Positions 1-64,000 of a DNA stretch of 64,000 nt are shown here, piece after piece. Position 1 is the first letter of the stretch; each line of letters opens with the position of its first letter. Where the stretch lies: the NCBI GenBank assembly GCA_963575745.1, contig CAUYUJ010020582.1:576083-640082 (forward strand), given 5' to 3'. Source of the DNA: Prorocentrum cordatum. Its lineage: Eukaryota; Sar; Dinophyceae; Prorocentrales; Prorocentraceae. The notes under the pieces are model-generated. The model saw only the letters and a program-made list of their open reading frames with translations, searched no databases and was not told where the DNA came from. The position numbers and the translations under genes are program-made.

Positions 1-1540
1 CAGAGTGCCCAAAGAGGGACACGAGAGGGCCGCGAGACGGCCCATGAGGCACAAGACGGCCCAAGCGGGCTCTGGAGAAGCCCCAAGTCAGCCGCAAGAA
101 GGGCCCTCCGTGAGCCGATAAGCCGATGTTCGAAGCTTGCCTGGGTCCTTTTGCCGTAACTGCCAGACTCCTACATCCCAGCAGCCGTTCTGACAATACC
201 TTTGAGAACACGATTTTTGCATCGACTGTCGGCCTCAGGTGACCTGCGCTCGCACGTGAGGCAGGAACGGGGGGCTGCGGTGAGTGACTCGCCGTAGGCT
301 TCTTCGGTATCGCACTGCCCCAATGCTGCGCAGGGCTGTCGGTCGCCACGCCAAGCTGCGCCGCAGACCGCACCCCTGCAGTCGAGGATGAAGAGGAAGG
401 CGACGACGGCGATGGTAACGAAGATGACGACGATGACGACGACGACGACGAAAACGACGACGGCGACCACGATGACGGGGGCCGTCCCTGGTAGGGGCTG
501 GCGCCAGGGACTCCCTGGCGCTAATCGATAGTGCCAAGAAGACGGCGGCACGGAGTGGCGGGTCGCACCGCGCTGGTCAAAAGAAGTATCGGCGAAACTG
601 CGCACGCAATCGAGTCAGCCTGACAACCTGGAGGTATTGTACACGTGGCCACCATAGTTTGGGGCCCTCAGATCACACCGCGTTGCCGATGTATCGGCGA
701 TGTTAGGCTGGAGTAAGTTTGGTTCCAAGCGACACCGCATCGGCGATATGCTTGAGATCCGATGCGGTCTTCGGGCCCCGTCTCACTACCCAAGCTCCAT
801 CTATGATGCCTGGCAGCAATCAATTTCCGGGGGCGGCCAAGAGGGGGGAGGTCCAAGAGGGGGGGGACGCAAACCATGGCTTGCGGCACGTGCGTGGCCC
901 AAGGGGGGGGGGCGGGGGACGTAGTGAAATGAGCCGGGACGCCATGAAATCTACGGAAATACCATGGCCCCCGCCATTATATCCATTACCCCTAGTCATC
1001 GCCCCGCTCATGGCCGTCCCCGAACGTATGATGCCTGGGCAGCACTGAATTACATCGGCGCCGAGCAGGAGTCCGACGCGCCAGGCTTTTCGGTTGCCGA
1101 ACCAAACTGCGCCGCGCAAGCCGCCACCCTACGTGTCGGAAGTCCTTCCACGCCTCCTGCTCGGCAAGTCGCTGCTCAGAAACCAAACCCTCGACATCAT
1201 GATTTTTCGTAACGTTTAGGGGGCAACTACTGGGAGGTCTTCGTCGGGAAGGCTCAAAACATTGAACCCCATTAGGGGGCTGTTGCGCCGAAATGGGCCT
1301 CGGATTCTGCGGGGGTGTGCCGGATTAAACGGAATCCGATGAAGCCGGATTAAGAGGGATAAAGCCGCCGGATTAAACAGGATTTCGGACCAGGGCAGAA
1401 TCTGAAATCCCACCAGCCCTCTGGGCGCATGTGGTTTAGAGCGTTTCCTTTTCCAACCTCCTGCCTTTCCCTGCTCGGGAGGTTTACCTCCCCCGCCTCC
1501 CTGCGTCTGGACGGGCTCCCCCGCGAGGTGTCAGAGGGTC
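1..1540. other. Region without a recognisable gene
   Basis: No reading frame has the composition or motifs of a protein. The frames present are short and overlap on both strands. A GAC/GAT-type trinucleotide-rich patch lies at about 365-480 and runs of eight to nine G at about 847-915. The decamer GCCGGATTAA and close variants recur three to four times at 1318-1382. The phrase GATGTATCGGCGATG at about 687-701 belongs to a palindromic motif seen again near 8670 and 38690. Confidence 0.6.
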
Positions 1541-1544
1541 CTTT

Positions 1545-3140
1545 TTGCCCCAAGATGGCTCCAAGAGGGCCTCCCAGAGAGGCCCTCAAGACAGCTTCCG
1601 ACGGCGTCCGACGGGCCAGGAGGCCATCAAGACGGCACAAGATGGCTCGAAGATGGCCCAAGACGACCCAAGAGGCCCCCAAGATGTCTCCAAGACGGCC
1701 CCAGAGGCCTCCACCAGGAAGGCCCAAAGAGCCCAACATCATCGATTTTCCGCTAGTTGTTGAAGGATGTTGGCTTTGGGTGCTTTCGATCGTCTCACGG
1801 CTCGAGACGGCCCAAAAGTCCCCAAAGCTCGCCCCAAGTTCGCCCAAGAGGCTCCGAAGAGGGCCCCAGGACGGCCCCAAGACGGCCCAAGAGGCCTTCA
1901 AGACGGCCCTGGAGCACCCCAAGAGTGCCCCAAGTCGGCCCAGAGAGGCCACCAACACGGCTTCCGACAGCGCCAGACGGGCCAGGAACCCTAAGACGGC
2001 CAAAGAGGTCCCGGAGAAGCCCCGAAAGGCCCCCAAGAGGCCCACGGAGGCCCCAAAGATGCCTCCAAAAGGCTCCCGGGAAGCTCCCAGGAGACCCCAA
2101 GAGTGCCCCCAGATGCTCCCAAGATGCCCCCTCCTCCATTTCCTCCTCCTCCTCCTCCTCCTGATCTCCTCCGCCGTACTCGCTCAAGTGTTCCCCGAAG
2201 AGTTTCTACAACGGATGGAGGAACACGTGGCGCGATGGCTCAGCAGAGCTCTTGCCACAGCGCTCGGCCACATTGGCGATTCCAGAAGGGGGCGGCGATC
2301 CGCCGCCCCCTGTGGTCTTGCCACAAGGGTGCCTGGCGTGCTAGACCCTATACGGCGTGGTCTTGATGTTTTTCCAATCGAACTCCCCCTGCCGCTTCGG
2401 CCAATGATGCCGGCCACACGAAGGCTGCCGAAAATGCCGGGGTGGTTGCCCAAATCGCTCCAAGACGGCTAGGATGGCCCAAGATGGCCTCCTCGACGGC
2501 CAAGATGGCCTCTAAGTTCGCCCAAGATGGTCCAAGATGGCCTCCAAGACGGCACAAGAGGATCCAAGATGCCTCCAAGTCTGCCCAAGAAGCCTCAATG
2601 ACGGCCCAAGGCGGCCCAAGAGGCCCCCAAGAGGCCTCCAAGACGGCCCAAGAGGCCTCCAAGAGGTCTTCCAGGCAGGCCCGAGGAGGCCTAAATCATT
2701 GGTTGTCCTGAGGTGTTTGAAGGATGTTGGCATTTGCTTCTTTTCTGCCTTTCAACGGCCCAAGACGGCCCAAGAGGCCCCCAAGCTGGTCCACAGAGCG
2801 CCCAAAAGGCCTCCAAGATGGCCCCAGAACGGCCCAAGAAGCCCCCAAGACGGCCCCAGGAGGGCGGCCCAAGAAGGCCCAAGAGGCAGGCCTCCATGAC
2901 GGCCACGATGGCCTCCAAGACGGCCCTGAACAATCCCAAGAGGGCCCCAAGGCGGTCCAGAGAGGCCCCCAAGACGACTCCCGACGGCGTCAGACGGCTC
3001 AGGAACGCCCTAAGACTGCCAAAGAGGCCCCGGAGAAGCCCCCGAAGGGCTTCAAATCCGAAGGAGACCTCCAAGAGGCCTCCAAGAGGCTCCAGGGAAG
3101 CTCCCAGGAGATCCCAAGAGTGCCACAAGAGGCTCTCAAG
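1545..3140. repeat. AAGACGGCCC-type degenerate minisatellite in a diverged duplication
   Basis: The stretch is built from 9-12 nt variants of CCCAAGACGGCC and CCCAAGAGGCC, broken at 1740-1800, 2140-2460 and 2690-2760. The long frames on both strands are Pro/Arg/Lys or Gly/Leu rich because of the repeat and are not treated as genes. Two copies of a larger unit are visible. TTGAAGGATGTTGG is at 1760 and 2717. A stretch beginning TTCCCCGAAGAG is at 2191 and 3367. GGCGATTCCAGAAG is at 2275 and 3451. The same short-unit family returns near 7970, 10570 and 56190. Confidence 0.75.
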
Positions 3141-3345
3141 AGGTGTACTCCTCCTCCTCCTCCTTCTGTTCATCCTCCTCCTCTTCCTCCTCCTTCTCCT
3201 CCTCCTCCTCCTCCTCCTTCTGTTCCTCCTCCTCCTCCTCCTCCTCCTCCTCCTCCTTCTGTTCCTCCTCCTCCTCCTCCTTCTCCTCCTCCTTCTCCTC
3301 CTCCTCCTCCTCCTCCTCCTCCTCCCCCTCCTCCTCCTGAGCTTC
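3140..3345. repeat. TCC/CTC trinucleotide microsatellite
   Basis: About 200 bp of nearly pure CTC/TCC with occasional TTC, giving long Ser, Leu or Pro runs on one strand and Glu, Arg or Lys runs on the other. It sits inside the second copy of the larger duplication, at the place where the first copy (about 2135-2165) has only a short tract. The repeat therefore expanded in one copy. Confidence 0.9.
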
Positions 3346-4170
3346 CCCGCCGTACTCCCCCAAGTATTCCCCGAAGAGCTTCTACAACGGCTGGGGGAAC
3401 ACATGGCCCGATAGCTTGGCAGAGCTCTCGCCACTACGCTCAGTCACATGGGCGATTCCAGAAGGCACGGGGCGGCGGTGATTCGCCGTTGGCGTCTTCG
3501 ATAACTTCTTCATTGAAGGAGGATGCCCGGTTCAAGTGATTTGCCTGCCTGTCTGACAGCGAGGGTACGAGAACTGGCGAAGTTGTCAGGAGCATACTGG
3601 GCGGCCCCTCCCGCCGGCTCTTGGGACCCCAGCCGATTTCGGGCGGAGGTTGGACAGAGGACGAGAAGACCGATGCGCAGCCACGCTCAGCCCAGGGAGA
3701 CCCATGGCCTCAACAAGGAAACGTTTCGAGAGGTCTGAGGTGCCAATCGGCATTGGAGAGTCGCGACTCGCATCATGCACGCTTGCGCTGTGATGGAAAC
3801 TCCAGGTGTCATCACCCATCCCCGGCGTGTCGAAGGAATCCCGTCCCCTTGGGGCTTACCCGAAATTGCCTGGCTGTGAATGGCCCCCTCTGCTGAATTT
3901 ACGGTTTCTCTGGACAGCAGGTTGGCAGGCTCATCCTCTCGCCTGCAGGCCACGCTCAGCGTTGGTTGCCCGGCAGTAACTGAATGAATCCAGGAGATGG
4001 GAGGGCTCAGGGATGACAGCGGGTGACACTTTCTCCAAGATGGAAAGAGTTCAGAACAGGCCAGTCTCTGTTAATATTGTCATCACCCCGTACCTTGCCA
4101 CGCACATCTTGCACGATAAAGAGCTGCTACACTTGCAAGGACGTGGCGCATCTACTCGCCAGGAATAAGA
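3346..4170. other. Region without a recognisable gene
   Basis: The first 140 bp complete the second copy of the duplication. The rest is unique-looking sequence with short frames on both strands and no motif that can be named. Confidence 0.5.
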
Positions 4171-4331
4171 TTAGGTCGGGCATGTCCCCCGACAGGCGGA
4201 CGTTGGAAGAAAAATCGAACATACCAGAAAAATACTCAAACATAGTCAAAACACATTGAACAAATCGTCCCCAGGCCATCTGTTTAGCTAGTTTTGAATA
4301 TTCCTCCTGTAGATGGACATGTCCGACCTAA
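4171..4331. mobile_element. MITE-like element, copy 1 (161 bp)
   Basis: The ends are inverted repeats. It begins TTAGGTCGGGCATGTCC and ends with the reverse complement of TTAGGTCGGACATGTCC, one mismatch in 17. The interior is AT-rich and contains AAAAATC, ATAGTCAAA and AATCGTCCCC. A second copy of almost the same length (162 bp) with the same ends and interior phrases lies at 38786-38947. There is no coding capacity. Ends in TTA/TAA suggest a TA- or TTA-type target, but the duplicated target is not certain. Confidence 0.8.
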
Positions 4332-4482
4332 GAGTAGGAGAGAACGTTCCCGCGTGCGGATCCCGCTGCGGGAGGTAATGCCACGTCCATCCTGGAGAGG
4401 GGCACTGCCACTTGGGTCGACCCCTGATATCTCATACCTCCTTTTGACATGTGTTTTCTTTCAACATCACCTGCCTAGAGTT

Positions 4483-4566
4483 CGAGAGAGAGAGAGAGAG
4501 AGAGATCGAGAGGAGGAGGAGGAGGAGGAGGAGGGGGAGGAGGAGCAGGAGAAGGAGAAGGAGGAA
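4483..4566. repeat. GA and GGA microsatellite
   Basis: About 24 bp of GA repeats followed by about 60 bp of GGA repeats. Just upstream is AACATCACCTGCCTAGA, which recurs as AACATCACCTGTCTAGA at about 6249, also followed by a GA/GGA-rich stretch. This suggests a small repeated unit. Confidence 0.85.
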
Positions 4567-4819
4567 GATGTCCCCTCCTCCATGTATGAATTGTTCTTCC
4601 CTTTGGAGAGGCTGCTGCAACCCACCGAATCAGCAAAATGTTAACCGCAGAGATCGAGCAAGAAGTGTTTGGCCTCCCGTTACGTAGGCTGGAGGGCCCT
4701 CGGACAATGTTGGATGTCTGGCCAATGTCGTAGCTTCTGTTTCATGTCTCTCCACTGTCAGTCCATATTTTGAAGGCCCAGTGGGGCCCGCATCGGGGAG
4801 CGGCATTCCGCCCATTCCT

Positions 4820-5065
4820 CAAGACAAGTTTATGGTCGCCTTCCAGGGCGATCAGGAACCTCGTCATGCGACCAGAAAGTGGAGATCTCGCTCAGGACTT
4901 CCTCGCGAAACGTCCATGATTGCTGGTCATGCCACCTGCGAGTGGCAATTCCGCGTGGGACTTCCTCGCAAAAAGGTTTCTGGTCGCTTTCCATGCCGCC
5001 AATAAGTGGCAATTTCGCTGGAAACTTCCTGACAACCCAGTGCGTCATGCCGGCCTGAAGCGACG
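4820..5065. repeat. Tandem repeat of about 70-80 bp, three diverged units
   Basis: Each unit carries a variant of AGTGGCAATTTCGC, then a GGACTTCCTCGC-like phrase, then TGGTCGC or TGGTCATGC. They begin near 4830, 4905 and 4975, with a partial fourth unit. Divergence between units is high. No protein is assigned. Confidence 0.6.
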
Positions 5066-5154
5066 ATTCACGTGAGACCTCCTCGACGAGTCGATTCCAT
5101 CTTCGCCTCCGTGGACCTCGAGCGCGCGCGCTTGCTCGCGTGCGCTATGGACTT

Positions 5155-5222
5155 CCTCTTCCTCTCTCTCTCTCATTCTCATTTTTTTGTTTCTCTCTTT
5201 CTCTCTCTCTCTCTCTCCCCTG
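5155..5222. repeat. CT microsatellite
   Basis: An interrupted CT dinucleotide tract of about 65 bp with a short T run in the middle. No gene is recognised around it. Confidence 0.85.
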
Positions 5223-5394
5223 CGCCATCACTCTTACTTGTCTCGCATTGCACGTTGCCCATGCAAGCCAGATTCCCGATGCCACGGCCTCGCACGGTTG
5301 ATCCTAGCTAGGTCTGGGCGGTTGTCCACAGCGATCTGCTTTCAGTCCACGGGTCTGTCATGGAGTTCTCCGGGAGAGGTGTCGGAGCCCCTTG

Positions 5395-6150
5395 GGGCCG
5401 CGAAGCACGGATCCTGGATCCTCGATGTCCCGGGGCCGTCTCGAGGCTGCGCAAGGCCGCGAGGCACGGATCCTGGATCCTGGATGCTCGAACTCTGATC
5501 GGCCTTGAGTCTTGGAGCATCGATTTGTCGATCGATCCTGGGTCCTCGATCCCCGATCTTCGATAGATCGTCGATCTTCGACCTTCGGTTGTTCTATGAT
5601 CCTCGGCCCTGGGACTTCGACACTTGGATCGGTCCTGGATCCTCGATCCTCGCCATTCGATCGACCCGCGAGCCTCCGATAGGCTCTGGATCCTGGAGCC
5701 TCGCTGTTCGTTCGATCCTGTGTCCTCCATGCTCGATGATCGATCTCCGATCGATCATCGACCTTCGACCATCCATCGATGCCAGATACTCCACCCTGGA
5801 TCTTCGATCGTCGATCGACCACCGATCATCGATCTCGAATCGCCCCTGGACCTGAGGCCTCGGCTTCGATCGATCCTGGAATTTCGGTCATCGATGGATC
5901 GTGGGTTCTAGATCCGAAGATCGAGGATGCAGGATTCAGGCTCGAATATCGGGGATCCAGGATCGATCGAAAACCAAAATTCCAGGGTCCAGGATTGATT
6001 AGATATCACTGACCCAGCGTCGTTCGGAAACCGAGGGCCCAGGATCGTTCGAAGAACGAGAATCGAGGATCCATGGAAGATCGACGATCCATGCTTGAAG
6101 ATCGGGGATCGGTCGAAGATCCGAGATCCAGGATCCAAGGTCCGGGGTCG
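5395..6150. repeat. GATC/TCGA-rich minisatellite that switches strand
   Basis: About 750 bp built from variants of GATCCTGGATCCTCGATC. In the left half (to about 5890) the unit reads on the plus strand. In the right half (from about 5900) it reads as the reverse complement, as GATCCAGGATC and GATCGAGGATC. The array is therefore head to head. Frames through it encode Ser/Asp/Ile/Arg-rich text produced by the repeat. Confidence 0.75.
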
Positions 6151-6465
6151 GTCTCATGTCGAAGCTCGCGGGCCGACCAACGAGCGAAGACTCAGGAGGC
6201 GCTTCCCTCATGGAGTGCCGACCACCACATTTAATCCAGCGGGAGGTAACATCACCTGTCTAGAATCAGATAGAGAGGAGTATGATGATGAGGAGGAGGA
6301 GCAGGAGGAGGAGGGGGAGGAGGAGGATGAGGACCAGTGCAAACCCAAGATGCATCAACGATGGTGCACGAAACCCTCCCTCCAAATTCTAGTTTCACAG
6401 GTCCACGACGTTGCTCATTCTCGTTACCGAAAGTGCCCCATCAAAAAACAACCGCCTGGGCCCCT

Positions 6466-6722
6466 CAGCCGCGCCAGAACATAATTCCTGGGACTTCAGC
6501 GCTGCGGACCACCGTGACTGCTGCGTGCTGACAAGACTCAATCGTGCCAGAACGCCATTCCTGGGACTGCAACACAACCCATCAAAGTGACTGTTGCAGC
6601 CTGACGGTCCTAAACCTTGCCGAAGCACAGTTGCCGGGATTTCAACACAACGAATCATCGTGACTGTTGCGCCATGACGGTCCTACACCGTGCCAGAACA
6701 CCATACCTGAGATTTCAACCAC
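6466..6722. repeat. Tandem repeat, about 73-bp unit, four copies
   Basis: The phrase GTGCCAGAAC (or a close variant), followed by a CCTGGGAYTTCAAC-like block and then GTGACTGTTGC, recurs with starts near 6471, 6545, 6616 and 6690. The spacing is 71-74 bp. Sequence resembling this unit also appears at about 57295-57450, ahead of the second ~80-bp array. Confidence 0.75.
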
Positions 6723-6734
6723 ACGCATCCTAAG

Positions 6735-7560
6735 AAGGTTGCAACATGCTCAAACGAATGTGCGCAGCGCTGAAGCGACATCCGCATTTATGAAAAAAGC
6801 CCACCCTCCATCGCCGAACCTGTTGCGAGCGAACTTTTGAGAAGAACGGAGAAGAACGTGTGCGGCGCTCAAGCGACAACCATGTTTGGAAAAGGAGCCG
6901 CCCTCCATCCTTGAAAATGCTGCTTAAGACAAGTGTGTGCGGCCCTAAATCGATACACACAGTTTGAAAACTACCTGCCCTCCATCCGCGCGGCTGCTGT
7001 AAACCTGTACGGCGAATGTGCCTGGCGCTAGATCGAGAGCTGCGTCTTGATCCCCCCCCCGCCCTCCATCGTTGAAACTGTTGCGAGCTTTCAAAACGAA
7101 CGTGCGCGACGCTGAGGCGAAAGCCACATTTTGAACTCCCACCGCCCTCCATCCGTGACGCTGGTGCCCACTGTTGAAGCGAATTCGCGCTGCGCTAAGG
7201 CGATAACCACATTTTGAAAACTACCCGCCCTCCATCGTTGAAGCTGCTGCAAACCTTTAAAACAAATATGGCCCGCGCTAAATCGAGAGCTGCGTTTTGA
7301 CCCCCCCCGCCCTCCATCGTTGAAACTGTTGCGAGCTTTCAGAACGAATGTGCGCGACGCTAAGCGCGAGAGCCACATTTTGAACTCCCACCGCCCTCCA
7401 TTCGTGAAGCTGGTGCGCACTTTTGAAACGAATGCGCGTAGCGCTAAGGTGATAACCACATTTTGAAGATCACACGCTCTCCATCGTTGAAGCTATTGCA
7501 AATTCAAGCTTCAGAATCATGAACGGCGAGGACGTCTCAGGCGAAACGCCTGGCCCGCCC
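6735..7560. repeat. Tandem repeat, about 80-bp unit, nine or ten copies
   Basis: CCCTCCATC recurs near 6806, 6899, 6970, 7067, 7146, 7228, 7309, 7394 and 7470, a mean spacing of about 83 bp. Each unit carries variants of GAATGTGCGCGACGCTAA, a CACATTTTGAA block and a C-rich run. The array ends in TCAGGCGAAACGCC at about 7537. A shorter array of the same unit with the same end phrase lies at 57440-57845. Frames across it give repetitive Arg/Ser/Phe-rich peptides and are not genes. Confidence 0.8.
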
Positions 7561-9409
7561 CACAGACACGTCTGAATCATTTACAAGGAAAAGGTCTGCA
7601 GGAGTAGGAGAGGAGGACGAGGAGGAGGACGAGGGGAGGAAGAACCAGGATGCCGTCGACGTCAGGAGTCGGCCTGCCCTCGCAACAGCAAAATTCGCTG
7701 GCCCAGCGGGCCAGAGGCGTGCTACGATCTCCGGAAACTACTTAACAATATGTCTAGTTCGCGCGCGCGGGGCGGCCCTTCGGGGCCCCCGGACGAAAAG
7801 TACCCCGGCCGATCCCCGGCCGGGTCCCGGCTGGGTCCCGGGCGATCCCCAAGGGGGAGGCTATTTTTCGCCACCCCTCACGAGGATCGTGGCCTCAGAG
7901 GGGGTGGCTGCAATCGACTACCCCCCCTCCCGCCCCAAGGGGGCCCCGCCCCCTAAAAAGCCCCAGGGGGGCCCAAGACGCCGCCAAGGAGCCCCAAGAC
8001 GCTCCCAAGAAGCCCCCAAGCGGCCCCCAAGACGGCCCCCAAGACGGCCCCAAGAGGCCCCAAATAGCCCTCCAGGGCCGGCGGAATGAGCGAAGCGATT
8101 AAATAATGAAAGCAGAAAGCAATGCTCCGGTACGCGCAGGGCTACGGCTACGGGCCGTCGCACCAAGCTGCGCTACAGACCGCAACCCTGCGAGCCGAAG
8201 CCCCTCCATGCATTCGGCGAATAGTAACTTGGTGTTAACGCGGTGGCCCAGTGCCCAGGGTGGCCCAAATTTTTCCAGGGAGGCCCAGATGGCATCCGGA
8301 GCACCCCTAAGGAGGCCCCGGAGGGCCCCAAGGGTTCCGAAACCGTGCGAACAAGCGGGGCTCTTGGGGCAGGGTCGCTTCTGGCAGCCTCCAGAGCAAG
8401 GCCTCGATTCGCAGGGCCGCCCGCCGCCGCGGCAAAAGCCGCGCCGCGGGCGCCAACCCAGCCCGAGCCACGCGGGACTGCGCCGTACCGAGCCGGGGGA
8501 GGCCCTGCACTCGCCACAAGCCGCGCGGCCGCCGAGCTCGCGCAGAAGAGGGGGAACGTCAGGGGGGGACTGGCTCAGGACCTCAGGGGAGGAGGCGCAG
8601 GCGGAGGAGGAGGAGGCGCAGGCGGAGGAGAAGGAGGAGGAGGAGGAGGAGGAGAAGCGTCGAGCTTGAATCGTCGATACATCGCCGATGGATCGGCAAT
8701 GAGCTCTCGATGGGGGATCCGCACGGTCCTGGGCAGGGTGGGCTATCGGGCCATCTCCCGAATGTTGCCCCTGAGCCGAATGCATCCCCCGCTGAGCCTA
8801 TCCCCCCCGTGAGGTTGCCCCTGGTGACAGCGCGCCAGCGACGCCGGTGACCGCGTCGAGGCCCCCGCGGGCTGGGGGGGAGCAGAGGAAAAAAAAAAAC
8901 ATTCGCAAGACGCCCTTCCTGCACTCGGGCGGCGCCCCACGGGAGCGGCAGAGTAAGGGAGGTGGACGAGGAGGAATTGGAATAGAACGAGTCGGTACGA
9001 CCGAAATGGACACGGAAAGAATGGGGACGAAGGCTTCTAGAGTCACAGAAGGAGTGGCACCCGTCGGTACGGGAAAGGAAGGGGTGAAAAAGAGAAGGCA
9101 GAGCAAGGCTCCACCGTCCGCCACACGCCATCAGAGAAGAGTGCTATCGACTACCGTGTTTCAGCCCACTTCAGGGAGGTGCAACATCTAACATCGGTTA
9201 GGCGACCCGTGCTTAATCCTTCGAACGCCACGGAACCCAAAAAAGAGTGGAGCTTGTAATCATATTGGACCTCTGGAGCCAAAATGTTATCATCTATGCC
9301 CTGCCCTCGTGGCGTCGAGAGTTCGAGGTAGCTGTAGGGATATGGATAGCGCGTCGGCCGCCGATCTGCAAAGGTACTTCAGGAGGATCAGCAGGTGGTG
9401 GAAGGATGA
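7561..9409. other. GC-rich region without a recognisable gene
   Basis: Contains a CCCGGCCGGG-type self-complementary patch at about 7800-7850, a short AAGACGGCCC-type stretch at 7970-8065, GGA repeats at about 8580-8655 and an A10 run near 8890. The phrase CGATACATCGCCGATG at about 8675 belongs to the palindromic motif also seen near 690 and 38690. Long frames exist on both strands but are composed of low-complexity sequence, so none is annotated. Confidence 0.5.
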
Positions 9410-9532
9410 TCATCTTAATAATGATGATGATGATGATGATGATGATTCTGATGACGATGATAATGTTGATAATGTTGATGATGATGATGATGCTGATTGT
9501 GTTGATGATGATGCTGGTGATGGTGATGCTGC

Positions 9533-9576
<44 letters not shown>

Positions 9577-9595
9577 GTATGATGATGATGATCCT
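9410..9595. repeat. GAT/ATG trinucleotide microsatellite
   Basis: About 185 bp of GAT repeats with a few GCT, GTT and GGT interruptions. It encodes poly-Asp, poly-Met or poly-Ser depending on frame and strand. No protein is inferred. Confidence 0.92.
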
Positions 9596-9599
9596 ACGG

Positions 9600-10560
9600 C
9601 GGAACCAGTACCAGTCGGTCGGAAGAAGTGGGTAGAAACATGAAGAACGACATCGTTGGAAGTGGTTTGCGTTTCCGCCCGCCCTTGAAGAGGAGGGAAG
9701 AGGGAACACCGCTCGACCCTTGAAGGTGGAATGCGCCTAAAGTAGATTGGGATCTGGGACGACCGACGGGTATTCTCTCTGTGTGCTTCAAACGTACGGT
9801 GACGTACACATCGTCAGATCCTGTAATGACGTACATAATTAATGTCGAAGGTCTGCTACCATGTTTTCCTCCTCTTGTACCTGCCGCACCTCTTTACTCT
9901 CACAGTTCCCTGTGCACATGTGGCAGGGGGAGTGGCAACATCATAACTTAAAAACAGTACGTGCGTGCACATGCTTTCTTTATGCTTACATGCAACTTGT
10001 CATTACCCTTGATCTCGAGCTTTGCCTGGGCGTCGCATGTGGTTCGTTAACTCGTTCGTTCTTGCGTCACCGTGATAGGAACATACGAAGTATGGCGAGG
10101 AGGGGGAGGCCGATGAGGATAAAGCCGACGAGCATGATAATACATGTACTGGGAATATGGGAGAGGGAAAACATGTTCCTCCTCATTCTTAAACGACACC
10201 AGCAAACACGTACATGCTCAAAGAGGCACCATTCACCTCTCAGCTGATCCAAGGAGCGGCCCCGAGAGCTAGCCCGAGGATGGGGGAAGGAATGAAGCGG
10301 GGGAGGTCTGACAAGACGCAGCGCAGACAACGCAGCTGGCATGTTCAACCAACGGCAGAAGTCAATCACTACGGCCTGCGGAGAATCGAACGTTGGACTA
10401 GTTCGTCCGCCGTCAGTGCACGTAAAAATAAACTTGCGTCTCCGTGCTCTCAACACGTTCGGGCGAGCTTTCCGATGCCTGTTGGCTGCCAAGTCAGGTT
10501 TCTGTGGGTTTCTGGGGCGCCCGCACACTCATGGCGCCCCCTCCCCCTCCCCTCGAATGG
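9600..10560. other. Region without a recognisable gene
   Basis: Unique-looking sequence with short frames on both strands and no identifiable domain, RNA gene or repeat. Confidence 0.45.
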
Positions 10561-10569
10561 CTCCACAAA

Positions 10570-11130
10570 GTTTCTAGTATCCCCAAGACGGCTAGAAGAC
10601 GGCCCAAGGCAACCTCAAGTCAGCTGCCAGGTGCCCGAAGACTGACCCAAGACGGCCCAAAGACTCCTCAGAGGACCAAAGATGCCCCTCAAAGACGTTT
10701 GAAGATGGCCCGCGACAGCCTCAAGACAGCTGCAAAATGCCCCAAGACCAGCCCAGGGCGGCCGAACGCCCCCCCAGAAGCCCGAACACGCTTCCGAGAG
10801 CCCCGAGACGGCCCCCGCGGGATCCAAGAAGCCCCAAAGCCGGCCCAAGGATCCCCCAAGACGTCCCCACGCTGGCCCAATATAGCCCCAAGAGGGATCC
10901 AATACGACACCGAGACCCGACCAAACGGACCCGATATGTGGCTACACTTCTACCGTGCCTCCTCGTGGAGGGCTCGGTAGACTCATCTCCACAAGACGGC
11001 CCCGAGACCCCAAACAGTGCCCCCTGGAGGCTCTCCAGCAGACCCCCAGAGATGCCCGAGGACGTTCCACGAGGACGTCGAGAGGCCCCGAGAAACCCTC
11101 CAAGAAGCCCCCAAGGAGGCGACGTGACCA
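10570..11130. repeat. AAGACGGCCC-type minisatellite, second block
   Basis: Same short-unit family as at 1545-3140, with variants of CCAAGACGGCC and CCCAAGA at irregular 9-15 nt spacing. A less repetitive gap lies at about 10900-10985. Both strands carry frames of 80-178 codons whose residues follow from the repeat. Confidence 0.7.
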
Positions 11131-12015
11131 CCATGCAACGATACGACAACAACATGCAACAACATCGTAATACATCTTTCCGCATCCCCCCCATTTTGTC
11201 AATGTTGCGCTAACGTATTGGCCGGGTTCGCTGCAAGGAACTCTTGCGAACTTAAAAGCTGCGGCGCCACAATCTCATACTAAAACGGACCTGCTGCCCT
11301 CAGGCGCTTCAACACCCCGAATGCCATTCATTCCTGGGAGTTGGTACAGATCCGGCTGGCGAAGGCTACCCAAACTGGTCATCCGTGCTCCAGCCTCGCC
11401 TCGCCCACCTTCTCGACATCCTCTTCCTGGAGGGGACTCTGGCCGCAAGAGTTGCAGCCAGGAGACTTGGGCGGCCCTGCATCGCAAGCTCTACTCGCCA
11501 ACAAAATTTGTCAAACACCTTCAACGGGGCTGCGTACTTCAGACAAGCTGCAGTCACATCCACGGATAGGGGCTGACGAGCAGTTTCAAACAGTATTGGC
11601 AAACGAGGGCCCCAAACAGTCAGTCATTGCACTGTTAAGTTGTAAGCTAGGCATGTAATGCTGTCACCCAAGAATTGTCAACACCACTGGTCGCGCACAC
11701 CTCTCCCACACTTCCATCCGCAATTTGTTTTGCAAATCCCGTGCGGCTACGAATGCGTTTACTGCTTGGCACTTGCTAGCGCATCTCTACGGCCACACTG
11801 ACTCGCGCACACTCAAAACGCAGAGCGACCAACTAATTCGGCACGGCTGATGCGGCTGCGATGGCGCTTACCGCTGGGAGCTTCAAAGCGCATCTCCCAA
11901 GCATCGCTGGTGCGCGGGTATTTGAGTGCTTTCTCAGACCCGGGCGGTATACGGACGACGTCGACAACGGTGGCAACGGTTTGAGGCGCCAGTGTTGGCA
12001 CTAGCTAGCACAACG
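11131..12015. other. Region without a recognisable gene
   Basis: No coding signal. Two diverged copies of a unit of about 120 bp are visible at about 11735-11800 and 11850-11910. Each has a CGTGCGGCT- or TGATGCGGCT-like start, then GCGTTTAC or GCGCTTAC, and ends in GCGCATCTC. Confidence 0.45.
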
Positions 12016-12017
12016 CG

Positions 12018-12242
12018 AAAAAAGAAAATTAGAAAAATAAAAAAATGAAAAAATCACAATAAAAAATAAATAAAAATAGATGAATAAATAAAAATATAAA
12101 TAAACTATAACGTTGAATAACATAATAAATATAAATAAAATATAAATAAAATATAACGTTGACTAACATAATAAATATAAATAATATATAAATAAAATAT
12201 AAATAAAAGTAAAAAGTGAAGTAAACAGTAACGTGTATTATA
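12018..12242. repeat. AT-rich A/T block
   Basis: About 225 bp made almost only of A and T (AAATAAATATAAATAAAATA variants), with ATAACGTTGAATAACATAAT and a near copy about 50 bp later. It contrasts sharply with the GC-rich surroundings. No gene is present. Confidence 0.85.
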
Positions 12243-12722
12243 GTACATGCGTAACATAATAATGTTCAGTTGAAATACATAAGGCTACGTCGACAATGTA
12301 AATGGTACTCATTGCGCCGCTCAATGATAACCGGAGGCCTGAAGCGAATCATTCGGACATCAGCAACAACAAAGCGCACCTCCCCTCATCTTCCCTGAGC
12401 CGCGGCACCTGCAACTGCGAGAGCCCTGCGAAGCAGCTCGGAAGGCTCTGAAAATCACAGGGATCCCTTCCAATGTCGGAAATCCTCCGAAAGCTTTAAA
12501 AATAATCGGGGCCTCCAGGATGACCAAGGAAACACCAGACGACGACGACGCCGACGACGCTTTTGCGCCAGCCGCTGCCCCCAGCGCCCAGCACCTCAGG
12601 GGTCGACGCCCCTCTCGGGTCGCGACCGCCGACCGCCTCAGGCAGGGCCGCCCTTGGAGGCCGCGAGCGCCAAATCGCGGAGGCGCGGCCGCTTCCTCCG
12701 CCGCCGAAAGAGCGCGTCCCCC

Positions 12723-12746
12723 TATCTCTCTCTCTCTCTCTCTCTA

Positions 12747-12820
<74 letters not shown>

Positions 12821-13600
12821 CTCTCTCCCTGCTCCTCCTCCTCCCCCTCCTCCTCCTCCTCCCCCATCCTCCTCCTCCCCCTCTCCTCCTCCTCCTCCTC
12901 CTCCTCTCCTCCTCCTCCTCCTCCTCATCCTCTTGCCTGAGAGTCAAGTCAGAAGAGGGGGGGGGGGGGGGGGGGAGGTAGAGGAGCTGGAGGATAGGCA
13001 GAGCAAGAGAGGGATGAGAGGACAAGGAGGAGGAAAAAGAGGGGGGCAAGGAGAGGAAAGGGAGAAGGAGGAGGAGGGGGAGGGGAAGGAGGAGGGGGGC
13101 AGCAGGAGACAGTGATAGGGGAGAAGGATAGGAGGGGGAGGAGGGGGTCGGAGGAGGAGGAGGAGGAGGGGGAGGAGGAGGAGGAGGAGGAGGAGGAGGA
13201 GGAGGAGGAGGATCAGAAGGTGAAGGAAAAGGAGGAGGAAGGAGCAGGAGGAAATGGAGGCGGCAGGTAAAGGAGAACAGGAGGAAGACGAGGGCGCGAG
13301 GCCCCTTCTTCTCCCCCCTTCTCCTTCTCCACCCATCTCCGTTCTCCTCCTGATGGGCCCTCGGCGTCGTCGACGGCACCGACGGGGGCAGGGAGGGGAG
13401 TGAGAAGGACGAGGAGGAGGAGGGGGAAGAGGAGGAGGAAGAGGACAAGGACTGGGAGGAGGACAAGGAGCAGGAGGAGGAGGAGGAGGAGGAGAAGGAG
13501 AAGGAGGAGGAGGAAGAGGAGGAGGAGGAGGAGGAGGAGGAGGTAGAGGAGGAGGAGGAGCAGGAGGACGAGGAGGAGGAGGACGACGAAGAGAACGAGG
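12723..13600. repeat. CT, TCC and GGA microsatellite complex
   Basis: A CT tract (12723-12830) is followed by TCC/CTC (12831-12930), a run of about 17 G (12958-12975) and then long GGA tracts to about 13600, with a short non-repetitive island at 13265-13400. It lies just past the last recognised exon of gene A. It may be intron or 3' flank; no further exon was identified inside it. Confidence 0.8.
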
Positions 13601-13629
13601 CTACGACAATGACTCGTCCTCGGAGGCTC

Positions 13630-21177
<7,548 letters not shown>

Positions 21178-22358
21178 GGCTCCCTGAAGTCTGGGCCCCT
21201 GAGCTGTCAGGGCACCGAAAACAAACTCCCAACTCGCTGTGCAGTGGCGCACCCCGCACTGTCTCCCCAAAGAAAGCTCGAGTTGAATTTGCGACGGAGG
21301 TCTCTCTCTCTCTCTCTATCCCTCTCTCTTTCTCTCTCAAATCATCATAAGCATCATCATCCACCATGTCGCTCTCCCGCTCCCTTTCACGGGTACCATA
21401 CCTACCCCCCCCCCCATCCATCCTGGCATTACGCACATGTATCCATGCCCACCTCTCATCAGCATTGGCCCCCTCGCTCGGTCTGCTCACCTTTGCTATC
21501 TCCAATCGGCATGGCCGAGGACCCCCCCTACCCCCATGTGGGCTCCCACGGGATCTACCAATGGGGTAAGTGCGCATTCCTGGCATAGGATGCAGCTTGT
21601 GTCATGTGGAACACATGTTTGGATACGCTATGGAACTGGTGCGTTCTATCAGGGAAGATCCACATTCCTGCGCTCTCCAACTCACTCTATCCCAACAACA
21701 GAACATCGCGTGCGCCCATCTGCCTGCTGGCGCGGCTATCCTCGAACCTAGGAGGGGCCGCGTTGGACGACCCGCTGTCTGGCCGAGCTCGCGACGCGCA
21801 GTTCGCGATCAAATTCGCGCCCCTTGTCTGATCTGGATGAAGCGCAATATCTTCGCATCTCCTCTGCGGGAAACGCGACCAAGACGAACTGTCTGACGCT
21901 GACGATGCCACCTGGGCGACTAAAACAGGACGGGATCCATCTCGCTTGTGAGCCCTCTGGGCGCCGATGGTCGCCTGGATACAAAGGGCGCCCTGCGCTG
22001 ACGGTCGGGCCCCGTCCGGGGCCCATCGGCCCCCCTGGCGTCAAGACAACGGCCGAGGCGAAGAGTCACAAGGGGCGAACGAGGGAGGCCAGGAAGAGCC
22101 GACGGGGGGGAGAGAGGCATGGAGAGCTGAGAGGTCGAAGGGGGCGGGGGAGGGCAGGAGTGAAGTCCCAGGGGCGATGTTAAGACAGCAAGGGCACACT
22201 TGCACGCCGATCCCTGCAAGCCAGATCCCAAGGACACTACCGATATGGCAGCGCCGCTCCTTAGTCGAAGCCCACTCTGCGCATCGCCAAGCGATAGAGG
22301 CAAGTCCAAGATCTGAACGCATGCGCCAACGAAACAAAAAGTACTGCCTGCTCGTACG
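21178..22358. other. Spacer between genes B and A
   Basis: No convincing exon. Holds a CT tract at 21301-21340 and short unique-looking sequence. Promoter elements cannot be named; dinoflagellate promoters lack a reliable consensus. Confidence 0.5.
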
Positions 22359-23807
22359 CTAATCTGACGTGCTCCCTCTCTCAGAACTGGAAGAGTGACG
22401 AGACCCCGCGTCCGAAGCCTTTGATGCCTCCGACTCCCCCCCTGAATCCCCATCGTCGGAAACACCCTTGAAGAACTTACCGAAGGTGATGTAGGAAGCG
22501 GTCATCCATGGCAGCGCGTGGTACATGCAATAAGCGTTGCCCGCCATGTTGCAGAGCCTCAAGTTGTCAGAGAGCTTGAACGAGCCCTCGGGAGCCTTGT
22601 ACATGTCGTCCGTCCACCCGATCATCCTCATGAGCTCGAACCCCTCCAGCGCCCTGATGTGCCAAACGGCGGGCCGAACCATCGTCCCCTCGACGTGCAG
22701 GCGGAATCGCATGACAATCTTGCCCGAGCCCACGAGAGTCGGCGGACGACGGAGCCATGGTGATGTCGCATCCTCCTTGAGGGAACCAACTCCATCCTCC
22801 AATTGCGAGCCGATGAGCCTCGGCATCGACATATTGATGTCAACGAACTCCGCAATCCGATTGTCATTCTCAACTGGCGGGAAGAGCGAGTCCAGGAGGT
22901 AGCACGCCTCCCACTCCCGCAAGAAGAGACCACCTTTGTGAACCTCCGAAGTCGTGGTGCTCTGATCTGTCACCGGCCAAGGCAACTTGTTATTATCAAA
23001 CATCTGCTTGTGGTCAGTCTTCCAGTTGGGCTCCTCTGCGCTGCTCGGAAGAAGTTGTGCATCATTGAGAAGGGGCATGCCGATGCGATCACCCTCGCTC
23101 TTGAGCCTGGCGAGGTCCAACGTGACGCAGCGGAACAGGTCGATGGAGAATCGCTGCGACGTCTTGAACGAGTACAAGGTTGAAGTGAAGAACGCCGATA
23201 TCTCATCGTGGGGGCCCTTCAAACATCGCCACGCCGTCCAATACAGGCGCGTGCGCGGAAGCGGGGCCCCGAAGTCCTCGGCGTCCAACGTGTCCATGTG
23301 GGCCCAATACCCTTTCGCACGAAGTTCGCGAAGTACATAGTCGGCGTCGGACACCTCGTGGCCTGGAGCTTTCACTGCAACGCCCTTCACGCACTCAAAG
23401 TTGATGCCCATGGGGCTGTGAGCCTCGACGATGTCCAGAGCCGTCTGGAAGCCAATTCCAGTTGCATCGCGGTTGTCCTGCACGCACCCCACGTTGCGGC
23501 CCGCATTCCGATTGAGAGGTGTTCTGCTCACACATGGGACTCCAATGTCGAGGTCAAAGCAAGGATGCAGAAGTTGAACCTCACCGTGTGCACGCTGGTT
23601 GGCCGCCGAATGTTCTTTGAGTTCCGCCATGTCCTTCACCACGAAGAAGGGGTCGAACTGCGAGATAATGAAAGCTCTCTTGTCGTCGTTTTTCTCGCAG
23701 TACAAAGAGGTAGACAGTGGAACGTCAACGCCGAACTCTGAACGCCACGTATCTGACATAGCCCGCCGGCACCTCCCCTTCATGACAGCGCGAAGCAACG
23801 TGTGCGA
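22359..23807 (-). CDS. Gene B last exon: catalytic and target-recognition part of the methyltransferase
   Basis: 482 codons plus stop TAG. It holds motifs II, IV, VI, VIII and X. Between VIII and X lie about 220 residues that would include the target-recognition region. It ends in a Ser/Glu-rich tail (ASDAGSRHSSSSERGS). The acceptor CTGACAG/TCGCAC is set by frame; an upstream TGA in frame excludes the nearby GTAG as acceptor. Confidence 0.7.
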   Translation of the reverse strand, partial: SHTLLRAVMKGRCRRAMSDTWRSEFGVDVPLSTSLYCEKNDDKRAFIISQFDPFFVVKDMAELKEHSAANQRAHGEVQLLHPCFDLDIGVPCVSRTPLNRNAGRNVGCVQDNRDATGIGFQTALDIVEAHSPMGINFECVKGVAVKAPGHEVSDADYVLRELRAKGYWAHMDTLDAEDFGAPLPRTRLYWTAWRCLKGPHDEISAFFTSTLYSFKTSQRFSIDLFRCVTLDLARLKSEGDRIGMPLLNDAQLLPSSAEEPNWKTDHKQMFDNNKLPWPVTDQSTTTSEVHKGGLFLREWEACYLLDSLFPPVENDNRIAEFVDINMSMPRLIGSQLEDGVGSLKEDATSPWLRRPPTLVGSGKIVMRFRLHVEGTMVRPAVWHIRALEGFELMRMIGWTDDMYKAPEGSFKLSDNLRLCNMAGNAYCMYHALPWMTASYITFGKFFKGVSDDGDSGGESEASKASDAGSRHSSSSERGSTSD

Positions 23808-25640
23808 CTGTCAGCTACGAGACACACAGCTCGACCAACCAGAAACGACCATGCATGACACTGCGACCTACATGCGGATGCTGTCAAACCTTAAACAACA
23901 CACGATAAAGAGTGCATCGCTCGAGAACCCACCCCCTATCCCACCAAGTCGTAATGCCAGTACCAGCACAAATTGACCAGTGATCGAATTTCAACTCCGA
24001 CGCAAAGGTAGCAAGTCTCTGGATAGAACTCAACACCTCAATCTCACGCTCAGGCGAGACGCTCTTGTGCCAGCGCTCGAGCAACTCACGCATCATGGGG
24101 CAGGACTTCGTCTCCACCGCGCAGTCGTCATCCTGCCCTACCCGCATTCCCCCCCTTCCACAGGCTGCCTCGAGCACGGACGCAGCAAGCCCTGAGCGCC
24201 ACGCCGCAAACCAACAAACACGCCAACGTAACTAATATCGGGCAGTAGGTATACACGCGTCCAAGACCCCTCGCCTGGAACTCCCTAAGGTCGGCCAGGG
24301 TAATCGCAGGGCGCTTTGAAGGCTCATTCGGTTGCTTTCCTGGCCCCTGTGCTAAGCCCACTGAGGCCATCGTTGAACAGGAATCAGCATTTCGGCGAGA
24401 CTTGCGGGGGGCTAAGACGCAACGTGTGTTCATGTGTCCTGGATCAAGAGTCGATCCTAACAGAGAGTGTCGGCGGATATACGCGAAGCGTCACTACGGC
24501 AATTGAACGACTGGGACCCTTCGGACATGCGCTCCCCCAGCTGCTGCACAAGGGAAGAAAGAGGCCACTAGTCATACTCAACCCTTCCCTCCCAACCTCG
24601 TCCACGGTGACGGCCACTGGCTCATCCTGGAAGAGCTCCTCCTCTAACGCATCGAGCTCGTCATTGCTGCCCACGACCTCCACAGCCTCGTCGGAATCCT
24701 CCCCTCTCTGGCGCCGCGCGGGCAAGACGGCCCCCTCCCTCCCCAGAGCCCCCCCTCTGCCCCCCCCCCATGCCCTTCACCTCCCCCCGCAACTGCCATG
24801 ACCAGCGACCGCGCCCGCCGGCGTCGAGGCGGCCGACAGCGGAGACCCGCGGAGGCAACGAGGGCTGCACGGCGTCCCTGGGCCCAAGGACAGGTTCCAG
24901 AATCTCTCATCAGAACGGCACGGCGCTGACAGACTGAAACAATCACACTCCCTGGACTTCGGCTCAGCATTTCAACCAAACAACGCCGCCGCAAAAAACA
25001 ACCCTGGTATTTCTTAAATATTGCAAATCTTTTTTATTACAATTAAATTAATAAAAACACAACTATCCGAAACTATCCGAACCTATCCGCGGTAATGCCC
25101 TCTGTCTTGTTTCAAGACATAACATTAAATCGCAACTATCCGAAACTATCCGAATCTATCCGTGGTAATTGTTTTTTTAATTGTAAAAAAATAATTTGAA
25201 TGTTTTCAAAATGTTTTTTGACATTTGAAAATGATGTGTTGCGTTCGAAAGATCTTTGATATTCAAACGTGGGGCGCGAGAACAACGCCGACTGTTAGCT
25301 GGACGCGCGCAACTTGCTTGAAACGCAACCCCCTCATCCCTCCCGTCCCCTTATCCTCGTCAGCGGCCGCGGTCAAGCTCGACGGCAGGCTCATCAAGCC
25401 GATGTCGAGCACGCTGCCAGCCCCGGGCGTCGCGTCCTCGCCGACGCCAGTCGCGGGCGCCACGTCCGCCTCGCTGGCGGCGAGCTGCCTCCCCCCCCCT
25501 CGCGTCTGCGCAGCAAGGGCGCGAGCACGATGGCGAAATCCAAAGGAGGAAGGATGCGACGATGGCGCGTCACATCGAGGGGGGGAGGGAGAGAGATTGA
25601 GAGAGAGAGAGAGAGAGAGAGGGAGAAAGAGAGAGAGTGA

Positions 25641-25696
<56 letters not shown>

Positions 25697-25710
25697 AGAC
25701 AGAGAGATAG

Positions 25711-25757
<47 letters not shown>

Positions 25758-25758
25758 T

Positions 25759-25789
<31 letters not shown>

Positions 25790-25832
25790 CGGGGGGAAGG
25801 GAGAGATAAAGAGAGAGAGAGAGAGAAGGGAG

Positions 25833-25872
<40 letters not shown>

Positions 25873-26065
25873 GGATCGGGACAGAGGGGGAGGGGCCCGA
25901 ACTCCCTGGTCACCGAGAAGACCAGGAGGGGCTGACGAGACGGCGAGAGCTGCTTCCCGAGGACGACAATGCTCTTCGACCTTGTATCTCCAGCGCTGAG
26001 AGAGAGAGGGGGGGAGTGAGAGAGAGAGGGGGAGAGAGAGAGAGAGAGAAAGTGAAAGAGAGAGG

Positions 26066-26099
<34 letters not shown>

Positions 26100-27488
26100 T
26101 GTGACGCCCTCGATGGGACGGGCGTTGCGGGGCGGGCCGACGAACGCAGGAGGCCAAAGGTGGAGGGGCTTGAAGGCCCCTGCGAATTCGATGGGGCGAT
26201 GGGGACAAGGCGGCGTCGCCGAGGGCACAGGCGGACGAAGCTAGGAACATAAGGAAGAGGCGACGGACGCAGCTAGGCCGATACCAGCGCGATGCACGCA
26301 TCACATATAGTGCACGCTGCCACGCACGCTGGCACACAACACTGCACAACATCATACATCATGCATGCACTACTGATGTCCGTCTCTCCTGTCCACCTCG
26401 CCCTCCAACCCACCCGCTGCCCGCCTGCGAACGTCCTGGCGGCAGCAGTAGTCGTGGTACTTGCTGGGGCTCTCGATCTCGAGAAGGCTGTCTCGCATGG
26501 GCGGCGGATGATCGTGGCTGCCCTGGGCTGACGCCTCGCCTGCCGCGAGAGACAAGGTCGTTGCGCCCTTGGGCGATGGCTCTTCATCAGCGGCAGGCGC
26601 CGCTGCTAAGCCGTCCTCGGCTGCTGCCGCTGCAAAGCCCGCGGGCTCCGTCGTCTGCTGGGCCGCCGGCAGCTGCGCCTGGTCCAAGACGGCCTCGGCG
26701 CTCAAGCCCACCTGCGACATCGGGACGCACGAGCCTCCGCTAACGCCGCGCACAGGCGCCATGCTGACCTGCGGTGGGGGTTCCCACACTGGCAGGGGGG
26801 GCGCTGCTGCGACATCAGGGGGGCCGCCTGATGCTGAGCTGGCGCCAGCAGCCCTCGCCTTTTGCGCAGCCTCGCCTGCCATGTCATTGGCATTGCCGCC
26901 GTCACCGCCACCGACAGAAACCTCTCCCATCGGGTTTTGCTCAGCAACGTCACCTTCGTCTTGACCCTCCCTCGCAGGCTTCCGCTCCTTGCGGCCCTTG
27001 CGCTCCTTGTGAGCATCGCCATCGCCGCCAGAATCATCCTTCCGTGCCTTCTTAGCTTTCCTTGGCGCCTTGTCCTTCTCCTCCTCAGCTGCCTCCTCCC
27101 GTGCCTCCTCAGCTTTCTTTGATGCTTTCTTGCCTCCTCCTTCGCCCTTCTCCTCCTGAGCTGCCCGTGCATCTGATCCTCCAGTATCCTTCGCCTTCCT
27201 CCTCTGCTTCGGCGGTCGCCCCTCCTCCTGCGGGCCTCTCCTGGAGCTGCTCTTGGGCCCCTCCTCCTTCTCAGCGCGGCTTGCCTTCTCGCGGGCGTCT
27301 CCTCGCCCCTCTGCGGGCGCGCCCATCGAGGCGAGGACGGCCGCGTCGAACGCGCGGGACCTCGCAACGGATGCCGAGGGAGGCGTCTTGCCTGGCTTGC
27401 TAACGTACTGCAAGATGCCGTACTTCCTGCTGCCGGCAGTCGGCGCCGCTGGATCTACGGGACCAGATGCCACAGAGTCCTGGCTCAT
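22359..27488 (-). CDS. Gene B: C5 cytosine DNA methyltransferase-like protein
   Basis: Exons by eye: 27488 (ATG) to about 26436; a candidate at 25356-25484; 24597-24698; 23941-24132; and 22359-23807 ending in TAG. Methyltransferase motifs appear in the usual order. Motif I is HWSICAGTG (23957-23985), motif II is SLYCEKND, and motif IV is DIGVPCVS with the catalytic Cys codon at 23532-23534. Motif VI is FECV, keeping the Glu but with Cys for Asn of ENV. Motif VIII is PRTRLY (about 23245), and motif X is MAGNAYCMYHALP. The family transfers methyl from SAM to cytosine C5 in DNA. Related genes are common in dinoflagellates and some ride on retrotransposons. The Lys/Glu-rich 5' exon may belong to a separate gene, as its junction to the next exon is unresolved. 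The C tail is Ser/Asp-rich. Confidence 0.6.
23941..24132 (-). CDS. Gene B exon with methyltransferase motif I
   Basis: 64 codons, DDDCAVETKSCPMMRELL through HWSICAGTGITTWW. The acceptor is GGGCAG/GATGAC. The donor is tentatively TGGTGG/GATAGG, a GA type chosen because it keeps phase 0 with the last exon. The motif I text SICAGTG resembles the F-x-G-x-G SAM-binding loop. Confidence 0.55.
24597..24698 (-). CDS. Gene B short acidic exon
   Basis: Exactly 34 codons, DSDEAVEVVGSNDELDALEE and on to VTVDE. It is bordered by GGGGAG/GATTCC (acceptor) and GACGAG/GTTGGG (donor). The intron before it starts GATAAG, so GAT repeats at both ends of that intron. Confidence 0.55.
24699..25355 (-). mobile_element. 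Gene B intron holding an AT-rich block with a TATCCGAA repeat
   Basis: The intron starts GATAAG and the next exon starts GATTCC. Inside, at about 25010-25235, is an AT-rich block with two copies (about 25065 and 25132) of AACTATCCGAAACTATCCGA followed by a CTATCCGYGGTAAT-like tail. Each copy is itself built of three CTATCCG units. Confidence 0.5.
25356..25484 (-). CDS. Gene B candidate exon
   Basis: Reads LAASEADVAPATGVGEDATP and on to SSLTAAADE, ending at GACGAG/GATAAG, a GA donor. The acceptor GGAGGCAG fits, but the link to the 5' exon is not resolved. The sense-strand sequence before it is a very long CT tract (plus 25580-26095). Confidence 0.45.
25485..26435 (-). mobile_element. Gene B intron region with (CT)n tracts and the shared introner core
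   Basis: GA tracts on the plus strand fill 25590-25870 and 26000-26095. Between them, at 25888-25921, is GACAGAGGGGGAGGGGCCCG and then AACTCCCTGGTC. This is the same core and order as in introns at 14030-14058 and 32450-32480. A short coding-looking island at 26105-26230 could be another exon in either of two frames. Confidence 0.5.
26436..27488 (-). CDS. Gene B 5' exon: Lys/Glu/Ala-rich, highly charged
   Basis: ATG at 27488 (MSQDSVASGPVDPAAP), about 350 codons. Residues 60-190 are a Lys/Arg/Glu-rich, helical or disordered block, followed by a Pro/Gly/Ala-rich block. It ends near KYHDYCCRQ at a possible GA donor (CGCCAG/GACGTT). No domain was recognised. It may be the N-terminal tail of the methyltransferase or a separate gene. 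Confidence 0.5.
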
Positions 27489-28478
27489 CGCAGGTCCAAG
27501 TCCGATGGCAAGAACCTATGGCAACGCTGTGGCGCCCGAGCCGAGAAGGGGCGCCAAGACTGACAAGCTGTGCCCAAGACACCCAAACTTCCGACCCCAT
27601 TGGCCTGCAAGCCGTGCCCAAGACACCCACAGGCGCCCCAATGAGCGACAGTGAAAATAAATGAGAGCAGTATGATGTCCCGAAACAACAACCCCCCTCT
27701 TATGAGACGTAGATCCCAACGTTTGCCATCACGTCCAAACGGCGAAATGCGTAATCTGTCGGTACTTGTATTCGACGGGCCTAAGGCGCGTGGCGCTGTT
27801 TGCTCTGATAGATCTAAAGGCTTTCAATGCATTGCCTGTGCTTGCTTGTGCATGATTGTCTGTGCTGTCTGCATGCCCATGTACTGCTATTATTGTTTGT
27901 CTGCGTGGTCCCTCTCGTTTGCTTGTTGCGCGATTTCACTTCTTATATTGCTGCGCTTGCTGGTCTGCTTCGCATGCCTTGCCCTGCCGACATCGGCGAA
28001 TTTGCAGACCGCCCTTCCTCCGCCAGCGGGGGCGAGGCGACGGCTGGGCAGAGGGGGGGAGGGCAGTGGACGGATGAGTGGGCCTCGACAGCAACGCTGC
28101 CCCTCGCTCCGAATCCCCCATCGCCTCGCGACGCCTTTCCAGAACGATCTGAAACCAAAGAGGGGCACAACAGAGAACGAGGCCAACCCCCGGCGGTGAC
28201 GCATTAGGCTCCTGCCTCACCAGCTCTGAGCAAGGTCTCGGCAAGGAGCGGCCGAATGGATGAGGCAGCAACGCTCGGCGATGCATGGGCGACGCGCCGG
28301 TGGGACAGGGCCGCCCTATGGGAGGGAAAGGAGAAGTGAGGGGGGAGGGAGTGGCTTCGAGATATATGAGAGCGAACTGGAGGGGGGTGGATGGAGGGCG
28401 GATGAGAGGGTGGCAGGGGAAGACGAATGACGACGATGACAAGAGAAAGAGAGCATGCTTGACTTGTGCACGATGCTC
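27489..28478. other. Spacer between genes C and B
   Basis: Contains a purine-rich part at 28310-28450. No gene or repeat is recognised. A repeated phrase variant of GCCCAAGACACCCA occurs at 27570 and 27614. Confidence 0.5.
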
Positions 28479-28756
28479 TCACACGAGCTCCGCCGCGAGG
28501 CGGTCCAACTCGGCCTCAGGAATTAAAGGTATATCCGACCTCTTGATCTCGGAGAGATGCCTGAACTTCCCGTTCTTGAGGTCTGACCGAATACCGACGC
28601 CCATGAGGAGCCACTTCTTGGCCAGGCATCTAGTTTGCTCTGGAGTATTCCCATAGAAGGTGAATGCCCGCTGGCAGGAGGCACCAGGCTGCCAGGTGTT
28701 CCGATGCCTGTAGCAGTTCCCACCATAGCCAACGAACTTCCCCCTGGGCCAAAGCT
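28479..28756 (-). CDS. Gene C last exon, AP2/ERF-like
   Basis: About 92 codons to TGA at 28479-28481, in a frame with no long upstream opening. It reads ELWPRGKFVGYGGNCYRHRN, then a W, beta-like text, FTFYGNTPEQTRCLAKKW, and a basic tail. AP2 modules bind DNA in plants and apicomplexans. The match here is by pattern only. The acceptor GTTTCAG/AGCTTTGG was chosen by frame. Confidence 0.45.
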
Positions 28757-31700
28757 CTGAAACGGTGAAGGGTCCGAAAGCCTGATGCCGAACCCTGCGA
28801 ACAACGGGCGCCTGCCCGTGCGCGAGCGGGGGTGGCGGGCTGCCAGCAGGGTCATCAGCACCGTCGCCCGCTGCAGCATCTGCGGGACCTCCCCAGCCGG
28901 CAGAGACAGAGATGAAGACGAAGTGGGCAGCGCGACAAGAGAAGGAGGAGAATGGACAAGGTTCGAGGGGGGAAAGGAGGAGGATGAAGAGGAAGGGATG
29001 GGCGAGAGGAAAAGATGACTTGAAGGAGCGGAGGGAATATTAGGATGGGAGGCGAACAATAACACTACAGGACGGAGTCACACGCACCGACAACGCTAAC
29101 AACAATGGCGCTATCTTGAAATGCCGCAAGACTGGCGCTGATGGGTTACCACGTCACATGTCTCTGACGCCCCTACCGCGCCCCGACCCCGACCAGGGGG
29201 CAGAACCAAGGACACGTCACTGTCGCTGTCGGGATGGTGCTCGTGCTCTGGGTGCGGCTGGTCGTCGTCGTCGGTGCCGCTCACAGTGTGATCGGAAAAC
29301 ACGTCGGTGACGTCGTCGACGGGCTTGGGCATGCGAACCTTCACCCCGACTCGGCCACTCTTGACCTTCCGTTTCCCCCCGTCGTCATCGGCGGGCAACT
29401 TGGCCAAACCCTCGGCCATCTTCTTGGCATCCGAACTGCGGGCTGGCCGCTTCTGCGCCGGGGGGCGAGGGAGGGCGAAGACCTCCCGCTGCGAGTGCTC
29501 CAGTACCCAAGTCTCAGGAACAACGACACATAAAGCAGACAAGGATCGCGAAGCCACCTCATCCTGGGACGCCGCAGATACGCCGATGGTGTGGGGCATC
29601 CGCGCCTCCCCTGCCATGCGATACAGCTTGGCGAGGAAGGACGTGCCCATCATGAAATGCAGCGCTGCATCCCTATGGTCCAAGGACACCACGCGGGTGC
29701 TAGCATCCATCGTGCCCGTCGCTAGTAGAACGTACTTGGGACTCCCGTGCACATGAGACAACGATACCCACGTGCTCACCTGGAAACCATCAGCCCCAAG
29801 AACCCGGATGAAGTGGAAAGAACCCCTCCGATGCCCACTGAAGTAGTCGGTAAGCCGCTTGGCCGTCTCAACCACTTGTTTGTAGCACCATCTGTCTTTT
29901 GTTGCGCACAGCCCAGGGTGCGCCAGAGGGCACGGCAAATCGTAAATGAACTCATCTTCGGGCTTGATGTCCCCTGAGGTGGATGCCCAATGGCGTTTAA
30001 CTTCGCCCTCCCCTGCCCCCCCACCCTCCCCCCCGAGCCCCATAACCCAGTCCTCCCTCGCATCCCGCGTCCCCTCGGCCCCCATCACCCCATCCAACCA
30101 CGCGAAACAGAGGAAGACTGCGGGGGCAGGCGCAATGACGGGGTCATGCGAACTTGTTCTGATGTATGCCGAGGTGGGGGTGGCCCGATGGCCTGCATCT
30201 TCGACGAATAGCATGTCGGCCTGCATCTGGCGGACGTCCGCCGCGTAGGAAGTGAATCCAGGGAGGTGCTTCGGGTTGCCCTCCCCAGCAACGCCAGCCA
30301 CCCCAGCAAACTCGCACACCCTCGAAATATAATGCGAAGTCTGTGAGCGGCTAGTTTCGCCTAGACAAACCTCGCTCGGGTTTGCTGAACGGGGGGCGCC
30401 AGCAATCTCGTCAGGCACACAGGGCCTACGGGGCCCTGGACTGCGGGGCCCCGCCATCTCGTCAGGCCCGCGGGGCCTTAAGCAGAACAAAAAAAAAACG
30501 ATCCTGGTAAGGCTGACGCAAGTCCCCAACGTTGTCCAAGACAGTGCCGTAGATCCCGTAGTCGCGAACGTGCCTGCCGTGGCCCGCGATGCCGTCGTCC
30601 TGGGAGTCTTCCTCTCTGGCCTGGGCCTCAGAGTGGCGCGCTTCGGCCTTCAACTTCTCCTCTGTCTTACGGACGTCGGGCAGGCCGTGCCACTCTTGCA
30701 GCTTCTCAGCCTTCCACGCAGCATAGTCACCCGCGAGGCCAGGGTCCGCCCGTCGCTTGGCATGCTGAACGCTCATCCAGTGTACGAAGCCACTGGCAGG
30801 GCGAGACGCTGTCTTGGCCGCTTGCCTCGCTCTAATGGGGACGCCGTCCTCAATCAACTGCGACCTGGTCACTACACATGGATCGGCTCGCTCTAACCGC
30901 TTGTGTTCACTGAGAATCTGCGCGAGGAACCCGCACGAGCACAGACGCTCAACATCGCCATGCTTGCCGCAAGCATGACGCATCTGTGCCAATAGGCGTT
31001 CGCTGGACATGTTAGTAAAAACGTAGCTCCGAACCAAGGCGTTGATGCCGTCCCGAAAGAGGGTCCCATCGGCGGTGCGCAGCCTCGAGGACGCAGAGAC
31101 GACGCAACCAGAACGACTCCAGAGGCCCCGGGCACATCTAGATCCGAGCCGACGAATGCCACCCAGGAGCCCGAGGCGGAAAGCCACGCCCCATGGATGA
31201 CTAGACAAGGCTGGGGGGGAGGAGGTGGCGGAGGAGCAGAGACTGGAGGAGGGTGGGAGGGGCAGATGGGCGAGGCGGGGGAGGCGCACGAAGACGATCG
31301 AGACGAAGTGTCGGGGGCGGGGCCACGAATGTTTCGGCCCAACCAATCGCCTATCTCGCGTGGGGAACATTTTGAACACTTTCTGAGTGAACTCCTTGCC
31401 CCGACAGCACGGCCTCAAACTGTAAAACAAGTCCTCGATCTATCTTTCTGCTGCGGGGGGGCCGTGCGGTCGGCCCAGCGGGCGAAGAGGTAGGGGAACT
31501 CCAAATACTGTCTGAATCGCCAAAACACTTGACCGCTAAAATCAAGGCCCAACTCACGAATATAACCCATCAGCCCCTGCTCGGTGTAACTGCGCGAGAA
31601 ACAATCGAACAACGTGTTGAACACCTCTCCCGATTCCATCAAGCGACACAGCCGCCTCCTACAAAGATAGAAGGGGTTCGAAGTAGATTCAGCAAACACG

Positions 31701-32315
31701 TCGAGCAACAATCGCTTGCCCCTCGTCGAGTCGCCGTGCGTTAACTCCTCCTGCAATCTTTCCAAGGGGGCCGCCATGAAAGCCATTGTGCAAATCGATA
31801 GCCTGCGATTCTCGTCAGTCAGAACTTTCTTCGTTCTCCAAGCCTTCCTCTGGTTGCGCTTCCTCATCTCCTCTGACCCGTTCCCCCTGACACCCTGCCC
31901 ATCTGCTGCCACGTCCATGCTGGACCAAGTAGGCAGGGCGCGCTGGACCACGGAAGTCAAGACGTCGTGGCACAGGATGCCGAGCGCTGTCTTGCCGCAG
32001 GAGAAGCCGCACGAGTTCCAGTCGTCGACGCTGGGGAGCACGTTGTCCCTGCCCGGTGCAACCCGTCAAATGGGGGGGAGCTTCGAGGAGGCGGACAAAG
32101 CGAATGAAGATAATAACAGAGAGCGAAGGAGATACGCAACGGGGAGGTCGTTGAGAATGCCAAGAGACACGCACTTGAAAGAGCGGGCGAAAGAAGGAAT
32201 GAGAAAGGGATCGCGCGGGCGGGGAAGAGGGACGGAGAGAGAGACAGAGAGGGAGCAAGAGAGATACCGAAACACACAGAGAGAGAGAGAAACAAAAAAA
32301 AGAGAGAAAGAGAGC

Positions 32316-32355
<40 letters not shown>

Positions 32356-35300
32356 CAGAGGACGAGAGGGAGAGGGATAGGGAGAGGGAGAGAGAGAGAG
32401 AGAGAGAGAGACAAAAAAAAATAGGAGAGAGAGAGAGAGAGGGAGCGAGACAGAGGGGGAGGGGCCCGAACTCCCTGGTCGGATTTGGCCCAAAATCCCT
32501 TGGAGGATTTTAAGCCAAATCCGACCAGGGAGGTCGGGCCCACGCAATCACTGGGAAGAAAGGTTAGCAAGACGACAACGCGAATGCGATGAGAGAAGAA
32601 ACAACACATTACTCTGATGAAGACAGCGGCGTAGAGCACGCCTCCATTGATGACTAGACTGGGCTCGACAGCATGGAACCGCCAGAACATCGAACGCGCG
32701 CACGTCGAGAATCTCCCCCCTGACCCGATGACATGACTGGACGCCTATCGAAACAAATCTGCCCCACCCCAGATTGCAGCCCAACCCTCGGCGTCCTGGA
32801 CTGAAGCAGGTCCACCTCGAGCGCGGCCGCGAACATGTTGTTCGGGACCTCGCCCTCGAGGCAGCACCCGTCGCAGTAGTGGACAAAGGGGCCCGACCAC
32901 TCCCCGTTCCACAGGTCGCAGAACTTCAACAGCGCCTCGTCGGATACCTCCGCTCCCTCTCGCCGCTGAAGCGTGCGGCACGCGGTGATGAGGTTCCTGC
33001 GCCTGACGTCGGCCGGCGGCGATCCTGAGGGCGACCCCTCGCCGCCCCGCTCGACCTCGCCACCGCCTCCTCCCCCGCCCTCCTACTGGTCGTCGTCGCC
33101 ATCGACGATGGCGACGATGGCCCATCGTTGCCGTTACCGCCGCCATCTCCTCTTTCCCACGACCCTGTCGCAAACAACCCACGCCCGTCGCCCGCTCGCC
33201 GCCTAGCTCTCCTGGTCGCCTATAGGTCTGGGAAGGGAAAGGAGCTGGGGGGGAACGGGACGGCTTGACTTTCGACTTCGATCCTGCTGACCAGCGGCCC
33301 CTTCTGCCCCTCCACCTTCTCAGCCTCCCCCTCCGTCTCCTCGCCCTTCCCCCTCCTCCCCAACCAGCATATCATCTTCATCGCCCTCCTTCGTCTGGCC
33401 CATCCAGCCCCGCCCCCCTGCGGCCCCCCTCCGCCAGCCCCCCCTTTCGAAAGAGAATTTCAACGCGCCACCCAGCCTCGAATAACTACGACATCAGCGA
33501 GAACCTGCTTGAGACACTGCTGCATGCGATTGGCAATGACCAAGTTGGAGAGCGTAACGGCAATCGCGTAGACGTCGCCGACGACGCGTCTCTCTTTGTG
33601 TTCTATGATGCGGTGCAACTGGTGCGCACCGCAATCACCGTGCAGCACGAAACAATTGGCGGGACGCTCCAACAAACATCGGGCTTTCTTTCGGCGGTTC
33701 GAAGAACATGCGTCCGGGAGCTCAGCATCAATGACGAAGGGAACCCTCCCACACAATGTTGCCAAACCTTCTTTGGACAGCGATGGGACCTCCTGTTCTA
33801 GTGCCCGATAGATGCACGACGCCGAGCCGTTCTGCAAAACCTGTGAGACAAACGACGCAATGGGGGGTGCTTCGAAAACGGCGAATTTCAAATCCAGGGC
33901 CCCCTGGAGCGGACCAGGGGCCAAAGACGGCGAGAGCGGAGAAAGCGCCAAGTGGCGCGTACCCGCCAAACCAGAGGGAGTCAACAATCAGCTATCGACG
34001 TGACGCATTTTCGCCCGAACTTACAACCTTCGGTCTGCCCATGATCCGAAAGCCGAAACACTCGTCCATGTGCGGTGATATGTAGGTCACCTTCACCCCC
34101 TGGCCGAGTGGCCGAGGACGTTCAACGCCCCTGCTTGCATGACCCTGGCCCGCGGGTTCTTCTGAAGGTATTCCCGCAAATTCAAAGACTCCCACCTCTG
34201 AGTGCTCTCATCCTTGAACGCGTACCGAGCGTGCGGCATCAGCACGTCCTGCCAGACGCACCAAGGATCACCGCCACCAGACGTATCCGAGGAGACTCTC
34301 GGTCGCGAGTCTCGCCGACCTCCAGCCCGCGCCGCGATGCGGGAAGCGCGGCTGTCTTCGCGACCTTCGCGCCAATGCCGAAAACACAGGGCCCAACGAT
34401 TCTCTGACTGTCTGGTCCTCCACTCTCCGTCCCCAGATGCCACCTCTGCCTAGCCCCTCGCTCTCCCCGTCCCACTCCTCCACCATCCGCCCCCGCTCCG
34501 AATGCGAATCCTGCAACTTCCCGAACGACATCCGCACGGGGGTAGCGTCGTAATGGCGCTGTATGATAGCTGGCGACCTGGTGTCCGCAATCTCCTGGAT
34601 CTTCTCCTCGCAATAAGAATGCTGTTCCTGCCCCGTCCGCCAGCGCAACGCGCGCCCCCCGCGCTGCAAAGAAGGTGGCATCGAAGAAATGAACAACGGA
34701 GGCAGCAGACCGAGGAGGCCAAGACGTCACAACGATGCCACGGAATGACCCCCGCCCGCGCCGCACCCTCCCCTCCCACGCCACCCCCCCCCACGCTCTC
34801 TCTTCTGGGAGCGAAGCGTCTCTGCGCCCCGGGCAACGTTCCTGCTTGTTCCTGGATAACGCTGGAGGGCGTCGTTCCTGGATGGCCACGCGACCCCTGG
34901 CTGGGACGGATCGCACCGACGTTGCGCCGCAGGGCGCGGCGGTGAAGCGCGAAACGTCGCGAAAGAAACAGATCGCAAATGAAGTGACCCCTGCCCTGCC
35001 CTGCCCCCCCCCCCCACCCGTCCATTGCCATGAGACCAGACACCACGCAGAGGACGTCCAGGTGGCTGTGGTGACCGTCCAAGCCAGCGCGCTGCACCTC
35101 CCAGCCGCACCCTTCGATCGAGGCGGTGCGCGGGGAGAGGGGGGCGACAGCGACAGCGACAGCAGGCGCCGACCAAGCAGGGGCCCACGCATCATCTGCC
35201 TGCGGGCTGAGCGATGGAGAAGGGGGGGAGTCAAGGGAAGCATGCATGCGCACGAAACGAACGGGACATAGAGAATGGCACGACAAGCTGGGACGCCCCC

Positions 35301-35392
35301 GCGCCCCGCCGTCGGCGTGTACACCTGGGTCCACGCCTGCCTCAACAGCACGGCAGGGTCCCACTGGTTGGACTTCATCTTGAGGTCGTCGC
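28479..35392 (-). CDS. Gene C: multi-exon dinoflagellate protein, unknown function, AP2-like last exon
   Basis: Exons by eye: 35325-35392, about 35025-35097, 34511-34627, 34028-34248, about 33477-33840, 32796-32996, 31434-32048, 30504-31083, about 29150-29960, and 28479-28756 ending in TGA. Phases agree at most junctions. The two marked doubtful are 35025 to 34627 and 33477 to 32996. The 5' end is open; the first listed exon reads DDLKMKSNQWDPAVLL. No enzyme motif was recognised. The final exon (GKFVGYGGNCYRHRNTWQ and FTFYGNTPEQTRCLAKKWLL) resembles the AP2 beta-sheet plus helix pattern found in many protist proteins. A 1-nt deletion in a G5 run near 34105 breaks the frame. It may be one gene or two. 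Confidence 0.5.
29150..29960 (-). CDS. Gene C internal exon
   Basis: Reads DIKPEDEFIYDLPCPLAHPG, FIRVLGADGFQVSTWVSLSH and FMMGTSFLAKLYRMAGEARM, then a basic linker and an Asp-rich end (GTDDDDQPHPEHEH). The 5' border is uncertain because the frame stays open through a G-rich stretch to 30529. A strong-looking GT donor (TTCCAG/GTGAGC at about 29778) lies inside and could split it in two. Confidence 0.5.
30504..31083 (-). CDS. Gene C internal exon
   Basis: 580 nt, LRTADGTLFRDGINALVRSY through LDNVGDLRQPYQ. It is well-balanced coding text with a Lys/Glu-rich helix (EEKLKAEARHSEAQAREED). The acceptor is CCTCGAG/GCTGCG. The donor CCAG/GATCGT is a GA site, followed by an A10-type run on the plus strand. 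Confidence 0.6.
31434..32048 (-). CDS. Gene C internal exon
   Basis: 615 nt, DNVLPSVDDWNSCGFSCGK through RQYLEFPYLFARWADR, ending TCGAG/GACTTG, a GA donor. Phase 2 in and phase 2 out both fit the neighbours. Mixed helical text with Cys at several sites; no family recognised. Confidence 0.65.
32049..32795 (-). mobile_element. Gene C intron with introner core and a long inverted repeat
   Basis: GA donor (CCAG/GACGCC). The intron contains GA tracts at 32230-32450 and the shared core GGGCCCGAACTCCCTGGTC at 32462-32480. A near-perfect inverted copy lies at 32515-32540 (CCAAATCCGACCAGGGAGG, then TCGGGCCC), forming arms of about 27 nt around a 23-nt loop. The arms could be terminal inverted repeats of a mobile intron. 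Confidence 0.55.
32796..32996 (-). CDS. Gene C internal exon
   Basis: 201 nt, NLITACRTLQRREGAEVSDE and FCDLWNGEWSGPFVHYCDGC, ending DLLQS before a GA donor. Three closely spaced Cys (HYCDGCC) are notable. Upstream, 33000-33470 is pyrimidine-rich and looks like intron. Confidence 0.6.
33477..33840 (-). CDS. Gene C internal exon
   Basis: Begins VLQNGSASCIYRALEQEV after CTCACAG/GTTTTG and reads on through CFVLHGDCGAHQLHRIIEHK to VLADVVVIRG. The donor is ambiguous: GAG/GCTGGG (GC type, phase 1) or CTG/GTGGCG (phase 2). The latter fits the next exon. Confidence 0.55.
34028..34248 (-). CDS. Gene C internal exon with a 1-nt frameshift
   Basis: Reads DVLMPHARYAFKDESTQRW and LREYLQKNPRARVMQ in one frame, then VTYISPHMDECFGFRIMGRP in the next. 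The slip lies in a GGGGG run at about 34100-34108. One more G would restore a 222-nt exon with phase 0 at both borders. It may be an assembly error or a real mutation. Confidence 0.55.
34511..34627 (-). CDS. Gene C internal exon
   Basis: 39 codons, EQHSYCEEKIQEIADTRSPA to SFGKLQ, between GGGCAG/GAACAG and TTGCAG/GATTCG (GA donor). The next exon also begins GA. Confidence 0.5.
35025..35392 (-). CDS. Gene C first recognised exons (two exons)
   Basis: Exon 35325-35392 reads DDLKMKSNQWDPAVLLRQAW and ends CCCAG/GTGTAC. Exon 35097 downward reads VQRAGLDGHHSHLDVLCVVS to about 35025. The intron 35098-35324 starts GTGTAC and the exon after it starts GTGCAG. The true translation start was not found. 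Confidence 0.45.
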
Positions 35393-35639
35393 CTGTCGAT
35401 GGGAAGAGGGGCGGGCGGGCGCAGGGGGCGCGGCCCCTCCCAGAGCCCCAGAGGACGAACGGCGCGGGGGAGAGAAAGGAGCGGGAGGGTCAGGGAGCGG
35501 ATGGGGGCACGTGTCAGCACGACGTGGAATGGGAAGGACAGCGCCGTGGCAGGACAACGGGAGGCAGGTAGAGATGCGGGGGGGCAGGATCGAGGAGGAT
35601 CGATGGGGACCCTGGCCGAGGGGACCTCTCTTGGGAACC

Positions 35640-35930
35640 TCTTGGGGACCCTTTAAAGGAAAGCGCAACGTCGGCACAATTCTCAGAAAACCAACGTTGC
35701 GGGAAACCACGAAACAAAAGAAAGAAACAACCCACAAGGACGTTCACAACAAAAACAAAGGCTGGCGTAACAGGAACAAGAGCGTTTTGCGACCAAAAAT
35801 CTTCGGGCGACTTTGGACACGAGAGTTTGCCGCCACAAGAGCTTCCCAAGAGGTCCCCTCAAATGCTTCAAACCTCGACCTCCCCTTCCCCCCGTGGCCC
35901 CGCAGGCCCTGGGGGGGGGGGTCCGCGTCA
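35640..35930. other. Region without a clear gene
   Basis: Short frames only. It includes AAGAGCTTCCCAAGAGGTCC-like text near 35840 and a G10 run at 35910. Nothing can be assigned. Confidence 0.4.
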
Positions 35931-36112
35931 TCTTCCTCCTCCTCATAATCTTCATATTCCTCCTCCTCCTCCTTCTCCTCCTCCCCTCCTCCTCCTCCTC
36001 CTCCTCCTCCTCCTCCTCCTCCTCCTCCTCCTCCTCCTCCTCCTCCTCCTCCTCCTCCTCCTCCTCCTCCTCCTCCTCCTCCTCCTCCTCCTCCTCCTCC
36101 TCCTCATCGCGC
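35930..36112. repeat. TCC/CTC microsatellite
   Basis: About 180 bp of almost pure TCC/CTC, one of the longest triplet tracts in the window. Ser, Leu and Glu runs in the frames come only from this. Confidence 0.95.
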
Positions 36113-36149
36113 CCCCTTGGCGCCGAAGAGCTTCCTCCAGCTCCCCTCT

Positions 36150-36620
36150 GCCTCCAACTGACTTCCGCGCCCCCCAACATCCCACTGCCCGCGGGCCCGC
36201 CTTGCTCCTGCACCTTGTCGCCGCCCCTGAGACGCTCCGCGTCCCACGCGGCGTCGGTCGCCGCGTGCCCGTCGGCGGCGTCTGCGGCGCGCCGCTCCTG
36301 CGCGGCAGGGGCGGCGAGGCGAGATCGACGACGCCGCCGGCGCCAACGTGAACGACGGCGCCCACGACGTCGGCGTCGACGACATGGATGGAGGCCATGG
36401 CCGACAACATGACCACGACCACGACATCGGCGCAAACGCCGACGACGAAAAACGACGAACAACAACTCCGACAACGCGATTAACCACGACGGCATCGTCG
36501 ACGGCGACGGCGACGACGACGCGGGCTCCGACGTCTTGCACCGCTTCACCTCGCGGATGAAGCGCGCCTGGGCCTGCAGCGCCGTCGCCGCCTGGCAGGC
36601 AAACCCTTCCTCGCACTCAT
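36150..36620 (-). CDS. Possible exons upstream of gene C
   Basis: Two coding-looking islands on the same strand: FACQAATALQAQARFIREVK, then RCKTSE (about 36610-36530), and ADAADGHAATDAAWDAERLR followed by GGDKVQEQGG (about 36290-36180). Both are Ala-rich. The DNA between them is a GAC/CGT-rich simple sequence. They may be 5' exons of gene C or remnants. No domain is recognised. Confidence 0.25.
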
Positions 36621-36639
36621 CCTCATTCACCTCAACCCG

Positions 36640-37770
36640 TCCCCTCCTCCTCATCCTCCACCTCCTCCTCCCTGCCCTTCCAACTCCTCCCCATACCGTG
36701 TGTTCTCTCTCCTCTGTCTCCTCCTCTGCCTCCTCCTCCTCGGCCCCTCGTCCTCCTCTTCCCCCCCTCCTCCTCCTCCTCCCTCCTCTCTCCTCCTCCT
36801 CCTCCTCCTCCTCCTCCTCCTCCTCTTGCTTTCCCTCCTCCTGTTTCCCCTCCTTCTTCTTCTCATTCCCTCTCTTCCTCTTCCTCTTCCCTTCCTCGCC
36901 TCTTGCTCTCTCTGCTCCTCTCCTCCTGTGCAGGTCAGGCAAGGAGGAAAGGCCGCCTCCTCGCCATTGCCCGCGCGAGGCCGGCGGCGGGCCAGCAGGC
37001 CTGGGGGCAGGGGGAGGTCCATGGCCCATGGCCGATGGGCCGCGGCCCCTGACCCCCTCCCCCGCCCCCTCGAGGCCAAAATGGCCTTGACCGCGGACCG
37101 CGAGCGACCTCGTCGACCTCGTGGTCGTTTCTTCCTCCCTGCGTCCTTCTTCACCTCCTCCTGTTCTTCCAGCGCCTCCCCCTCATCCTCCTCCTCCTCC
37201 TCCTCCTCCTCCTCCTCCTTTTCCTTCTCCTCCTCCCCTCCTCCCCCTCCTCCTCCTCCTCCTCCTCCTCCTCCTCCTCCTCCTCCTCCCCCCGCCACCC
37301 CTCCTTCTCCCCCTCCCCCTCCTCCTCCTCCTTCTCCTCCTTCTCCTCCTCAAACGAAATGAAAGGCCTTCCCCTGGAGAACAGGGGGAGGACAGTCGAC
37401 AGTCGTGAGGGATCCAGATGCGCGAGCCCTCCGAACTTATTCTCCCGACCTGGATGGCTGTGCGAGGCGGAGGTGGGAGGAGGAGGAGCAGGAAGAGAAG
37501 GGCAAGGAGGAGGAGGGGGAGGAGGAGGAGGAGGAAGGAACAGAGGAGGAGGAGAGGAGGAGGAGGAGCAGGAGGAGAGGAGAAGGAGGAGAGAGAGGAG
37601 GGGGGGAGGAGGGGGAGGAGGAGAGGAGGAGCAGGCAGGAGCAGGAGGAGGAGGAGGGAGGAGAGGAGGAGGAGGAGGAGGAGAAAGGGGAGGAGGAGAA
37701 AGGGGAGGAGGATAAAGGGGAGGAGGAGGAGGCGGAGGGGGAGAAGGAGGAGGAGGAGGAGGAGGAGTAT
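36640..37770. repeat. TCC then GGA microsatellite complex
   Basis: TCC-rich (36640-36910 and 37135-37350) and GGA-rich (37460-37767) tracts separated by GC-rich sequence (36930-37130) that could hide a small exon on the minus strand. The two tracts are mirror images in strand composition. Confidence 0.8.
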
Positions 37771-38100
37771 TCATGTATTGGAAACTCCTTTGTGTTATTC
37801 ATGTATGTCGTATGTTGTTGTCATTTATTTCGTATGTATTATTGTAGTAGTCATATATTTCAGTAAATATTCATGTACTATTAGTACATTAACAATTTCT
37901 TGTATTATTCATGTATGTAGTATGAATTTATTTCGTATGTATTATTGTAGTATTCATTAATTTCAGTAAATATTCATGTAATATTATTTCATTAATCATT
38001 TCATGTAGTATTCATTTATGTAATATTCATTTATTTCGTTAATTATCGTGTACTATTTTTATTTTTTTATAATTTCGAATTTTTATTTTTTCAGAGAACA
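37768..38100. repeat. AT-rich tandem repeat, about 110-120 bp unit
   Basis: The phrase ATTTCGTATGTATTATTGTAG recurs about 100 bp apart (near 37827 and 37930). Each is followed by a TTTCAGTAAATATTCATGTA-like stretch (37858 and 37962). A third, weaker copy follows. It starts abruptly at the end of the GGA tract. Confidence 0.75.
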
Positions 38101-38785
38101 CTAGTATCGACGGCATAGTGACGAATCCTGGCCCCTCAAGCTGTGGGCAACCCTACATGTGCCCGCGCCCCACTACCCCGGACCTGCACAACCAGCAAGG
38201 TTAGGTTATCCTGAGGGGGGTGGAGGGGGGGCAAGCCCGATAACCCGGGTTATCGCTGGACCCTTAAAAAAAAGTCCCCTGCTCCTGCTCTCATCAGATA
38301 AACTGGCGGCGCGCACAAGGGGGTGGAGGGAGAGGGGAGGGCTTCTTACGAGGAGGCTGCTTCTTGAAGGCGCCGGCCTCACATCTGTAGAGAAGGCCCG
38401 CGCCGTCTAAGAAGCAGGGGTGCTTCTAAGAAGCCCTCCCCCCTCCCCCCACCCCCCTCTGCGCGTGGCCGAATAAAACCGCTAGGACTAAACAAGGTCG
38501 TCTCAGCCAGGAAGGCAAGAAGTGTCGTGCAAGACACGGAAGCCCTTCTCAGAACACTCTCTTTGGTGACCCTTCTGGCGGGCCAGGACGCTTCCCCACT
38601 GCTTCACTAGAGGCCTCCAAGATGGAGTCGGAGTAGATGGGGTCGGAGGATCGCGCCGCATCGACGATACATCGGCGATGCATTGGCGACGCCAGCGCGG
38701 AGAAAATCGGGCTCCACATCGAGCCGCACTGGCGATGCATCGGCGATGTACCGCGCTCCTCCGACCCCATCCAGGAGGCCTGGAT
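38100..38785. other. Non-coding region with an inverted CGATGCATCGGCGATG repeat
   Basis: At 38664-38695 the text reads ACATCGGCGATGCATTGGCG and at 38725-38753 its inverted form CACTGGCGATGCATCGGCGA, then TGTACC. They flank a 30-nt centre containing CACATCGAGCCG, which suits a hairpin. GAAGCCCTCC and a C-rich run near 38440 mirror GGAGGGCTTC near 38335. No gene is recognised. Confidence 0.55.
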
Positions 38786-38947
38786 TTAGGTCGGGCCTGT
38801 CCCACTACAGAGGGATCGTGGACGAAAAATCAAAAATATTCAAACGTAGTCAAACAGTCAGTCAAACATATAGTCAAACAATCGTCCCCTGACTATGTTT
38901 GGACTACTTTTGAAGATCCCTCCTGCAGAGGGACATGCCCGACTTAA
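38786..38947. mobile_element. MITE-like element, copy 2 (162 bp)
   Basis: Begins TTAGGTCGGGCCTGTCC and ends with the reverse complement of TTAAGTCGGGCATGTCC. The interior shares AAAAATC, CAAACRTAGTCAAA and CAATCGTCCCC with the copy at 4171-4331. The length differs by 1 bp. It is non-coding. Confidence 0.8.
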
Positions 38948-39089
38948 GCCACCCGTTGGCCCGCCCGCCTCCCGCGTGGTGATCGGGACGGTGTAGACGA
39001 GCAGCGCCTGCCGGCAGCTGCCGCTTCGGGGGGCGGCAGGGCGAGGGAGGGGAGGGGGGGACCCCCTGCGAAGGCCCGGTCTGTTTTTT

Positions 39090-39458
39090 TTGTAGTCTCT
39101 CTCTCTCTCGTTATTTCTCTCTCTCTTTTTTTGTTCTCTCTCTCTCTCTCTCTCCCTCTGTAATTATATATATGTGTATATATATATATATATATATAGA
39201 CATACAGACTTACACCCCTATATATCCCCAGGGCGACGGTTTCTTCCTCCTGGGCCCGGAACACGACGGCTTGAAGTCTTGAGCAAACGCGTCTGCGATT
39301 AACCGCCGTCGGATCCCAGGAAGTTCGCGCGGATCCAATTATGGTGTTGGTTGTTGTTTCGGTGGATCCGACTTCCGTCCGCGCGGATCCGATTTCGGAT
39401 GTTGTGGATCCGCGCCCAGTCTTTTGTGTATATATATATATACATGTAGGTCTAGAAG

Positions 39459-39489
<31 letters not shown>

Positions 39490-39700
39490 GTCATGGTGGT
39501 ACCACGAATAATAAAAAACAAAAGACTGAGGTATGTATGTTTGTGTGTAAGTATGGATTCATGTATGTATGAAGACATGCATGCATGTATGCATGTATGT
39601 TTGTAGGTATGTATGCATGCGTGCATGTATGTATATGTATACACATATACAGATGTATGATGATGTGTGTGTATGTGCGTGTCCGCCACCGTGCCCTGAG
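39090..39700. repeat. CT, TA and ATGT microsatellites
   Basis: CT tracts (39095-39160), TA tracts (39165-39200, 39425-39445, 39470-39490) and an imperfect ATGT/ATGC array (39530-39665). Between them, at 39310-39415, the phrase CGCGGATCCGA or GTGGATCCG recurs five times. A similar TA/ATGT array lies on the other side of the retrotransposon (56520-56990). Confidence 0.85.
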
Positions 39701-39900
39701 GCACGAAATAAAAAGTGTCTTCAGGTCTTTGGCCGAATCCCTGAAGCCTCGGCTCTCAATCCTGAGGACTCTTCCACCGGCCAAGGCCCCCCGATTGCCA
39801 CACCTCTTGGGGGCGCACCGCGTGCCCCCCTTTGGCTTCGGGAGGTGCTCCCGCACGACTCTTTCGGGGCCAATGTGGGTCCTGAGACGGGCCAGGAGGG

Positions 39901-40166
39901 AGTTTGAAGGGGGCTAGGAGGCCCAGCCAACAGCTTCGCCTTAGGCGAAGCCAAGTTCCAGCTCTGTTGTACCGTAGTAACGGTACTCCCAGTAGGAGAG
40001 GATGTGCCATCTTAAGGGATAGGAAGATCCTTCTGGTCTCGATAGCGATTGTGTGCCTCGCAATGAAGCGCAGTCATTCTTGGGATTTGGGCAGCCGGCC
40101 GCTTGAGCCGACGCGGCCGCGGGCGCACGCTCGCGTCCACTCTTTACGTCCCTCAGCTCGATTTAG
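39901..40166 (-). repeat. 3' LTR
   Basis: Shares with 55823-56063 a start AGTTTGAAGGGGG, the palindrome CTTCGCCTTAGGCGAAG, GTCTCGATAGCGATTGTGTG, GGCCGCTTGAGCCGACGCGG and the end ACGTCCCTCAGCTCG-TTTAG. It is 25 bp longer than its partner, mainly because of an insertion at about 39995-40020. A polypurine tract is not evident next to it. Confidence 0.85.
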
Positions 40167-40329
40167 TCGGGGGGGCGGGAGACGAAGCGTGAGCCCGTCG
40201 CCCCCTTACAGCAGGCACAGCAGCAAGTATACAGTATACACAAGGACAAAAAAAGAGGCGGGCCAGAAGGAAGCGAGCCTGCTCGCAAGTTGCCTTGCTT
40301 GTACAGTGCTGTACTTGAAATACTCCTCA

Positions 40330-43182
40330 GGCGGCGTCAGATCTAGATGTCTGGCCGGCCCGATATGGAGTATGCCTCTTCCGGTCATGCTTGAAGGCCT
40401 GTATACCTCCCATGACTTGTAGGAGCATATCTCTGTCGATGCTCCCCTTGGTGTGACCATCCGCGGTCATATCGCGGGTGTCGCACCACTGGAGGCTGTG
40501 CACGATTCCGCGTTCCATCATCTGTCGTATCCAACTGATGTTTCCTAAAAGGGTATACTCAATCGGCTTATTCAAGTCTTTGCTTGAAAAGGACTAAAAA
40601 ACATACTCAGCATCCATGGTCGAAGTGACCTTGATGCTCCGGCCACCCAACTCAAGTAAATCTGTCAACTGAGTGGGCGTAAGCGGCCCTGCGTGGAGCT
40701 CGTGCAGAGTCACAATCGTTGGATAACAGCCCTCCAATTTACGGGCTGCTGCTAATATCTCTGCTGAATAGCTCGAGCGGACCTGCAAGCAGCGAGACTT
40801 GCAGTGCGCGTCGGTCAAGTGAACGACAGGCTTACCGGATGACGTGCTTCCACGTCGTAGCAGGTTTGCCCCGCGAATGCCACAGCCTTTGAGGTCGTCG
40901 TCGGCGTCTCCACTCAGGCGTCGGTATCCTGAGTCGCTATGCAGGTCGACCTCTCCCGTAGGAGTCACCGCCTGATAGACGATGTTCTTTGGGCAGGCCT
41001 GTAGCTTCCTGGTGATCGCGCTCAGTCGTCGCACTTGGATGTTGGTCGGTTCTTGGACACGTTGTAGAGATACAACATGCGCCATCAACCACACCTGGGT
41101 GATTAATGCATACGCCAGCGCGCCGCTTAGGCCGACGAACACGTCTGCAACCATCTTGGATGCCTGAGCGTCAGCGTCGGCGCCGGTAAGTTCGGGATGT
41201 TGCATAATACGGAGCTGTTTGATGTATTCATATTGGTCCAAAGTGGCATTGCCGTCCTCTTTCTTGGTGCATGTCACAGCACAGTTGGTGCATGTGTGCT
41301 CGTTGAGTTCACACTTGCCAAAGGTATCTTCTACGCACTTGACATACTTGTCGATGGTGTCCTCAGTGCCACCTAGATTGACATCATCCACATGTTTAGC
41401 CGTGAGAAAATTGTTGCTCGTCTCGAACTCCTCGTCGTGGGACGCGGGTCGGAGACTACAACCTCTGGTGGCCCTTCTGAGCTTCAATGAGGGAGCCCGC
41501 GGTGCGTCTTTGGTGCCCGTGCCTGGTTTCAAGCACTGCAAGCAGTGCTTTGACTCATCGTAGCGTTCGAACCCTGGGAGAGTTCGGAGCACGGTGGCCG
41601 ATCCAGGCGGCAGAGTAAAACACACCGCACGTTGCTTTTCACCAGTAGCTTCAGCAAGGTCCTGATAGGTCAATCCCTTCAGGAAGGCCATGCTGATGTC
41701 GAGGGGAGCGATGATCCATTGCTTCTTGCACGCTGCCGCGCTGGCGACTAGCCTCTGGCTTGACCGTCCCGCCGTTCCCGAAAGGGTTTCTACGTCGAAA
41801 GCTTCGAGGTCCATGAAGCCTCGGAGTACCCGGCGAAGTCTGATAGTACGTTCCATATCGCCCTTCTCGTTCTTCACGAACTTCCATTTGTACACGCATC
41901 TCGAAGTTATGATGTTCGACGCTCTAGCTATTTCTTGCATCTTGAAACACTTGTTGTCGAACCATGTCTTGAGTTCGGTGTAGGGGGCTTTCGATACTCT
42001 ATCGGGATTCGCCTGGATGTCAGCTCTCGCGAGAAGGTCGTATTCCTTGACGGCCAAAGCTCGCTTTGCAACGGCGGTTGCATATACTCGCACAGTGGTC
42101 ACCCGGTCGACATCTAGTATCATGCGTTGTTGTTCGGACAAGACTATGTTTGACACTTCTGCCGTAAAGCTGAGTTCGACATATCGGCCATTCTCGTCTG
42201 AGTCCAGTCCGTAGCTGTCGCCTTCGACCATGGTACACATTGGGACGTCGTACGTCTCCTCGGCGTCGGAGTCGCGAGTGCGCCCCCACTTCGGCAGGTG
42301 CCCCCGCTGTTCATCAGCTACAGTGATCAGCACACCTTGATCTGGAACCATCTGTGTAGGTATTGTGAAGAGGTCCTCTGGTGGAGTTGCCTCCAGCAGT
42401 TCCCTTTCCACTCGTAGTTCTGCATACTGCACTTCCATAACATGTGACTCGGAATCAGCCCCTGATTCTTCGCAGATCGTAGGAAGCCGTCCATCATCAT
42501 GGGGTAGTTCGGCTTCTGAGGCTTCTCTTGCGGTTCCCTCCGGTGTCGGTGTATCCGCCGATTCCTCAAATACTGCCATGTCCTGATCAAAGCCTGCTTG
42601 AGGTAGAGTGGACTTCAAGCATTTGATGATTCTCGAATGTGCTGATCCAGTTATATCGTGTATATTCAAATCAGTACCTTCTGCTTCATAAAAACAAATT
42701 CCTGGATTCACGTCGTTGTCATAGTGGGCCAATGCGCAGCTGTCAGCATACATAACTGGAGGCAGCTTAAGAATACCCGTGGCTAGCCTGACTGAATCTA
42801 TATTCGCAATGCGGAAGAAGTTTCTGCTGGGGTGCTGTAGCGCTAGATGTACCTGAAGAGACAGACGGCTTGCACTCGTCATCTGAAGCGCCCCTTTCTT
42901 GGTCGGCACATAGCCAAAGGTCAGAGCAGGTCTCCCCGCTGATAAACTGGCCACGAATGTCAACACTGTGCGTAGTGCTGTGTTGTCGGAGCCAACCTCT
43001 CGGGCTATCAGTGCTTCAATATATAGTGAATGTCTGACATCGCCGAATTGTACTTGAACATCTCGATTGCCCACTCGGATGATGACTGGGCCCCTTCCGG
43101 GGTCATTCTTTACAACTGGGAACGGGCCATTCCAGCCTCCACAGTCATCCTTCGTGGTCGTGGGGCGATGATAATCGACCAA
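40330..43182 (-). pseudogene. Copia reverse transcriptase and RNase H
   Basis: Reverse transcriptase copies element RNA into DNA; RNase H removes the RNA. The reverse transcriptase core includes YKWKFVKNEKGD, PLDISMAFLKG (first catalytic Asp near 41700) and KHVDDVNLGG (YVDD-box form, about 41375-41405). RNase H follows with VDLHSDSGY (40925-40950), SSYSAEILAA and, after a TAG at 40594-40596, WCDTRDMTADGHTKGS (about 40432-40480). The sequence after the stop is in the same frame, so a single nonsense change cuts RNase H. The N-terminal 350 codons include VDYHRPTTTKDD and a spacer typical of dinoflagellate copia. Confidence 0.85.
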
Positions 43183-43250
43183 GTCTCCTTCTTCGTAAAA
43201 GTGCTGACCAGTAATATTCGCTTTAGTGCGTGAGGCACGATTGGTCTTAG

Positions 43251-43995
43251 CTACTGCTGTGGCCTGTGTGATAGCTTCAATACATTACCTGCGTATCGTT
43301 TGCTCACGAGAATGGTCCGCGTTTCCGTCGGCTGCTCGTGGTCCAGGACAGGTAGGTCAGGGAGCATTGCTGGTTGCCGTCCAAACAGAGCGTTATATGG
43401 TAACACCTCGCTATAGAAGGTGAACGCGTTGGCGGCGAACAAGGCCTCGTGCAGTAGTCGGGTGAACACAAGGGGTATGTCCAACCTATTGAGTTCAGCC
43501 TCCACGACGAGAAGTACATGGCGTAGGATGCCATTTCTGGCTTCGATCGTCGTAGCGCGCTGTCCACGCGCACGTATCCTAAGTTCAGTGCCTTTTGCCT
43601 TGAAGACGGCTTTCGCAGTGTCGTTGGTAAGGGCACCCTCTCCGTCGGAGTAGAGTACCTTTGCAAGTTCAAACTGCATCCAGCACTGATGATATGCATC
43701 CAGGATACTTGTCATAGTCTTGTCTGGTATCTCATTCCCAGTAGCATATCGCATACAGCGGTCGATGACCTGGAAGATGTTATGTTCTTGTTTGTAGAAC
43801 ATCAGATCACATTCCACTTCTTCATTAAATTTGCCAGGCAGTGCGGTAGATGGGCGTAACAGTATGCTCAGGCTTGTCCCAAGCTCTGTATTCCCGACAT
43901 GTGTCGCAGACACCTTTAATCCGGTTGAGTCTGACACTGTCCAGACCTATCTTGCTTGAGATGAGTCTCATCTTAAGCTCTTTCGCATGGAACCA
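43251..43995 (-). pseudogene. Copia integrase (frameshifted)
   Basis: Integrase joins element ends to host DNA. The zinc-binding part reads LRWFHAKELKMRLISSKIG and then KGVCDTCREYRAWDKPEH (43870-43990) in one frame. The catalytic core continues in another frame: FNEEVECDLMFYK (first Asp), LYSDGEGAL (second Asp) and TIEARNGILRH (Glu), so all DDE residues are visible. The slip lies at about 43840-43860. Downstream text GRQPAMLPDLPVLDHEQPTE is common in dinoflagellate copia. Confidence 0.85.
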
Positions 43996-44570
43996 TCGCA
44001 GTGTAGCTTCCGCAGTTCGCGTGTTACCACGCTGGGGTCAAGGCTTCGTAAATTTTGTAAACTGATTTGCACATCAAACCGTGACCAGTCTGGCAGTCGT
44101 GGTCGCGCAGCAGGGTTACCCGCTGGTGGTGGAGGAGGTGCTTCTCCACCTTGTTGTCGACCACGTCTGACTCTAATCTGTGGTAGTCGGAGATGGCCAT
44201 CCGAACTACCAGCTCCGCTCGAGGCAGGTTGCCCTGCAGCAGGTTCAGCAGCATGTCTGCCCACAGTGCTGTCGTGACTGCTCGCGCCCCCTGTAGGTCC
44301 AGCTCTTGAGCCGGGTCTCGGTGCTCTTAGCCGCGTGAGTGGCGATGCGGCTGGCGCCTCGGGTAGTGGCGCTGCTGGCTCAGCAGAAACTGGCGGTGCA
44401 GGTCCTGCTGCCGGTTTGGCAGGAACCGGCGGTATCTGTCCATGATTGTCGGGCAACTTCCAAGGCTTGGCAAACTTGCATTTGCCAAGTGATAAAACGT
44501 GCCCTGGCTTGTTTTTTACCGTTGTGTTTCTTGCAGCTCGGACATTCCCAATGGTAGTCGCCCTTATCGC
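43996..44570 (-). CDS. Pro/Ala-rich linker before integrase
   Basis: In the frame ending at 43968: KCKFAKPWKLPDNHG, a Pro/Ala/Gly linker with two A-G-X-P-A units (44110-44123 and 44224-44237), then SLQNLRSLDPSVVTRELRKL, a phrase often found just before integrase in dinoflagellate elements. Confidence 0.6.
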
Positions 44571-45426
44571 ACCACCTGCAATGTCTCGGATCTCTATCAT
44601 GTGAAGGTGAATACGCGTGAACATTATCCGCGCATGCGGGACAACCGGGCCCTCCCGAGGGCGGTCTCGCAATCGAGCCATCAGGTTGCCGAGGGAGACT
44701 CGGATCGTCGAAGTCGCATCCCCTCGCGTTGGTGACCAGCAGGGTGGAAGAATAAGGGTGGCCATGGAAAGGATCACGAGTTACCTGGGAGAGATCGTGC
44801 ACGATCTGAACAGCCTCGACAAAAAGCAACTGCATCTTTGGAGTAGATTGTGCAGCCATGGACAGTTCCCTGTTACAGACCGACGCATGCTGATAATGGC
44901 CAGTACATCGTTTTCGTTCAAAAAGGGGGAAGAAAAAGCGATGTTTGGCCATAATCTCAGTCGGCTTTCGTATCAGTACCCCATGGGAGTCACGTAAGCC
45001 AGTTGTGCATGGATACGTGTTCACCTTGCAAGTGCCCTTGCTTTTGGCCAACGTAGTCCATGGTGGTATCTGATCCACCCAAGTACCCACTGGTTGTTCT
45101 CGTATGTAGAATCGTCGAATATCGTTCTGACGTGCAGCCGCGTTCCCACAAAAATTGATAAGTGGCAAATCTGCTCTATGATGTTCATGCCAAGTACCAT
45201 AGTTAACCTGCGCAGTGAAATAGGAAGGCAACCCAGTTGTCCTGCAGCTGGGTTGTAGCATGTCAACTTTGACAACACAAACGTCCAGATAGTGCATCGC
45301 TGCATCTTGAACATCCTTGTTACCAAGGTCAACAAAGGAACGTTTATCGAGGTCTCCCCCGGAGGACAGACCTTGGCTGAATGCTAGCTGAGAGATGCCT
45401 CCATTTCCTCCACGCAGTTCCAACAT
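44500..45426 (-). CDS. SAM-methyltransferase-like domain plus Cys-rich zinc ribbon
   Basis: Begins MLELRGGNGGISQLAFSQGL. LELxGGxGG is like a SAM-binding motif I. VDMLQPSCRTTG looks like the motif IV loop with its Cys, and REQPVGTWVDQIPPW like a motif VI acidic-Pro loop. This resembles a C5-methyltransferase fold far removed from gene B. It ends in GCPACADN, HCRWCDKGDYHWECPSC, a multi-Cys zinc-binding stretch at about 44520-44660. Retrotransposons carrying captured DNA methyltransferases are known in dinoflagellates. Activity here cannot be judged. The first codon in the frame is not ATG, so it is likely part of the polyprotein. Confidence 0.5.
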
Positions 45427-45603
45427 ATCTGCCTTGTTGTGTCGTCCATAGCACAGAGTGGAATTATGGAGAATACATATGCATCGGATTCAGCAAGTTG
45501 CCCCGCAAGTAGCGCGATGAAAATTGCCTCTTCATCGTCACTTTCAGTGTCGGAGTCAAGAGGTACGTCGGTGTAGTACGCGCGACATCCGAGTCCTTTC
45601 AGG

Positions 45604-46590
45604 TCATCTCCACAGTCGTCGTTGCCTTCTTCGACTATTTTGGGTATCTCGCGCGGTTTGATGCCTGCTTCTTTGTCTGCTTTCTGTTTTCTTGTTGTTG
45701 AATTCTGGCATCGATTGGTAGTGCTGTCTGTTATTCAGTCCCAGGTGAATTGAGTGCCGGAAATTCCGGAATAGAGGGGAGCACGCGGCCGCGCTCAATC
45801 GAAGGGGGAGGGAGACGATCGTCATCGATGATCGCCACTCGCCTTGAGCGTGGACGTGAACTCCCGTGCCCGAGGAGAGTCGGTTTCGGCCGCTCCCCGT
45901 ACAGTCGAGTGCGGATGTAGGTAACACCACTTGGTAATGGTGCGTTGTAGTTGTACCCGATAAGCTGCTCCTGAATATTGATGTATTTTGTGCAGGTTTC
46001 CCTGCTGTTTTGCATGTGCGTTGCCATAGGTTGGTCGGGATGCGCGCGCAGGTAGCTGCCACTTGCAGATATGATCCGCTGGGCAACGCATTAGAACGGT
46101 CGCACTTGAGGCCGAAGTGATAGAACCGCATACGCATGACTTGTAGATCAAGATCTTCAATAACGTCTCGCATGGGACCTTGCTTCCAGAAATATCCTGG
46201 TGGTCCCACAAGCACAATAGGCATACGTAGAGCCCGAGCTTTGGTCATAAAATTTTGGATGCGCTGAAAATGTGGCCCTGCCCGCTTGCCAGGCAGTCTC
46301 ACATGCCAATCAGCAGGTGTTGCCACCCGCAACAGTTGGTAATCACCCAAGAGTGAAGCACGCAAATACTGTGTACCAGTGGAGGCCATGACCTCTATAT
46401 GTGTAATGCGGTCACACATGTAGCCGCGGGCTCGGAGTTCAGGGCAAGCTGTCCGTAGATCTTCAAAAACGAACGCACGAGAGTGATAACGATGCGATAG
46501 CCCGTATTTTTCTGCAGCGGCCGCACAGCCGGGTCCACTGCTGTCCGTGGCAGCCGCACAGCCGGGCTGGCCACTGTCCCTGGCGCGCAC
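45604..46590 (-). CDS. Copia polyprotein spacer domain, unknown fold
   Basis: Reads FEDLRTACPELRARGYMCDR, RMPIVLVGPPGYFWKQGPM and MRFYHFGLKCDRSNALPSGS. It lies where dinoflagellate copia elements have a region between protease and integrase that holds a conserved GPPGYFWKQ-type loop. One A-G-K-P-A palindrome lies at 45992-46005. A short tandem repeat encodes CAAA-type residues at 46510-46585. The frame decays after about 45900. Confidence 0.4.
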   Translation of the reverse strand: MRARDSGQPGCAAATDSSGPGCAAAAEKYGLSHRYHSRAFVFEDLRTACPELRARGYMCDRITHIEVMASTGTQYLRASLLGDYQLLRVATPADWHVRLPGKRAGPHFQRIQNFMTKARALRMPIVLVGPPGYFWKQGPMRDVIEDLDLQVMRMRFYHFGLKCDRSNALPSGSYLQVAATCARIPTNLWQRTCKTAGKPAQNTSIFRSSLSGTTTTHHYQVVLPTSALDCTGSGRNRLSSGTGVHVHAQGEWRSSMTIVSLPLRLSAAACSPLFRNFRHSIHLGLNNRQHYQSMPEFNNKKTESRQRSRHQTARDTQNSRRRQRRLWR

Positions 46591-46639
46591 AGCCGGACGA
46601 GCTGATGCCGTTACTATCCTGTGACATCATATATGCGTG

Positions 46640-46975
46640 AGCATCGCTCATAGCAGGTGCCCCCGCGGCTGGCTCTGGATCAGATGCCTCTTTGACGAGC
46701 AGTGGATCATCTTCGCAGTGAGGATTGGCCGTAATAGTAAACGACATCGACCTTTTATCCTCAGTAGCAGTCCCGTACTCGTCGGCCTTGAGTGCCAGAT
46801 GTCCAGAAGGGGTCCTCATCAAATCAAGCACTCTGGTACCCTTTCCAAATAGGATCTTGTACATCTCAGCGCCAGGGATGATCATCTTCTCGCGCCCCTG
46901 CTCCAGGATCAGGATGGTCCTCATGTTGGACGTGCTCCTCAAACCCAGGATAACAGGGAGGTTATCCCCAGAACC
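46640..46975 (-). pseudogene. Copia protease, C-terminal half (second copy of the overlap)
   Basis: Reads NLPVILGLRSTSNMRTILIL, KMIIPGAEMYKILF, GTRVLDLMRTPSGHLAL. The LLGL-type beta hairpin followed by PSGHLAL is typical of the end of dinoflagellate copia proteases. Its first ~90 bp are a direct repeat of 48110-48200. Confidence 0.6.
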
Positions 46976-46979
46976 CGAA

Positions 46980-48110
46980 GGCCCCACCCCCCCCTCCGAA
47001 ATCCCCCCCCCCCCCCTGCTGGACCCCCCCCCCTCCCCGGCCCCCCCCCCCCCCCTGACCCCTCCCCCCTCCCCCTCTGGAAAACCCGAAGGGGGTGTCA
47101 CTGCCGGTTCGAACCCCCCCCCCCTCGAAAACCGGAGGTTCTACCGCTGCTGGCGGAAAACCGGGGGGGCCACTGCCCGTTCGAACCCCCCCCCTCCGGA
47201 AAACCGGGGGGGGTCACTACCGGTTCGAGCCCCCCCCCCGAAAACCGGAGGGGGGCCACTGCTGGTTCGAAGCCCTCCCCACCCCTCCCCTCTCAACGCC
47301 GGCAAACGACTCCCGGCCCCTACCACCGTCCTCACCACATCCGCCACTGTTGTTCCCAGCACCACTGTCCTCACCACCACTGTCCCCACTGGTTCCACCA
47401 CCGCCCCTACTGTCCCCACCAGTGCCACCACCACTGTCGCACTGTCCCCACTGTCCCCACCATTGTTCCCACCGCAGTTCCACTCACCCAAATTTCTCCA
47501 CGGCCCCAACCACTGCCCGACTATCCCCACTGTCCCCACTGTCCCACTGACTCCTCCGCTGTCCCACTGAGCTGTCCCACTGTTCCCACCACTGTCCCCG
47601 CTGTCCCCACCACTGTCCCCACTGTACCTCTGTCCCATTGTCCCACCGCCGTCCTCGCCACCGCCTTCACCACTGTCCCCACCACCACTGTACCCTCCAC
47701 TGTCCTACTGTTTCCACTACATTCCCACTGTCCCTGCACCACTGTCCCCACCACCACCGTCCCCACAACTGTCCCACTGTCCCCACTGTTCCCACCATTG
47801 TCCTCACCATTGTCTCCGCCACTACCGCCCCCACCATTGTCCCACTGCCCCCACCACTGCCCCGCTGTCCCCTCACCACTGTCCCCACCACCACCGCCCC
47901 CACCACTGTCCGCACCCCCCGTCGGTTTTCGAGGGGGGGGGGTTCGAACCGGCAGTGGCCCCCGTGACCCCCCCCCCTTTTCATGATGAGCTTGGGGGGG
48001 CGTCGAATCGGCAGTGACCCCCACCGGTTTTCCGGGGGGGGGGGGAGGGGTTCGAACCGGTAGTGACCCCCCCTGGTTTTCCGCCAGCAGCGGTAGAACA
48101 CGCTCTTTCT
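46980..48110. mobile_element. 1.1-kb insertion inside the protease: inverted repeats around a CCACTGTCCC minisatellite
   Basis: The arms are inverted: GGTTCTACCGCTGCTGGCGG at 47137 pairs with CCGCCAGCAGCGGTAGAAC at 48078. GGTTCGAACC and AAAACCGG phrases recur in both arms, one way on the left and reversed on the right. The centre (about 47330-47910) is a minisatellite of CCACTGTCCCCA variants. The whole is flanked by about 90 bp of duplicated protease sequence (46885-46975 and 48110-48200). GGTTCGAA plus CC matches the RNA polymerase III B-box consensus. No gene is present. Confidence 0.7.
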
Positions 48111-48619
48111 CATCTTCTCGTGCCCCTGCTCCAGGATCAGGATGGCCCTCATGTTGGACATGCTCCTCAGGCCCGGGATAGCAGGGGGGCTCTCCCCAGA
48201 ACCCGCAGCTACATTTGCTGAGTAAGTGTCAAGTCTCGGCACGGCAGGTGTCCCCGCCAGACCCCCCCCTTTCTTCGCGCGCAATCTTGCAATGCAGGGA
48301 TTCATCGCAGATCGCGGCGCCATGTCCCACTCCAAACACATAGCCTCTTCGTCAGGTTGAGCCTCTTAATGGCGTGTCCGCGGGAACGAGATACCTGTTC
48401 GAAAGTCTGCGCCGTCTTTAAACCAATAATATGACTGCCAATCTCCAGAAGGATAGTCAACATACCATTCATCATACTTCCACTGTTGGCTGCCAAGGCT
48501 AGTTCGCGGCGATCACCAAATAGTCCTGGCACTTCAGACAATGTCGCACCGTGCATACCTTTGCGGCGCCTCTGCTCCAACACCCAGTCGTTCCGTGACA
48601 AAGATGTACAGACGTTCAT
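48110..48619 (-). pseudogene. Copia protease, N-terminal half (frameshifted, Asp to Glu at active site)
   Basis: Reads LTILLEIGSHIIGLKTAQTF, GHAIKRLNLTKRLCV and, after a 1-nt slip near 48325, GVGHGAAICDESLHCKI. In active copia proteases the loop is D(T/S)G; here it is EIG, so the catalytic Asp codon has become Glu. The frame changes again near 48290 and reaches NVAAGSGESPPAIPGL before the insertion. One A-G-T-P-A palindrome lies at 48244-48257. Confidence 0.6.
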
Positions 48620-49155
48620 ATACCCGAGCCTCCTTCCGTAGTAGGGCTCTTTTCAAAGATCCAGGCTGTAGGATATTCGTCATATGTGTATGGGTGTGAT
48701 GCAGAGGTAGTGGGCAGGTTCAGAAACGTATCCTCCTCTGCGCGCATGCCCATTTGGCCATCTGTGTTTACCATAAACACAGTACGCAGCATGTCGCGTT
48801 CGGATATCGCAATGTTGCCACTGCGCACGCTCACTGGGCTCTCTGTCCTACGCTGATTGCGTGGACGAATGTCTCGCCCATATGGCATGTACGTGCGTGG
48901 AGACTGAAGCCACTGAGCACTCCTGTCAGTAGCCCTCTCCATACGCCTCAACCACGTGTCATCAAGAGACACCGAAGGTGGTGCTGACGTAGCAGGTGCC
49001 CCTGCATTGTTAGCGGTCTCAGCTACCAGTGGCATAGTCGTGTCTGCAGCAGGTGCCCCTGCAGGTGTGGTGGCCTCCGTGACTAGCCCCGCGTTGGCTG
49101 ATGATGCGGGTTGCCCCGCTGGTGTCGTCGTCGAGACTACCGCATTGCCCGTCAT
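48616..49155 (-). CDS. Copia polyprotein linker rich in A-G-X-P-A
   Basis: Reads TTTPAGQPASSANAG, TTPAGAPAADTT, NNAGAPATSAPP, then WLRRMERATDRSAQWLQSPR and a stretch ending TAWIFEKSPTT. Three palindromic units within 128 bp (48992-49119). Starts ATG at 49155. Its function is probably a flexible spacer. Confidence 0.5.
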   Translation of the reverse strand: MTGNAVVSTTTPAGQPASSANAGLVTEATTPAGAPAADTTMPLVAETANNAGAPATSAPPSVSLDDTWLRRMERATDRSAQWLQSPRTYMPYGRDIRPRNQRRTESPVSVRSGNIAISERDMLRTVFMVNTDGQMGMRAEEDTFLNLPTTSASHPYTYDEYPTAWIFEKSPTTEGGSGI

Positions 49156-49715
49156 CGTCGCCGTGACGCGGTTGAGCTCTTACGGAGGTCCCTGAGTTCG
49201 TTCGCCCCTCGGAGTATATCTTCATGACGGTTGAGTGACTCCTGATCTCCGGCAAGGGCGTAGTGGAACTCGGCTGTGATTAAGCCAACGCCCCTGCATA
49301 TGGCGCAATGGGCCTCAGTTGCGGAACCTTCCATGTTCCCAGCCAACTGTCTATCCACACGAGCATGTGCAACTCGATCCCAGCACTGTGCGTAGAATAT
49401 GTGGCCGCACTGGAGCCTCCAGACTTTATCGTGGTTCATGAAATTGTCCAGGCATGTGGTACACTTGCTGAAGTCGCCGTCACTGATGATGGGCGGTGTT
49501 GCCGATGGCCTGGCACGCATCTGACGCTCCAGAGTGGTCTCACCAGCTTCGTATCGAATCGGTGAAACCGTCGGCAACTGCATTGCTGCAAGCGCGGCTG
49601 GACTGATCGCAGGTGTCCCAGCTGTATTGGAAATAGCAGGTTGCCCCGCACGGCTCAGCATTCTGTTAGCCTGACGCTCGTGGTTGCGACGCTGGCGGGC
49701 AGACTGCATCGCCAT
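49152..49715 (-). CDS. RING-finger-like domain in the retrotransposon
   Basis: Reads DFSKCTTCLDNFMNHDKVWR, LQCGHIFYAQCWDRV and HCAICRGVG (49298-49470). The spacing C-x2-C, C-x-H, C, C-x2-C is that of a RING-H2 finger, which usually recruits ubiquitin-conjugating enzymes. Expected ligand 5 (His or Cys, CGHxFHxxC) is Tyr here (CGHIFYAQC), so folding may be impaired in this copy. Preceded by A-G-Q-P-A and A-G-T-P-A units. RING modules occur in other dinoflagellate copia polyproteins as far as I recall. Confidence 0.65.
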   Translation of the reverse strand: MAMQSARQRRNHERQANRMLSRAGQPAISNTAGTPAISPAALAAMQLPTVSPIRYEAGETTLERQMRARPSATPPIISDGDFSKCTTCLDNFMNHDKVWRLQCGHIFYAQCWDRVAHARVDRQLAGNMEGSATEAHCAICRGVGLITAEFHYALAGDQESLNRHEDILRGANELRDLRKSSTASRRR

Positions 49716-49749
49716 GTTGGCCTGCTGCGCCTCATGAACGGCTAGGATC

Positions 49750-50574
49750 TCAGGGCGCAGCGGCGCAGCCCTCCCACACTCCCATGGTGGATGGCACTAC
49801 TCGGCCTGGGGCCTGTTGATGCACATCTTGGTCCATGAGGGCGGCCAGATATCCATAATGAGGGATCTGGCCTGGCAAACCTGATGCATACCCTGAGCCA
49901 CGCGTCAACTGAGACTGGTAGAAGTCGTCGGCCGTCGACCGAACATACGGGTTTTCGGGCTGTGTCCCCACTCGGGGAGTGCCACTTACCTGAGCGTGAT
50001 AGTCAGGATAGAGTGGGTAGTCCATTGGTGCTGCTGTGGGACGGTCGGCAACCGTTGGATCATATGTCGGATGACTGAAAAATGCTGGCCTGTCCGGTGA
50101 TGGATTTGGATCCGGAACATACTCCCAAGGTGGCGTCCAGTTGGCGCGAGGGAGGTCGATGCCATCCCTACGCGTACTCTGAGCGGCTTCGCGCATCTGC
50201 TGGTACACCCATTCTTGCTGACCAACCAAACTCTCGTTCTCTGTGCAGCATACTGGTCAGGAAAAGCAGGTTGCCCCGCATGTGGACGCGGCGATGTAAA
50301 TGGCGACGTCGCCTGTAAAGCCTGATAGAGCTGCGGGTCCATTCGAATGCTTTGGAGCCTCGCCTGTAGGCTGTTTGTGCTCCCAGCACTCTGTGGAGTA
50401 CCGAATGGAGTTATGGCTCTGCTCATTGGAGCAAATGAAGCAGGTTGCCCTGCGGGTACTGGCAGCTGCCGTACATGAGCACGCCACGGGTCGCTGGCGC
50501 ACAGCGCGTCGGAGGGCGCGATGCCACTTGAAGTAATACCTGTCGCATCCGCGTTCTGAGCCTGTAGCCATCAT
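49750..50574 (-). pseudogene. Copia polyprotein segment, Pro/Gln/Tyr-rich, frameshifted
   Basis: Two overlapping frames, 50426-50230 (LQARLQSIRMDPQLYQAL, RPHAGQPAFPDQYAAQ) and 50229-49750 (NWTPPWEYVPDPNPSPDRPA, YHAQVSGTPRVG), look like one protein broken by a slip near 50220. Carries palindromic units at 50266-50279 and 50440-50453. No domain is recognised. Confidence 0.4.
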
Positions 50575-50789
50575 CTATCATATCCCCCTGCAGGTGTCCC
50601 CGCTTGATACGTGTCCTGTATCATGAGCACTGTTGAGAATTCGACTTCCTGAATGGGAGCCGGTTCAGGACACTTCAAATTATAAGGGGTCTTTGGGATG
50701 AACCAATCTCTCAAAGATGATGCATCATTCCGATATTCGTACATCTTTTCGATCGAGATATTACCACCTTGACGCGGCTGATTGCTATC

Positions 50790-51797
50790 TCACAGGCATA
50801 AGGGATTGACCCATGTATGTCCCACACGGTTGTGCCTGCAATATTGGTTGGGCTGAATACCTGTTAGCTGCACGATATGGGTCGGAGCAATTCTGCCGTC
50901 GCGGCCTGCTGACATTATGATGTCATTTGCTGGGCGCCAAATCGGCATGTTGTCCCGAAGGTTCTTCAAGCTAACCATGACCAACACCTTGGAATCAACG
51001 CGCAGACCAGACTGGATTCGATTATCACCAGGAAAATATGGGCAACCATGTACAAACTGTCTGCCCCTCTTCTTGCTGGTGTCGTCTGCGCGGCATGACA
51101 ATCCGACGCTAAGTATGTTGGGGATGATTTACCACTGAATACCATGAGTGAAAGAACAAGGTGCACCTGGAACAGTCACATCCGTAATTCTCATAGACCA
51201 TGATTCAGGGCGCCTTATCCCAGGGCTGCTATGTCCGTTGCTAGGACGGATTAAATACGTGTCGTGTGACTCGGAGGCGTACTTGCACTTGTTGAGCTGC
51301 AGCCTGTTCTTCTGCATTCCAGTGTGAAGAACCATGCCAATCAGGTCCAGCACAGCTAAAACCTGGCACGCCCAGTGCTGATTATTGGGCTTCTGGCGCG
51401 CAGTCTCCAGGTGCTTGCGGCGATAATTCATGCCCTTCAGCTGGCCAATGGTCGAGCAACTGCGACAGCTCTGCCCATCCATCGCACTCATCGTAGGATG
51501 GTACTTCCCGCAGAAATCTGCCAGAGAAAGACGACCTTTATGAAAATGTTTGTGACGAAGGGCAGTCGTAAGCCACTCTGAAATCTGACGCTGCTTATTA
51601 TAGCCGAGCCCTGGCGTTCTGATACCTTCTGCTTCAAGGGTCCCAGTCAGATATTCCCTTTCAGAATCGTGCGTGAGTGCCGGGCGTCTACGCAGAAAGT
51701 TGCGCAAACTGTCGCGCATGTGCGTCCTGGTCATGATGCGCGGCGGCGTCCACGAGATCGCATTGCACCGCCATATATCGATCAGACCCGTCATCAA
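50790..51797 (-). pseudogene. RNA 2'-phosphotransferase (Tpt1/KptA)-like domain with an internal stop
   Basis: Tpt1/KptA removes the splice-junction 2'-phosphate from RNA using NAD. Its catalytic Arg-His-Arg-Arg set is recognisable here: WLTTALRHKHF (Arg, His), KKRGRQFVHG (Arg) and IWRPANDIIMSAG (Arg). They come with FTHGIQW, ILSVGLSC, SKVLVMVSLKNLR and GRDGRIAPTHIVQL, the typical ends of the fold. A TAA at 51129-51131 lies in frame between FTHGIQW and IPNILSVG, so this copy is interrupted. The domain sits between the gag-derived ORFs and the RING segment. Such a domain is not a normal copia component. Confidence 0.6.
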
Positions 51798-51852
51798 TCT
51801 GAGGATGATATGCTGGGTTGATCTTCATGCGATTGGACGTGCGCAACTTGTC

Positions 51853-52914
51853 CTAGTACTCTCGGCATTCCACTGGCATCTCCAAAGTGAGGGCAGGTTG
51901 CCCTGCAGAGCTCTGAGCAGGTTGCCCCGCGGAACTCTGAGCAGGTTGCCCCGATGGACGCTGAGCTGCCACTGATGCGGCAGGTGCCGGCGCGTTCGCC
52001 GCCGATATGGCAGCGCCAGCAATTCCCCTGGGCGTCCGAGGAGTTTCTGTCGGGGTACTGATGTCGAAGTCCTGGCGTTTCTTCTCCTTGATGTTGTAGG
52101 ACTCGACTGTCTTATCTTTGGGAGCCATTCCTGGTGCATTCGATGAGGTTGCCAGTCGTTTTTCGGTACCGCTCCTTGTTGAGGAAGCATCCCTTGTTCG
52201 TCCTTCCAGCGAGGGCACCCAGCCTGTCATGCGCGCCCGACCTGGTGTAGGGCCGCGACGTGGCACAGGCTCCTTTGGAGTAGGGGTGCTGGTGCCTTGA
52301 AATGCAGCTGCAGCGGCGGCAGCCACTGCTGGTCCTCTGGATCGACGTCGGTCAGCAGGTTGCCCCGCAGATCGCTGCTGTTTACTGTCTCCAGGATTAG
52401 GATCATCTGGGCTCTTCCTTTTCTTCCTTCTAGGTCTGAACTGATCAGGACCAAGCGATGGACTTGATGAATCCGAAGATGGAGGAATGTCGATAAGCGC
52501 CTCTGGCTTCGGCTTGGGAGCTGCCTTAGCCGTGGCCCCTGCCGGTGCCCCTTGCCCATATCGCACGGGACCTCGGTCAGGCTTCAAATCGACCATCTGG
52601 CGTTTTGAGGGCCAGGCTCTGAATCGTGGTCTCGTGTTTTCCTGAAAGAAGGTACGCGGTGACGCTGCGCTCCTGTAGAAGGTACGTGGTGGCGCAATGC
52701 CGGAATCGTCCGACGCGTGCCCCTCAGGGGCCGCGTCCGCGGGGTCAACTTCTTCGGCCATCATCATTTGCATCTTCATCAGCTTCTTGTTGATCATCTT
52801 CTTTTTCTGATTCATGATCAGCAGGTTTCCCTGCGTGCCAATCGCGATTGAAGTGCGCCAAATGATGAAGAGGTGACAAGTTCTTCCATATGAGGCTTGT
52901 TCGGGCAATTTCAT
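51853..52914 (-). CDS. Copia polyprotein segment, Pro/Ser/Arg/Lys-rich linker
   Basis: About 350 codons of disordered text: PKPKPEALIDIPPSSDSSSP, FRPRRKKRKSPDDPN, then an Ala-rich run and three A/S-G-Q-P-A units in a row at the C end (51893-51954). A basic cluster RPRRKKRK could be a nuclear signal. The start of the frame overlaps the end of the upstream frame. Confidence 0.45.
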   Translation of the reverse strand: MKLPEQASYGRTCHLFIIWRTSIAIGTQGNLLIMNQKKKMINKKLMKMQMMMAEEVDPADAAPEGHASDDSGIAPPRTFYRSAASPRTFFQENTRPRFRAWPSKRQMVDLKPDRGPVRYGQGAPAGATAKAAPKPKPEALIDIPPSSDSSSPSLGPDQFRPRRKKRKSPDDPNPGDSKQQRSAGQPADRRRSRGPAVAAAAAAAFQGTSTPTPKEPVPRRGPTPGRARMTGWVPSLEGRTRDASSTRSGTEKRLATSSNAPGMAPKDKTVESYNIKEKKRQDFDISTPTETPRTPRGIAGAAISAANAPAPAASVAAQRPSGQPAQSSAGQPAQSSAGQPALTLEMPVECREY

Positions 52915-53419
52915 CAGCTGTGGCGTGGTCGTAGTCTCTCTCAGTCAGCTGCTCCTCATATGGCGCTGCATTGGGGTCGGTGCACTGGCCCCGACCTTCG
53001 CCGCGAGACCAAGCCCGCGGTGTCTTTTTAAAGTTCGGGCTTCTTGATGGGCGCCTAATGGGGCAGCCAAGCCTGTTGTCAGCATATTCGGGGCACGCGC
53101 AACAAACGTTTCTGTAGAGCGTCCACTCCTCGATAATAGCCCTCTGGAGGTTGCGCGTGACCATCTTTTCTCGCGGTTTAACAAGCCCTGTCCTTGTCGA
53201 TCGCATGATCTTGCCCTTCCATTTCGTTGTGCATTGCAGAGAGAATACCAGTGACGGATCTGATGCTCGGTCCAACCCTGAGCCAAATCGTATCTCATCC
53301 TTCCCGGGGGCGCGCGCTGACAAGCCGACCCAGCCTCTGCGTAGCCAACAAGGCGCTGGATTCCGCCCTCTGGGTATTCTTCTCGCGGCTGATAAGTTCG
53401 AGGCGGGCGCGCCCCGCAA
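52745..53419 (-). CDS. Copia polyprotein segment with Cys-rich patch
   Basis: Reads EWTLYRNVCCACPEYADNRL, GCPIRRPSRSPNFKKTP and ends in an Asp/Glu-rich tail (ESEKEDDQQEADEDANDDG). Contains A-G-K-P-A at 52821-52834. The Cys pattern CCAC, GC could bind zinc. No family is recognised. Just downstream in plus coordinates (53438-53452) is a run of about 14 G. Confidence 0.4.
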   Translation of the reverse strand: MRGAPASNLSAARRIPRGRNPAPCWLRRGWVGLSARAPGKDEIRFGSGLDRASDPSLVFSLQCTTKWKGKIMRSTRTGLVKPREKMVTRNLQRAIIEEWTLYRNVCCACPEYADNRLGCPIRRPSRSPNFKKTPRAWSRGEGRGQCTDPNAAPYEEQLTERDYDHATADEIARTSLIWKNLSPLHHLAHFNRDWHAGKPADHESEKEDDQQEADEDANDDGRRS

Positions 53420-53535
53420 GCGCTCCCTCCTCGGGGGGGGGGGGGGGGCAGGTCTATTGGCCTGCCATGGCGGGGCCTTTGGAGTTCCCGCATCAGGACA
53501 ATGAGGGCGCTGAACCGCGACGCATCATGCGGTCG

Positions 53536-54285
53536 CTAGTTCCCCATTATTCGCCCTCGTCGTCGTCGCGAAACTTCTTCCTCCAGAAGTGACGGCTCGC
53601 CGATCGCTTCTGGCGGCTCATGGACCGATCTGAAGCAACAGAAATAGGGAAAATCTGCATGATGACGAAGCTCAGATTGAATACGCTCAGGTAGATCACC
53701 AGCGTTTCGCGGGTGTCCCCGCGGAGGATCGCCATCACCTATTTCCATATCTGTCGGATTTCCCATCGCCCGAGGATAGAGCATCGACTGTATTTCCTCG
53801 TCTGTTGCAGGAATGGTAACTTCTGACTCCGCGGGCGCCCCCGCCATGTCAGCATCTCGTTCGGCGGGCATGTGGAAGTTCTCGACGAATTCGATATCTG
53901 CAGGTTGCCCCGCGATGCGTATGCCCAGCCATTCTGCCAAATCGATGTCGTCGTGGCCAGTGAATACCTCCTCAAACAGCTCATCGGCGCAACTCTCGAG
54001 GGCCATACTGGCGCTGAGAGATCCGGCGACCATGGAAATAACAATTGTGGCTGAGCTATCGGCAAGGTTAGCTAAAAGAGACCCCCAGTCAACATGCTGC
54101 ATGACGAAATCTATTTGGGCCAGATGTATTGACGGACCCCTGCCTCTCCCATCGCCTCGGGGGCACCCGCGTCGGAAATTCCTTGTGCTGTGGCATATGT
54201 CGCACACCATAGTTTTACCGCTGGCATCCTTTGGGTTCCCCCGTCGTCCTTTGCCCCTGCCTGAATGCTCGTATGCCTCTACCAT
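53536..54285 (-). CDS. Copia Gag-proximal segment with degenerate zinc knuckle
   Basis: Reads KTMVCDICHSTRNFRRGCPR (about 54156-54213). The knuckle is C-x2-C-x4-H-x4-C; here the His position is Asn (CDICHSTRNFRRGC), so metal binding is doubtful. Further on are IRIAGQPADIEF and MAGAPAESE. It ends RRRRGRIMGN with a stop. Begins ATG at 54285, overlapping the end of the previous frame. Confidence 0.55.
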   Translation of the reverse strand: MVEAYEHSGRGKGRRGNPKDASGKTMVCDICHSTRNFRRGCPRGDGRGRGPSIHLAQIDFVMQHVDWGSLLANLADSSATIVISMVAGSLSASMALESCADELFEEVFTGHDDIDLAEWLGIRIAGQPADIEFVENFHMPAERDADMAGAPAESEVTIPATDEEIQSMLYPRAMGNPTDMEIGDGDPPRGHPRNAGDLPERIQSELRHHADFPYFCCFRSVHEPPEAIGEPSLLEEEVSRRRRGRIMGN

Positions 54286-54577
54286 GCAATCGCCAACGCT
54301 GACCTTTACCTATGCCTCGACCTTCGCCTTTTCTCTGAAGTGATCGCCGTGCGATACGCCTTACCTTTCGGGCCGGTTTCTTCGTGAATCTCCGCCAGCG
54401 ACGCTCGTGTGCTTGATGGCCCAAAAATAACCATTGCGCTTGCTGCTCTCCAGTAAGGTACGCAGGCATATCAGTGCAATCAAGAGCTGTAGCTTCGTCA
54501 TCTGAAGACGCATCGGCACGCGTACCAGAGTCGAAGTCGGACTCGGCGGGTTGCCCCGCTGAGCCAATTAGGACCAT
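54215..54577 (-). CDS. Small ORF overlapping the end of gag
   Basis: ATG at 54577 lies within the last codons of gag (CCATGGTCCTAA), so it would be read in a shifted frame. It encodes SAGQPAESDFDSGTRADASS and a basic C end (KPARKVRRIARRSLQRKGEG). It is likely a frameshifted continuation of gag rather than a separate gene. Confidence 0.4.
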   Translation of the reverse strand: MVLIGSAGQPAESDFDSGTRADASSDDEATALDCTDMPAYLTGEQQAQWLFLGHQAHERRWRRFTKKPARKVRRIARRSLQRKGEGRGIGKGQRWRLHGRGIRAFRQGQRTTGEPKGCQR

Positions 54578-55800
54578 GGCTTGAACGGGAAGACCGCGTC
54601 GGGCGGTCCCCGAAGCCTGGCCCAGGAGTCTTGCGACCCCGAGGCCGTTCCACCATTCTGAGCCAACAGTGTAATGGTCTCAGTTGCGTGTGGACCATCA
54701 TTCCAGACGTCGTTGGCAGGCTGCCCTGCGTTAGCTTCCACGTGGAAGGTCTCGGTTCGGTGACCGTGACTGGCGACGCCGCCAATATTGCCGGGGGTTC
54801 TCTCAGCAAAGTGAGCACATGACCTCATGCGTTCAAGTAGAGCGTCAAGTTGTTGTTGGTCTCTCGGCATGCGGTGGTTTAGAGGCTGCAAGATTTGTCG
54901 TGCACGCGATGTCCCCACTCCAAGAGCTCTGAATAGAATCACTTCTAGGATTTGGAAATTGAGGAAGTTGAAGCCGGCTGTTTCAGCTTCATAGCGGGCT
55001 TTCTCAAACCGTGCTAACGTCTGGTCGATGCGTTCTCCCGCATGGACTCGGAAATCTATGAGAGCCGTACCATAGTTGAGTTGGCACTCCTCTTTGAAGT
55101 TCTCGAACTTCGTGCTTAAGAAGAACATGATGTAGGTGGCGCCGTCAGTAAGGCGGCCACCTATGTTGACGCCAAAGTTGATAACTGCTGGAGGGACTCT
55201 GATGGCTATTGTCCGTGCGAGACCTCCCAAACCTCGCTGCAGAGCTGCAGCCTGCTGGGAGGGCGTCATATTGCCTGTGGTCACGTTGATCCAAGCATGT
55301 GCTTCGCGGACGTATTCGCGTAAAGGTACTTGACCGGCTTGGTCCCAATGAGGGCCGGTCGTTCTTGTGTCGTCTGCGCCGAGCATATGTCCTACCGCAC
55401 ACCCGATAGCGACCCATGTGAGCCCAAAGATAGTAACGCCAATCCAATGGCCTCGTAGGTCGTAGCCGGACGTAGTCGGTTGGGACTTCCGTTGGGCAGT
55501 GCTAAGTCTGCGTGGGGTTGGACGCGGCAGTATTTCATATCGCATGTTTCCATGCATTATATCATCGAAGAAATTTGCAATTTGAGTAGGTGGGTGGACT
55601 TCAGGAGTGTAGAAACGCAGGGATGTAGGATGTAAAAGAGAGACCTCCGCTTGAGCAGAGGTATCGCTGCAAATGTCCTTGCGGTATTGCGTAGCTATAT
55701 AGACTCCTCCGCGCAAACCCACTGCACCCTGATGTTCCACCATGTCCGTAGTCCACCAGATAGTGCCGTGGATGGTAAGGAGTAGAGCTAGAGCTGACCA
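54568..55800 (-). CDS. Copia Gag-like protein
   Basis: Gag forms the particle that packages element RNA. The C-terminal half (KFENFKEECQLNYGTALIDF, FEKARYEAETAGFNFLNFQI, RALGVGTSRARQIL, MRSCAHFAERT) matches the helical copia Gag pattern. The N-terminal half has two hydrophobic stretches, SALALLLTIHGTIWW and IGVTIFGLTWVAIGCAVG, long enough to span a membrane, which is odd for Gag. The open frame runs back into the LTR without an ATG; the first in-frame ATG is DMVEH near 55744. Ends TAA at 54568. Confidence 0.65.
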   Translation of the reverse strand, partial: WSALALLLTIHGTIWWTTDMVEHQGAVGLRGGVYIATQYRKDICSDTSAQAEVSLLHPTSLRFYTPEVHPPTQIANFFDDIMHGNMRYEILPRPTPRRLSTAQRKSQPTTSGYDLRGHWIGVTIFGLTWVAIGCAVGHMLGADDTRTTGPHWDQAGQVPLREYVREAHAWINVTTGNMTPSQQAAALQRGLGGLARTIAIRVPPAVINFGVNIGGRLTDGATYIMFFLSTKFENFKEECQLNYGTALIDFRVHAGERIDQTLARFEKARYEAETAGFNFLNFQILEVILFRALGVGTSRARQILQPLNHRMPRDQQQLDALLERMRSCAHFAERTPGNIGGVASHGHRTETFHVEANAGQPANDVWNDGPHATETITLLAQNGGTASGSQDSWARLRGPPDAVFPFKPWS

Positions 55801-55806
55801 CCATAA

Positions 55807-55822
55807 GCCAGTTCCGCTACCA
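55807..55822 (-). promoter_or_regulatory. Primer binding site
   Basis: Directly after the last base shared by the two LTRs, the sense strand reads TGGTAGCGGAACTGGC. Its complement ends in GCTACCA, as expected for a tRNA 3' end with CCA. Adjacent placement with no gap fixes the LTR edge at 55823. The tRNA was not identified. Confidence 0.75.
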
Positions 55823-56063
55823 AGTTTGAAGGGGGTTGGGAGGCCCAGCCAGCAGCTTCGCCCTAGGCGAAGCCAAGCTCCAGCTCTGTTGTGCCGTAGC
55901 AACGGTAGTCCCAGTAGTCCCAGTAGGAAAATCCTTTTGGTCTCGATAGCGATTGTGTGCCTCGCAGGGAAACACAATCATATTTGGGCGGCCGGCCGCT
56001 TGAGCCGACGCGGCCGCGGGCGCACGCTCGCTTCCACTCCTTACGTCCCTCAGCTCGCTTTAG
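55823..56063 (-). repeat. 5' LTR
   Basis: 241 bp; the sense-strand order is CTAAA, CGAGCTGAGGGACG and so on, ending CCCCCTTCAAACT. It carries the palindrome CTTCGCCCTAGGCGAAG. It differs from the 3' LTR by many substitutions and indels (for example the CAATCAT / CGCAGTCATTC region), so the insertion is not recent. Confidence 0.85.
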
Positions 56064-56099
56064 AATGAGGGACCCAGGAGGTCGCACCTTCCGAAGAGG

Positions 56100-56515
56100 G
56101 CTCCGAAAGGCCAACATCATTGATGTTCCATAAATGTCTACATGTTTGGGGGGGTCCTCGACTTTTCGAGCTTCCGACATCCTCGAAGACCGCCCCAAGA
56201 AGGCCCAAGAGGCCCCCCAAAGAGCTCCAAAACGACCCAAGATAGCTCCAAGACAGCCCCAGACGCGCCCAAGACGGCACAAGAGAGCCCAAAGACAGCC
56301 CCAAGAAGAGCCCAAGAGGGGGAACACGACCCGAAAGTCAAAGTCTTCCTTCCGCCCCAAAGAGCCTCCAGGAGGCCCCCAAAACGCCCCATAGACGCCC
56401 CAAAACGGCCCCCAAGAACCCTCGAACGGGCCCCGACGACGTGCCTAGAGGCCCCCCACCACATCTCAGCGAACATCTTTGAAACCTAAGATCCACAATT
56501 CAGGCACGGTGGCGG
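56100..56515. repeat. AAGACGGCCC-type minisatellite, third block
   Basis: Variants of CCCAAGACGGC, CCCAAGAGGCC and CCCCAAGA at 9-14 nt spacing, as at 1545-3140 and 10570-11130. Frames on both strands are low complexity. Confidence 0.7.
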
Positions 56516-56519
56516 GATG

Positions 56520-56995
56520 ATACATATATATATATATACACATACATACGTGTTTGTATACACACAATTGTTTGTGTTTGTACGGTTTTGTGTTTGTGTG
56601 TTGAATTGTTTGCTGGTGTGACTGTACGTACGTATGTGTTTACGTACTTGTATAACTTTGCTTGCGTGGGTACAATATATATATATATATAATGCATGTG
56701 TGCATATACACAAGTAGCTATGTATGCTAACTTGTATATATGTATGCATGTGTGTATGCGTGCGTATGGATATACATATATATGTATATATATATATGTG
56801 TGTGTGTGGGTAAACCATATACGATAACACAAGCATGCAATCATGCATCCAACTGTATGTATGCATGTATATATATATATATATATACAAATGTATATAC
56901 ATGATTGTGTGTATGTGTGTATGTACATGGATTTGTTTGCTTGTATGTGTGTATGCATGTATGCATATGTGTATATCCGTATACATATAGCTCCT
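56520..56995. repeat. TA/TG-rich microsatellite
   Basis: About 470 bp of TATA, GTGT, ATGT and ATGC units in mixed order, with TA tracts at 56525-56535, 56675-56690, 56770-56795 and 56868-56890. It resembles the array at 39420-39665 on the other side of the retrotransposon. Cys/Tyr/Ile-rich peptides in frames are artefacts. Confidence 0.9.
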
Positions 56996-57099
56996 CCTTG
57001 TCGCACGGAGTGGAGGTAGCTACGCGCGAGGGAGGTTTCCCTCCCTATGGCAAGCTCCCCCAAACCCATGAACAAAAACGACGTGGGGACGTCTGGGAA

Positions 57100-57850
57100 T
57101 TCCGTGGCCCAGGCCCATGCTCCCTTGCGCGTGCCACCCAGGGAGGAAAAGGATCAATATAAACGCAAGACTCATAAACGATGTTGGAATACACGCTCCC
57201 TCCAAAGTCTTTCTTCATAGGCCCCCACAAGGGTTCATTTCCACCGAAGGAAGTGCCACGTTGGGAGACAACCGTGTGATAATCCCAAAGCGTGCCAAAA
57301 CTCGACGATCCAAAGCCGTGCCAAAAAGTCATTCGTGGCACCCCAACACCGCGAATCAACGAAACTGTTAGGCCCTGACAAATCCTGAGCCGCTCCACAG
57401 CACAATTGTGGTACGCTGACAATGGGAATCCGTGAAATTCTTGTGACTGTTTGAAATCGATGTGCGCGGCGCACAAGCGAGAACCACATTTGAAAAGAAC
57501 CACCCTCAATCCGCGAAGCCCTTGCAATTTGTTTTCCGGCGAAATCTCGTTTTCAAAGTGTGAGTTTCGGAAACCCACACTTTGGAAAACAAACCTTCAA
57601 CCCGTGAAGACTTTGCAAATGTGTGAAACGAGTGTGCGCGGCGCGAAAGCGAAACCCACACTTTGAAAAGGAACCGCCCCGAATCCGTGAAACGCTTGTA
57701 CATGTTTGAGGCGAGTGTGCGCGGCGCTTCAGCGAAATCCACATGTTCAAAACAATCCGCCCTCCATGTGTGAACCGGTTGCCTGTTTCTCAGCTTCAGG
57801 CTCATAAATGGCAAGGAAGTATCAGGCGAAACGCCCAGCCCACCCTTCCG
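57100..57850. repeat. Second copy of the 73-bp and ~80-bp tandem repeat locus
   Basis: GTGTGCGCGGCGC recurs at about 57459, 57629 and 57715, each followed by a CCACA-TTGAAAA block and a CCTCAATCC or CCTCCATG-like end. Just before it, 57295-57450 has CCGTGCCAAAA and GAATCCGTGAAA phrases like the left locus. It ends in TCAGGCGAAACGCC at about 57819, as the left locus does at 7537. Order and orientation are the same as at 6466-7560. Confidence 0.65.
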
Positions 57851-58190
57851 ACTGGCCCCGGGGCGCGATAAGAAGGAACAACTCACGAGAAGAAGGAATA
57901 GCTCGGGGTGCGACGGGGAGGCGATATCCAGAAGGAAAACAAATTTCGGAATGGAGGAGGCGATGGAGGAGGAGCGGGAGGGGGAGGGGGAGGGCGAGGG
58001 GGAGAAGGATAAGACGGTGCTTGGCGCCGCCGCGCGTCCGTCTGCACAGGTGGGCACAAGAGAGCGATGGCAGGCAAGGGCGCCTCCTTCAGGGAGTTCC
58101 GAGCGCACCCACGCCCACCCAAGGGATCTCGGCGAGGGCGCGGAGCACAAACTGTTATGAAATATGGATGGCGGCCTCACATCTGTGAGG
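57851..58190. other. Region without a recognisable gene
   Basis: Holds a GGAGGCGATGGAGGAGGAGC-type purine run (57950-58005). No motif or repeat otherwise. Confidence 0.45.
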
Positions 58191-58194
58191 ATTA

Positions 58195-58995
58195 GAGTGC
58201 TGGCTGCCTGTTATTACTGGAGGGCTCCACAAGTAGCCTCATCCAATGAATCTCGGGGTCAGTGGCCATCAATGGCCGTGGCGGGGCGAAGGTGCGTCCT
58301 CCGTCCCGTCCTTCGTCGGCGGGGTGCTTTCCCGCGAGAACAAGCGTTCGGTTGCGGCAAACCCGCTCCGACTGCCGACCTAGGTCGGCCTCGCAGTCAA
58401 TATGTAGATGCCCTGCTGTCCCCGTCGAATAGAAACCGCGCGACACGCATAGGATAGACTGGCCAGGCGCAACCCACAATCGGTGACCGCGCGCGGCCGT
58501 GGCAAGCACAATGCCCGCTCGCGGCACTAAGGCCGCTGGGACCGTAAAATCAGCCTCACGAGGCCTATCGTTTCGACCTATCCCCTTGCGCCGGCGCTTG
58601 ACAGGGACAAAGGCTGAGCCTTCGCGATCAGGAAAAATAGCAGGGTCGACATCACTCCCAGCCTCAACGCAGGCCACGGGGACAACCGAGGGGACACTGA
58701 CTCTCGCAATCGCCTGCTGGAGCTCACGAGCATCCACGGCGGAGGCGACGACAATCGGATCGAATTCCACGCGAGAACGTACATTCCGCCCTTCTGGGCT
58801 AGTAGGATTCCAAACGCACAGAGTCGGCGGTCCGCTTCCTTCCCTCCTGAGTTTGGCCCGAACAATCCCTGGCAGCGGGCCCAGGGTCAGCAGCGAGGTC
58901 CCGAGGGGGCTCCAGCTCAGTCCCGACGTCACCCGAACAGTCAACTTCGCTAGGAGGAAAGGAGGCACGCCCTGCAGCATGCGCAGCAGCTCCAT
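58195..58995 (-). pseudogene. LINE 3' tail reading frame
   Basis: 266-codon frame with PTSPEGRNVRSRVEFDPIVV and AGSDVDPAIFPDREGSAFVP. It lies after the RNase H remains. No domain is recognised; it may be LINE C-terminal sequence or unrelated. Confidence 0.3.
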
Positions 58996-59299
58996 GCTCT
59001 CTCGCGGGGCAAGTCAACTGCTTAAGTCCCCGAAGCACCCTTGCAAACCTCGTGCCTTTCTTACAAAAACTACATCGAACAAAACCAGCCTTAACAGGAC
59101 AGCAGTGCTGCAACTGAAAAGGTGGCGGGGTAGGCGCACGCTTGGGTCTGCCTCGGCCCAAGCGGGCCTGCGCGCGCTGACGGGTCTCAAATCTCCCAAC
59201 GTTCGCGCGATGCAATGCGCAGTGACAATCCAATGCAGCACCCTCTAGTCGACCGAAGGACAAGGCGCATGGCCTTCTGCTGCTCAAGCAAGGCAGCGC

Positions 59300-59756
59300 G
59301 CAAATATCGTCCTGACCTCGCGGCCAGGCCCGTCCGCCTGTCGCCTCTGGCAGCCTCTCCAAGGCCTCCGCGATCGCCGAGTTTGCGCCAGATCGCGGAC
59401 CAAAGATCGGCGATGGGCCGTCTAGGCCCACGGGTGTAGTCGGGGCCCCAGGACAACCCATCGACTATACCCATAATCTGAATATACATGCGCTGGGGTG
59501 GTACATACTATAGCTCTGCCCGTGGGGAACTCTGAATGGGTCCTGGTAGCGCCCCGTAGACCATGAGCTCGATGTTTGCTGTATATTTGACGAAACCCCA
59601 ACCAGCCCTCGACGACTCGGGCCAGAACCGCGCCTTTGTGCGCGCGCCATGTGTGAAGATGTCGCCTGTTACTTGGTCGAATGTGCCGTGCTCGACGCGC
59701 AGGCGATCCTGATCGTCTCGCCTAGGTAAGGGCGGAAAGCAGGATCTGGGTGCCAT
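59300..59756 (-). pseudogene. LINE RNase H remains
   Basis: GDIFTHGARTKARFW, AGWGFVKYTANIEL and GALPGPIQSSPRAEL recall RNase H of dinoflagellate LINEs. The first catalytic Asp (TDG) is His here (THG). The continuation IVDGLSWGPDYTRG, IADLWSAIWRKL is in a different frame (about 59465-59350). Confidence 0.5.
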
Positions 59757-59856
59757 CCCTCGCGCCCAGAATCACGAACATTGTGCGCGATGAGAAGCCT
59801 CCCATGTCCGCATTGCCTAAAGTGGCCTGGCGCTGCTGTTCGCGCCCTTGACATTC

Positions 59857-60696
59857 TCAGACGACGCGACATGGTGCACGATACTCGGTGGGGCAGGAGG
59901 GGCGACGCGGGGTTAGCGAGCACCCGTGCTTGTAGAGCCTGCTGGGGGCCCAGAATCCTCCGCGGACGATTGTGCACGCGGCGCCCCCTTTGTCAGTGGG
60001 GCTCCATTTTGGGGTGGGAAGCCGGGGCTCATCGGAGTCGCCGTCGCTGTCGCCTGGTCCCTCAGGGGCGCCACCGAATAATCCCAAGACAGGCTCCATC
60101 CAATATCCGATCGGCTCTCTAGGGCCCATCCCGTCGTCGGCGGGATTCGCCCTCGAGGCCCAAGCAGTCCACGGCTCACGCGCAGCAGCGTCTCTGGCCA
60201 AATCGCGAACGTTCACTGGAGCTGAAACGCGGAAGTCGTTCTTGTCTCCAAGATCCGTTACAATTGCGAAGGCGGAGACGGACCTCCACCCGATGTCCCT
60301 CAGGGCCGGCAGCGCGGCGCCCGTCGCGCCGCAGACCTGGCCCCAATGCTTGGCCGCCTGGAGCACCCGAAATACTTGCCTGTGCCAAACCTTCTGCAAC
60401 ACGTCGTGAAAGATGCATCTATCCTGGGCCAGAAGCGCCCACTGGAATATAGGTTGGGTCCAACAGTGGACCTGGGGATCATCGCCTTTGAAGCCCTGAC
60501 AACATGAGGAAGTCCAGGCAGAAGTGGTGGACCCTGGCGTGTACCACGTACCTCTCATGACGCTTCGCATACGCTGGGCAAGAGTTGGAGGAGCGCCGCG
60601 CACCCCAACCCCATATTGCATCGCCGACGGCAGCGCTTGCCTTGCAAAACGTGAAACAATAGCACCTGCCAGCTTGATGACCGAGAGCCCGGGCAT
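59857..60696 (-). pseudogene. LINE 3' domain between reverse transcriptase and RNase H
   Basis: Reads QALPSAMQYGVGVRGAPPTL, PQVHCWTQPIFQWALLAQ and CGATGAALPALRDIGWRSVS. Such Trp-rich text follows reverse transcriptase in dinoflagellate LINEs. No catalytic role is known to me. Confidence 0.5.
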
Positions 60697-60747
60697 CCTG
60701 GTGCGAGTCTTCGCAACCCTCGATCGGAGACGAGAGAAAGTGATCTT

Positions 60748-61437
60748 TCAACCTGCTGCCACTTCGATTCTCAAGACTTCCACGGCTGTGGAGTATCGGA
60801 ATCCGAGATGTCCGACTCGACGAACGACTTGCCTGCCAATCCGCACCGACGAACAGGTCACCGTCATCTTGCGCCTCGCAGGGGCGGGGCCCATATCGTC
60901 TAAAGTTTCGATGGGCTTCGATGGCACGTCGACCGAGGTTTGGGCGATGTGGCGGCTACTTCCGAGGATGGCGATTGCGACGTCGTCGACATAGAGATCG
61001 ACCGTCCGAGAGATATGCGCCGGGTCGGTGCACATGTTACCGGAAGGACCAATCATCACGCACTGCAGACAGAACATAGCGATATTACATCCAGGCAAGA
61101 CGCCTCGCGTCGCCCAGATCTCTTCCGAAACAATAGCGCCCCGCGCAATCCTGCGCGATGGCATGCACATGCGCGGCGCCAGCACCACGAGGCGAGCGGG
61201 GCATTGGTGCTGCGGTGCTGCGGCAAGAAGAAGACGCCAATGGATGCGGTCGAAACATTTCTCGGTGTCTACTCTCGCCTGCACAATGGCTTGCCCCCCT
61301 GGCTCTATTTCCGCAGCCTCCGCGTTGGCAACCAGCCTTGCCGCCGGGTCAGTCGTGGACTTCTGACCCCCCCGCGGTAGAAATGGCCCCCCAAGACGAC
61401 TGGCCCATCCACGAACCCAATCCAATCTCGCCCCCAC
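60748..61437 (-). pseudogene. LINE reverse transcriptase
   Basis: Copies element RNA at the target site. Motif A-like DTEKCFDRIHWRLLLAA, the RGVLPGC loop, and DLYVDDVAIAILG with the YVDD active site (60968-61000). The N-terminal fingers are broken: RADRFRPGHRVLAANGAF-like text lies upstream (61467-61640) in another frame. Confidence 0.7.
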
Positions 61438-62749
61438 CCAAAGCCGATAGAAGGACTTCAGTAACGCTACGGGCCGACGCCCCCCCCCCCCCCCCGAGGG
61501 TTCTGCCGGAAGAGCGACGTGTGCTCGACGGAGGAGCGAAGGCCAACATCCCCATTATTCGCACGCAGGAAAATGCAGCCCAGCAATGAGAACGCCCCGT
61601 TGGCGGCGAGCACCCGGTGCCCGGGGCGAAACCTATCCGCCCCGACTGCCGTGATCAATGGGAACCGTTTGGCAGCGCCCCGAAGCTCCGAGATCTTGAG
61701 GGGAGGGCATTGGGGCCCCTACTGGATGAGGTCACACATGTCGCCGAGGATGCCGTCATCAAGGCCCTGGAACACGTCGTCGTCGTGGCCCACTCGGGCC
61801 TCATCGAGGCCCTCCCAGGTGGCGCCCCAGGAGGCGCGCTGCGAAATGACGATGTCCCCATGGGAAGCTGGAAATACTTGAAGCCAATCGAAAGCTGCCA
61901 GCCCTTGGGTTTCGCTCATCGGTGCACGACGCCAGGCGTATAAGCTAATGAAGTGCGAGTCCGCTTCCGAAAAGACTTGGCACGAGCACCTACAAGACGA
62001 TGCTCTTCGCGTTGTGCGGCCTTGCCCAGAAAGTCACCCAAGAACTGCAGCATGTGTGGGTAAAGCTGAACGGGTTGCACAGATATACTTGTGAACAGAT
62101 ATGTGAGATGACCGACCATGTGCTCATCGATGTGCGCGCGCAGCCGACCATCCCGCCAATGACCACCCATGATGTTAACCAGGTGTGCACACGTGCGTCT
62201 GCAGGCTTGCATGTTGCGCTTGATATACACGAGGCGCATGTCGGACACGTGGGCCTGCAGTGTGCGAAGTGCACGCGCCCACTGTGCACCCTCTGGTTGC
62301 TGCCGTCCAAAGGCCCCTTCCTGCGGCGGTATACTTATATTGTGGGCCAGAGGCGCGGCCGCAATAGTCGGCAATTGACTTCTGCCCAAGATCAAAAAAG
62401 GGGCTGGGCTCCTCCTCCACACCCCGATAGAGCATGGAAGAAAGGCTGTTCAACCTGCTACCGCCATCATCTGCACTGCCGAACCCACGCTCGGCATCAT
62501 CACGCATCAGTTGCACCCAGTCTTGGGAAGTCTCTCCACGCTGCGCGAAACATGGCTCATCGCCCAGGTCGTCTGGTTCGACTGGTGCGAACTGCGTCGT
62601 AGAAGGTAGAACTTGCGGCTTGAACGCGGCTTCTGGCTGCGAGGGCGCAGTCCAATCTCAGTGCACATCGGGTGGTGCTGCCTCGGTGGAAATCCGCCAA
62701 CCCGCCATGGTTCGGGCATAGTAGTGGCCAGAAAATCAGAAGCAATCTA

Positions 62750-63383
62750 GTCAAGTCGCGATGCGTTGGCCGTCGCTGGGCCCTTGTACGCCCCAACTCT
62801 CGACGCAATCACTGCGGCCCGTAGGCGGTCCGGCATGCCCGAGTTCCGCGCGACCGCCGGAGGAAGGTTCCAATCGCCAGCGACAGCAAGCGGAGCAGCA
62901 TATAGACTCAAGCACTCCCCCATCCGACTGAGACTGCCAATGTTGCCATCCCTGCGGCGCTGACCTTGACGTAGGTGAGTGGGGCCGACGATGAGGCCGC
63001 CTCGAACATTCAATTTTGAGATACATCGCCACGCAGTAGCCTGGCACTATCACGTGAGTCGGCGCGGCCGATGGCAGCGACACCACGGTTATCTGCTCGC
63101 GAATGAAGAGGCCGACGCCTCCCATCGGCTGACCTGCGCCACTGAGAACTGCTTCACTGATGAACGCCCGCCGTCCACGTTTGGCGCACCATTCCTTTGC
63201 AAGAAGACGTAGATCCCCGCTGGGGTGTAAGTCTTGTCCCGCGATAATGGGCGCGCGCCGCGTCTGCTCCGGGGCGCCCTGCATCTGCGGCCAACCCGAA
63301 CTGCTGAAGGAAGCCATCCGCAATGGGGTCTCGCGCTTGGCAGCGCGGCAGCGTGGTCTCGCGGATGGAGCTCGCTCCAACAA
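62750..63383 (-). pseudogene. LINE AP-type endonuclease remains
   Basis: Reads GRRAFISEAVLSGAGQPMGG, VGLFIREQITVVSL and VIVPGYCVAMYLKI in one frame, then PLAVAGDWNLPPAVARNSGM in another (about 62850-62890). GDWN is the conserved AP-endonuclease loop. AYKGPATANASRLD and FLATT follow. The sequence between 62500 and 61450 links it to the reverse transcriptase but is badly broken. Confidence 0.55.
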
Positions 63384-64000
63384 AACGTTGCGCGACGTCT
63401 ACCGCCTGGTTGGCCCCTGTCACATACCTCGGCGAGACTCTCTCCCGACCGACCAGTGGCTAACGGGCGAGACGCGCGAAGCTGTCCTGCCTCGGCACCG
63501 ACGCCGAAAGGCGGGGCGGCGGCCCCCCGAGCGTTCGTTACCAGATCTCCTGGGCCCCCCCCTCGCCGCCAGACAAGTCGCTCTAGCGTCGATGCGAGTA
63601 GAAGCCGCTCGAGAAGAATAATCACCCAAGTTGGAAGATGCATCGCCACTTCCAGCATCGATACCCGAAGCTGTGTCACCGCATCCAGTCTCCATCCCAG
63701 TCTGCCTGCTGACATCTCGACAGAAGCCCGTCGCGCGAGTGGGCGTGACCTGGGACGTCGGAAGTTGAGAAGGGAGCGCATGTGAATGCAGCACCCTCTC
63801 CACTTCCTATGACCTTGCGTAGAGGCTGGCCCCCTGGCCGATGAAGTGCCGTCCAGCTCTTCGGTCAAAGGCATGTCTCCACGACGCCACTCGAAGTCAC
63901 CATAGCAAAACTGAGTGCGATCCAAGTCAGTGCTGAGATTCGACCCCCCGGTTGAATCCTCTGCCAAAGCTGTTTCACGCACGGAGCGGTAATCACCCAT

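Follow-up and report, generated by a model that had tools for sequence, protein, structure and literature searches.

A covarying 14-nt RNA hairpin with a GNNA loop, arrayed along LTR retrotransposons of Prorocentrum cordatum

The element and its hairpin sites

The window analysed here, a stretch of 64,000 nucleotides, holds one LTR retrotransposon of ~16 kb and of the RVT_2 type, whose sense strand is the minus strand. Direct LTRs flank the internal region: the 5' LTR (55823..56063, minus strand) was paired by identity with the 3' LTR (39901..40166, minus strand), and the two are 83% identical over a 266-column alignment. The reverse transcriptase ORF (40594..43284, minus strand; 896 aa) scores 27.7 bits against RVT_2, below the curated cut-off of 31.6, which one relative, here called F, exceeds at 40.9 bits. 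An N-terminal, Gag-like ORF of 469 aa lies at 54568..55977 on the same strand, and its stretch 54619-55413 has 59% identity with subfamily II of the relatives described below. Domain matches indicate that a KptA/Tpt1 RNA-modifying domain and a RING finger are encoded as well; integrase families gave no match in the scanned ORFs of the window element and F. A search of 39500-56500 with Rfam 15 at E up to 1 found no match inside the element, and the eight matches obtained all lie outside it, at 39529-39693, below the gathering score.

When the pattern of the initial annotation (GC-N-GG, four nucleotides, CC-N-GC) is combined with a wider motif, the element contains 29 hairpin sites, 28 of them fully paired. 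All 29 are on the sense strand and between the LTRs, which themselves carry no hairpin. The repeated hairpin reported in the initial annotation is confirmed, but the count of 23 becomes 22 minus-strand copies in 44110-54729 and 24 across the element, the additions being those at 42294 and 42926. In these 24 copies, the third pair (positions 3 and 12) is A-U in 8, G-C in 4, G-U in 11 and a T-T mismatch in one; only the G-U figure, previously 10, has changed. The motif generalises to the 14-nt form GC-NN-G[GNNA]C-N'N'-GC, for which the remainder of the window has no paired site on either strand. The looser pattern has three matches elsewhere in the window; one of these (8411) is paired but has no GNNA loop. 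A motif-free search for all hairpins with 5 bp and a 4-nt loop ranked GCNNG[GNNA]CNNGC first, with 25 of the 144 sense hairpins against 4 for the next class. Dinucleotide composition was rejected as an explanation, with 200 shuffles of the element giving a mean of 0.26 paired sites and a maximum of 2, against 23 observed.

All sites are given here by forward-strand coordinates and read on the minus strand. Lowest in coordinate is GCAAGGCAACTTGC (40285..40298), between the end of the reverse transcriptase ORF and the 3' LTR and inside no ORF of at least 100 aa; it is followed by GCGGGGGCACCTGC (42294..42307; phase 2, peptide QRGHLP), which has a compensated partner in F, and by GCGGGGAGACCTGC (42926..42939), encoding AGRPA. 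Then come GCGTGGTAACACGC (44019..44032, phase 1), the variant hairpin GCGGGTAACCCTGC with loop TAAC (44110..44123), GCAGGGCAACCTGC (44224..44237), GCAAGGGCACTTGC (45028..45041, phase 1), GCGGGGCAACTTGC (45493..45506), GCAGGGAAACCTGC (45992..46005), a further GCGGGGGCACCTGC (46653..46666) and GCGGGGACACCTGC (48244..48257). Two copies of GCAGGGGCACCTGC (48992..49005 and 49049..49062) precede GCGGGGCAACCCGC (49106..49119), and GCTGGGACACCTGC (49609..49622), the site with the T-T mismatch at the third pair, is followed by GCGGGGCAACCTGC at 49636..49649 and 50266..50279. GCAGGGCAACCTGC recurs at 50440..50453 and 51893..51906, with GCGGGGACACCTGC between them at 50590..50603 (no ORF of at least 100 aa). 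GCGGGGCAACCTGC at 51917..51930 is an apparent local tandem duplicate of the 51893 copy, 24 nt apart, and is found again at 52355..52368 and 53900..53913. The remaining sites are GCAGGGAAACCTGC (52821..52834, phase 2 in the longest overlying ORF), GCGGGGACACCCGC (53709..53722), GCGGGGGCGCCCGC with loop GGCG (53831..53844), GCGGGGCAACCCGC (54546..54559), GCAGGGCAGCCTGC with loop GCAG (54716..54729) and, near the 5' end, GCATGGAAACATGC (55542..55555; phase 2, MHGNMR). The copy at 53709, previously described as out of frame, is indeed in phase 2 (PRGHPR), and five more (42294, 44019, 45028, 52821 and 55542) are off the AGxPA phase of the longest overlying ORF. Folded in a 134-nt context, the hairpin has a predicted probability >0.5 at only 14/25 sites in the window element, 20/36 in F and 23/28 in III_b, a stretch from subfamily III.

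Relatives in the same genome

The same 4.1-Gb dinoflagellate genome holds relatives with comparable arrays, which fall into three subfamilies (I, II and III) of one family of LTR retrotransposons of ~16 kb with an RVT_2 reverse transcriptase. All were picked through hairpin matches and so do not sample the RT-bearing elements without bias. The wider motif has 25 paired sites in the window element, 32 in D, 36 in F and 15 in G; the range of 15-36 copies per element comes from three elements with known ends plus the window element. D and F are young copies, because their LTRs are 99% identical. The hairpin class that ranks first in the window element also does so in F and III_b, the other two stretches ranked. 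Subfamily I prefers the loop GCAA with a G-U or A-U middle pair, subfamily II the loops GCCA and GTCA with G-C, and subfamily III the loop GAAA with mixed middle pairs. The reading phase is mostly 0 in subfamily II, where the hairpin encodes AGxPA at 23/32 sites in D and 26/36 in F, and mostly 2 in subfamily III, with peptides such as RGNP, QGNL and LGNQ. The spread along F is uneven, 27 sites falling in the 9.4 kb of ORF1 and 8 in the 6.6 kb of ORF2.

A fourth group with GCTA loops (L029 and L030) has no match to the proteins of F, nor does L029 match L030, and seven of its ORFs gave no Pfam match. Two metagenomic proteins, P0001 and P0002, resemble the element, the latter at 36% identity. 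AGxPA occurs eight times in P0002 (0.13 expected by shuffling) and once in P0001 (0.01 expected), which only suggests hairpins in their genes, known here as proteins alone. The viral_contigs search returned no relative, and a literature search found no description of this hairpin.

Selection on the sense RNA

Comparison of the sequences demonstrates that selection acts on the sense RNA. Within 10 kb of one relative, 28 of 30 sites chosen regardless of pairing had both free positions paired, against at most 17 in 5000 permutations, and all four Watson-Crick pairs were in use. Among anchored sites for which pairing was not required, both free positions were paired in 160/182 cases in subfamily I, 128/128 in II and 82/85 in III; the antisense control gave 0/6 in I and 0/4 in II, and III had no antisense sites. 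For the window element, F, D and three 10-kb parts of subfamily III, none of 5000 permutations reached the observed paired count. With the closing pair also freed, antisense sites show a small excess in D (5/11 against a best permutation of 4) and lie within the permutations in the window element (3/11), F (3/10), III_b (0/2) and III_c (0/3).

Homologous sites point the same way. At a background divergence of 17%, subfamily III yields six two-sided swap comparisons (three distinct swaps), none that is one-sided and three that are broken, and a compensated pair change separates GCAAGGCCACTTGC in F from GCGGGGGCACCTGC in the window element. Fourfold-degenerate sites differ at 0/322 positions inside hairpins versus 729/6485 outside, in comparisons of F with D, N and P that have F in common. 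The protein-changing loop NN positions differ at 10/157, other hairpin positions in codon positions 1-2 at 3/710, and codon positions 1-2 outside hairpins at 709/26891. Aligned stretches <300 bases and gapped hairpin sites were left out of two homologous-site comparisons (gapped in the first, 20/176 in II, 66/630 in I and 26/85 in I versus II; in the swap comparison, 2/90 in III, 19/187 in II and 75/724 in I). Both required one intact copy or more per pair, a slight bias toward conservation, and many pairwise counts have copies in common and are not independent.

On this evidence, three parts of the hairpin are fixed in sequence (its outer GC/GC pairs, the closing G-C pair and, in the loop, the G and the A); the two middle pairs are kept through pairing alone, with the loop NN free. 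The sense-strand RNA hairpin with covarying stem and GNNA loop proposed in the initial annotation is strongly supported by the anchored-site, permutation, closing-pair, swap and fourfold tests, which go further than that annotation could.

Interpretation and comparison with known systems

The explanation we favour, holding it with about as much belief as doubt, is that the hairpins are dispersed recognition sites for an RNA-binding protein encoded by the element, most likely a Gag with a CCHC knuckle, and serve in packaging of the genomic RNA; of the two proposals in the initial annotation, we thus favour the recurring protein or packaging site. Because bases are fixed on a required fold, we infer sequence-specific recognition by a trans-acting factor. 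The likeliest factor would be the Gag encoded by the element itself, whose single CCHC zinc knuckle has a mostly basic flank. Many dispersed sites could allow Gag to bind its own genomic RNA cooperatively, and such binding would select that RNA and condense it into particles; differences in loop and middle pair between subfamilies would then be the trace of Gag and hairpin sites co-evolving within each lineage. The knuckle was found in 10 of the 16 fetched copies of subfamilies I-III, with all three represented, and is conserved across them together with the mostly basic flank. Its pattern was not found in 6/16 copies, including the window's own, presumably through decay. The Gag-like region of F has 53-65% identity with copies of other subfamilies; an AlphaFold2 model of the Gag-like region from a nine-row alignment has a mean pLDDT of 37 and is not usable as evidence for a capsid fold. 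Beside the knuckle, at one site, F keeps the peptide RRGNPR without a hairpin, and subfamily III has the hairpin there.

The Gag reading has points against it: an identical sequence signature would be expected from any other RNA-binding factor, and the copies in which the knuckle pattern was not found, the folding probabilities in the 134-nt context, the uneven spread along F, the RRGNPR site and the HIV-1 loop exchange described below also weigh on that side. Binding by a host or element protein for another step, such as translation control, stability, export or hiding from silencing, is unlikely but a serious contender: the recognition signature is silent on the step, and the encoded KptA/Tpt1 domain and RING finger could act with bound RNA. 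However, 15-36 sites over a genome-length RNA exceed the needs of one regulatory site, and subfamily-specific loops are easier to reconcile with a partner encoded by the element than with a host factor common to all. It is improbable that the hairpins instead slow ribosomes at linkers between polyprotein domains and so aid co-translational folding. Subfamily II copies do mostly encode AGxPA and, by translation reading, often lie in low-complexity inter-domain stretches, but pausing depends on stability, for which neither fixed GC..GC ends nor a GNNA loop is needed. Moreover, one F copy starts on the final nucleotide of the pol stop codon, a window copy lies between the reverse transcriptase ORF and the 3' LTR, and several copies fall inside stretches of the pol ORF that are conserved between subfamilies.

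The initial annotation also offered a miniature palindromic DNA element inserting itself into the retrotransposon and spreading inside its ORFs, an idea that would account for the many near-identical copies and for local tandem duplicates (51893/51917 in the window; 10753-10825 in F). We consider it very improbable: none of 101 gapped cases within I, II and III had a 14-nt or 15-nt gap, the gaps in subfamily II being mostly 18, 24, 30 or 48 nt, and when related copies are compared at a hairpin site, the second one mostly shows the hairpin too or a changed site without a gap. Gain and loss by substitution (VVTREL with the hairpin, VVQREL without), compensated changes at homologous sites, the fixed strand and the differing stems within one element also argue against it. 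Two further readings seem scarcely credible. Conservation of the AGxPA peptide, with the hairpin a by-product of its codons, gains from the fact that the peptide alone gives 4/5 pairs and that most subfamily II and window copies are in that phase; as sole cause it is refuted by wobble positions that stay invariant (0/322) while residue X varies, by the other phase of most subfamily III copies and by copies outside ORFs. The refuting condition named in the initial annotation, a kept peptide whose synonymous codons break the stem, was answered in the opposite sense: 99/106 AGxPA peptides in the four subfamily II copies have the full hairpin codons. Codon bias fails likewise, 26/28 AGxPA in F using a hairpin set against a background of GCG.24, GGG.15, third base A.22 and CCC.16. 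A DNA-level palindrome (a binding, integration or recombination site) would fit the near-palindromic DNA but would treat the two strands alike, and it is disfavoured because G-U exceeds A-C. In subfamily I, G-U is the commonest third pair (85/182) and A-C is absent; in III, A-C is found at 2/85. Genome-wide counts, with the control in parentheses, are G-C 30980 (3390), A-U 13618 (734), G-U 14238 (1509) and A-C 2951 (938).

The Gag-recognition reading has a close likeness in the dispersed packaging signals of MS2, picornaviruses and the HBV pregenomic RNA, with their many short stem-loops and common recognition motif. PMC6281560 and PMC8472981 describe such stem-loops spread through the genomic RNA of ssRNA viruses, the former providing the precedent for dispersed packaging signals. 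Here too, multiple stem-loops share one motif and the structure is kept by selection; unlike the viral signals, these are nearly exact, visible through covariation, in an LTR retrotransposon and known from sequence alone. HIV-1 likewise pairs a packaging signal with a CCHC Gag protein, but its high-affinity sites are confined to ~150 nt of the 5' leader, whereas those here extend over most of the internal region. In HIV-1, exchange of the psi-hairpin loop abolished NC binding to that hairpin but affected packaging little (PMC7395439), so a single loop is not necessarily a packaging determinant. The repeated-motif boxes of Sireviruses (plant Ty1/copia) are also high-copy palindromic motifs in copia elements; PMC2829016 places them in LTRs and upstream of env and suggests that they regulate transcription. 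By contrast, the LTR location and CGG-CCG DNA core of those boxes were not found among our sites, 29/29 of which are internal, and the G-U and covariation evidence indicates action as RNA. The fixed first G and last A of the loop resemble GNRA/GNNA tetraloops, although subfamily II, with mostly GNCA, departs from a pure GNRA family; in a ligation assay performed in vitro, GNNA was among the favoured loop classes (PMC11773311).

Rickettsia palindromic elements are short palindromes inside coding genes, but the present copies have no insertion footprint and are kept by selection at homologous places. The case for dispersed, specific protein-binding hairpins in the genomes of RNA viruses and retroelements has relied mostly on degenerate motifs. 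The present motif is strict, with dozens of copies per element and tens of thousands per genome, its covariation is visible inside a single element, and divergent dialects separate the lineages; a 14-nt RNA and a small protein domain therefore suffice for direct tests of recognition, packaging specificity and RNA-protein co-evolution, and the joint change of a whole site set offers a natural experiment. It is possible, and we suggest it tentatively, that the hairpins form an address code in which each lineage marks its own RNA with a private dialect (GCAA, GCCA/GTCA or GAAA loops on a common GC..GC frame), read by a co-evolving Gag knuckle for self-packaging. If so, many co-resident elements would each package their own RNA, and the array would be an exact type of dispersed packaging signal whose roughly 25 sites evolve in concert.

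The element in the window and its relatives

The hairpin array in the window belongs to W, an LTR retrotransposon copy on the minus strand of the window (39901-56063) with fragmented reading frames. Its ORF of 896 aa (40594-43284, minus strand) matches RVT_2, the copia-type reverse transcriptase family, below the Pfam cut-off. Relatives were fetched from the same genome, all of them chosen via hairpin matches, and can be treated as three subfamilies: I (W and eight other loci), II (copies D, F, N and P) and III (three 10-kb parts, III_a, III_b and III_c). The two LTRs are 83% identical in W, 87% in G (also subfamily I) and 99% in D and F. For genome-wide counts we used 4.13 Gb in 21,875 contigs, where the spliced leader CCGTAGCCATTTTGGCTCAAG, which we take to be dinoflagellate-specific, occurs 7201 + 7017 times and its reversed control 0 times. 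Three Prorocentrum cordatum proteins cover 12-13% of a query taken from relative F, at 97-98% identity. The host is accordingly a dinoflagellate, in all likelihood P. cordatum.

Several other features were observed along the way. About 1.1 kb of W (46882-48208), flanked by two 99-nt direct copies that are 89% identical, contains a CCACTGTCCCC minisatellite and GGTTCGAACCCCCC units, and looks like an addition to this particular copy. F (joined from loci L008 and L009) has KptA/Tpt1 (58 bits), RING and RVT_2 domains above the Pfam cut-off. The KptA/Tpt1 RNA 2'-phosphotransferase and the RING finger, found in its polyprotein (L008:1852-9999), are unusual cargo; the same two domains are found in P0002, a metagenomic protein 36% identical to the F polyprotein. 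Among the papers listed by a literature search largely confined to non-subscription sources, none places KptA within an LTR retrotransposon. Between the Gag-like (N-terminal) ORF and the pol ORF of F there is a lone in-frame TGA (L009:1245-1247). It recurs at the corresponding position of D, N and P, and all four keep the downstream context CGGGGGCAG; this looks like programmed readthrough, UGA-CGG being a readthrough context. Elsewhere on the minus strand of the window are an ORF that matches the C-5 cytosine DNA methylase family (22359-23810; 25.4 bits, cut-off 22) and a weak RVT_1 match (60748-61554; 23.8 bits, below cut-off), perhaps a LINE fragment.

A paired hairpin with fixed and free positions

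The pattern GC-N-GG/4/CC-N-GC occurs 24 times in W and is paired in 23 of these, where dinucleotide shuffling of W leads to an expectation of 0.26 paired copies. The array noted in the initial annotation is thus real, although the interval 44110-54729 holds 22 copies rather than the 23 reported. Hairpins can also be listed without presupposing a motif, simply as every 5-bp stem with a 4-nt loop. The top class is then GCNNG[GNNA]CNNGC, with 25/144 hairpins in W, 36/187 in F and 28/94 in III_b; the runner-up classes have 4, 5 and 2 members, respectively. Paired sites lie within the known LTR ends of D (32), F (36) and G (15), with none in 3.6, 3.6 and 4.5 kb of flanking sequence and none antisense in these three elements. 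Among the papers listed by the same literature search, none describes hairpin repeats in dinoflagellate or other LTR retrotransposons.

To avoid circularity, sites for the pairing test were chosen by GCNNGGNNACNNGC alone, with pairing not required. Both free (middle) pairs form at 160/182 sense sites in subfamily I, 128/128 in II and 82/85 in III, as expected from the covarying stem with a GNNA loop first described, and at 0/6 and 0/4 antisense sites in I and II (III has no such sites). The third pair in subfamily III is G-C in 34 cases, A-U in 18, U-A in 17, C-G in 11, G-U in 3 and A-C in 2. In tests confined to one element, in which every site is a separate place, the paired sites outnumber the best of 5000 permutations in W (25/26 vs 23), F (36/36 vs 34) and D (32/32 vs 30), and likewise in the 10-kb parts III_b (28/30 vs 17), III_a (27/28 vs 17) and III_c (27/27 vs 15). 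With the closing pair also freed (best of 2000 permutations), the values are 26/37 vs 22 for W, 51/59 vs 32 for F and 28/36 vs 15 for III_b, and the closing pair is G-C in 25/26, 36/51 and 28/28 of the paired sites. Among sites that have the apical part and pairs 3 and 4, GC..GC outer ends are seen in 25/47 cases in W, 36/50 in F, 32/48 in D, 28/35 in III_b and 27/30 in III_c, with at most 3 occurrences of any other outer end among those listed. Thus, the sequence is largely invariant in the outer and closing pairs and at the G and A of the loop; in the middle pairs it is the pairing that is conserved, and the loop NN varies freely. Across W, F and III_b, the predicted hairpin probability in local context exceeds 0.5 at 57/89 sites. 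We regard the hairpin as almost certainly a selected RNA structure.

F also contains 15 sense hairpins with GC..GC ends and a GNNA loop but a closing pair other than G-C (positions 3403, 6253, 6394, 8410, 9553, 11182, 13708 and others). Such hairpins of subfamily II may be weaker forms of the site described above.

Genome-wide, the forms were counted against a reversed-pattern control: G-C 30980 vs 3390, A-U 13618 vs 734, G-U 14238 vs 1509 and A-C 2951 vs 938. A-C, the sole unpaired form, is the rarest, still above its control; among 100 A-C places listed, 13 are GCAGGGTTACCCGC, the complement of the sense G-U form at 44110. The abundance of G-U relative to A-C agrees with the earlier argument that G-U favors structure in the sense RNA. 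The paired excess, roughly 53,000, corresponds to some 2,000 element equivalents if each carries about 25 copies. Two other loci, L029 and L030, have hairpins on the same GC..GC frame with mostly GCTA loops and match neither retrotransposon proteins nor each other; six of those in L029 fall within ~250 nt, partly as a 33-nt repeat. Two metagenomic proteins suggest that the array may exist outside this genome; one of them, P0002, has 8 copies of AGxPA (the peptide that most hairpins of W and subfamily II encode) vs 0.13 expected.

Insertion, peptide or RNA

The initial annotation proposed a miniature palindromic element spreading inside ORFs. Hairpin sites were tallied from both sides in comparisons of related copies. 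The partner copy has the hairpin in 146/163 cases in subfamily III, 328/356 in II and 623/1051 in I; in 15, 4 and 353 cases its site is altered with no gap in the alignment, and in 2, 24 and 75 a gap covers the site. None of the gaps in I, II or III is of 14 or 15 nt, and precise insertion was rejected. Gap lengths in subfamily II are mostly 18, 24, 30 or 48 nt, a pattern that local repeats would produce. Within conserved protein, hairpins are gained or lost by substitution (VVTREL with the hairpin, VVQREL without). At the same place in the reverse transcriptase ORF, GCGGGGGCACCTGC in W (42294) corresponds to GCAAGGCCACTTGC in F.

Homologous sites were also compared within each subfamily. Across 156 aligned hairpin pairs in subfamily II, differences occur at 7/1872 positions outside NN vs 22/312 NN positions, with a background of 6.5% outside hairpins. 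In subfamily III (17.1% background), 167/176 middle-pair comparisons show no change. Two-sided swaps account for 6 (3 different swaps; for example, GCTGGGAAACCAGC vs GCTCGGAAACGAGC), none is one-sided and 3 are broken; 9/264 comparisons of fixed pairs are broken. In subfamily I, with its lower LTR identities, the middle pairs switch to another pair on one side in 198 comparisons and on both sides in 11, vs 101 that are broken; decay is thus evident in this subfamily.

Conservation of the peptide would also maintain the sites, and one site points that way: beside the zinc knuckle, F keeps RRGNPR without the hairpin present in subfamily III. However, fourfold-degenerate third positions of F vs D, N and P differ in 0/322 comparisons within hairpins and 729/6485 outside, while at codon positions 1-2 the loop NN differs at 10/157, the rest of the hairpin at 3/710 and other sequence at 709/26891; peptide conservation as the sole cause was rejected on this basis. 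Synonymous codons that keep AGxPA and destroy the stem had also been considered, and the opposite is seen: AGxPA is encoded by full hairpin codons in D (23/25), F (26/28), N (26/27) and P (24/26), and in the broken ORFs of W (8/11), G (2/3), K (7/8) and C (4/5). Nor is the phase constant. Hairpins in F are in phase 0 (26), 1 (4) and 2 (5), and one more begins on the final base of the pol stop codon; those in III_b are in phase 0 (3), 1 (4) and 2 (18), and a further 3 fall in no ORF of 200 aa. The subfamily III peptides, mostly RGNP, QGNL, LGNQ and similar, are set by base pairing.

Possible recognition by Gag

Because fixed bases are displayed on a required fold, a trans-acting factor very probably reads the hairpins. 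A homologue of the F Gag-like region is present in 14/16 fetched copies. The remaining two are B, which shares several aligned stretches with W, and Q, in which only an LTR piece was matched, apart from hairpin comparisons. A single CCHC zinc knuckle (C-X2-C-X4-H-X4-C), mostly with a K/R/G-rich flank, is found in 10/16 copies of I-III: G, K, M, D, F, N, P and the three parts of III. In F this match is below the Pfam cut-off. Upstream of the knuckle, the Gag-like region of F is 53-65% identical to those of other subfamilies. Modelling work on several RNA viruses takes dispersed packaging signals as its paradigm (PMC6281560); in HIV-1, a changed loop of the psi hairpin is reported to have abolished NC binding to it and affected packaging little (PMC7395439).

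Given the knuckle, the conservation of the Gag-like region and the dispersed-signal precedent, we adopt the reading that the hairpins are putative Gag-binding packaging sites, at about an even chance of being correct. The recurring protein or packaging site envisaged earlier is favored in this form, on sequence evidence. The hairpins would act as dispersed sites on the element RNA, to be read by Gag with its CCHC knuckle, and Gag binding would lead to packaging of that RNA. Loops differ by subfamily: GCAA is found in 57/173 cases in I, GCCA in 53 and GTCA in 30 of 115 in II, and GAAA in 31/54 in III. The knuckle sequence differs as well, and this comparison of three lineages suggests that loop dialect and knuckle may have co-evolved.
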